A DNA stretch of 34,007 nucleotides from Oscillochloris sp. ZM17-4 (GTDB taxonomy: Bacteria; Chloroflexota; Chloroflexia; Chloroflexales; Chloroflexaceae). The stretch is taken from assembly GCF_019599295.1 (NCBI RefSeq), contig NZ_JAIEWN010000045.1:14346-48352 (forward strand). The letters are read 5' to 3'. This document shows positions 1-34,007 of this stretch, piece by piece (the first letter of the stretch is position 1; the number at the start of each line of letters is the position of its first letter). Under the pieces are notes generated by a model that worked only from the letters and a program-made list of their open reading frames with translations, was not told the DNA's origin and ran no database searches. Both the position numbers and the translations under genes were made by a program.

Positions 1-801
1 GATCAGCACCGCCAGCAGCGGCGGCCGATCAAGTTGCATGATCATCTGGCTTAGTACGCTGCCCTTGGTATGGGCCGTCTTTCCCTCGTCATCCTCCAGC
101 CAGAGATTCGTGTAGTCGCCGGTGTGCTGGCCATGGCAGATCAAGCAGAGGATCGTGGGCTGGGCGCGTAGGGCCTCCTGGATCGCACCCAGGGTGGCCC
201 TTCGGTTCATCGCCCCCTCCACGTCACCGATGACGGTGAGTACGATGTCGCCCAGGGCGGCACGCACGCGACCAACCTCGCCATCTACATCGATCTTCGC
301 CATCTTGTAGGTAGCTAGGTCACTCGGGTTGGCGACGACCAGCAGGGCGCGTAGGGAGGGCTTTGGCCCCAGCCTGATCGACCGAGTATCGGGGCTGTCG
401 ATGTAGCGCACTAGGCGCAGGCGCGCATCGCAGGCGAGCGGCACCTGCGTCAGCGGATCGCGTAGGGTCTCCCAGCGCAGGGCGTGGAGGTCTACTGCGG
501 TGGGAGCGAGCCGCAGCCGCAGGCGCAGGGAACGGTCAGCACCGTCGGCCAGCGCACGGGCGCGCTGCCACGCATCACGCAGCCGCTGGTCGGCGAAGAG
601 CTGTTCGGTGAGAGTGTGCCCGTAGGCGACCGGGTCGAGGGCGTGTACGAGCAGCGCGGTAGGATCGAGGGCGACAGCGACATCAGCGGCGAGCGCGGCG
701 TCGGCCTGGCTGCCGGGCTGGGCGAGGCGGGCATCGGCAACATAGCCGGCATCTGCCGGGCGGAGCGCAAGTTCAAGATCGACGGCTTCAGTATCGCGCA
801 T
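1..801 (-). CDS. CHAT-domain (caspase-like) protein, copy 1, C-terminus beyond the window
   Basis: The frame is open from ATG at 801 to the window edge (267 codons), so the C-terminus is not visible. The N-terminal half has the beta-rich lead found in CHAT proteins (DLHALRWETLRDP around residue 105). The second half matches the caspase-like fold, with the histidine motif CLICHGQ near residue 225. The cysteine should lie just past the edge. ATG 801 is preferred over the adjacent GTG 804 because AGGGA lies 6 bases upstream of it. CHAT proteins are cysteine proteases often tied to NTPase, TPR or defence modules; the substrate here is unknown. A paralog lies at 6101-6901, exactly 6100 bases away and without indels, and looks roughly 75-80% identical in protein sequence by eye. 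The gene diverges from the STAND gene at 1412. Confidence 0.8.
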   Translation of the reverse strand, partial: MRDTEAVDLELALRPADAGYVADARLAQPGSQADAALAADVAVALDPTALLVHALDPVAYGHTLTEQLFADQRLRDAWQRARALADGADRSLRLRLRLAPTAVDLHALRWETLRDPLTQVPLACDARLRLVRYIDSPDTRSIRLGPKPSLRALLVVANPSDLATYKMAKIDVDGEVGRVRAALGDIVLTVIGDVEGAMNRRATLGAIQEALRAQPTILCLICHGQHTGDYTNLWLEDDEGKTAHTKGSVLSQMIMQLDRPPLLAVLI

Positions 802-860
802 CACCTATCCCTGGCATGGGCGGGCGGCCCGGCGGAGTGTGCAGAAATCCGATCACCCCC

Positions 861-889
861 ATGATACATGCACAGGCGTAAACTGCATA
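861..889 (-). promoter_or_regulatory. Candidate promoter of CHAT copy 1
   Basis: On the minus strand TATGCA (889-884) and TATCAT (866-861) are separated by 17 bases, which fits a weak -35 and a good -10. The same arrangement, with a better -35, lies upstream of CHAT copy 2 at 6961-6989. Conservation between the paralogs supports function; no transcription data are available. Confidence 0.4.
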
Positions 890-1040
890 GCACACACGCT
901 GCCAAACGGTATTTTAGCCCCAGCCTCAGCCACAGCAATCTGATCGCCACCATGTGCGACTTCCTTCCCCATTCAGATGCCAAAGAAAGCCACGAACGGT
1001 TCAAAATCCGACACGTGAAAATCAACCACCTCCTTGGTCC

Positions 1041-1059
1041 ACTGGCGGATTCCGCCAGT
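1041..1059. repeat. Palindrome core shared with 7036-7086
   Basis: ACTGGCGGA and TCCGCCAGT form a perfect 9-bp inverted repeat around a single T. The same 9-bp arms, there around an A, form the centre of the 25-bp-arm palindrome upstream of CHAT copy 2. Here the outer arms are not preserved, so this is either an eroded copy or the minimal functional core. Confidence 0.7.
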
Positions 1060-1411
1060 CAGATTCTTCCGCGAGACGTTAGCTTTATCGCTGTATGCTG
1101 TAGTAGTAGTATTGGTACTGGTAGATCGGTAACATCGAAAGACGCAATGAAGCAACCCGGAGCTACCTCGCCTCAGCCACCACACAATCTAACCACCACA
1201 GGCAAGACATCCTCGGATGCCCATTACCCGCCTGTTTGATGCGGAGGAGGACAAGATGGTGGCTCATGGCCAGTTTTGGTGACCCAAGCCGAAAGCTGGC
1301 ATCTGATCAGAAAGCGACCCTTGGCTATTTGGCTTCTCTACGCCCTGCCTGAGCATGGCGCTCTGGGGCTTTCACCAAAAGTGGACATGAGCCTGTCATA
1401 TGGAGACAACC

Positions 1412-4105
1412 ATGCAGCCCTTCTACGACTCCTACATTCTTCGCGCACGCCTCTTCCTCCACGATGGGCTCCAGCAATTTGTGTCCCAGCGGCTGCGCGA
1501 TCACTTTGGGAATGCTTGGTGGGAGCAAGGGGTACTGCCGGTTCTCACCGACCACCACTACCAGCCTGAGCGAACGGGGGATGCCCCGGAACAGTGGTTT
1601 ACGTCGCTTGATAGCCGGGTGCTTCTCAAGATCATCAAGGAGACTCGGCATGTCTTCTCCCTCCCGCCTGACTGTCGTCGATTCGTGAATAATGTCTTTC
1701 ATAGCCTCAACCAACTGGCCCACGAGAAGCACTTTGACCGACAGGCGACGCAGGAGACTCTGGAGTGGATGCAGGACTTGCTCACCTGGATGGGCATGCC
1801 CACTCAGGCGCACAAGGTGAAGATGATCGCCAAACAGGCCATGCAGGCGAAGCACGAGGAACTGTCTCTCGATCCTGATGTGGCCGCAGCCCGGCAGCTC
1901 GATGAGGCGAAGCGACGACTCGCCACGCTCCCGCGAAACGCTGTCCCTGCCCCAGCTCCTTTGCCACCTGGCTCGCGGGTACCCTTCGCCCCAAACCCGC
2001 ACTTTGTCGGGCGCACCAGTACGCTAAGCGAACTCGGTGCCGCCCTCCAGGACGGCCAGGCGCGGGTCATCACTGCTCCAGCCAGCTACGGCAAGACCCA
2101 ACTAGCGGCGGAGGTCGCCCACCGCTACGGCCCCTACTTTGCAGGGGGCGTCCACTGGGTCGCTTGTGCCGACCCAGATGCCATCCCCATGTCTATCGCC
2201 GAGTGCGGCGCGGTCATGCATGGGCTCCCCGAGTTCTACGGGAAACTGCCGCTCGATGAGCGCGTGCGCCTGGTGGTGGCGGCCTGGGAGGAGCCGACGC
2301 CACGGCTGATCATCTTCGACAATTGTGAAGACCCGGAGCTTGTGGCCCGCTGGCGTCCGAGAAGCACGGCGGCGCGCGTACTCGTCACATCCCGGCAGCG
2401 ACAGTGGCCATCAGCATTGGGGGTGGGGGTATGCCCGCTCGCCCTCTTGGATCATGATGCCAGCATCGCCTTGCTGCGCCGCCACCGTCCTGATCTCGCC
2501 GCCGATGATGGTGATCTCAACGCCCTGGCCGATCTTCTGGATGGTTTTCCCCTTGCTCTCCACCTCGCTGGCTCGTACCTTGAGCGACAGCAAGGAGGAG
2601 AGTCCGTCGCAACCTATCTCAGCAGCCTGCGTGCCACTGATGTACTGTGGCACCAATCACTGGTGACTGCCTCGCCCTATTCACCGACCGCCTACAACCG
2701 CCCAATCGCCAGCACGCTCGCAGTTGCTTTCCAGCAACTCGATCCCGCGCACCCGATTGACGCCGTCGCCCGCTTGCTATTTGCCCGTGCGGCGCACTTT
2801 GCCCCAGGCGCGCCCATCAATGTCGAAGTTCTCTACTCCACAATCGAGCGCGTATTCAATACGCGGCTTTTGGTACAGAGGCCTCTGTTCGCACGCTACG
2901 AACAGGCGATCAATCGCTTAGTTGACCTTGGGCTCGTGGGCTGGGTCACGGGAGATCGCCCCGTTATCACCATTATCAGCCGCAATGGGGGGATATTCGA
3001 GGTCGAGTTGGACGAGAACGAGACATCGCTAACAGATCGCGACTACGGGGCCATCCGGGTTCATCGGCTTGTTGCCGCATTCGCCCGCGAGCGGGCTGAC
3101 GACCTCATGGCCCATGCGGCAGTCATCGATTCGTTACGTGCCATAGGTGATATGAGTGACGAGATCGGGGCACCTGAGATTTTCGCTTCGATGGACGTGC
3201 ATCTGCGTCACGTGACGATGACGGCGCTCCAGTCAGGCTATGAGCACGCCGCACGACTGGCAGAGTTGACCGGATGCTTCCTCCTGAGCATCGGCGATGC
3301 CTCAGCGGCACTTCCCTACCTAGAGCAAGCGGTGGAGGTCTATCGAGAACGGTCGGACGATCCAGAGACATGGGCCAGATGTCTCGCATGCATCGCCGAC
3401 GCTTATACCCTGTTGGGCGACTTGGATCACGCCTGGGAGGTTGCCCAGGAGGCCCACGCGAACCGAATTAAGGCGATGAAGCCAGTAGGCGAAAGCCTGC
3501 GCCAACTCGGTGTGCTCCTCCATCGACGGGGAGATCTTGATGCCGCCACGACAATGCTCCATCATGCGCTGATTGAGGCGCAGCACGATGACTTCAGCGA
3601 GGCGCCACACGATGACTTCAGCGAGGCGCTGGTCTACACCCCACTCGGCAGCGTTATGCTGACGAAGCAGAAGTGGAACCATGCGGCGTGGTACTACCGT
3701 AAAGCGATTGAGTTAAGCGCCGACATCATTTTCTGCGGCTGGTTCCCGGCTGAACAGGCGATAATGCACCACGGACTTGGTGTGGCCCTCCGCGAACTGG
3801 GCCAGTATGAGGACGCCCGCAAAGAGCTTGAACATGCGCTCCAGATTCGGATCGATGCGGGTCTAGAGTATCACCCTGACATGATCGCAACGCTCCACGA
3901 CCTTGCCCGCCTGGGACTTGCCGCATCGTGGTGGGAAGAAACCGAGGCTTGGCTCGCACAGGCGAACGACCACATCCACAGGGCTGGATCTGCGGGCCAC
4001 ACCGCTGATCACCTTGAACTGGAGGCAAAACGTAAGAAGGCCCTGCCTCGCCGGTCGCAGCAACAGACCAGGGATCGCAAGTCGCACAAGCGGAACAAAC
4101 GATGA
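1412..4105 (+). CDS. STAND-type NTPase with HEPN-like N-terminus and TPR-like C-terminus
   Basis: This 897-residue protein starts at ATG 1412, chosen because GGAGA lies 5 bases upstream; an in-frame ATG at 1400 lacks this. Residues 1-135 resemble a Swt1-type HEPN domain, with LNQLAH at 98-104, but leucine sits where the RxxxxH arginine is expected. An NB-ARC/AAA NTPase follows: Walker A APASYGKT (222-229, irregular), Walker B LIIFDN (299-304), an arginine-containing VTSRQRQW sensor-like strand, and GFPLA (379-383). From about residue 610 the protein is helical TPR-like repeats, probably a sensor. STAND proteins oligomerise on ligand binding, and many serve in signalling or antiphage defence; that role is inference here. 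It diverges from CHAT copy 1, which may be its partner. Confidence 0.85.
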   Translation: MQPFYDSYILRARLFLHDGLQQFVSQRLRDHFGNAWWEQGVLPVLTDHHYQPERTGDAPEQWFTSLDSRVLLKIIKETRHVFSLPPDCRRFVNNVFHSLNQLAHEKHFDRQATQETLEWMQDLLTWMGMPTQAHKVKMIAKQAMQAKHEELSLDPDVAAARQLDEAKRRLATLPRNAVPAPAPLPPGSRVPFAPNPHFVGRTSTLSELGAALQDGQARVITAPASYGKTQLAAEVAHRYGPYFAGGVHWVACADPDAIPMSIAECGAVMHGLPEFYGKLPLDERVRLVVAAWEEPTPRLIIFDNCEDPELVARWRPRSTAARVLVTSRQRQWPSALGVGVCPLALLDHDASIALLRRHRPDLAADDGDLNALADLLDGFPLALHLAGSYLERQQGGESVATYLSSLRATDVLWHQSLVTASPYSPTAYNRPIASTLAVAFQQLDPAHPIDAVARLLFARAAHFAPGAPINVEVLYSTIERVFNTRLLVQRPLFARYEQAINRLVDLGLVGWVTGDRPVITIISRNGGIFEVELDENETSLTDRDYGAIRVHRLVAAFARERADDLMAHAAVIDSLRAIGDMSDEIGAPEIFASMDVHLRHVTMTALQSGYEHAARLAELTGCFLLSIGDASAALPYLEQAVEVYRERSDDPETWARCLACIADAYTLLGDLDHAWEVAQEAHANRIKAMKPVGESLRQLGVLLHRRGDLDAATTMLHHALIEAQHDDFSEAPHDDFSEALVYTPLGSVMLTKQKWNHAAWYYRKAIELSADIIFCGWFPAEQAIMHHGLGVALRELGQYEDARKELEHALQIRIDAGLEYHPDMIATLHDLARLGLAASWWEETEAWLAQANDHIHRAGSAGHTADHLELEAKRKKALPRRSQQQTRDRKSHKRNKR
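3584..3628 (+). repeat. 24-bp in-frame tandem duplication in the STAND gene
   Basis: The unit beginning CACGATGACTTCAGCGAGGC occurs at 3584 and again at 3608, a period of 24 bases. It adds an in-frame second copy of HDDFSEA inside the TPR-like region. The two copies are almost identical, so the duplication looks recent or variable. Confidence 0.9.
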
Positions 4106-4176
4106 GCGACGATAGGGGCGTATGGTGTCGCCACCATCGCACAGTGTGACGCTGCGGCACCGCAGTTCCGCCGTCT

Positions 4177-4338
4177 CTCGCCGGTGGTGCCGCCAAGGAT
4201 GCTCACCACCACGATCCGCATGCCGTCCTTGGCAAGCATCTGGCGGTCGCGCACCACCACATTGCCCACATCCCGACGGTCGTCCCCGCCCACATAGATG
4301 GAGCCGACAGGGGGCTCGCCGGTGATCGTGCCGAAGCC
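4177..4338 (-). pseudogene. Ribonuclease J C-terminal-region remnant
   Basis: On the minus strand the stretch from 4338 reads GFGTITGEPPVGSIYVGG, then DVGNVVVRDRQMLAKDGM and IVVVSILGGTTGE. This resembles the conserved segment of RNase J just after the nuclease core (typically GxxxVDGxGxGDVGNVVLRDRxxLAEDG). There is no start, an in-frame stop lies 13 codons upstream of the match, and the C-terminal continuation is not recognisable. It lies immediately downstream of, and convergent to, the STAND gene. I infer that a ribonuclease J gene was broken by the rearrangements that built this island. About 100 bases upstream on the same strand encode an unassigned hydrophobic stretch in another frame. 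Confidence 0.55.
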
Positions 4339-4474
4339 AGGGGCGAAACGCCATGATCGTGCGACCCGCAGCGATCAATACCTTATTCTCGGTATAGAAG
4401 ATCACGAGTCCAACCCAGGAGCCCTGGCCCACGTCTGGGGGGCGAGCGCCCGCACCAGGGGAGGAAAAACAGCA

Positions 4475-4513
4475 CAACTAAATGAGTTTAGTTGGGTCGA
4501 ACCGTGCTATACT
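4475..4513 (+). promoter_or_regulatory. Palindromic operator and -10 element upstream of the F420-type oxidoreductase
   Basis: CAACTAAA (4475-4482) and TTTAGTTG (4487-4494) form a perfect 8-bp inverted repeat around TGAG. It is followed 13 bases later by a -10-like TATACT (4508-4513). The palindrome would cover the -35 position, as expected for a repressor of the TetR or MarR type. No regulator gene is adjacent. The interpretation is inference; the inverted repeat is directly visible. Confidence 0.5.
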
Positions 4514-4549
4514 CCCCCCAGAATCCCGCGACCAGCCGAGGCTCCCCCT

Positions 4550-5026
4550 ATGGAAGAGTCCCTGACCATGATCGACGCGCCGATGCGTGCGCCCATGCCC
4601 GCCTGGGTCTACCCCATCCTCAACCCAACCCTGAAGTTCCTCCTACGCTCGCCGCTCCATGGCATCCTGAGCGGCGGTGCCATGATCCTGATCTTTGCGG
4701 GCCGCAAGAGCGGCAAGCGCTACGCGGTCGTGGTGGTCTACCAGGATCTCGCTGGCACGCTCTACACCTTCTCGGCCACCAGCTGGAGCGCGAACTTCAT
4801 CGGCGGGGCACCCGTCGCCCTGCGCCTGCGCGGGAGGCTCGTGCGCGCGACGGCGCGGGTGGTGGACGACCCGGCCCGGATCGGACGGGTGATCCGGCAC
4901 ATGGCGCGCGGGCGGGGCGAGCAGATCGCCACGAACATGGGCCTGATCGGCCACGGCCCCGACGGGGTCGCCCGCCTTCAGATGCCGAAGGGCAGCCGGC
5001 TAGTGGAGTTCACCCTGGAGCGCTGA
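4550..5026 (+). CDS. Deazaflavin (F420)-dependent nitroreductase-family protein
   Basis: The 158-residue product starts at ATG 4550, with an alternative ATG at 4568. Upstream in-frame sequence to 4298 overlaps the RNase J remnant and is unlikely to be coding. The motif GRKSGKRYAVVVVYQ followed by a YTFSATSW segment is typical of the Ddn-type split-barrel family, which binds coenzyme F420 and reduces quinones, nitro compounds or other acceptors. An amphipathic N-terminal helix (WVYPILNPTLKFLLRS) could attach it to the membrane. Length matches the family. A strong palindrome overlaps its probable promoter, suggesting inducible expression. The integrase gene begins 28 bases downstream on the same strand and may be cotranscribed. 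Confidence 0.75.
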   Translation: MEESLTMIDAPMRAPMPAWVYPILNPTLKFLLRSPLHGILSGGAMILIFAGRKSGKRYAVVVVYQDLAGTLYTFSATSWSANFIGGAPVALRLRGRLVRATARVVDDPARIGRVIRHMARGRGEQIATNMGLIGHGPDGVARLQMPKGSRLVEFTLER

Positions 5027-5054
5027 GCGCGCCACGCTGGAGCGGGAGCCGCCC

Positions 5055-6083
5055 ATGTCCAATGCCCTCGCCCGAACCCATCCAATGGAAGACGCTGATC
5101 TCGCTCCGGTCGAACGTGACCCGCTCGCCCTGGCCATCGCCGCCTGGCTCGATAGTAAGCACGGCAAGAGCGGCAGCGCCCGCACCCGCGAGGCGTACGC
5201 CACCACGCTGGCCGACTTCCGGGCGGCTCTGGGCAAGGTGGATCTGGACCTCGACGCCGAGGGCGCGGCGGTGGCCCTGGTCGCGCAGGCGTGGGCGAAG
5301 TCGAGTCGGCGGGATCGCACGGTCAAGCCGAGCACCGTCGCCCTGCGGCTTGCGATTGTGTCGAGCTTCTACGCCTTCGCCCTGCGCCGGAAGCTGTTGC
5401 GCCTGCCCGAAAACCCGATGGATCTGGTGGAGCGCCCGAAGGTTGAGAGCTACGCCGCAGCGCAGGCCCTCGACACCGCAGCCGTGCGCGCAACCCTCAC
5501 CACGCTGAAGGCTGAGGCCGCCGGCGACGGCATGGCGGGCGACCTGGCCGCCCGCGACCTGGCCCTGCTGCGCGTGGCGCTGACGACGGGCCGGCGAGTC
5601 GCCGAGCTGGCCGGGCTGCGCGGGCGCGACCTGGCGATCACCGGCGAGCGGGTGACGATCACCGTGCAGCGGGCCAAAGGCGGCAAGGTGATGCGCGACC
5701 GCCTGGCCGCCGACGTGGCCGCCGACCTGCTGCGCTGGCTGCGCCGCCACCACGGGGCCGAGCTGGGAGACTTGGCGACCGACGCCGCAATCTGGCCGGT
5801 GCTCAAGGGCGGCGGGGTCGCGGGCCGGGGCCGCATCGGCGCGGCCCTCACCGCCCAAGGCATCGCCGAGGTGGTCGCCCGCCGGCTGAATACCCACCCC
5901 CACGCGCTGCGCCACTCGTTCGCGCAGGCGATGGAGCGGGCGGGGGCCACGGTGAGCACGATCCAGGCCCGCCTCGGCCACAGTAACCTTGCCACCACCG
6001 GGCGCTACCTCACCCAGCTGAGCCGGGCCGAGAATGTCCACGCCGATGCGCTGGCGCGGGTCTTTGGGACGGGGGAGGAGTAG
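5055..6083 (+). CDS. Tyrosine recombinase/integrase (XerC/D-like)
   Basis: This 342-residue protein has a SAM-like N-terminal DNA-binding domain (about 22-125) and a full catalytic domain. Catalytic residues seen are Arg181 in TGRRVAEL, Lys211 in AKGGK, His283/Arg286 in HALRH, His309 in LGH and Tyr318 in TTGRYL. It catalyses site-specific strand exchange. GGGAG lies 6 bases before ATG 5055. It follows the F420-type gene closely. Its stop is only about 17 bases from the point where CHAT copy 2 loses homology to copy 1, so the integrase module replaced the CHAT 3' end. No attachment-site pair was identified. It could be a housekeeping-type Xer or a mobile-element integrase; the context favours the latter. 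Confidence 0.88.
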   Translation: MSNALARTHPMEDADLAPVERDPLALAIAAWLDSKHGKSGSARTREAYATTLADFRAALGKVDLDLDAEGAAVALVAQAWAKSSRRDRTVKPSTVALRLAIVSSFYAFALRRKLLRLPENPMDLVERPKVESYAAAQALDTAAVRATLTTLKAEAAGDGMAGDLAARDLALLRVALTTGRRVAELAGLRGRDLAITGERVTITVQRAKGGKVMRDRLAADVAADLLRWLRRHHGAELGDLATDAAIWPVLKGGGVAGRGRIGAALTAQGIAEVVARRLNTHPHALRHSFAQAMERAGATVSTIQARLGHSNLATTGRYLTQLSRAENVHADALARVFGTGEE

Positions 6084-6901
6084 CCGTGAGCGACACAGGC
6101 GATCAGCACCGCCAACAGCGGCGGTCGGTCGAGCTGCGCGATCATCTGGCTCAGCGCGCTGCCCTTGACGTGGGCGGTCTTGCCCGCATCATCCTCCAGC
6201 CAGAGGTTCGTATCGTCGCCGGTGTGCTGGCCGTGGCAGATCAGGCAGAGGATCGTCGGTTGTGAACGGAGGGCATCCTGGATCGCGCCCAGGGTAGCCC
6301 TTCGGTGCAGCGCCCCCTCCACGTTGCCGACGACCATGAGCGCGATGTCGCCCAGGGCCGCACGCACGCGGCCCACCTCGCCATCCACGTCGATCTCGGC
6401 CATCCTGTACGTACTCAGATCGCTCGGGCTAGCGACGACCAGCAGGGCGCGCAGGGCGGGCTTCGTCCCCAGCGTGATCGGTCGCGTATCCGGGCTATCG
6501 GGGTAGCGCACGAGGCGGAGGCGGGCGTCGGTTGCCAGCGGCACCTGCGTCAGCGGATCGCGCAGGGTCTCCCAGCGCAGGGCGTGGAGATCGCCAACGG
6601 TTGCGGCGAGGCGAAGACGCACACATAGGGGGAGGTTCGCGCCATCGGCGACCCGCCGTGCATCGCGCCAGGCGTCACGTAGCCGCTGGTCAGCAAAGAG
6701 TTGCTCGGTGAGCCTACTCCCATACGTATCGGGGTCGAGGGCCAGCGCCAGGAGCGCGGTTGGGTCAAGGGCAACCGGAACATCTGTCGCAGGCACGCTG
6801 GGCGCTTGGTTCCCTGGTTGCTCAATGCGGGCATCGGCGACGTAGTGATCGCCTGACAGGCGGATGGTGAGTTCGAGATCGATGGCTTCGGTATCGCGCA
6901 T
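6005..6901 (-). pseudogene. CHAT-domain protein, copy 2, truncated at the integrase junction
   Basis: From ATG 6901 (AGGGA 6 bases upstream) the protein follows copy 1 without indels through residue 267, including the histidine motif CLICHGQ. It then reads LIACVAHG, which may retain the catalytic cysteine. Below about position 6084 the reading frame runs antisense through the last codons of the integrase gene and stops at 6005. The last roughly 27 residues are therefore not CHAT sequence, and everything after the active-site cysteine is missing. The first 270 residues are well conserved, so the truncation is recent or the fragment is still used. It diverges from the membrane-protein/dual-protease pair. 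Confidence 0.75.
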
Positions 6902-6960
6902 CACCGATCCCTGGCATGGGCGAGCCGCCCGGCGGAGTGTGCAGAAATCTGATCACTTGC

Positions 6961-6989
6961 ATGATACATGCACAGGCATAAACTGTATA
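6961..6989 (-). promoter_or_regulatory. Candidate promoter of CHAT copy 2
   Basis: On the minus strand TATACA (6989-6984) and TATCAT (6966-6961) are separated by exactly 17 bases. They match the -35 consensus at 4 of 6 and the -10 at 5 of 6 positions. The element is conserved in position upstream of CHAT copy 1. Confidence 0.45.
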
Positions 6990-7035
6990 GCACACACGCT
7001 GTCAAATCGGATTGCAGCCCCAGCAATCTGATCGC

Positions 7036-7086
7036 GCCCACTTCTTCGCCCACTGGCGGAATCCGCCAGTGGGCGAAGAAGTGGGC
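7036..7086. repeat. Long perfect palindrome upstream of CHAT copy 2
   Basis: Arms 7036-7060 and 7062-7086 are perfect 25-bp inverted repeats around a single A at 7061. The inner 9 bp are also found at 1041-1059. No T-run follows on either side, so a simple terminator is unlikely. It lies in the divergent region between CHAT copy 2 and the membrane-protein gene. It could be a REP-like element, a protein-binding site or a structured RNA leader. Confidence 0.85.
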
Positions 7087-7537
7087 ACAATCACCTATCA
7101 TGCAAAGCCGTGCCCACCAAGGATATGCCATCGACGCGAGGGTTTAGGTGAGCTAATGGCGCTACGGAGTACCCTATTTTCAGGTCGGAGAATCGAGTAA
7201 TTCGAGCGCCGCAAGTGCATACGTCGAGGCGACAAGGCCATACCCGCGCTGTGGGGCGAGCATGGCGTATACGATGGATAACAAATGAACGCGAGGAGCT
7301 GACGATGTTATGGCGCTAGCTCAAGCAACTGAGCTTGAATGGTTCTACTGCACTGAAAGCTTATTGCTCTCGTTGTTTTAAGCCAGCAGAGCGCGTGTCC
7401 TCGCTTGTTGGTGATTCCTTGTGGGTAATTGTAGTGGTCAGGTAGCTAGACAAACACTTTACACTTCGGTATTATTCTTGTTGAGGCCATGCACTATTAC
7501 TCTTGCATTGTTCGCTCACTGCATGAGAGAGGAATCC
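7087..7537. other. Non-coding stretch before the membrane-protein gene
   Basis: These 451 bases contain no credible gene. Composition is less GC-rich than the neighbours, especially from 7320 on. No promoter could be assigned with confidence. The ribosome-binding site GAGAGGA at 7526-7532 serves the GTG start at 7538. Confidence 0.55.
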
Positions 7538-9034
7538 GTGTCTCATCGTATTACACTCGTGCTTGCACTCGGCCTCTTGGTGAGTCTGTGTATCGGAACA
7601 GTCGCGTACGCTCAAGAGGCCACTCCACCAGCTACCGACGGCGCGCTGCTGATTGAACCGAGCCGCCTGACCATCGCTACCGACGGCGGATGCCCACCCA
7701 CGTTCATCCCAGGGAGCACGCCCTGTACCCAGATTCACCAACTGACGCTGCGTGCGACCCGTGTCATCACCAACGTCACCGCGATTACCACCGACCTGCG
7801 CCGTGCCGATGCGCAGGCTATCTTTCCGGCAAACGCCATCCATCCCACCTTCATCCGAACAGAACTCATGACCGACACGGTCGTGACACTGACGCTTGCC
7901 CTGGATATGGCCGCCGCCCCTGCGGGTGAGTACACCGGCGATCTGCTGCTCGTGTACCCCGGAGGTGTGCGCAGCCTCCCGCTGACGGTGCGGCTCCGGC
8001 ACTGGTGGCTGCCGCCGCTGGGGCTCCTGGTGGCCGTGCTCCTGGTTGGCCTCGCGTTCGCACAGTACCGCGATCAGCAGCGACCTCGCGACAGCCTGAT
8101 CGTCCAGGTCGGCTATCTTGTCGATCAGATGAGCCGCGACACGATGCTCATCACGGCCTTCCAACATCCCCTTGATCGACAGATTGCTGCGAGCAGGCAG
8201 GCGCTCCAGTTCGGTCACCCGGCAGATGCCCAGACGGCACTCAGCGCGACGCAGGAACTGTGGGGGCGCTGGAGGGCCTACCGTGACGACTGGATCACCC
8301 TCGACACCCATCGAACACAGCTCCTTCATGCACTTGACACCCCGCCGGCAGTCGCATCGGGCGTGTTCCGGGACTCATTGGAGCAAGCACTGGTGCAGAT
8401 CGAGCGCAGCCTGGGGATGAGCGCGCAGCCTACGACGGTGCAGGATGACCTCGCCAAGGTGCGCACCGCACTTGAGGCATTCCGTACAAGTGCGGCGAAG
8501 ATCAGCGCCCTCCTCAGACAGATTGACACCCTCGATAACGCTGCCGTAGCTCAGCTACGAACAAGCGTACAAGAGCGCCGACAGCAACTCTCCCTGCTCA
8601 CCATGGAAAACACGGACGGTATGGCGCAGCTGATCACGCTTCTGGCAAACGATGCGCACGAGGTCCAGAACGCGATGCTTGCGCACTCCGATAATGGGAT
8701 GAACCAGGTTCTCGGCACGTCTTCAGGTGGGCCTGAGGGGGCGGCATCCCCATTGCCGCCGTCTCAGCTCCCAGAGCTCGGGACTCTGTTTGGCGCAACG
8801 ATCAGCGACAACCCAACGGCAGATGCGGCACGGGCGCGCCGTCGGATCCTGATCTTCGGTATTACCTCGCTGATCATCACTGCTGTTGGGCTCGTCCCGC
8901 TCGGCTTCAATCAGCTCTATGTCACAAACCCCATCTTTGGAGCCAATCCCTGGCTCGATTACCCCGCCTTGATCTTCTGGGCGCTGGGGATCGAGGGCTC
9001 GCGCGAGACGATCTTGGGCATGCTGTCCGGATAG
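7538..9034 (+). CDS. Signal-peptide/membrane protein with cytoplasmic helical region, unknown function
   Basis: GTG 7538 is chosen because GAGAGGA lies 5 bases upstream and it yields a clean signal sequence (MSHRITLVLALGLLVSL, cleavage near AYA-QE at 25); ATG 7523 is the alternative. The 498-residue product has an exported beta-rich domain with two cysteines (about 28-150), then a membrane segment (about 155-175, LGLLVAVLLVGLAFA). A charged, mostly helical region of roughly 260 residues follows, probably cytoplasmic, and a second hydrophobic segment lies near 436-460. I do not recognise the family. It is followed after 75 bases by the dual-protease gene on the same strand. The arrangement suggests a membrane receptor or anchor for that protease; this is inference. 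Confidence 0.7.
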   Translation: MSHRITLVLALGLLVSLCIGTVAYAQEATPPATDGALLIEPSRLTIATDGGCPPTFIPGSTPCTQIHQLTLRATRVITNVTAITTDLRRADAQAIFPANAIHPTFIRTELMTDTVVTLTLALDMAAAPAGEYTGDLLLVYPGGVRSLPLTVRLRHWWLPPLGLLVAVLLVGLAFAQYRDQQRPRDSLIVQVGYLVDQMSRDTMLITAFQHPLDRQIAASRQALQFGHPADAQTALSATQELWGRWRAYRDDWITLDTHRTQLLHALDTPPAVASGVFRDSLEQALVQIERSLGMSAQPTTVQDDLAKVRTALEAFRTSAAKISALLRQIDTLDNAAVAQLRTSVQERRQQLSLLTMENTDGMAQLITLLANDAHEVQNAMLAHSDNGMNQVLGTSSGGPEGAASPLPPSQLPELGTLFGATISDNPTADAARARRRILIFGITSLIITAVGLVPLGFNQLYVTNPIFGANPWLDYPALIFWALGIEGSRETILGMLSG

Positions 9035-9109
9035 GTTGTGCCCCCATCACGCGCGCGGTGTGATTGGCGACGTTCGCAATGACCGCCTGACGCAGAGGAG
9101 CTATATGTC

Positions 9110-12100
9110 ATGCAGCTGGATGATCTGACCCCACTCGACCAGATCCCGGCCTTCACGGCGGTGGATCGGGAGGCACTTTCTCCCTACTGGATCACCACCG
9201 CTGAGGAGTTTATCGCCACCGCCCGGCTTCGCAATGGGCTGTCGACGCTGGGGACGCTACTTGCCCGTACGCCCAAGGCGATGCAGGAGCTGTTCGATGC
9301 CGCCACGCAAGCCTCGCGTCTTGCCGCAGCGTTCACCATCGGAATGGTTCGTGACTACCCCACGGGCCTCATCCTCGATGATGACGGTGATACGCCTGCG
9401 GTGGCATTCACCCTGCCGACCACCCCGCTTCCGCCAGGAGCCTCACTGCTTTCCCGGTTGCCCCCAGTCCAAGATCAAGGGAAGCGGAACACCTGTGTCG
9501 CCTTCGCCCTGGTGGCGATGGTGCAGTGCCTGCGGGATGAACCGACCGATCTCTCTGAGCAGTTCCTCTTCTGGCGCAGCAAGATGCACGACCAGATCCC
9601 GCATGACCCGAGTGGGACGAAACCGCGTGTGGCTGCGCAGCAACTGGTCGATGTTGGGGTCTGCCGTGAGGAACTCTGGCGCTACCACGCCTATGAGATC
9701 GGTGATGGCGGCGTGGGTGGCGGCGCTCCGAACATCGGCCAAGGTCCGCCGCCCAACCCCGAGGCGCTCTTGGCTGATGCCGCCGGGCGACGGATGGGTG
9801 GCTATCGACATATCGACAAGCGGAATGTACACGCCATCCGGGCCGAGATCGCGGCCGGGCGGCCCGTGATGATCGGGCTACGTATTGCGACCTTTTGGAG
9901 TCACTCGACTCAGGCGACGAAGCTGGGGCGCGTGCGCCGACTCCTGCCGGGGGAGGAATGGGGCGGGGGCCATGCCATGTGCGCCGTCGGCTATCGTAGC
10001 GATGCGGGTGCCCCCGGCGGCGGCTACTTCATCGTGCGCAATAGCTGGGGTGCAGGCTGGGCCAGCGAGAACCCGGACGGGCCGGGCTACGCGCACGTCC
10101 CCTACCAGCTGATCGCTGACGAGAATTCAGTCGCGCTGGTGCTCGAAGCTTCCTTCACGCCGCGCCGCGCCGGGTCGTCGGAGCAGACGACTGAGCCCGC
10201 CATCGTACCGCTGGGAAGTGAAGGGGGTGTAGTCGGCGGGTCTCCTGACGACGACTCCTTGCTCGATGCACTGATCGCCCAGGCTGCGGGACTGAGTACA
10301 GCGGGGATGAGCCGTCTGATCGTCGCACTGGCAACGCGTCTTGCGACCAAGCTAGGACACCCCCCCACGACGCCACCGATAGCACCGCCGGTGGGCGAGC
10401 AGGAGTACAGCCCTTCAGCCGAAGATTCAGCGGCTCCCTCAGTGCCATTGGTCGGCGAGACCCACGAGTTTATTCAGTATGGCGGCGAGTTGATTATCCC
10501 CAACGGCATTGACCCCACCATTGGCAAGGCGCGCTACCGCTTCGACATGACCAACGCCCGTGCGATTGCAGCCGTCAACCGCTGGGGCGATACCGCAAGC
10601 GAGCGCCTACTCCACCGGCAGGTCGCCAAGCGCGATGAGCCTACCGCTGGTATGATCCACGGCTTCTCGTACGACCAGCTCGACCGGAACATGAAGGATG
10701 CGCAGAGCAATGCAGGCGCTGGATGGGGCCTGGTCGTGCCCGCCGATGAGGACGCTGCCATCCTTAAGGCGCTCACGCCGCTGATCACACAGCGCTGTGC
10801 CGATCAGGGAATCGCTCCTCCGAATCTCACCTTCGAGTCGGGCGAGACCTGCGGGGCCTGGCTGCGTCGGGTGGGTGGCGACAATGCTATCAAGGCACCG
10901 ATGCAGGGCAGTAGACCCATTCCGATCTTTCTCTATGATGCACAGGCGGTTGAAGGTGCCAGCCGCTGGTGCGCTCGCCACGGGGTAACCATCAACCCCG
11001 TCGATCCCCGGCGTGGCGTGCCCTTCTACCTGCTGCTGGTGGGCCGACCTGGGGCGCGCATGGCCGGCGATCCGCATATTCCGTTCTCTTTTCAGTACGA
11101 TCTTGATTTTTACTGGGGCGTGGGCCGACTCTGTTTCACGGATGCCCACGGCAACCATCGCTACGATGCCTACACGGCCTACGCCGAGCGTCTGGTGGCG
11201 ATTGAGCGCGGCCAGACGCCCGCCCGCACCCGGTCGGTCGCATACCTCGCGACACATCACCCACTCGACCCATCAACCGCGCTGAGCGCCACCGAGCTTG
11301 TTGGGCCGCTTCTGCACGGGGACGCTGGCCGTGAGCCGCTGGCCAACCGCTTTGGGTTCACCACCTATGATATGACGACCAAGGCGCATGCGACCAGGGC
11401 GAGCCTGGAGCGGCTGCTCATCGGGGCTGATGCCGCTGATCGACCTGCGCTGCTCTTTAGTGCGACCCACGGTATCGACCTCCCGCTTGGCCACCCGGAT
11501 CAGATCATGCAGCAGGGCGCGCTGCTCTGCCAGGACTGGGACGGGCTGGATCTGCCGCAGCGGACGCACTGGCTGGCCGGCGAGGATCTGCCCGATGCGA
11601 CGGATGTTGCGGGGCTGGTGGCGGTGTGCTTTGCCTGTTTCGGCCTCGGCTGTCCGGCGCACGACCAGTTTCGCTTCGAGCGCACGACGCCCCCCCAAGC
11701 CATTGCCCCGTATCCATTCGTGGCTCAGCTACCACAGCGGCTGCTTGAGCGGGGCGCGCTAGCGGTGCTCGGCCATGTTGACCGGGCGTGGAGCTACAGC
11801 TTCCGTGACGAGGTGCAGAAGGTGCCCGGACAGTCCCAGGCATTCGAGGATCTGCTTGGCGGTATCCTCGATGGCAAGCGACTGGGCGAGGCGACCGACC
11901 AGTTCAACACGCGCCAGGGACAGACGGCGATGGATCTGACCGATCTCCTGGACAACTACCGCTTTGCGGCTGCGAATGGAAGCGAACGCTTTGGGCTTGA
12001 AGGAATTGGGCCGCGCTGGGCTGCGTTTAGCGACGCACGTGGCTACAGCTTACTGGGCGACCCCGCCGCACGGCTCCACGTCGAAAATAGAGCGCACTAA
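9110..12100 (+). CDS. Dual cysteine protease: papain-like (C1) domain fused to a gingipain/CHAT-like domain
   Basis: This 996-residue protein starts at ATG 9110 with GAGGAG 9 bases upstream. Residues 1-70 resemble a helix-hairpin-helix module (DUF4332-like). Residues 110-345 are a C1-family peptidase: oxyanion Gln123, Cys129 in KRNTCVAFA, His288 in GGGHAMCAVGY, Asn311 in NSWG. After a proline-rich linker (about 350-450), residues 450-996 carry a second, caspase-clan-like domain. It has the histidine motif FSATHG (His787), a cysteine motif AVCFACFGLG (Cys843 most likely) and the C25-like ending YSLLGDPAARL. There is no signal peptide, so it is probably cytoplasmic. The stop codon lies inside an inverted repeat. 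The membrane protein upstream is the likely partner. The second domain assignment is less certain than the first. Confidence 0.8.
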   Translation: MQLDDLTPLDQIPAFTAVDREALSPYWITTAEEFIATARLRNGLSTLGTLLARTPKAMQELFDAATQASRLAAAFTIGMVRDYPTGLILDDDGDTPAVAFTLPTTPLPPGASLLSRLPPVQDQGKRNTCVAFALVAMVQCLRDEPTDLSEQFLFWRSKMHDQIPHDPSGTKPRVAAQQLVDVGVCREELWRYHAYEIGDGGVGGGAPNIGQGPPPNPEALLADAAGRRMGGYRHIDKRNVHAIRAEIAAGRPVMIGLRIATFWSHSTQATKLGRVRRLLPGEEWGGGHAMCAVGYRSDAGAPGGGYFIVRNSWGAGWASENPDGPGYAHVPYQLIADENSVALVLEASFTPRRAGSSEQTTEPAIVPLGSEGGVVGGSPDDDSLLDALIAQAAGLSTAGMSRLIVALATRLATKLGHPPTTPPIAPPVGEQEYSPSAEDSAAPSVPLVGETHEFIQYGGELIIPNGIDPTIGKARYRFDMTNARAIAAVNRWGDTASERLLHRQVAKRDEPTAGMIHGFSYDQLDRNMKDAQSNAGAGWGLVVPADEDAAILKALTPLITQRCADQGIAPPNLTFESGETCGAWLRRVGGDNAIKAPMQGSRPIPIFLYDAQAVEGASRWCARHGVTINPVDPRRGVPFYLLLVGRPGARMAGDPHIPFSFQYDLDFYWGVGRLCFTDAHGNHRYDAYTAYAERLVAIERGQTPARTRSVAYLATHHPLDPSTALSATELVGPLLHGDAGREPLANRFGFTTYDMTTKAHATRASLERLLIGADAADRPALLFSATHGIDLPLGHPDQIMQQGALLCQDWDGLDLPQRTHWLAGEDLPDATDVAGLVAVCFACFGLGCPAHDQFRFERTTPPQAIAPYPFVAQLPQRLLERGALAVLGHVDRAWSYSFRDEVQKVPGQSQAFEDLLGGILDGKRLGEATDQFNTRQGQTAMDLTDLLDNYRFAAANGSERFGLEGIGPRWAAFSDARGYSLLGDPAARLHVENRAH

Positions 12101-12182
12101 AACGTCGAGGGGCGGATGTGGACGGCGGGAGACAGAAGCGCGAAGGTAGTCGTGCTATCCCTTCCGACGTTTTAGTGCGCTC
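12090..12182. repeat. 93-bp element with 18-bp terminal inverted repeats
   Basis: Arms 12090-12107 (containing AGCGCACTAAAACGTCG) and 12165-12182 are perfect inverted repeats flanking 57 bases. The left arm contains the stop codon of the dual-protease gene. It may be a MITE-like insertion or a large terminator-like hairpin; no T-run follows. The next 188 bases, to 12370, contain nothing recognised. Confidence 0.8.
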
Positions 12183-12370
12183 CCAACAAAGCAAACATGC
12201 GGTTGCCCGTATCCGGCTTCCAGTTCGGAAGCGACTCACCATGACGGCATGTGCTGTGTATTGAAGAAACGACGTGTGTTCTTGCGCAGAGATGAGCAAT
12301 GCATTCACTGGTGGCCTCCAATCTCACCGTCAGTTTCACGTTAAGACATGGTTTCAGAAGCACTTGACAG

Positions 12371-13096
12371 TTGACGGACTTCGCCGCCCACAGCAGCTGG
12401 GTGCATCCGTCGATCGACCGCTACTTCCTGCCGAGCGCGATCACCGCGCAGCTGCTCGTCCGGCTGGGCGTGCCCGCTGACCTCCTGGAGGTGACGGGCA
12501 TCCCGGTGCGCGCCGAGATCGCCGCGCCCAAGGCGCCCGCCGCAATGCGCGCCCGCCACGGGCTGCCGCCGGATGGGCCGGTGATCAGCCTGTTCGGGGC
12601 CGGGATCGAGCCGCAGCGGGTGCGCCTGATGGTTGAGGGGCTGCTCGGGCTGGATGCCCCGCTCACCCTAGTCACGGTCACCGGGCGCAGCGCCGAGCTG
12701 GCGCAGCACCTGGACGGCCTCGCGGGCCACGGGCAGGTGCGCCTGGTCAGGCTCGGCCAGATGGCGTATGTGGACGATCTGGTGGCGGCGAGCGACCTGG
12801 TGATCACCAAGGCCGGCGGGCTGATCGTCAGCGAGGTGCTGGCCCGGCACACCCCGCTGCTGATCATCGACCCCATCCCCGGCCAGGAGGAGTGGAACGC
12901 CGATATGGTCGCCGCAGCCGGTGCCGGAACGCAGCTGCGCATGCCCGAGATGGTGCCCATCGCCGTCCAGGCGCTGCTGGCGCAGCCCGCGCGGCTCGCC
13001 CTGATGCGGCAGCGCGCGGCGGCGGTGGGACATCCCCACGCCGCCGCAGCTATCGCCCGGCGCCTGCTTGCCGACCTGCGCGCGCGCGACAGTTGA
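12371..13096 (+). pseudogene. MGDG-synthase/UgtP-like glycosyltransferase, N-terminal half missing
   Basis: The recognisable sequence begins abruptly at TDFAAHSSWVHPSIDRYFLP, which in this family lies in mid-protein at the end of the N-terminal domain. The C-terminal GT-B domain follows intact: SLFGAGIE, then VITKAGGLIVSEVLA and DPIPGQEEWNA, the nucleotide-sugar binding region. The first codon would be TTG 12371, with a stop six bases upstream and no ribosome-binding site. Roughly 150 residues holding the acceptor-lipid domain are gone. Intact members glycosylate diacylglycerol. The remaining 241 codons are undamaged, so the loss is probably recent. Confidence 0.8.
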
Positions 13097-13116
13097 GCCT
13101 GATTTCGGGCCACAGA

Positions 13117-13293
13117 CTGGATGGCAATGCAGGGCGACTGCAACGTCGCCGCCGGGCGGGGGGCTGGGGATGGCTTCGCCACCCCCAGAGATCTTTTTGT
13201 GGAATTTTGGGCGGCTTCGCCGCCCAAAATTCCACAAAAAGCAGGGGTTGGGGCGTAGCCCCGGGATGTTGCAGTCGCCCTGGATGGCAATGC
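13117..13293. repeat. Nested-hairpin repeat element between convergent genes
   Basis: Three layers are visible. CTGGATGGCAATGC occurs as a direct repeat at 13117-13130 and 13280-13293. CAGGGCGACTGCAAC (13130-13144) and its complement (13268-13282) form 15-bp inverted ends. Inside, 13193-13215 and 13219-13241 form a perfect 23-bp palindrome with loop TTC. Smaller hairpins lie near 13171-13189 and 13249-13263. The element sits between the 3' ends of the glycosyltransferase remnant and groEL. It may be a mobile MITE-like repeat that also acts as a bidirectional terminator. Confidence 0.85.
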
Positions 13294-13322
13294 GCTTCCA
13301 CGTTACGCTTTGCGCTCAGCGG

Positions 13323-14981
13323 TTAGAAGCCCATGCCGCCCATGCCGCCCATGCCATCCATCCCACCGCCGGACATGTCCGGCGCCGGGCTCGCCTCGGG
13401 CAGGTCGGCGATCAGGGCCTCGGTGGTCAGCAGCAGCCCGGCGATCGAGACCGCGTTCTGCACCGCCGAGCGGGTCACCTTCACCGGGTCGACCACGCCC
13501 TGCTCGAGCATGCTGCCATACGCGCCGGTCAGCACGTTGTAGCCGGAGGTGGGGTCGCCGCTCGACTCCTGGTTGCGGCGCACCGTGTCGATGATCACCG
13601 AACCCTCCTCGCCGGCGTTGCGGGCCAGCTGGCGCATCGGCTCCTCCAGCGCCCGCCGCAGGATCTCCACCCCGAAGCGCTCGTCAGCGTTGCAGGTCTC
13701 CACCTGATCGAGGGCTGGGATGACATTGATCAGGGCCACGCCGCCGCCCGGCACGATGCCCTCCTCCACGGCGGCCCGCGCCGTCGAGAGCGCGTCCTCC
13801 ACGCGGTGCATCTTCTCCTTCAGCTCGGGCTCGGTGGCCGCGCCAACCTTGAGGATGGCCACGCCGCCGGCCAGCTTCGCCACGCGCTCCTGCAGCTTCT
13901 CGCGGTCGAAGTCGCTGGTGGTCGCCTCGATCTGGGCGCGCAGCTGCGCGACGCGGGCCGCGATCGCCTCCGGATTGCCGCGGCCCTCGACGAAGGTGGT
14001 GCTGTCCTTGTCGGCGAGCACGCGGCGCGCCCGGCCCATGTCCTCGACCGTCGCGCTGTCGAGCTTGCGGCCGATCTCCTCGGTGATCAGCGTGCCGCCG
14101 GTCAGGATGGCCATATCCTGGAGCATCGCCTTGCGGCGATCGCCAAAGCCCGGCGCCTTGATCGCCAGCACGTTCATGGTGCCGCGCAGCTTGTTGATCA
14201 CCAGGGTGGCCAGGGCCTCGCCGTCCACATCCTCGGCGATGATCACGATGTTCTTGCTGACCTGCAACACTTTCTCGAGCACCGGCAGGATGTCCTGGAT
14301 GCTGCCGATCTTCTTGTCGGTGATCAGGATGTAGGGGTCGTCGAGCTCGGTCTCCATCCGCTCGGCGTTGGTCACAAAGTAGGCGGAGAGATAGCCGCGA
14401 TCGATCTGCATGCCCTCGGTGTACTCGGTCTCGAAGGCGATGCCCTTGCTCTCCTCGACGGTGATCACGCCATCCTTGCCGACCTTCTCCATCACATCGG
14501 CGATCAGCTCGCCGATGGCGACATCGCCCGCCGAGATGCCGGCCACATGGGCGATGTCGGCGCGGTCGCGCACCGGCTTGGACAGGCGCTTCAGATCAGC
14601 CACAATCGCCGCGGCGCCCTTGTCGAGGCCGTGCTTGATCTGCATGGGGTTGGCCCCGGCGGCGACGATCCGCAGGCCCTCGGCGACGATCGCCTGGGCC
14701 AGCACCGTGGCGGTGGTGGTGCCGTCACCGACCACATCGTTGGTCTTGGTGGCGACCTCGACCAGCAGCCGGGCGCCCATGTTCTCGAAGGGGTCCTTGA
14801 GCGAGATCTCTTTGGCGACGGTGACACCGTCGTGGGTGACCGTCGGCGTGCCGTAGGCCTTGCTGATCGCGACGTTGCGCCCGCGCGGGCCGAGCGTGGT
14901 CTTGACCGCGTCGGACACGATATCGACGCCGCGCTTGAGCGCGTGGCGCGCCTCTTCGTGGAATAGGATCTGCTTCGGCAT
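13323..14981 (-). CDS. groEL: Chaperonin GroEL (60 kDa, Hsp60)
   Basis: The 552-residue product has full family length. It begins [18 protein letters not shown] at ATG 14981. ATP-binding motifs [11 protein letters not shown] and [16 protein letters not shown] are present, as is the apical-domain segment. It ends in the Met/Gly-rich tail MGGMGGMGF. It forms the double-ring cage that folds proteins with GroES. GAGAGGA lies about 12 bases upstream, a slightly long spacing. groES lies 104 bases upstream on the same strand, with a repeat-rich hairpin region between. No CIRCE operator was found near the operon. Confidence 0.98.
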
Positions 14982-15010
14982 GGGGGCTTTATTCCTCTCA
15001 GTAATGCTAA

Positions 15011-15087
15011 AGAATTGAGAATTGAGCATTGAGCATTGAGAGTTGAGCGATGCCCAATTTTCAATTTTCAATTTTCAATGCTCAATT
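15011..15087 (-). repeat. ATTGAG-repeat hairpin in the groES-groEL intergenic region
   Basis: The region holds several ATTGAG units (about 15014-15045) and, on the same strand, several CAATTTT units (15054-15079). AATTGAGCATTGA (15020-15032) pairs perfectly with TCAATGCTCAATT (15075-15087), and the repeats allow alternative registers. The far arm overlaps the end of groES. In the mRNA it would form a stem-loop between groES and groEL. It may set the relative expression or stability of the two cistrons. Confidence 0.75.
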
Positions 15088-15391
15088 ACTCCTGAATGAT
15101 GCCCAGGATATCCTTCTCAGACAGGATCAGGTACTCGACATCGTCCACCCGGTACTCGGTGCCGCCGTACTTGGCGAAGAGCACCGTTTCGCCGACCCTG
15201 ACCTGCATCGGCACGCGCTTGCCGCTGTCGTCCAGGCGCCCCGCGCCGACGGCCAGGATGCGCCCTTCCATCGAACGCTCCTTGCTGGCAGTGTCGGGCA
15301 GAAAGATGCCGCCCTTGGTCTGCGCCTCGCGCTCTGCCGGCTTGACCACGACGCGGTCTGACAGGGGCTGAATACGGACGTCGGTTGCCAT
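15086..15391 (-). CDS. groES: Co-chaperonin GroES (10 kDa)
   Basis: This is a 101-residue protein from ATG 15391, preceded by a strong AAGGAGG. It has the family hallmarks: IQPLSDRVVVKPAERE at the N-terminus, the mobile-loop region EAQTKGGIFLPDTA, EGRILAVGAG, and the C-terminal GTEYRVDDVEYLILSEKDIL. It caps GroEL rings. Only one base separates its start from the stop of the small membrane ORF upstream, so they are probably translationally coupled. Confidence 0.97.
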   Translation of the reverse strand: MATDVRIQPLSDRVVVKPAEREAQTKGGIFLPDTASKERSMEGRILAVGAGRLDDSGKRVPMQVRVGETVLFAKYGGTEYRVDDVEYLILSEKDILGIIQE

Positions 15392-15392
15392 A

Positions 15393-15746
15393 TCACATTC
15401 CTCCTTGAGGATAGGGTAGGAAGCGGTTGTGCGCGCTCCCAATGCGCCATTGAGGGGAGCCATCGGCGCGGCCCAACCCGTCAATGACGATAATGCTCGG
15501 CCTGGCGCGGATGTCACGCGTTGCGGCACGCACGGTCTGACTCTGAAACAATCCGGTGCGCCGCGCACGGATCACGCCCGCCGGGCGCGCCCACAGCGCC
15601 ATGCCGGCCAGGGTTTCGCCGATGGTGATCAGGTACACGCTCAACCCGATGATCGCCCACAGCGGCACCAGGCGCACCCCAGCGAACAGGAGCCGCGCCA
15701 TCGGGAGCGGGAGCGTAGCAGACGTTGGGGGTATGGAGATCTGCAT
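15393..15746 (-). CDS. Small hypothetical membrane protein upstream of groES
   Basis: The 117-codon frame starts at ATG 15746, with GGAAGG 9 bases upstream. Residues 17-50 are hydrophobic (ARLLFAGVRLVPLWAIIG, then SVYLITIGETLAGMALW) and could span the membrane once or twice. The rest is basic and of low complexity. The stop lies one base before the groES start, and the last codons form the groES ribosome-binding site. I do not recognise a family. It might be a degraded remnant of a larger membrane protein whose frame stayed open. Confidence 0.45.
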   Translation of the reverse strand: MQISIPPTSATLPLPMARLLFAGVRLVPLWAIIGLSVYLITIGETLAGMALWARPAGVIRARRTGLFQSQTVRAATRDIRARPSIIVIDGLGRADGSPQWRIGSAHNRFLPYPQGGM

Positions 15747-15824
15747 GCGATGTGTCCTTCCTTTTTCAATCGATGTGATCGCTGTCGCTGGCGCACCGCC
15801 GGCCTGATGCCTCCTATTGTGACT

Positions 15825-16316
15825 TCACCCAGACCCTGCGGCGAGCGCCTGGGTGAGCCCAGCACCCGTATCGGCAGCATAGCCTCCTTCGCTACGCCAG
15901 GAGATCTGGCCGCTGCGATCGACGAGCAGGATGGTGATGGTCTCGGGGCTGCGGATCTGGAGCGCCGCGATAACGTTTGTCACATGGGTGTAGACGGTCA
16001 GCGTACGCTCGCGCACCGCCGGGCTGGGGATTGCGGCGGCCATCCCGCCGTCAATGAAGGGGCGCACAAGGCTGTAGCCGCTGGCGAGCATGGGCACCTC
16101 GTAGGCGCGCAGGTCGGGGTGGGTGGCCAGCAGCGGGTCGAGGGCGGGAAACCACGAGTCAACCAGCTGCTGGTGTGCACGGCGAAAGGCGACGATGACC
16201 ACATTACGCGCGCCGGCAAACGCCGCAGGCAGCGCGAGCGTGCGCCCGTTCAGGTTTCGCGCCTGGAGCGGTGGGAAGACGGCAGCTAGCGATAGGACTG
16301 GCAAAGAAGCCGCCAT
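15825..16316 (-). CDS. ATP10/redoxin-like thioredoxin-fold protein
   Basis: ATG 16316 is preferred over the start at 16331 because GAGGAG lies 7 bases upstream; the product is 163 residues. The pattern LNGRTLALPAAFAGARNVVIVAF, DSWFPALDPLL, then YEVPMLASG and a late ILLVDRSGQISWRSEGGYA matches the thioredoxin-like ATP10 family, which lacks a CxxC active site. In eukaryotes ATP10 assists ATP-synthase assembly; the bacterial role is unclear. It has no clear signal peptide. It lies between the zinc-ribbon protein and the small membrane ORF in the chaperone operon. Confidence 0.65.
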   Translation of the reverse strand: MAASLPVLSLAAVFPPLQARNLNGRTLALPAAFAGARNVVIVAFRRAHQQLVDSWFPALDPLLATHPDLRAYEVPMLASGYSLVRPFIDGGMAAAIPSPAVRERTLTVYTHVTNVIAALQIRSPETITILLVDRSGQISWRSEGGYAADTGAGLTQALAAGSG

Positions 16317-16364
16317 CGTTGTTCTCCTCACATTCCGTGACCCGTCTGAGGTAGTAGCGAGGGT

Positions 16365-16826
16365 CTAGCGTAGGCTCGCCCCGACGGTGCGGCTGCGCAG
16401 CACCATGCGGTCTTCCCGGCTTGATTGGTGCATGGGTTGACTGACGCATGGGCCAAGGTCGATGATCTGGACGTACAGATCGCGGCCCACGCTCGCAAGC
16501 TCTGCGGCAAACGACAGCTCGTCGCGCAGCACGTGGACGATGGCGTCGAGCGGAAGTGTGCTTGTGCGGGCCTGCGCGACGAGATCGCTCAGCTGTGTGC
16601 TGAGCGCATCCAGGGTCATCTCGGGCGCGGGGTAGCGTGCCGCCAACGGGTTGAAGAGCTGACAGATTGGGCACGTGACGCCGGCCACGCCCGTGCCGGG
16701 CAGCTTCAGCGGCGTGCCGCAGTTCGCGCAGCCGAGATCGCTGGTGGCGGCGGTATCGGTCACCATGGAGACGTTACGGTTGAGCGTGCCACGGGTCTCT
16801 TCATGGAATACGATCTGCTTTAGCAT
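16365..16826 (-). CDS. Zinc-ribbon protein with a GroEL-like N-terminus
   Basis: The 153-residue product begins MLKQIVFHEETRGTLNRNVS, closely matching GroEL of this window ([20 protein letters not shown]). The resemblance lasts about 27 residues and is also visible in the DNA. An LSD1-type zinc ribbon follows, CX2C-X15-CX2C at Cys33, 36, 52 and 55 (CANCGTPLKLPGTGVAGVTC). The remaining helical region (about 60-130) is unassigned. A ribosome-binding site AAAGGAG lies about 12 bases upstream of ATG 16826. It is the first gene of the run ending in groES-groEL. The N-terminus may allow interaction with the GroEL ring or may be a fusion leftover; function is unknown. Confidence 0.7.
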   Translation of the reverse strand: MLKQIVFHEETRGTLNRNVSMVTDTAATSDLGCANCGTPLKLPGTGVAGVTCPICQLFNPLAARYPAPEMTLDALSTQLSDLVAQARTSTLPLDAIVHVLRDELSFAAELASVGRDLYVQIIDLGPCVSQPMHQSSREDRMVLRSRTVGASLR

Positions 16827-16890
16827 ATATGGTATTATCTCCTTTCTGTACGCCGTTAGGCGACGGGCAAGGGCATAGATGCACTACGGT

Positions 16891-16941
16891 CATGGATGAG
16901 TCTAGCAGGCCCGCGCCCAGCCGGTATGAAGTCTGCTCATC
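16891..16941 (-). repeat. 47-bp GATGAG...CTCATC repeat, copy A
   Basis: GATGAG (16895-16900) and CTCATC (16936-16941) bound a 47-base unit with a GC-rich centre (GCAGGCCCGCGCCC). Copy B at 32739-32785 has identical length and matches at about 41 of 47 positions. A diverged copy C is at 23858-23905. In all three the CTCATCA end supplies the stop codon of a minus-strand frame. Confidence 0.75.
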
Positions 16942-17230
16942 ACACGCTCTCGGTTGGGAGATCAGGGGCAGCGCCGGGGAGGCGCACTAGCCGCACCAGC
17001 TGCACGGCCAGCCCAACGATCTCCGCGACGTGCATCTGTGCGCCGGGGATGCTCACCGTGTCGCCGACCTGGGCCGGCCGACCCAGCAGCGTCACCACGA
17101 GGCCGCCGACCGTCTCGACCTCGGCGAGGAGCGCCGCGGGGAGCGCGAGATCAGTCAGCGCGCGCAGGTCAGCGAGCTGCACATCCCCGCGGATCTGCAG
17201 CTCGCCCGGCGCCACCTCGCGCACGCGGCC
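16940..17230 (-). pseudogene. C-terminal domain remnant of a CorC/HlyC-type transporter protein
   Basis: On the minus strand this 96-codon stretch reads REVAPGELQIRGDVQLADLR, then LPAALLAEVETVGGLVVTLLG and VGDTVSIPGAQMHVAEIVG. This is the transporter-associated domain at the end of CorC/HlyC (CNNM-like) proteins. The membrane and CBS domains are absent. Upstream of 17230 the frame runs antisense through the PRC-barrel gene and means nothing. The sequence switches exactly from this fragment to PRC-barrel sequence on the other strand near 17230. Confidence 0.75.
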
Positions 17231-17734
17231 TACTATAACTACTACCCATACTGGTACGGGCCGGGGCTGTGGGGCGGCATGGGCATGCCCTACTATGGCG
17301 GCGGGATCGCCGACTATGCCAACGGAGGCATACTGTCCACCGAGCGCGAGCAGATCCGCCAGGCCGCGATCAACCAGCCAGCGGGCGACGCCCACCTGCG
17401 CAGCACGCACGAGGTGAGCGGCTACCACATCCGCGCGACGGACGGCGAGATCGGCCACATCAACGACTTCATCATGGACGACGCGACCTGGGCGATCCGC
17501 TACGTGGTGGTGGACACGCACAACTGGTGGCCCGGCAAGCAGGTGCTGGTGGCCCCCACCTGGATCACCGCCGTGAACTGGGACGAGCGGACGGTGGATG
17601 TCGCGATCACCCGCGAGACGATCAAGGGCGGGCCGGAGTATGACCCGGCGCAGCTGAACCGCGACTATGAGCGGCGGCTCTACCGCCACTACCGGCAGCC
17701 ATCCTACTGGGACGAGGCTCCCACGAAGCGTTAG
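17231..17734 (+). pseudogene. PRC-barrel protein lacking its first PRC domain
   Basis: The readable sequence starts at YYNYYPYWYGPGLWGG and continues into one clear PRC-barrel domain (HEVSGYHIRATDGEIGHIND, then WAIRYVVVDTHNWWPGKQVL) and the usual tail ending in YWDEAP. Relatives have two PRC domains before and after the Tyr/Gly-rich linker; here the first is missing. ATG 17279 could still start a 151-residue product, but no good ribosome-binding site precedes it. The missing 5' part is replaced by the antisense CorC tail. Such proteins are stress-associated and of unclear function. Confidence 0.75.
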
Positions 17735-17741
17735 CGCTGCG

Positions 17742-17784
17742 GCGCGCCATGGGGCGCGGGAGAATCCTGCGCCCCATGGCGTGC
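17742..17784 (+). terminator. Hairpin after the PRC-barrel gene
   Basis: CGCCATGGGGCGC (17745-17757) pairs perfectly with 17769-17781, and pairing extends outward by a few bases. It starts 8 bases after the PRC stop codon. There is no T-run, so intrinsic termination is uncertain. Confidence 0.45.
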
Positions 17785-17930
17785 GACCAACCACCATCGC
17801 CAAGCGCACGACCTGGCGGAGCGGTGTATCACGCACGTTGCGCAATGCGCGCCACGGTCACGCCGGAGGTTCGGGGCGCCGGTGCTCGTGGCACGATCGC
17901 CCGCCCTACGCTGACGACCAAGAGGTTGTG

Positions 17931-18710
17931 ATGGCGAAACTCGTGCTGCTCCGCCACGGTGAGAGCACTTGGAATGAGCAAAATCGCTTCACGGGTTGGA
18001 CGGATGTCGACCTGTCGGCGCGGGGGCGCGCCGAGGCACACCATGCCGGTGAGGCGCTCGGGGCAGCAGGGCTTACCTTCGATATCGGCTTTACGTCAGT
18101 GCTCAAGCGCGCCATCCGCACGCTGTGGATCACGCTCGATGCGCTGGATCTCATGTGGCTTCCCATCGAGAAGTCGTGGCGGCTGAACGAGCGCCATTAT
18201 GGCGCGCTGCAAGGGCGGAATAAGGCCGAGACCGCCGCCGTATACGGTGAAGCGCAGGTGTTGCGCTGGCGCCGGAGCTACACCACGCGCCCCCCTGTGC
18301 TGACTGCCGATGACCCCCGCGCGCCCGGCTCCGATCCGCGCTACCAGGACCTCGACCCGCACGCGCTTCCGCTGGCCGAGTGCCTCAAAGACACGGTCGC
18401 CCGCACTATGCCCTACTGGCACGCGACGATCGCGCCGGCCATTCGCTCAGGGAAGCGGGTGATCATCGTCGGCCACGGGAATAGCTTGCGCGCGCTGGTC
18501 AAATATCTGGATCACATGTCCGACGCAGCGATTGGCGACCTCACCATCCCAACCGGCATCCCTCTGGTCTACGAGCTTGATGCGAACCTCCAGCCGCTCA
18601 CGCACGCCTACCTGGGCGATCCTGAGGCGATCCGTACGGCGCAGGAGGCGGTCGCACCGCAGGGCCGGGCGAAGCAGTCAGCGCCCGCACGCCGCGCCAG
18701 CACCCAATAA
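17931..18710 (+). CDS. gpmA: 2,3-bisphosphoglycerate-dependent phosphoglycerate mutase
   Basis: The 259-residue product starts at ATG 17931 (GAGG 5 bases upstream); in-frame sequence upstream overlaps the PRC gene and is not coding. The phosphohistidine motif [12 protein letters not shown], the segment [23 protein letters not shown] and the second histidine in [12 protein letters not shown] are all present. It interconverts 3- and 2-phosphoglycerate in glycolysis and gluconeogenesis. The C-terminal tail (about 235-259) is basic and extends slightly beyond the usual length. A VIT-type transporter gene follows after 17 bases, so the two may share a transcript. Confidence 0.95.
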
Positions 18711-18727
18711 GTGACCGGAGCAACCCA

Positions 18728-19417
18728 ATGCCAAATCAAGAGAGACACCGAACGAATCACGTCGGCTGGCTGCGCGCGGCGGTTCTGGGCGCCAATGACG
18801 GCATTCTCTCGACCGCCAGCCTGGTGATCGGCGTCGCGGCAGCTCAGGTGAGCAGCCACGCCATCCTGGTCACCGGGGTCGCGGGCCTGGTCGCCGGGGC
18901 CATGTCGATGGCGGCTGGCGAGTATGTCTCGGTCAGCTCGCAGGCCGACACCGAGCAGGCCGATCTCCGCATCGAGCGGGGCGAGCAGGCGGCCGATCAG
19001 GCGGGCGAGCTGGCGGAGCTGACGCGGATCTACGAGCAGCGCGGCCTGGACCCGGCGCTGGCGCAGCAGGTCGCCGCCCAGCTGACGGCGCGCGACGCCC
19101 TGGCGGCCCACGCGCGCGACGAGCTTGGGATCACGGAATCATTCAGCGCCTGGCTCATCCAGGCGGCGCTCACCTCGGCGGGCTGCTTCGCGGTCGGCGC
19201 AGCTCTGCCGCTGCTGGCCGTGCTCCTGACGACCGGCGGGTATCTCATCCCGGTGGTCGCTGGGTCGTCACTGCTCTTCCTCGCCGTGCTCGGCGGGCTG
19301 GCAGCGTTCGCCGGCGGCGCAAGCCTGATAGGCGGCGCGGTACGGGTCACATTTTGGGGGGCGCTCGCGATGGCGCTGACCGCCGGCGTTGGGGCGTTAT
19401 TCGGGGCCGTCGGGTGA
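18728..19417 (+). CDS. VIT1/CCC1-family transporter (Fe2+/Mn2+ type)
   Basis: The 229-residue product has GGAG 8 bases before ATG 18728. The N-terminal signature WLRAAVLGANDGILSTASLV and the segment GAMSMAAGEYVSVSSQADTE are diagnostic for VIT/CCC1 proteins. A cytoplasmic Glu-rich helical region (about 75-135) follows, which in the family binds metal, then three hydrophobic segments (about 140-228). It likely moves Fe2+ or Mn2+ across the membrane. It is convergent with the DUF6544/DUF6920-like gene. A short hairpin CCGATG...CATCGG near 19444-19462 lies between them. Confidence 0.92.
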   Translation: MPNQERHRTNHVGWLRAAVLGANDGILSTASLVIGVAAAQVSSHAILVTGVAGLVAGAMSMAAGEYVSVSSQADTEQADLRIERGEQAADQAGELAELTRIYEQRGLDPALAQQVAAQLTARDALAAHARDELGITESFSAWLIQAALTSAGCFAVGAALPLLAVLLTTGGYLIPVVAGSSLLFLAVLGGLAAFAGGASLIGGAVRVTFWGALAMALTAGVGALFGAVG

Positions 19418-19505
19418 GACCTGCGCCTAGCGATGCCCTCACCCGATGTGGCCTGCATCGGTCGCCCCTGCTCGTAGTCTGTGACGGGTAGTTCTGCAGC
19501 GTTGG

Positions 19506-20360
19506 TCATGGCGCGAACGCATAGGCGATGCTGGTGATGCGGCCGCGCCAGTAGGGCCACGGCCCTGCCGGGAGCATCCACGCCACCTCGCCCGCGATCG
19601 GGACGCGCATCCCGTCGCGCAGCTCGTAGCGGCTCCAGCGGCCCTCCCACGGGGTTGGCACGCTCACGCCGTCGATCAGCGCCCCGCGCGCCTCGGCGCG
19701 CAGCGAGTCAATCAGGCCGTCGGCGTTGAAGCGGAAGAGTAGCGTCACCGTGGTATCGCCGTCCTGCATGGTTGCTCTGGCCGAGCTGTCGTCGACCGCC
19801 TCCCAGGTCACACCCTGGCTGGGCAGCAGCGCCGTCGGATACCAAGCGGCCTCGGCAAACCAGCGCAGCAGCTCGCCCTGGGCCATCTCGGGCGTGCCGC
19901 GCTGATCCGCCACCATCACCAGGCCGAACAGCGACGCGTGCAGCATGCCCTCGCCGCCGATATAGGCGTCGTGGACGCGCGCCGGCATGCCGGGCATGAT
20001 CGCGATGCGCGCCTCCCAGTCGAAGCCCGGCCGCTGGGTAACAACGCGCTGAGTCGAGCGGAACGGCTTCCACTGCGCATCCGTTAGGCTCATGGTGAAG
20101 GTGCCGGTGTGCTCCAGCGTGACCGCCGCGACCATCGGCTGGCCGTCGGTCAGGGCGGCGCGGAAGTAGCGCTGCACCGGCGCCGGCAGGCCGACCAGCT
20201 CATCCGCGCGGTAGCGATTCGGCGCGATGGGGCGACGTGCCCCCTCCAGATCGGCGTGCATCTGGTCGGTCTCGGCTTGCCAGCGGTTCGACCCGTAGGC
20301 GAGGGCGGCGGCAATGGTAGCCGCCAGCCCGAGGGTGAGCCAACGCACGTTCTTCCACAT
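19506..20360 (-). CDS. DUF6544/DUF6920-family protein, membrane-anchored
   Basis: ATG 20360 is chosen because GAGG lies 6 bases upstream; a TTG at 20387 is unlikely. The 284-residue protein begins with an N-terminal membrane segment (WLTLGLAATIAAALAYGS). A large domain follows with LPAPVQRYFRAAL, the GTFTMS strand, WEARIAIMPGMPARVHDAYI, GELLRWFAEAAWYPTALLP and a final WPYWRGRITSIAYAF. This pattern is typical of the DUF6544 (DUF6920) family as I recall it. The beta-rich shape suggests an exported lipid-binding-like fold. No function is established. Confidence 0.75.
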   Translation of the reverse strand: MWKNVRWLTLGLAATIAAALAYGSNRWQAETDQMHADLEGARRPIAPNRYRADELVGLPAPVQRYFRAALTDGQPMVAAVTLEHTGTFTMSLTDAQWKPFRSTQRVVTQRPGFDWEARIAIMPGMPARVHDAYIGGEGMLHASLFGLVMVADQRGTPEMAQGELLRWFAEAAWYPTALLPSQGVTWEAVDDSSARATMQDGDTTVTLLFRFNADGLIDSLRAEARGALIDGVSVPTPWEGRWSRYELRDGMRVPIAGEVAWMLPAGPWPYWRGRITSIAYAFAP

Positions 20361-20383
20361 GGTGATCCTCTTCAATAGCTGGT

Positions 20384-20500
20384 TCAATTGAGTGCTCTTG
20401 CGACCTGCTCATCTGCGCGGATCATTGGCGCATCGTCTTTGTGGCGCATGATGTATAGCCCGTACCACATGAACATGAGGCAGATCGTGCCGACCACATT
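20384..20500 (-). pseudogene. C-terminal remnant of a CPBP-type membrane protease
   Basis: About 38 codons on the minus strand read VVGTICLMFMWYGLYIMRHK and end in a stop at 20386-20384. The nearby intact CPBP gene at 21614 ends similarly (ALTCMFMWYGLYLMWQK). No catalytic motif remains. It is squeezed between two minus-strand genes and overlaps the last codon of the upstream one. It shows that a further CPBP gene once stood here. Confidence 0.6.
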
Positions 20501-21415
20501 TCAGGTATGTGCCGGCTGCAATGCTGGTGCCTGCACTTGCGCTGAATCCGAGATGGTGCGCAGCAGCACAGTGGTGACCACAACCGCAGCCAGCGCGAGC
20601 AGGCTGAACCCGGCGATTGGCCCGACTATCTGGCCGGTGCTGAATGTCACCCCCGCTATCATCTGGCTGATTGTCTGTGCTGCAATCATTGGTGCAAGCA
20701 GCATCTCAAGCACAAGCAGGGAACAGGCGATCAGGTAGCCTAGCGGCGCGCGGCGCAGAATCAAGACGCCTGCGATGATCGTGGCCGGCGTAATGATGCC
20801 CAGATCGAGCGCGTCGGTGACCATAGTGGTTGAGCTGCCCAGGAGCTCGGGCGGCTGGCCCTGAAACAGCGCGCTGAGCAGCGGGGCAAGCCAGATCAGC
20901 AGCGTCACCAGCCCGCTCGCGAACATAAACAGCGCCGGGCCGCGACGCGGCAGGCTGGGCAAGAAGTGCGCCTGAAGCGCCGAGAGATCGATCGAGGCAT
21001 ATATCAGGACAACGGCAAACAGACTGGCTGAGAAGAGTACGACATAGACCAAGAACAGGTCGTTGTAGGCGGCGTTGAGCGCCAGCGAGGCATACACATA
21101 TAAGAAGTACACCAGTGTGCCCACCAGCAGCAAGCCCCAGCGGAGCGAACCACGCCGGTAGCGCCGTGTCGCCATAATCAGCAGCGGGATGCCGAGCGCG
21201 AGCGTGACCGCATCCGTCCCACGGTTGCCGGCGCCCATGAAGCGCGTGTCAAAGCGGTACAATCCCTGCCCGTACATCGTCACAGTCTGGCCCCGCAGCG
21301 TCGTGACGGTGAACGGGCTACCTCCAGCTTGCCAGAACAGCCCGGCACCGGCCGCAATCAATGCCAGCGCCGCAATCAGCGCCGCCAGCCCGATGATGAT
21401 AGATGATGGTTTCAT
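20501..21415 (-). CDS. Polytopic membrane protein, unknown function
   Basis: The 304-residue product starts at ATG 21415 with GGAG 8 bases upstream. About eight hydrophobic segments can be counted, beginning with IIIGLAALIAALALIAAGAG and ending with a long pair near 250-290. An extracytoplasmic stretch (about 32-65) follows the first helix. There are no charged catalytic motifs and I do not recognise the family. It lies in a run of minus-strand membrane-protein genes. Between it and the next gene (21416-21613) only short frames are seen; one resembles the end of a small membrane protein but cannot be assigned. Confidence 0.75.
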   Translation of the reverse strand: MKPSSIIIGLAALIAALALIAAGAGLFWQAGGSPFTVTTLRGQTVTMYGQGLYRFDTRFMGAGNRGTDAVTLALGIPLLIMATRRYRRGSLRWGLLLVGTLVYFLYVYASLALNAAYNDLFLVYVVLFSASLFAVVLIYASIDLSALQAHFLPSLPRRGPALFMFASGLVTLLIWLAPLLSALFQGQPPELLGSSTTMVTDALDLGIITPATIIAGVLILRRAPLGYLIACSLLVLEMLLAPMIAAQTISQMIAGVTFSTGQIVGPIAGFSLLALAAVVVTTVLLRTISDSAQVQAPALQPAHT

Positions 21416-21613
21416 CCGATTTCTCCACAGGCATTGCGCCTACGCCGCCAACGTTCGACCCACCTGCCAGCTCGCCACTCCGCCGGCGATCACATGCCCG
21501 AGAGCGCGGCGATAGCCAACCAGAACGGCTGGCGGTAGCACAGGAGGTGTCTGCGGCTCATAGGTTATGTTTATCCTTCGGGATCGATATATGAGAGCCG
21601 CTTCGTGCCAGCC

Positions 21614-22396
21614 CTACCCGATTCCATCTTGCCAAGCACGAGATTGCGCCGCAGACTCGTTTGGAAGGTCAGCAGTACAATCCATCGGCACAGCGTCTTT
21701 CTGCCACATGAGGTACAGCCCATACCACATAAACATACATGTGAGTGCGATGCCAGCGATGGTATTCCAGACCGCTGGAAAATCATCCCTTCCAATAAAG
21801 CTGGTGAAGTCGATCAGCGTATGGGCGATGACCAGCGGCCACAGGATGCCTTTCTTGAGCACCACTGCGGCAAAGGCAAAGCCAACGGCCAGGGCATAGG
21901 CGATTTGTATCAAGATAGCGGCACCACTCTTGCCGGAAAGCAGATTCAGCGAATGCGACAGCCCAAACAGGAGCGCGGTGATGATGGCCGCCTGCCAGAG
22001 TCCGCGTGCCTTCAGCGCGTTGAGCATCAGCCCGCGAAAGATCGCCTCTTCGGCGAAACCGATCAGGAACGCAAGGGCAAGCAATTCCATGAATAGAAAC
22101 AGGCTCGGTATGCTCAGCCCGACGCCGAGGTTGAGCAGGACGGGGATCAGGGGGGGCAGAAAAAAGAGCAGGTCGCGGGGGTGCGCGGGTCGCCTGAAGC
22201 CGACAGCCCGCCACCATCCCAGTGCGCTGATCGCGCCGATGACCAGCACGCTCAGGGTCGTAGTGGCCATGCCAGTGATGGCCTGATTGGAGAGCTGCGC
22301 GACCGATGCGATCGTGCCGGCGATCAGGTACACGGCAATGACGATGATCTCCAGGATTGCCACGAACCAGTACGGGTGGCGTTCGATAAAGCGCAT
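21614..22396 (-). CDS. CPBP-family intramembrane metalloprotease
   Basis: From ATG 22396 the product is 260 residues; an in-frame ATG at 22420 is an alternative, and neither has a strong ribosome-binding site. It carries the three CPBP motifs: EEAIFRG, FGLSHSLN and IAHTLIDF. Together with about seven hydrophobic segments they form the Rce1/Abi-type glutamate/histidine protease. Family members process prenylated or leader peptides, or protect against bacteriocins. At least four CPBP genes or fragments lie within 9 kb, suggesting local duplication and decay. Confidence 0.85.
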   Translation of the reverse strand: MRFIERHPYWFVAILEIIVIAVYLIAGTIASVAQLSNQAITGMATTTLSVLVIGAISALGWWRAVGFRRPAHPRDLLFFLPPLIPVLLNLGVGLSIPSLFLFMELLALAFLIGFAEEAIFRGLMLNALKARGLWQAAIITALLFGLSHSLNLLSGKSGAAILIQIAYALAVGFAFAAVVLKKGILWPLVIAHTLIDFTSFIGRDDFPAVWNTIAGIALTCMFMWYGLYLMWQKDAVPMDCTADLPNESAAQSRAWQDGIG

Positions 22397-22520
22397 GGTG
22401 TGAGGACCCTTTTCGACCATCAGATGCCAGATTACCACGGTAGCAACGGTGCTACACCGGCCACAACCGATGACGGCGCACCTTCTGGTGCTGCCGTTAT
22501 TGGCGGTCGGACGATACCGG

Positions 22521-23789
22521 CTACGGGGTCGGCGCGAGGGCCGGCGGTGCCAGCGCCTGGGCCGCAGGTTTGCTAGCGCCACCGGCGCGGCGGGCTACGA
22601 TCAGCGCGCCGAGGGCCAGCACAAAGCTCGCCAGCGAGACCAGCCAGCCCACATAGGGGATGCGCCCGAGTAGGACCAGCAGTAGCACGCCGCCGACCAG
22701 CGCCGCCAGATCGTTTGCCTCACGGCCATTCGCCGTGGCCAGCAGACGCCCGAGCCAGAGGCCGGTGATCAGCGGGCTGAGGAACCAGAGCATCGCCAGG
22801 ATGCCGAACAGCGCCAGCCCCAGCACCACCCCCGGGAACCAGCCCCAGAACAGCACCATGATGAACACCAGCAGGGCCGATGCCACGGGCACGAAGATGA
22901 ACAGGAGTGCGGCGAGCAGCCCGTACAGCCCGGCCCGGCCCGGCTGGGCGGCCAGGGCGCTGGCCGGGCCAGTCAGCAGGCGCGGCGACAGGCGCAGGGT
23001 CAGCCAGGCCAGCAGCGCAAAGCCCGCGAGCACGAGCGCTGTGCGAAGCAGCGACCCGAGCACTGCGGCAAGCGGGTCGGGGCGCTGCGCTGGCGTCGGT
23101 GGCGTGTACTGCACCGTGGACGCGATCGCTTCGAGGGCGGGATCTGGCTCCGGGCTGGTGTAGCGCAGGGCGCCGGAGATGTGCGCGCTGTCCGCCACGC
23201 GGATCGCGTTGGTCGCAATCTCCGCATTTCCGCCCACCTGGGCCGCAAGCGTCGCCGTGCCCATGCCTAGCCACAGATTCCTGACGATCGTGCCGTCAAT
23301 GTTCCCGGCACCAGCGCCAAGCACCGCATCGCCGCCAACCCGTGCGCTCGCGGCCAGACGAATGCCTTCGGTCAGCGGCTGAGCGCCTGCGGCAAATGAG
23401 CTCATGCTCATGGTGTTGCCGCCCCCGCCGGCGATCAGATCCTCGCCGATCGTCCCCGCGACGGCGATCTCGGCGCCCGCCGCGCGCATGTCGCCATCGA
23501 CCCGCCCGTTCATCTGGATGCTCGCGCCGGCCAGCAGCGCGTCGCCCGTGACCGTGCCATTGATCACAATGGTCCTGCCACCGGCGATCAGATCGCCATC
23601 GACCGTGCCATCAATATAGATCTCCGACGCCGCGATGTAGAGGTCATCGCTGACCACCTGGCCCGCGGGGAGCCGGTAGACATCCGTGCCCGCGAACGCC
23701 GCCGCCCGAGCGGTCTGGGTGACGGTCACGCTCAGCACGATGCCGAGCGCCACGGCCAGCCAGAAGCGCACCTGTGTGAATCGACTCAT
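22521..23789 (-). CDS. Exported polymer-forming (bactofilin-like) protein with C-terminal membrane domain
   Basis: The 422-residue product begins with a signal sequence (VRFWLAVALGIVLSVTVTQT, cleavage near ARA-AA). Residues about 35-215 are short beta-helix-like repeats such as YIDGTVDGDLIAGGRTIVIN and GDALLAGASIQMNGRVDGD, as in bactofilin/polymer-forming proteins. After a proline-rich linker, four or five membrane segments follow (about 245-405). Relatives in many bacteria have this layout and unknown function; a surface or envelope-structuring role is inferred. It is upstream of the CPBP gene on the same strand. Confidence 0.82.
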   Translation of the reverse strand: MSRFTQVRFWLAVALGIVLSVTVTQTARAAAFAGTDVYRLPAGQVVSDDLYIAASEIYIDGTVDGDLIAGGRTIVINGTVTGDALLAGASIQMNGRVDGDMRAAGAEIAVAGTIGEDLIAGGGGNTMSMSSFAAGAQPLTEGIRLAASARVGGDAVLGAGAGNIDGTIVRNLWLGMGTATLAAQVGGNAEIATNAIRVADSAHISGALRYTSPEPDPALEAIASTVQYTPPTPAQRPDPLAAVLGSLLRTALVLAGFALLAWLTLRLSPRLLTGPASALAAQPGRAGLYGLLAALLFIFVPVASALLVFIMVLFWGWFPGVVLGLALFGILAMLWFLSPLITGLWLGRLLATANGREANDLAALVGGVLLLVLLGRIPYVGWLVSLASFVLALGALIVARRAGGASKPAAQALAPPALAPTP

Positions 23790-23857
23790 ATGCTCCCTCT
23801 CACGATGATTACTCGTCGTCGATCACCCGTTCCGGAACGCCAGTACACGAGATCGTA

Positions 23858-23905
23858 GATTCAGTCTAGCGCGTGCGGTTCTTGGTGCGATGAAGATCGC
23901 TCATC
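23858..23905 (-). repeat. GATGAG...CTCATC repeat, diverged copy C
   Basis: This stretch shares TCTAGC and GATGAAG..CGCTCATC with copies A and B, in the same order and at nearly the same spacing, but its centre has diverged. It again supplies the stop codon of a minus-strand gene and lies directly 3' of it. Confidence 0.5.
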
Positions 23906-24644
23906 ACGCGCGCTCAGCGGATTGCGGTGCCGTGCCCAGCGCGAGCGCGCGCCGCAGGCTCGGCTGGAAGCTCAGGAGCACAATCAGCAGCCCCAGGCCG
24001 CCATACACGAACTGCAGCCAGTCCGTCCCGCGCATCATCAGCATCTCCGTGACGATCCAGATCACCTGACCCAGGCCGATGGCGACCGCCGCGCTCCACG
24101 CCCAGTGCGCGCCGGTGAAGCGCGTCAGCGCCGTGCCGAGTGGCCAGGCTGGGCGGAACCAGAGCGCCAGCAGCGTGGCGAACGAACCGATGCCAAAGAC
24201 GATCCCGAGCAGCAGGCCGGGGATCAGGAAGTCGCGAAACGGGGAGAACTGGAGGATGCTGAGGGGGATCTGCAGCCAGGTGCCGGTCGGGTTGAGCGTG
24301 AGCACGATCCCGCCGAAGGCGGCGCTCAGGCCGAGAAAGGCGAGGCAGCCAAGTAGCCAGCGCAGGCTGACCGGTCGCGCAGGCGATCCCGTTTGCGGCG
24401 ATGGTTCATCGACGGGACGCCGCCACATTTCGTATACCGCGCCGGCCAGCATGCCAATGCAAGCGCCAGCGATCATCCCGAGCAGCATAGCGCCGAACAG
24501 GAGCCCGACGACCATGCCGAGCCCGGCTCCAATGCCGAGCCCGGCTCCAATGCCGATGCCTCCCCCGACTCTGGTGTTGCGCAAGCGAGCTGCCGTTTCA
24601 TCCGCAGCGCCCGCCGCCTCGATGTGGCCGTGGTCCTGATTCAT
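23904..24644 (-). CDS. Membrane protein with glycine-zipper N-terminal region
   Basis: The 246-residue product starts at ATG 24644. Residues 25-70 form a glycine-rich membrane hairpin (GGGIGIGAGLGIGAGLG) encoded partly by an 18-bp tandem duplication. After a proline-rich loop, four to five more hydrophobic segments follow (about 95-230). No family is recognised. The start overlaps the stop of the CPBP fragment (ATGA-type overlap), which suggests an older operon with that gene. The conserved repeat copy C lies at its 3' end. Confidence 0.7.
   Translation of the reverse strand: MNQDHGHIEAAGAADETAARLRNTRVGGGIGIGAGLGIGAGLGMVVGLLFGAMLLGMIAGACIGMLAGAVYEMWRRPVDEPSPQTGSPARPVSLRWLLGCLAFLGLSAAFGGIVLTLNPTGTWLQIPLSILQFSPFRDFLIPGLLLGIVFGIGSFATLLALWFRPAWPLGTALTRFTGAHWAWSAAVAIGLGQVIWIVTEMLMMRGTDWLQFVYGGLGLLIVLLSFQPSLRRALALGTAPQSAERA
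24520..24555 (-). repeat. 18-bp tandem duplication encoding GAGLGI units
   Basis: CCGAGCCCGGCTCCAATG occurs twice in direct succession on the plus strand around 24520-24555. It encodes two identical six-residue glycine-zipper units in the minus-strand gene. Perfect identity suggests recent slippage. Confidence 0.8.
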
Positions 24645-24945
24645 CGTGTTCCCTCTCCGCTAGCATTCACTACCACTGCCGGTGCCATCGTGTCCTCGGG
24701 CGGTCGCATACGCCACATGCGGTCCGTGATGATCAGCGTCAGCGTCATGATCGCCATGGCGGCGTATACGCCCAGCGTGACCGGTAGCCAGAAGCCGCCG
24801 CTGTTGTTGACGGCGGTGTGCAGCAGCACGACCAGCCAGAGATTGCCCTTGGTGCGGTTGAAGCACCAGGTGAACAGCACCGTGGTCGGAACCGTGGTGA
24901 CGATGCGCAGCAGAATGCCGGGCAGTCCGTCGGGAAAGATGCGGT
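24641..24945 (-). pseudogene. C-terminal fragment of a CPBP protease, duplicate of 28352-28657
   Basis: From IFPDGLPGILLRIVTTVPTT to the third CPBP motif LLHTAVNNS and the final helix, this fragment is nearly identical to the end of the CPBP gene at 28352. The first two motifs are absent. Upstream of 24945 the frame is unrelated. It lies immediately 3' of the interrupted CPBP gene. It is the remainder of a tandem duplicate. Confidence 0.85.
24705..24942. repeat. 238-bp direct repeat, copy 1 of 2
   Basis: It matches 28413-28650 base by base at an offset of 3708, with about nine mismatches and no gaps seen. The two copies flank the interrupted CPBP gene with its IS and MITE. Confidence 0.85.
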
Positions 24946-25474
24946 GCGCGACGCTCGCGTTTCTTGGTTGACGGCTAGCGCTGATCAACTGATCAGGCTA
25001 ACCGTAAACGCGAAGCGCACCGCATCAATACAGAAATGATAGGCGAGCGCGGATTCGTAGTCGCGCTTGATATAGATAAGCCCCAATGGGATGCCATACA
25101 TCAGGGGGATAAAAGAGGGGTGCGCTAAACATAAGGTGAGCGAGTCCGGGGCGCGCTAAACATAAGGTGTGGGATCGGGGCGGTGGGGGCGGGATCGGCG
25201 AGCGAGGGGCGATCATCGCGGGGCAGATCGGGGCGGCGGGCAGCGTGGCGGCAGGTGGGCGGGCGTGGGCGGCGGGCGGCGACGGGCCGCACCGGCGCTG
25301 CGTTCGCTGTTGGACGCAGGGAGTCATGCCCCGGCGCCAAGGGTGAGTCGGCCCAGGTCGGGGTCAGGTCACTCGGTTGTCGTCAGCGGACGTCGCATCC
25401 GTGTCCCCCTGGCTGCCCACCACCACCACCACCGCGCGAATCAGCCGGGGGTCACGGGCGTCGCCCGCCGCAGC

Positions 25475-26983
25475 TTAGCTCTGGGTCAGCTGCCCCTCCT
25501 CAGCGGCAGCGGCGGCGCGCACGCGCAGGAGCGCACGCACATTAATAAGGAGGTAGCGCAGGGTGTTCGCGTTGACGATCGCCTGGCCCCGCCGCAGCTT
25601 CGGGTGCAGGATGTCGAGCGCCTCGGCCTGGCTGTTGATCCGCTCGACCATCGTGCGCAGGGCGTAGAGTTGCTTATAGTCGTCGCCCTCGCGGTCGAGC
25701 TCGTGGCGGATGCGCGCACCCTTGGTGTTGGCGATCGTCGTGCTGCAGCCGCCCTTGGCGAAATGCGGGTCGGCGCAGGGGCACGGCTCGCCGGTCACGC
25801 GCGGCTGGAGCAGCGGGCAGGTGTACTTGGCCCGCTCGTGCGGCTCCAGGCCGCTGGTGCGGTCCATGTAGGTGAACTGGAGGTGCATCGGCAGGCTGGC
25901 CGCGCACAACGGGGTTCCGTCCGGGGCGAAGGTGCGCTTGGCCCGCTTCGGCCCGCCGGGGTTGAATGGCACGGCGGCGACGCCGCCGGCCTGGTCGAAG
26001 TAGTCGTAGACGTAGTGGGCGTCGAAGGCGGCGTCCCAGGTGCCGAAGCGCGGCCGGCGGCCGAGACGGGCCTCGACCTGAGCCATCAGCGGGCGGAAGT
26101 GGCTGGGGTCGGACTCATTGAAGGGCCGGGTGCGCTCGGCCAGCACCACCTCGGTGCCATCGGGCAGGCGGGTAACGACGATGCCGCTGGCGTAGCCCCA
26201 GAAGATGTCCACGCCGACCTGCAGCTTGGACGCGGGCTTGGCATCGGTGGTCGGGGCGGGGTGGTCGGGGCTGGCCTCCTCGGCGGGGGCGGCGTTGCGG
26301 CGCTTCTTGACGCCAAGCTTGCAGTCGGGGTCGCCAACGGGCTGGCGGGTCTTATCGAGCCGGCCCTCTTTGATGAACTGCTTCGGGTTGTTCTCCTTGA
26401 CCCAGGCGAGGATGGCCTGGGTGTCACCGGCGATGATGTCCCCAAACGTGGCCTGCTGGTCGGGCGGGAGGGTCGCCTTAAGCAGATCGATGCTGGCCGA
26501 GAGCAGGAACTGGAGGGCGGGGTTGGGGAGGTGGCGCAGGACGCTGCTGAGCTGGCGGCGATTGGGGACGCTGGCGGCCACGTCGAAGCCGTGGGGCGCG
26601 GCCGGGTCGGGGACGCGGGCGAAGCCCAGCCAATAGACCAGGGCCGGGTGCTCGATCAGGTAGGTGCGCAGGTCGCTCATGAAGCGCTTGTCCTCCTGGA
26701 GCTTGACGAGGTAGGCGGCGGCGAAGGAGACGCGCGGCTGGGGGTGGGGGCCGGGCCAGGGATGGTCGGTCGGGCGCTCGGGGAACTGATCCCAGGGCAG
26801 GGCGCCGAGCAGGGCGCGGTACTTCTGGACGACGGGGTCGGTCTCGACCCAAGCCGGGAGCGGAGCGGCGGGATGAATGAGCGGGCAGGGGTCATCGGGC
26901 GACGAGGCGACAGGCGGACAGGCCGGCGCGGGCCGCAGGTTGGCGACGAGCCGGTTGATGATTTGGCGAAACGGGACTACCAT
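25475..26983 (-). CDS. DDE-type transposase
   Basis: The 502-residue protein starts at ATG 26983 with GGAG 7 bases upstream. Candidate catalytic carboxylates lie in IIAGDTQAILAW, in TWDAAFDAHYVYDYF and in the C-terminal MVERINSQAEALDILHPKL, the last being typical of IS4/IS1182-like DDE enzymes. A cysteine cluster (CPLLQP, then CPCADPHFAKGGC) precedes the last block. It catalyses cut-and-paste movement of the surrounding element. The reading frame is undamaged and the terminal repeats are perfect, so the element may be active. A hairpin masks the ribosome-binding site. Confidence 0.85.
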   Translation of the reverse strand: MVVPFRQIINRLVANLRPAPACPPVASSPDDPCPLIHPAAPLPAWVETDPVVQKYRALLGALPWDQFPERPTDHPWPGPHPQPRVSFAAAYLVKLQEDKRFMSDLRTYLIEHPALVYWLGFARVPDPAAPHGFDVAASVPNRRQLSSVLRHLPNPALQFLLSASIDLLKATLPPDQQATFGDIIAGDTQAILAWVKENNPKQFIKEGRLDKTRQPVGDPDCKLGVKKRRNAAPAEEASPDHPAPTTDAKPASKLQVGVDIFWGYASGIVVTRLPDGTEVVLAERTRPFNESDPSHFRPLMAQVEARLGRRPRFGTWDAAFDAHYVYDYFDQAGGVAAVPFNPGGPKRAKRTFAPDGTPLCAASLPMHLQFTYMDRTSGLEPHERAKYTCPLLQPRVTGEPCPCADPHFAKGGCSTTIANTKGARIRHELDREGDDYKQLYALRTMVERINSQAEALDILHPKLRRGQAIVNANTLRYLLINVRALLRVRAAAAAEEGQLTQS

Positions 26984-26986
26984 GAG

Positions 26987-27047
26987 GGTACTCCAGATCG
27001 CGGTGGCGTGGTGTGTCGTAACTCAATGCTACCGCATCTGGAGTACC
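26987..27047 (-). promoter_or_regulatory. Hairpin masking the transposase ribosome-binding site
   Basis: In the transposase mRNA, bases 27047-27031 (GGTACTCCAGATGCGGT) pair with 27004-26987, with one bulged base and a 26-base loop. The second arm contains the GGAG that lies 7 bases before the start codon. Transcripts reading in from outside the IS would fold this way and block initiation. This is a known way for insertion sequences to avoid activation by neighbouring promoters. Confidence 0.7.
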
Positions 27048-27897
27048 TTAGGCAACGACGGGGGATCGGGAACCGCCATCGCCCGCCCGAGAACCGCCGT
27101 CGCCGACCGACGGCCATTGCGGGCCGAGCGACGCCAATCCTATGTCAAGGAGCGCCCGGCGGCGATCTGCCGTCGCCCCGAACCGAACCGCCGTCGCTGG
27201 GCGACGCGAATCTTATGTTTAGCGCACCCCTCATAAAAAGGATAAACAGTGGATTCGATAGGGATTGCGGATAATGGGCCAATACGTGGATGCATACCGA
27301 GATCATCAACGCCGCCGTGAGCGCGCGCTGTGGTTTCTGGCGGCTTGTGGGGCGCAACACTGCATAGAAAAGGGTCAATAGGAACAATCGCGCCCACGTT
27401 TCCTCCAAGAGGGCCGGTTGCAGTGCATACACGGCTTTCCACCAGTGATCAAATCGGCGATCCGAATCGGTCAGGAGGCTGCTCGTCAGCGACGCGATAT
27501 TGAACAATGCGGGCGGCAACGCCATCACGCATCCCCAGCAGAGACTCTGGAACGCGTTGCGAATCTGTCCATCGTACAGCCGAATGCTGGTGAGCCGTGT
27601 ATGGGTGAGCAGGACCACGCCCGCCATCGCCTGAAAGGCAATCAGGAGCGCATTGATGATCGCTCCTTGTGCGTTCGTGGGCTGCATGATGCGTTCGACC
27701 AAGAACAGTGCCGCAAACACACTGATCCCGGCGAGCACGACCTTCCGGTTCATGTGTTTGCGCAGAACAATCAGCATGACAATGGCCAGCAGCGTGCTCA
27801 GCGGAACCATCAGCCAGCCGTTACCCAGGATCACACCTGCCACGACAAACACGAACCCAGCGAGCGTGCTGACGAACGCCACCATGACCCAATACGA

Positions 27898-28016
27898 TTA
27901 GGACTTACGCAGTTGAAAATCGAAAACCGCTTTGCAAAGCCTTAAACCACGATTCTGCCTGCTGAGCGGGCATGGCTTCCAGTTGCGGTAAACCGTTTCA
28001 ACTGCGTAAGTCCTAA
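27898..28016. mobile_element. 119-bp MITE with 21-bp terminal inverted repeats
   Basis: TTAGGACTTACGCAGTTGAA with one more A (27898-27918) is perfectly complementary to 27996-28016. CGA flanks both sides (27895-27897 and 28017-28019), consistent with a 3-bp (or 4-bp) target duplication. It has no coding capacity and was probably moved in trans by a transposase not in this window. It shifts the frame of the CPBP gene. Its repeats are unrelated to those of the neighbouring IS. Confidence 0.85.
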
Positions 28017-28351
28017 CGATGTGAAGACGCTCACGATCGGCGAAAAATCTGGCAAGGCATCCGCCGTAGGTCGGCTGCGTGCGAGCCACCAGATCAGCAC
28101 CATGGTGTACGCTAGCGCAAACAGTGTTCCCACACCCTTGAGATTGTCGATCTTCAGGATCAGCCCCATCCCAATCAAAATGACTGCGACGGCACCGACC
28201 ACGACCAGTGTTGCGGTCGGGTAATCGGTGCGCGCACGTTGGTTCGGTGCTGGTTCAAGATGGTGTTCCACATGCCGTCCTTATGCACTACGGGATGTTC
28301 ACGTGCGTATTCGCGCATCGGTTAGGCCACCGCGTTCATCGTCATCGCCCT

Positions 28352-29422
28352 TCAGTGGTCATCCAATGCCTCAACCCGCCCCTCCGCCGGCACTGTCGTG
28401 CCCTCGGACGACCGCATACGCCACATGCGGTCCGTGATGATCAGCGCCACCGTCATGATGGCCATCGCCGCGTATACGCCCAGCGTGACCGGTAGCCAGA
28501 AGCCGGCGCTGTTGTTGACGGCGGTGTGCAGCAGCACGACCAGCCAGAGATTGCCCTTGGTGCGGTTGAAGCACCAGGTGAACAGCACCGTGGTTGGAAC
28601 CGTGGTGACGATGCGCAGCAGGATGCCGGGCAGGCCGTCGGGAAAGATGCCGTGGTAGACGCCCTGGAGGTGCAGCGGCGCGTGCCAGAGGCCCCAGACC
28701 ACGCTCAGCAGCAGGCTGGCCACCAGCGGGCTGTGCCGCGCCTGGAGGCGTGGCAGGGCAAACCCGCGCCAACCGACCTCTTCGCCGAGCGGCCCGCCGT
28801 AGAGCAGCGTCGCCATGAAGGTCGTCACCAGCAGCGGCAGCAGCGCGCGCACCGGCTCGGCGCGGGGGAAGGGCGGCAGCGGCTGCCCCAGCAGCGTCAT
28901 CAGGGCGATCCCGGCCGCGCTGATGATCACCGGCAGCAGCAGCGCCGCGCCGTACCAGATCGGCGGCACCCGCCAGGCAGTGAGGGTGTGCAGGAGCGCG
29001 CGGACGCCAAGCCGGCGGCTGAAGCTGCTCCACACGACCCAGGCCGGCAGCAGGGTGATGGCCAGCCACAGCAGCGCCGCCACCAGTGGGCGGGGGCTGC
29101 CGAGCGGGTTCGACGCGATCATGAGGTTCAGCCACACGGTGCCCGCCAGTACCCCGCCTGCTAGCCAGAGCCGGCGTCGGGGCGAGGCCACCGCCTGCCG
29201 CTCTGGGCGCAGCAGCCCCGCGAGGGCCATGGCCGCCAGCGTGGGGCCGTAGGCGGCGATGATGCCGAGCCAGCGGGCGCTGATCGGATCGGCGCCGGCA
29301 AGCAAGCCCTGGAGTCCCCAGAGGCTCCAGGAGATCGCGTAGGTCAGGCCGACGAAGGCCAGCAGCGGGTGCCGCTGAGCCAGCCCGCGCAGCTGCGGTG
29401 CGATCGTTGCGACGGCGCTCAC
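28352..29422 (-). CDS. CPBP-family intramembrane metalloprotease
   Basis: The 356-residue product starts at GTG 29422, whose bases overlap the stop of the GIN-domain lipoprotein gene by four (GTGA), indicating translational coupling. The CPBP motifs are intact: GPLGEEVGWRGF, VWGLWHAPLH and LLHTAVNNS. About eight membrane segments are visible. The sequence from residue 257 on is duplicated at 24641-24945. The substrate is unknown; coupling to a surface lipoprotein suggests an envelope-related role. Confidence 0.9.
   Translation of the reverse strand: MSAVATIAPQLRGLAQRHPLLAFVGLTYAISWSLWGLQGLLAGADPISARWLGIIAAYGPTLAAMALAGLLRPERQAVASPRRRLWLAGGVLAGTVWLNLMIASNPLGSPRPLVAALLWLAITLLPAWVVWSSFSRRLGVRALLHTLTAWRVPPIWYGAALLLPVIISAAGIALMTLLGQPLPPFPRAEPVRALLPLLVTTFMATLLYGGPLGEEVGWRGFALPRLQARHSPLVASLLLSVVWGLWHAPLHLQGVYHGIFPDGLPGILLRIVTTVPTTVLFTWCFNRTKGNLWLVVLLHTAVNNSAGFWLPVTLGVYAAMAIMTVALIITDRMWRMRSSEGTTVPAEGRVEALDDH
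28413..28650. repeat. 238-bp direct repeat, copy 2 of 2
   Basis: This is the partner of 24705-24942 and lies inside the intact CPBP gene at 28352-29422. Recombination between the copies would delete 3.7 kb, including the IS and most of the interrupted gene. Confidence 0.85.
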
Positions 29423-30096
29423 GGCGCGCGCTGCCGGATCGACCCGACGCCGCTGACCTGCTGATGCAGCTCGGGGCTGCCGATGTACGCGATGCTGCCC
29501 GCGCCGCTGATCGTGGCATCGAGCCGCTGGCGCGCGTTCACCACCACGCTGCCCAGGCCGCTGAGATCGACGGTTGCCCGGTCACTCACCAGCGCCGCGC
29601 CGTCGTAGCTGCCCGCGCCGCTGAGCGTCACGCGCTGCTCCGCCACCGCCCCGGAGGTCGTCACCGTGCCCGCGCCCGCGTGCATGACCGTGAGCATGTC
29701 GCCGCTGAGATTGGACACCGTGATCGAGGCCGCGCCGGCGAGCGTGATCGCGGTGAGGTCCTTGACCGTTACCGTGAAGGTGACGCGGGTGGCGTCGCTG
29801 AAATCCTGGTCGGGCTTGATGCCGAGGTAAAGTGTATCGCCGCGCACCTCGCCCAGCATGATCGCCTGCAGGTTGTCGTCGGTCTCGACCATGAGGCTGT
29901 CGGCGTCGCCCTGGGTGATCACGACCTCACCCACGCCAGAGATATCGATCGCCGTGAAGGCGCCGACCTCGCGCGTTTCGGTCGTGACCTTGCCAGAGCC
30001 GCGGATCTGGCCCGCAGTGCCGAGCGATACGATGCCGCAGCCGCTGAGCGCCAGGCCCATCAGGACGAGTAGCGTGAGCCGAAGTAATGTAGACAT
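29419..30096 (-). CDS. GIN-domain (DUF2807-type) lipoprotein
   Basis: ATG 30096 is chosen because GAGG lies 5 bases upstream; the product is 225 residues. A lipoprotein signal is clear: LLVLMGLALSGC, with the lipobox cysteine near residue 20. The following beta-solenoid domain has the repeating pattern of the auto-transporter-adhesin-head GIN family: REVGAFTAIDISGVGEVVIT, VTLSGAGSYDGAALVSD, ATVDLSGLGSVVV, ATISGAGSIAYIG. It would be anchored on the outer face of the cytoplasmic membrane. Function is unknown. The CPBP gene downstream overlaps by four bases. Confidence 0.9.
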   Translation of the reverse strand: MSTLLRLTLLVLMGLALSGCGIVSLGTAGQIRGSGKVTTETREVGAFTAIDISGVGEVVITQGDADSLMVETDDNLQAIMLGEVRGDTLYLGIKPDQDFSDATRVTFTVTVKDLTAITLAGAASITVSNLSGDMLTVMHAGAGTVTTSGAVAEQRVTLSGAGSYDGAALVSDRATVDLSGLGSVVVNARQRLDATISGAGSIAYIGSPELHQQVSGVGSIRQRAP

Positions 30097-30141
30097 GCAA
30101 GCCTCATCTTCCCTTGTATGCGTAAACACCGGGCGCCCTGC

Positions 30142-30384
30142 TCAGGATGGGCGATCCTCCTGGCGCTCATCGTGGTTCGCGGTATCGCTGCGTTTGCGCT
30201 TCTGATCGAGGCTCGCACCAATCGCCGCGCCAACGCCAACGCCTATCGCGAGCCCGATAGCAAGATTGTTCAACGCAACACCAAGAGCAAGCCCAAGCAT
30301 CATTCCGATGGCAATGCCTACGCTCATCTGGCTCTCTTTCGCGGGGCGGCGCTGCGATTCCTGGTCCTTCGATTCCTGGCCCAT
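30142..30384 (-). CDS. Small glycine-zipper membrane protein
   Basis: ATG 30384 (GAGGAG 10 bases upstream) or ATG 30402 starts an 80- or 86-residue protein. A charged N-terminus (MGQESKDQESQRR) is followed by a glycine-zipper membrane region (VGIAIGMMLGLALGVALNNL and AIGLAIGVGVGAAIGASL) and a basic tail. It resembles other small glycine-zipper proteins and the N-terminus of the 23904 gene. The role is unknown. It lies between the hydrolase and lipoprotein genes on the same strand. Confidence 0.7.
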   Translation of the reverse strand: MGQESKDQESQRRPAKESQMSVGIAIGMMLGLALGVALNNLAIGLAIGVGVGAAIGASLDQKRKRSDTANHDERQEDRPS

Positions 30385-30437
30385 GGTGTCGTTGCTCCTC
30401 ATGCGCGCTGACGGCGGCCCATGCGGGCTGCGCTGCC

Positions 30438-32012
30438 TCAGCGGCCCTCATACGTCTCCGGCAGCACGGTCTCGCGCATGATCGTGCCGAACTGCGCGAA
30501 CTGCTCGAAGGCCACCGAGTGCGCGGCATTGTCGAGCGTGAACATGCGCTTGGTCGGTGCCTCAAGGGCGCCGAACCACTCCTGGGTCAGGTCGCGGCGC
30601 GCGGCGAGCTCGGCGGTGCCGTCGAGGATGTAGACCGGCGTGTCGAGACGCGGTACGTCGCGGCGGAAGTCGACCTCCTGAAGCTGCGGGTACAGCACCG
30701 TGAACGTGTCTATCAGGCCGCGCAGCACGTTGAACTTCTCGACCAGGTTGTACTCGCTGGCCAGCACGCCATACGGCCCGATGCCGGCGGCGTTGCCGAG
30801 ATCCATGTAGGCCTGCGATGGCGTGTAGGGCTGGTAGAGCGACTCATACTGCTCCATCGCGAAGATGTTCGCGTAGGGGATATCGGCGTAGGGCGGCTGG
30901 CCGTAGGCGCGCATCTGGGCCGCGAGCTGCGTGTCGCCATTGCGCGCCGCGAGGTCGAGCACGTCCTGGTAGAAGCGCCGGTCGGTCTCGCGCACGTTAA
31001 CCATCTGACCGCTGCCGATGAAGGCGTAGAACAGCTCGGGCTGGCGCTGCACCGCGAGCACGCCCAGGATGCTACCCCACGACTCGCCCACGACATAGAT
31101 CTTCGGCTCGTCGAAGCGCTGGCGCAGATAGTTGGTCAGCTCAATCGTGTCATTGATCGCCTGGTCGAGGGTCAGCGTCGCGGTCGGATCAAGCGCCGCG
31201 TACGACTTGCCGGTGCCGCGCTGATCCCAGTCAACGATCACAAAGTCGTGTGACAGGTCATCCAGCACCACGCGGGTGAAGGGCAGGCCACTCATCCCCG
31301 GCCCGCCGTTGAGGTAGAGCAGCACCGGCTTGTCCGCGCTATACCCGCGGATCATGATCGTCTGATCGTGCCCGCCGAGGCGCACGGTCGTCAGCTCGGC
31401 GATGCTGCCCGGCAGCGACTTCCCATCTGCGCCGAGGATGGGCGGGGTGCTGGCTGGCAGGGCGAACCCGATGGCCAGGGCGGCCAGGAGCAGGGTGGCG
31501 AGCGCGGGCAGCACCCAGCGCCAGACGGCCATTCCTGACCGCGGCGACGATCCGCTCAGCTCGCGTGCGAGGACGGTGCCCAGGTAGGCCCCGAGGATCA
31601 TCGGGATGACCGCCACCAGCCCGTAGAGCCCGCGCCCGAGCACGAAGGCCAGAATCCCATAGGTGTTGTCCAGGCGGATCGCCCCGGCGGTCGGCCCCAG
31701 CAGCTGCGGTCGGGCCAGTTCAAGCGCCGCGATATGGACGAGCGGCGCGAGCAGCAGCGCCCAGCGCGAGCGCATCACCAGCCCGGCGAGCGCGCCGACA
31801 AGCGCCCCGCCCGCCAGCACCAGCAATGCCTGGGCCTGGGTGGTGGGGCCACGCGGCACGATCACGCTGACCAGCACGCCCGCCAGCGCGGCGATCCCCA
31901 CCGCCAGGGCAACCCCCAGCAGACGGCGGTTCCAAATGCCCGCCAACCATGGTGGAGCGCGGTATGTCGGAAGGAGTTGATTCACGTGTGCTTGGTTATG
32001 CTCACTACGCAT
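30438..32012 (-). CDS. Alpha/beta hydrolase, prolyl-iminopeptidase-like, with N-terminal membrane domain
   Basis: ATG 32012 is chosen because AGGGA lies nearby; the earlier in-frame start at 32111 overlaps the DUF3267 gene. In the 524-residue product, residues 25-180 contain about four to five hydrophobic helices (LLGVALAVGIAALAGVLVSV onward). The hydrolase domain follows: oxyanion-hole motif LYLNGGPGMSG, then DWDQRGTGKS, the nucleophile elbow VVGESWGS (Ser), the acid in YILDGTAE and His in DNAAHSV. This set fits the S33 prolyl aminopeptidase family, which releases N-terminal proline or related groups. The catalytic part probably faces outward from the membrane. Confidence 0.85.
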   Translation of the reverse strand: MRSEHNQAHVNQLLPTYRAPPWLAGIWNRRLLGVALAVGIAALAGVLVSVIVPRGPTTQAQALLVLAGGALVGALAGLVMRSRWALLLAPLVHIAALELARPQLLGPTAGAIRLDNTYGILAFVLGRGLYGLVAVIPMILGAYLGTVLARELSGSSPRSGMAVWRWVLPALATLLLAALAIGFALPASTPPILGADGKSLPGSIAELTTVRLGGHDQTIMIRGYSADKPVLLYLNGGPGMSGLPFTRVVLDDLSHDFVIVDWDQRGTGKSYAALDPTATLTLDQAINDTIELTNYLRQRFDEPKIYVVGESWGSILGVLAVQRQPELFYAFIGSGQMVNVRETDRRFYQDVLDLAARNGDTQLAAQMRAYGQPPYADIPYANIFAMEQYESLYQPYTPSQAYMDLGNAAGIGPYGVLASEYNLVEKFNVLRGLIDTFTVLYPQLQEVDFRRDVPRLDTPVYILDGTAELAARRDLTQEWFGALEAPTKRMFTLDNAAHSVAFEQFAQFGTIMRETVLPETYEGR

Positions 32013-32070
32013 TACGCTTCCCTTTTGTCGCTTCGATCGGTTTTCACTGGCCAGCATGCGGTCACTTGCT

Positions 32071-32682
32071 TCATAGTTTCGGTACAAACACGCGCATCCC
32101 GTCGCGCGCATCCATGATCCGGGCCGTGGCCGGGTAGCGCAGCGCGATCCGCGTCATCCAGAGATCGCCGCTGGCGCCACTCGCGTTGACGGCGCCACAG
32201 ATCACGCAGAGGGTCGCCCATTGATATCCCGGCAGCAGCCAGATGCCCAGCATGGCCAGCACGCTGATCAGGGTGAACGGCGCAAGCAGGATGCGCACAT
32301 AGGTGTTGCGCTGGTAGGCATACCCCGGCGAGGTGGCATAGAGCATCAATCCTTTCCAGACGATGCCATAGCGCGGGGTTGCGCCCGCCAGCCGCATCAC
32401 CAGGCCGTGCGTGATCTCATGCGCCACCAGGGTCAGGCCAACCCCGATCAGCAGCGCGCCGCCCTCGCCCAGACCGAGGGTGAACGAGCCGGTCAGCGGG
32501 AGCTTCCCCAGGCCGATTGCCAGGCTGGCAAACAGCAGCCCAAAGAGGACAAAGCTGACGAGTGCGAGCGCTTGTATGAAAAACAGGCGGCTCGGCTTCT
32601 CGGCAACGCGCCAATACAGGACTTCGTGATACGCCTCAGGCAATGTGCCTGCGGCGCGTATGGGTGCAGCGCTCGTGATCAT
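32071..32682 (-). CDS. DUF3267-type membrane zinc metalloprotease-like protein
   Basis: ATG 32682 is preferred, with GGAGG 8 bases upstream; earlier in-frame starts read through repeat copy B. The 203-residue product has four hydrophobic segments. The zinc-binding motif HEITHG lies at the end of the second (VGLTLVAHEITHGLVMRLAG), as in DUF3267 proteins. The segment LMLYATSPGYAYQRNTY is also family-typical. A protease role is inferred from HExxH only. The hydrolase gene starts 58 bases downstream on the same strand. Confidence 0.8.
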   Translation of the reverse strand: MITSAAPIRAAGTLPEAYHEVLYWRVAEKPSRLFFIQALALVSFVLFGLLFASLAIGLGKLPLTGSFTLGLGEGGALLIGVGLTLVAHEITHGLVMRLAGATPRYGIVWKGLMLYATSPGYAYQRNTYVRILLAPFTLISVLAMLGIWLLPGYQWATLCVICGAVNASGASGDLWMTRIALRYPATARIMDARDGMRVFVPKL

Positions 32683-32738
32683 GATTCCCCTCCATGCTGC
32701 GCTCGTTGGATCGCAAGCGATCGGTACGCGCAGGTATG

Positions 32739-32785
32739 GATGAGTATCGCAGGCCCGCGCCCCGCCGGTATGAAGGTCGCTCATC
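32739..32785 (-). repeat. 47-bp GATGAG...CTCATC repeat, copy B
   Basis: This copy has the same length and layout as copy A at 16895-16941, with about six mismatches. It lies between the small frame ending at 32781 and the DUF3267 gene. Its GC-rich centre and complementary ends could form a stem-loop. Confidence 0.75.
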
Positions 32786-32975
32786 TGGGGTGGTGTCGCG
32801 CAGCGCCTGAGCGCGGGTCGCGGATACGGCGCAGTGCGCCGATACCGGCGAGCAGGACGCCCAACGCCCCGCTACCCACGATGACCTCAACGGAGCGGCA
32901 TGCTGCGTCTTTCTGGTCGTCTTGCGTCGAAAAATCGCGCCTCGCGCCTCCTGCTCCAGCAGGAGAGGTCGCCAC
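32781..32975 (-). CDS. Short hydrophobic frame, possible gene fragment
   Basis: The 64-codon frame has no clear ribosome-binding site. Residues about 28-50 are hydrophobic (VEVIVGSGALGVLLAGIGAL) and followed by basic residues, so it may be the last membrane helix of a lost larger protein. Its stop lies in repeat copy B, as for the genes next to copies A and C; that is the main reason to list it. No family is recognised. Confidence 0.3.
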   Translation of the reverse strand: MATSPAGAGGARRDFSTQDDQKDAACRSVEVIVGSGALGVLLAGIGALRRIRDPRSGAARHHPR

Positions 32976-33030
32976 AGTCCTTCTCCGCGAAAAACCATAA
33001 CTACCCTGTTGGGGAGCACAAGCCGTCTGA

Positions 33031-33252
33031 GAGAAGGGCGCTCATGCAGAGTTCGCCAGCGGTATCGGAGATGCGGAAGAGCCGATTTTTCGTGATGACC
33101 TGCGGTGTCGTGTGTGTGGCTTCGATCTGCATGCAGACCTCAACGCGGCGCGGAATAGTGCGGCCACGTACCATGCCAGCATCGCTAGACGTGATGCTGG
33201 CGGGCTGCCGGTCAACCAGCCAATCGTGTCTGTTTCGACGCGGCTCGACTGA
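33031..33252 (+). pseudogene. TnpB (IS200/IS605 OrfB) C-terminal zinc-ribbon remnant
   Basis: A frame open from 33031 to the stop at 33250-33252 reads LRCRVCGFDLHADLNAARN, the second CxxC and the HADxNAAxN block that end TnpB proteins (the last holds a catalytic aspartate). The first CxxC and the RuvC core are missing, and the frame is preceded by a stop. A right-end-like hairpin follows 39 bases downstream. This is the 3' end of a lost IS200/IS605-type element. Confidence 0.75.
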
Positions 33253-33290
33253 GCTCGCCGAAGTCCTCGGCATCGGAAGTGAGGCCCAAG

Positions 33291-33310
33291 CTGTCGCGTT
33301 TACGCGACAG
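33291..33310 (+). repeat. Right-end-like hairpin of the IS200/IS605 remnant
   Basis: CTGTCGCG (33291-33298) and CGCGACAG (33303-33310) form a perfect stem around TTTA. A short palindrome just after tnpB is the typical right-end recognition structure of IS200/IS605 elements and the 3' part of the omega-RNA scaffold. The true element end cannot be fixed from this copy. Confidence 0.55.
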
Positions 33311-33338
33311 TCAGTTGATCAACAACCACACCATGCAC

Positions 33339-33375
33339 GAACCCCTCGATCCAAGCGACTCGGATCGGGGGGTTC
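33339..33375 (-). terminator. Hairpin downstream of the translocase gene
   Basis: GAACCCCTCGATCC (33339-33352) pairs with 33362-33375 over 14 positions, one being a G-T pair, with a 9-base loop. It lies 28 bases after the stop of the minus-strand translocase gene. There is no T-run. Confidence 0.5.
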
Positions 33376-33403
33376 TCGGTTGTCGCTGCTTCGGTACCGG
33401 GCG

Positions 33404-34007
33404 CTACGCTGGCTCGGCGGCCTCGCGAAGGGTGCGGTCGGCGTTGGGCATCAGCAGACCCAGTTCGTCGCAGACGACCTTGACCTTCTGAGCCGGCTCG
33501 CCGGTGCGCCGTCCGCCGAACACAGCGGCGGTGAGGTCGCCACGGCTGGAGTGGCGCGGTGCCTCGGCCAGGATCTTCGCCCGCTCCTCGGGCGAGACTA
33601 CCACCTTCGGGCCACTCTTGCCGCTCGCCTCGCCGGCGGCCGTGGCGGGGGGCGGGGGCGGGGTGATGCTGCGCGGGCTGGCGGTCTTGGGCATCCGTGC
33701 CAGCGCCTCCTCACGATCCTCCAGGGATATCAGGGGGGTACGCACCGAAACGACCTCGCGCCCATTGCGCGCGGTGAAGTAGCCGCGCCCTGGCAGCTTG
33801 TGGGGCGGGATCGCGCCGAGCTTCTCGATCTCATCGGGGCGCATGCCGATATTCGGCTCCACTGACGATTCGCTGGCCTGAAATCCGGCCAGGAAGGTGC
33901 CGAAGTGCGTGCGCCAGCGAGTGGCTCGCCGGCTGTTGTTCTGGGCGTCCACGAGGTAGATGATCCCGGCGGCCAGGGAGGTGCTCATCTCGGAGGCCAT
34001 CCACTCA
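33404..34007 (-). CDS. FtsK/HerA-like DNA translocase, C-terminal part
   Basis: The frame is open to the right window edge, so the start and any P-loop are not visible. About 200 residues are seen. AAGIIYLVDAQNNSRRATRW and FGTFLAGFQASESSVEPNIG, then LPGRGYFTARNGREVVSVRT, resemble the end of the RecA-like motor of FtsK/TraD/HerA-type ATPases. A proline-rich linker follows (PRSITPPPPPATA), then a charged C-terminal module (VVVSPEERAKILAEAPRHSS) that could bind DNA. Such proteins on accessory DNA often drive conjugative transfer. Assignment is tentative without the motor motifs. Confidence 0.5.
   Translation of the reverse strand, partial: EWMASEMSTSLAAGIIYLVDAQNNSRRATRWRTHFGTFLAGFQASESSVEPNIGMRPDEIEKLGAIPPHKLPGRGYFTARNGREVVSVRTPLISLEDREEALARMPKTASPRSITPPPPPATAAGEASGKSGPKVVVSPEERAKILAEAPRHSSRGDLTAAVFGGRRTGEPAQKVKVVCDELGLLMPNADRTLREAAEPA

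Follow-up and report, generated by a model that had tools for sequence, protein, structure and literature searches.

The window analyzed here is a 34,007-nucleotide stretch of the genome of the filamentous Chloroflexales bacterium Oscillochloris sp. ZM17-4, and two divergent gene arrangements lie within its first 12,100 positions. In the first, CHAT copy 1 (804 to 1, minus strand) faces P0002 (1412–4105, plus strand; the open reading frame opens at 1400), which carries an HEPN_Swt1 head, a STAND core, and TPR. In the second, CHAT copy 2 (6904 to 6099, minus strand) faces the predicted membrane protein P0006 (7421–9034, plus strand) and the dual protease P0007 (9110–12100, plus strand). Both arrangements were correctly described in the original prediction, which took the CHAT genes as one side of a modular signalling or defence system.

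Both CHAT copies scored above the PF12770 cut-off of 24 bits (37.8 and 37.7 bits for copies 1 and 2, respectively), but neither is a whole gene. The 289-position profile was covered from 3 to 193 in copy 1 and from 4 to 199 in copy 2; with the match ending at about position 199, neither copy contains a complete CHAT domain with catalytic His and Cys. Copy 1 comprises only the N-terminal 268 codons and runs left into a 100-N scaffold gap (L030:14246-14345), inside which its catalytic Cys would fall. Left of it lie PNP-NB-ARC and NB-ARC-TPR genes. Copy 1 can be read through the gap into WD40 repeats, but this was rejected as evidence of a single gene, since the 100 N are a nominal length and any frame across them is arbitrary. 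Copy 2 retains the catalytic His and Cys and ends just past the Cys, with everything behind it, the last third of CHAT, gone. Its similarity to complete homologues is lost in the alignment right after the motif LIAC, where those homologues continue for ~90 more CHAT residues and then enter STAND. An unrelated tail of ~25–30 codons follows to position 6005 and is the reverse strand of the 3′ end of an integrase gene, whose stop lies 16 bp from the break. No PADLOC or NCBIfam model matched copy 2. The nearest genome, G004, also holds fragment matches of this CHAT, on contigs C315 and C713.

The two CHAT 5′ halves are paralogous (78% amino acid identity, dN/dS 0.16, dS 0.81), and the 5′ regions align at 79% nucleotide identity over 925 nt (E = 0), far beyond chance. 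At this dS, the idea that the CHAT 5′ end was recently duplicated in tandem was rejected. The low dN/dS, together with a frame that stays open through 268 codons, indicates that both halves have long been protein coding; copy 2 therefore broke recently, is assembly chimeric, or still works. The predicted homology of the regions between the facing genes held for the CHAT side, including ~120 bp of non-coding DNA, but not for the partner-proximal ~340 bp, which the two pairs do not have in common. The non-coding 5′ DNA of copy 1 (805–932, minus strand) and copy 2 (6905–7028, minus strand) is about 88–90% identical over ~120–128 bp, and a third copy lies on contig C171 of the same genome, opposite a CHAT-STAND-TPR gene. 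That this DNA is better kept than the synonymous sites (dS 0.81) hints at a retained regulatory role.

Each intergenic region also contains a palindrome. On the copy 1 side, a short perfect palindrome, CACTGGCGGATTCCGCCAGT, lies at 1039–1060; it has nine exact sites in the 6.7-Mb genome (control, 0) and 12 sites on four contigs if up to two mismatches are allowed. The copy 2 side carries a near-perfect palindrome (7029–7093) with 32-nt arms that are 94% complementary, containing the core CACTGGCGGAATCCGCCAGTG and folding as RNA at −57.3 kcal/mol (z = −13.2). Rfam gave no match in positions 1–14000 of the window.

The DNA between the two arrangements appears rearranged. A decayed RNase J gene fragment (4178–4396, minus strand), beside the copy 2 break, is 85% identical to an intact RNase J-like open reading frame in the same genome (C117:40184-40398). 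It is followed by P0003 (4550–5026, plus strand), a short open reading frame weakly similar to deazaflavin nitroreductases (TIGR00026, 17.5 bits; cut-off 46.35) with an 83% identical paralogue on contig C155, and by a tyrosine recombinase gene (5055–6083, plus strand). The recombinase matched Phage_integrase (PF00589, 3.5e-19), and XerC and XerD models also matched, though below cut-off.

P0002 combines a head, a STAND core, and repeats in a single protein. Pfam identified HEPN_Swt1 (2e-11) and TPR_12 (1.7e-13); the head spans about 1454–1792, and the STAND core and TPR begin at about 1919. NB-ARC was not called by Pfam on P0002, and the core was assigned through homology to NB-ARC-bearing proteins; the P-loop of P0002 has an altered sequence, APASYGKT. 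P0002 is 39–42% identical to CHAT-STAND-TPR and HTH-STAND-TPR proteins starting at about residue 174, and a similar linker, LPPGSRxPFxxNPxFVGR, occurs in P0002 and these relatives, whose heads (CHAT, HEPN, and HTH) differ. By our reading, the HEPN head has no Arg at the position expected from R-x4-6-H, so it may not be an active RNase. A search of 40 further genomes from the family gave no relative of the head. PADLOC matched P0002 to no named Avs or defence model, giving a weak TPR match (17.3 bits) and nothing else.

The AlphaFold model of P0006 (pLDDT 74, pTM 0.46) predicts N-terminal hydrophobic helices, an outer β domain, a transmembrane helix, a helical bundle, and two C-terminal helices, consistent with a membrane protein. 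P0006 matched no family and has 15 homologues at 19–28% identity. Neither P0006 nor P0007 matched a PADLOC or NCBIfam model. P0007 has a papain-like domain at residues 117–319 (Peptidase_C1, PF00112, 1.4e-9) and a C-terminal domain at residues 591–996 in which His787 and Cys843 are invariant in 34 sequences. In the P0007 model (pLDDT 80), this domain aligned with gingipain at Z 18.9 over 276 residues (rmsd 4.1), giving it both the fold and the His-Cys dyad of a gingipain-like clan-CD protease. A PDB sequence search with the C-terminal profile yielded nothing useful, and a fold search was needed; no clan-CD Pfam family was listed for P0007, a result in which divergence cannot be told from absence. 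The dual-protease family is possibly new.

The partners of CHAT genes were tabulated in this and related genomes, with flanking genes called by our own codon-usage script and partner classes assigned from matches to profiles and to P-loop and WD40 patterns; some of the loci were picked for their P0006 homologues. At least 36 of the 74 CHAT genes have an NTPase/WD40 partner, either fused or next downstream, a lower bound because of how the classes were assigned; the remaining half or so had no NTPase partner under this crude classification. Among close homologues, CHAT is followed on the same strand by STAND-TPR with a 4-nt overlap at four loci (L185, L188, L192, and L193) and is fused to STAND-TPR at three others (L187, L189, and L190) and on contig C171. 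A divergent upstream neighbour was present for 19/74 genes, and the script, which had no class for caspases or nSTAND1 fragments, assigned STAND to one of them, copy 1 of the window itself; an nSTAND1 fragment at L249 and caspases at L224–226 were seen by hand. Under the script's classes, the divergent STAND neighbour whose recurrence the original prediction had made its test was confined to the window, and the HEPN head is unique in the family. The second pair fared no better: G004 has an orthologue of the dual protease (84%) with no CHAT, and its membrane protein is a 29-aa remnant. The modularity and the defence-like setting have support, but what recurs is CHAT-STAND-TPR on one strand, not CHAT with a divergent partner.

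The same-strand STAND-TPR partners, the single divergent STAND in 74 genes, and the unique HEPN head together suggest that the exchangeable unit is the head (HEPN, CHAT, or HTH) on a STAND-TPR chassis, and that the divergent pairs are accretions in a shuffled defence island. The region is probably an island in which conflict (immune-like) genes have been shuffled, with exchangeable heads on such chassis and with the divergent CHAT pairs as a by-product lacking functional unity. The recurring machine would be a STAND NTPase-TPR with an N-terminal effector head, encoded either in a single gene or in two same-strand genes that overlap. P0002 would be its intact local example, with HEPN in place of the CHAT of its relatives, and each CHAT copy would be the start of a CHAT-headed gene paralogous to the other: copy 1 is left unfinished at the assembly gap, and copy 2 would have been cut short after its catalytic Cys when the DNA beside the integrase was rearranged. 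P0006 and P0007, a membrane protein and a dual protease, would be a pair of their own that came to lie alongside. Several observations count against this reading: both CHAT halves have long been protein coding, their non-coding 5′ DNA is well kept, P0002 has an altered P-loop and an HEPN head that may be inactive, and about half of the CHAT genes had no NTPase partner in the crude classification. Beyond the homology, fold, and partner statistics observed here, and the truncation seen in the assembly, we infer by analogy with described STAND proteins that the TPR part most likely senses an invader, that STAND then oligomerizes, and that the head acts, with cell death as the putative output.

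Other readings were weighed against this one. The original prediction had CHAT as a constant head co-expressed with each divergent, exchangeable effector from a common intergenic control region. What favours that model is that the homologous 5′ halves, with their 120 bp of related 5′ DNA, face genes that are unrelated to each other, as well as the third 5′ copy on C171, but the partner statistics, the unique HEPN head, the G004 protease with no CHAT beside it, the incompleteness of both CHATs, and the differing ~340 bp on the partner side make it very improbable. It is unlikely, too, that both CHATs are complete in the cell and that a misjoin at the copy 2/integrase junction or the copy 1 gap created their ends. 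The assembly is a draft of 182 contigs, the 100-N gap is immediately left of copy 1, and both copies, neither with a stop codon, break off at almost the same CHAT position, a few bases apart. Against this, copy 2 is contiguous sequence, the flanking RNase J and P0003 fragments have diverged from their paralogues and so are not collapsed repeats, and the two copies match exactly at the breakpoint over only about 14 bp, on which ground collapsed repeats were rejected as the cause of the same-codon break.

That P0006-type proteins are a common partner or substrate of Chloroflexales clan-CD proteases, with CHAT copy 2 (or an intact allele) on one side and P0006 and P0007 on the other as a membrane-linked relay, one protease switching on the next, we consider quite improbable. 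In one related genus (g4; genomes G008, G023, and G030), a CHAT-EAD2-SAVED gene faces an EAD2-caspase and a P0006 homologue at 137–143 bp, which on this account would be the intact form of the degraded window locus, and the nearest P0006 homologues all lie beside CHAT or caspase genes. This locus, itself possibly new, is the sole echo of the second pair, but its CHAT and its protease both differ from those of the window; an EAD2 pair was found at L224, Pfam at E ≤ 1 gave no EAD in the window's proteins, housekeeping genes flank the more distant P0006 homologues, and copy 2 is incomplete. The short palindromes could also serve a mobile element as the sites at which it exchanges defence cassettes, the two CHAT 5′ copies being scars of such events. 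The 12 sites on four contigs, their position near three of four P0002-type STAND chassis genes (an association that is possibly new), the ParA/ParB-like and mobilisation-like genes on the same contigs, the two sites that bracket HTH-STAND and Mrr on contig C109, and the tyrosine recombinase in the window all agree with this. The sequence common to the contigs at these sites is only about 21–27 bp, though, and the palindrome could instead be an operator or terminator, so we judge the proposal decidedly unlikely.

The shuffled island with exchangeable heads, our preferred reading, has close parallels, and the claim that no such system had been described was overstated. HEPN(Swt1)-STAND-TPR proteins such as Npun_F6454 are known (PMC3710099) and have the domain order of P0002, from which they differ in that no S1 domain was found in P0002, its HEPN motif apparently lacks the Arg, and it is alone in its family. 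Avs, bNACHT, and NLR-like STAND proteins follow the same plan of head, STAND NTPase, and sensor repeats as P0002 and its CHAT-STAND-TPR relatives, with heads varying on one chassis; P0002 differs in its altered P-loop and the absence of a PADLOC Avs-type match. Against the FxSxx-COOH TPR protein model NF040586 (cut-off 300), the STAND-TPR protein beside a close CHAT homologue at L185 scored 423 bits, and P0002 fell below at 171.9 bits. Craspase TPR-CHAT and SAVED-CHAT likewise couple a clan-CD protease to a sensor, and g4 carries a CHAT-EAD2-SAVED gene, but CHAT is N-terminal here, no Cas7-11 was seen, and the window has no SAVED. P0007 resembles the gingipains (clan CD, C25) in fold and in its conserved His and Cys, but its domain is fused to a papain-like one and no Pfam family was listed for it; this papain/gingipain-fold double protease is widespread, its second domain as yet without a family name. 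The mixed effector/STAND, NTP-dependent conflict systems of multicellular bacteria, including Chloroflexi (PMC7159879, PMC8195603), comprise EACC1-caspase and ternary systems among others and share with the window the mixing of STANDs, PNP-STAND, TPR, peptidases, and membrane proteins between close relatives; in the window's proteins, no EAD was found and none of the named core pairs (MoxR-vWA, DO-GTPase-GAP1, and EACC1-caspase) was seen. The locus cautions that where conserved 5′ halves face genes with no relation to each other, the pattern may be left over from recombination without forming a module. Head exchange on STAND-TPR is already known from multicellular bacteria, and P0002 and its relatives offer a clean local case of it, with HEPN, CHAT, and HTH on what appears to be one chassis in a single filamentous bacterium.

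All four genes of the original prediction are present in the window (G000:C123:14346-48352 of a 6.69-Mb draft assembly, in 182 contigs, of a Chloroflexales bacterium, Chloroflexota). Pfam assigned CHAT to both minus-strand ORFs (copy 1, 804->1; copy 2, 6904->6099), HEPN_Swt1 and TPR to P0002 (1412-4105, plus strand), which faces copy 1, and Peptidase_C1 to P0007 (9110-12100, plus), which faces copy 2 as the last gene of a module that also holds the membrane protein P0006 (7421-9034, plus). The second domain of P0007 has no Pfam name; one His and one Cys are invariant across 34 aligned sequences of it, and the P0007 model (pLDDT 80) matches the fold of gingipains (Z 18.9) and of separase and TPR-CHAT (Z 13-14). 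Because the Peptidase_C1 match is joined by a gingipain-like fold with conserved His and Cys, the label of dual protease is correct. No family was assigned to P0006, whose model (pTM only 0.46) places N-terminal hydrophobic helices before a beta domain, a transmembrane helix, a helical bundle and two C-terminal helices. We infer that P0006-P0007 is a putative membrane-anchored proteolytic switch. Elsewhere in the genome, contig C172 (L202 6136-15393) carries four tandem paralogues of the P0007 gingipain-fold domain; one of them also has the papain domain, and recO-like and PH-like genes lie next to the array.

The neighborhoods of 74 distinct CHAT genes from this genome and its relatives were read, and partners were classed by script. 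At 36 or more of them, an NTPase or WD40 partner was either fused to the CHAT gene or encoded directly after it in the same orientation. Among close homologues of the window CHATs, four overlap a same-strand partner by 4 nt (L185, L188, L192, L193) and four are fused to it (L187, L189, L190 and L032 on contig C171 of this genome). A divergent neighbor occurred at 19 of the 74, and it was a script-classed STAND only at copy 1; other divergent partners, named by Pfam, include a transposase, a Mur ligase, an Fe-S protein, an nSTAND1 fragment (L249) and an EAD2-caspase (genus g4). The first pair cannot be a family-wide arrangement, since no relative of the P0002 HEPN head occurs in 40 other genomes of its family. 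In the nearest genome no CHAT stands beside the P0007 orthologue, and the membrane protein is reduced there to a remnant of 29 residues; other P0007 homologues adjoin recO-like and PH-like genes. With one script-classed divergent STAND in 74, in the window itself, and no CHAT by that orthologue, the proposed divergent CHAT-partner module is refuted in this group by the criterion that came with the original prediction.

The only recurring case resembling the second pair differs from it in CHAT and protease. In three genomes of genus g4 (G008, G023 and G030), CHAT-EAD2-SAVED is divergent from an EAD2-caspase plus a P0006 homologue, with 137-143 bp between (L224 2410-7674, the one locus whose domains were read by Pfam, and L225 and L226). 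This recurrence raises the possibility that proteins of the P0006 type serve clan-CD proteases, and the locus looks like a putative intact nucleotide-triggered protease relay.

From approximately residue 174, P0002 is 39-42% identical to the STAND-TPR region that follows a CHAT head in other proteins and an HTH head in a protein encoded on contig C109, and all have the linker LPPGSRxPFxxNPxFVGR. Heads in this genome are HEPN on C123, CHAT on C171 and HTH, followed by an Mrr endonuclease, on C109. The head, then, is the exchangeable part and the STAND-TPR chassis the constant one, the reverse of the predicted constant CHAT with changing partners. PNP_UDP-NB-ARC and NB-ARC-TPR genes also lie left of copy 1, outside the window (L030 2758-9435), so the region is a cluster of conflict genes that reaches beyond it.

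Both copies hold a CHAT domain, but neither is a whole gene: the profile match ends at approximately position 199 of 289 in each, and complete homologues continue for approximately 90 CHAT residues after the catalytic Cys, then STAND. Exactly 100 N, the conventional filler for scaffold gaps of undetermined length, lie directly outside the window at the end of copy 1. Copy 2 is in continuous sequence, loses family similarity right after the Cys and runs on antisense to the 3' end of a tyrosine recombinase gene. The interval from P0002 to that gene holds a decayed RNase J fragment, which is 85% identical to an intact RNase J-like gene at another place in the genome, and a small ORF with an 83% paralogue at the DNA level. 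Copy 2 is quite probably a broken gene; the main alternative is a misassembly. The gap at copy 1 (window 1) and the break in copy 2 (6099) fall a few bases apart in CHAT position.

Identity between the two copies is 79% across 925 nt, and a dS of 0.81 with a dN/dS of 0.16 indicates old paralogues that evolved as proteins. A non-coding 5' stretch of approximately 120 bp is 88-90% identical at three places (window 805-932 and 6905-7028; L032 6414-6541), the third with 14 CHAT codons left, opposite a CHAT-STAND-TPR gene. Similarity stops approximately 50 bp past a short palindrome, and the proximal 340 bp of the facing genes is not common to the two loci, so promoter homology holds on the CHAT side only. 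Kept despite that coding divergence or near loss of CHAT, the 120 bp is possibly a regulatory element or a recombination joint.

The palindrome, perfect over approximately 21-27 nt with core CACTGGCGGAWTCCGCCAGTG, has nine exact copies, and 12 with up to two mismatches, in 6.7 Mb. It is confined to four contigs, lies near three of the four P0002-type STAND genes and occurs on contigs with ParA/ParB- and mobilisation-like genes (palindrome sites: window 1039-1060 and 7029-7093; L087 7197 and 11716; L088 7593-15340; L089 440; L032 6568). Elsewhere in the family it occurs in just two genomes, both of the same genus. On C109, two palindromes 4.5 kb apart bracket the HTH-STAND-TPR gene and the Mrr restriction endonuclease (L087 7377-10957).

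Described STAND proteins recognise an invader signal with their TPR end, assemble into oligomers through the STAND core and then act through the head; P0002 would by analogy follow this scheme, with HEPN as the acting head. HEPN is usually an RNase. The Arg of the R-x4-6-H motif was not seen on reading P0002 HEPN, and the P-loop is altered; the head may therefore recruit another effector instead of acting as an RNase.

Avs and bNACHT are summarised in PMC10907252, and conflict systems of multicellular bacteria, Chloroflexi included, that mix peptidases, STANDs, TPRs and PNPs are described in PMC7159879 and PMC8195603. In one operon with a close CHAT homologue, the STAND protein scores above the cut-off of NCBI FxSxx_TPR. 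P0002 has the same kind of architecture as the HEPN(Swt1)-STAND-TPR already listed in PMC3710099, and we place it with these proteins as a further example.

Follow-up and report, generated by a model that had tools for sequence, protein, structure and literature searches.

A GroEL-like start joined in frame to a displaced zinc-ribbon gene at the front of a groESL run in Oscillochloris sp. ZM17-4

The window (the whole 34,007-nucleotide stretch analysed), from a green filamentous bacterium of the Chloroflexales, contained, on its minus strand, a chimeric gene (16826 to 16365; ATG start, 153-aa open reading frame) composed of a GroEL-derived head and a zinc-ribbon body, and this gene appeared to be a singular chimera, lying in an island that has undergone rearrangement, rather than a purpose-built chaperonin partner. 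The reading that we consider probable is the capture of a start: a groEL start plus a stress-type promoter would now drive a displaced copy of a small zinc-ribbon gene, with the head having no selected docking role.

The fused gene was composed of (i) the head, codons 1–27 (16746–16826; MLKQIVFHEETRGTLNRNVSMVTDTAA), (ii) the zinc ligands C33-x2-C36 … C52-x2-C55 (16662–16730), and (iii) a conserved helical part of the body with a QIIDLGP motif (16452–16613), recognized from the family alignment and from a structure model with helices at residues 72–88 and 93–111; all of these were read on the minus strand. A Shine-Dalgarno-like AGGAG (16839–16843, minus strand) was located 12 nt before the ATG, and the plus-strand frame across 16365–16826 was interrupted by stops. 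The fused gene was followed on the same strand, with gaps of no more than 105 nt, by a gene for a redoxin-like protein (15825–16316; weak ATP10 match in Pfam; relatives in 23/158 Chloroflexia genomes), a 117-aa open reading frame that had a hydrophobic segment and ended 1 nt before groES (15393–15746; no match in Pfam), groES (15086–15391; Cpn10, E 4e-31), and groEL (13323–14981; Cpn60, E 4e-77), the last of these being the second groEL of the host genome and the likely donor type of the head. The earlier note had described a GroEL start grafted onto a zinc ribbon as the leading gene of a groESL run, and both the fusion and its leading place were borne out. The five genes are likely to be co-transcribed, as far as gene order and spacing can tell; the coding strand of the run had one weak terminator-like site, no more than expected by chance, and an Rfam search of 12–20 kb returned nothing. 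A conserved redoxin–groESL operon was considered and rejected, because the pairing was absent from the other redoxin loci examined.

The match of the first 27 residues to GroEL of the same run, likewise asserted in the earlier note, was confirmed by sequence comparison: the head aligned without gaps to the window groEL, both from their start codons, with 14/27 identical amino acids and 55/81 identical nucleotides (68%, previously put by eye at about 70%). The anchored BLOSUM62 score was 63, whereas shuffles averaged −21 (sd 10) and none of 200,000 reached 63; over codons 2–27, 52/78 nucleotides were identical, compared to a codon-shuffled mean of 23.9 and a maximum of 42. Of 45 groEL starts sampled, that of the window groEL was the only one to share His8 (in FHEE) with the head. 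No PF00118 (Cpn60) match was found in the fusion by the Pfam search, the GroEL likeness being confined to residues 1–27. The switch point lay at codons 27–29, where the relatives read ..SLRCANCG and the fusion ..SDLGCANCG, and the similarity to GroEL could be followed through codon 28. The exact donor of the head was uncertain, because another groEL reached 67% over the same 81 bases, and the age as well as the donor was uncertain because the head had diverged further than the genome's remaining groEL fragments (see below). Three further candidates were dropped: (i) Met21 as the native start, aligned by MAFFT with the native Met of the relatives, was disfavoured, since the GroEL similarity ran to codon 28 and no Shine-Dalgarno sequence preceded Met21; (ii) a leader shared with groEL was abandoned, since by eye no similarity was present between the two regions 5′ of the ATG; and (iii) the head as an old extension of the zinc-ribbon family was rejected, since the N-termini of the relatives were all short or unrelated.

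The two parts of the head displayed different degrees of divergence. Residues 1–10 were identical to GroEL at 8/10 positions and kept 5/5 near-invariant GroEL positions (pN 0.08 against the window groEL, from few sites), while residues 11–28 had lost 8/13 such positions, at all eight of which the replacement residue was absent from all 33 distinct groEL starts. The dN/dS of codons 11–27 against the window groEL was about 0.80, so that this helix part appeared nearly neutral; residues 1–10 were better conserved than neutrality suggests, and there could be selection on this peptide, although selection for translation acting on the initial codons, or coincidence in a stretch of ten codons, would produce the same pattern. 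The earlier note had proposed that the protein docks on or regulates the chaperonin. The N-terminal strand of GroEL takes part in ring packing, and in the docking reading MLKQIVFHEE would replace that strand in the equatorial sheet, bring the zinc ribbon with it, and regulate or mark a subpopulation of chaperonins. Its attractions are the location of the fusion in the same operon as groEL and the preservation of all near-invariant positions in residues 1–10; against these have to be set the decay of the adjoining helix, the stray groEL pieces elsewhere in the genome, the prediction of residues 1–27 without confidence in the AlphaFold model (pLDDT <50, itself weak evidence since the alignment held no relatives for the head), and the absence of the fusion from every other genome searched. 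A GroEL head on relatives of the zinc-ribbon protein, near groESL or anywhere else, was found in none of 158 Chloroflexia (class) genomes, none of 400 genomes of the phylum sample, and none of the genome contigs, viral contigs, and plasmids searched; a literature search for groEL chimeras returned nothing relevant. Docking is therefore improbable, and a purpose-built partner went unsupported for want of a second genome and because of the near-neutral helix with its lost positions. Its more specific form, in which the zinc-ribbon protein inserts into or caps the second chaperonin ring with MLKQIVFHEE as a strand-exchange partner, is very improbable. Two observations had been named beforehand as speaking against the earlier proposal, the absence of any other genome with the fusion and a damaged frame: the first was what the searches returned, but the frame and the zinc ligands were intact.

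The body (residues 29–150) was assigned to an uncurated Chloroflexia family characterized by two helices, the QIIDLGP motif, and four zinc cysteines. All four cysteines (C33, C36, C52, and C55), and likewise D123-L124-G125, were invariant in 20 aligned sequences. The nearest relative of the body had E 5e-49, and identity to the copies within the same bacterial family was 52–68%. Relatives of the body were found in Chloroflexia genomes only (class genomes, phylum sample, genome contigs, viral contigs, and plasmids searched), and the family was present in 26/158 Chloroflexia genomes. The relatives all began at about residue 27–32, with either a short native N-terminus or a possible unrelated extension; in the window copy, the short native N-terminus was replaced by the 27 GroEL-like codons. 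A zinc ribbon, as the earlier note had called the body, was upheld by the invariant cysteine pattern, but the label LSD1-like was not, the fusion scoring 13.4 bits for zf-LSD1 (PF06943; cut-off 20.2) and 14.0 for TIGR01053 (cut-off 15.5); matches to other zinc-ribbon profiles were also under their curated cut-offs. A profile search of PDB gave weak zinc-finger matches only, and a fold search with the predicted structure gave nothing significant, just zinc-ribbon knuckles. The zinc-ribbon gene was located directly upstream of a giant glucan-synthase-like gene in all but one of the 17 contigs of relatives that were examined (16/17), and the sole exception was a second copy in G004. The giant product, which combined glycoamylase and GH94 domains and mostly measured 2,000–2,800 aa, was cyclic beta-1,2-glucan synthase-like (NdvB-type), a label that stood on domain make-up in two contigs and on sequence similarity in the remainder. 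This conserved pair of a small zinc-ribbon protein and a giant cyclic beta-1,2-glucan-synthase-like protein recurred across Chloroflexia (e.g., L042, L043, and L052), and its zinc-ribbon member was covered by no curated family.

The host genome kept a normal zinc-ribbon copy on contig C137 beside its glucan-synthase gene. The latter (L039 7381–14891), intact in relatives, was here divided between two frames, with an apparent frameshift at about 12.5 kb of the locus. This makes a curious parallel, and the frameshift may be a sequencing error. The window copy had no glucan-synthase-like (GH94/glycoamylase) gene alongside; since that neighbour was present in 16/17 relative contigs, the window copy was recognized as displaced, a homologue by sequence only. 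In the tree, it was grouped with the copies of G003, G004, and G026 (81/95, modest support) and not with the native copy of its own genome. The two groEL genes were also placed apart: the vertical groEL on contig C143 grouped with the genus, while the window groEL had a long branch and was placed with family f4 (99/96), and was thus probably acquired from outside the family, as far as its placement indicates.

The surroundings were mosaic. Contig C108 of the nearest sequenced relative, G005, matched the window at 5115–6079 (88%) and, in pieces, at 19435–32888 (93–98%), and the intervening 6.1–19.4 kb of the window, with the whole run inside, corresponded to about 360 bases in G005; either loss by G005 or gain by the host genome would account for this. 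The block of about 6.1–19.4 kb comprised the groESL run and genes for a C1-peptidase protein, PRC, phosphatase, and VIT. A CorC_HlyC domain remnant (16982–17218, minus strand; PF03471, E 2e-12) was located just upstream of the fusion, and next came a PRC-barrel domain (17408–17614, plus strand; PF05239, E 2e-4), the 5′ part of whose gene overlapped the remnant; the PRC-barrel gene seemed to be without its own 5′ part. The window also carried two pairs of direct repeats: 1–924 versus 6101–7024 (79% identity, CHAT-domain region) and 24688–24954 versus 28396–28662 (94% identity). Two stray groEL fragments were found elsewhere in the host genome: (i) 119 bp with 96% identity to the window groEL at C97:4965–5111 (L172), fused out of frame downstream of a J-domain, and (ii) 139 bp with 97% identity at C35:13278–13421 (L173), ending at an assembly gap (run of N). 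Because such pieces characterize the host genome, an accidental join was the simplest origin of the head. The position in the operon, which had been taken to strengthen the link to the chaperonin, carried less weight than appears, given the mosaic operon, the absence of the block from the nearest relative, and these fragments.

A chimera of assembly or sequencing would be suggested by the draft state of the genome (182 contigs) and by the run of N closing the C35 fragment. This explanation is extremely improbable: the head was just 68% identical to any groEL seen and cannot consist of misassembled reads of the present groEL, the fusion region was free of assembly gaps, and the pieces matching G005 at 19435–32888 tied the contig to the genus.

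The putative promoter of the fused gene belonged to a repeated set. The operator/promoter motif GATGAGCAGACTTCATACC, an inverted repeat ATGA..TTCAT, was located at 16923–16941 (minus strand), followed at 16899–16904 (minus strand) by TAGACT, a −10-like hexamer found at the same place after the motif in other copies, where a TAGACT-like hexamer came about 18 bases past the motif. Exact copies of this 19-base inverted repeat (GATGANCNNNCTTCATACC) numbered five in the host genome and two in G005; with one mismatch included, there were 6 and 8 copies, respectively, and the reversed control pattern gave 0 in both. A stretch of 50 bp here had 88% identity to other loci. The sites were presented at 16923–16941 and 32767–32785 of the window, at C35:24823, C35:25896, and C97:5532 and 5558 of the host genome, and on C36, C54, C108, and C119 of G005. 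The genes behind the motif were unrelated to one another and encoded a putative DUF3267-like membrane protein (both genomes), a J-domain fragment, and small membrane proteins, and another site lay near an acetate-kinase-like gene. These copies point to a small regulon of the genus; the neighbouring genes suggested, as a guess, the description of the motif as a stress promoter.

The remaining alternative is a silent or decaying by-product of rearrangement, with a frame open by chance and a chimera without function. The rearranged surroundings, the single genome, and the near-neutral head helix would all agree with it, but the frame and zinc ligands were intact, the gene had a good ribosome site and the repeated promoter motif, and the body gave dN/dS 0.18–0.48 against six native copies (0.40 for native versus native), by which estimate it is constrained like the native copies, although the constraint may predate the fusion. 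We regard such a by-product as unlikely, though deserving of some weight. Under the preferred reading, the capture of a groEL start, a second copy of the small zinc-ribbon gene would have lost its own start and, as the variable block that also held the foreign groESL was rearranged, been joined in frame to the first 27–28 codons of a groEL gene. The chimera would now lie behind the repeated stress-type promoter and would probably be co-transcribed with redoxin, groES, and groEL; its body would still make a folded zinc-ribbon/helical protein, presumably keeping the family function, perhaps that of a small regulatory or adaptor protein, and its head would mainly supply a translation start, with no selected role in docking to the chaperonin.

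On this account, the locus would clearly exemplify, in a bacterium, how a gene can take its start from a chaperonin gene, and the donor-type gene, relatives without the fusion, the native copy still kept by the genome, and a genome lacking the block are all to hand. The analysis also revealed an uncurated zinc-ribbon family whose genes accompany those for cyclic-glucan-synthase-like proteins and, within the genus, a small regulon defined by its promoter. Docking, if true, would mean a protein hitching onto the chaperonin via the chaperonin's own packing strand, and strand exchange, if true, a novel type of zinc protein associated with the chaperonin through a borrowed assembly strand.

Compared to the NdvB-linked zinc-ribbon family of Chloroflexia, the fusion shared residues 29–150 with the four cysteines, two helices, and QIIDLGP, but differed by its 27-codon GroEL head and by having no glucan-synthase-like neighbour. 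Compared to GroEL (Cpn60, PF00118), it shared an ungapped stretch of residues 1–27 from the start codon, with His8 in common with the window groEL, but it contained no chaperonin domain after the head and had lost conserved helix positions. The first half of the ribbon was spaced similarly to that of zf-LSD1 (PF06943/TIGR01053), with both scores below the curated cut-offs. Chimeric genes arising by partial duplication have been reviewed for eukaryotes (PMC3449122, PMC3395120); the likeness is that a 5′ piece of one gene is joined to another, which thereby receives a different start and may also come under different regulation. Compared to these eukaryotic chimeras, the present one was found in a bacterium and combined part of a chaperonin gene with a zinc-ribbon copy that had been displaced.
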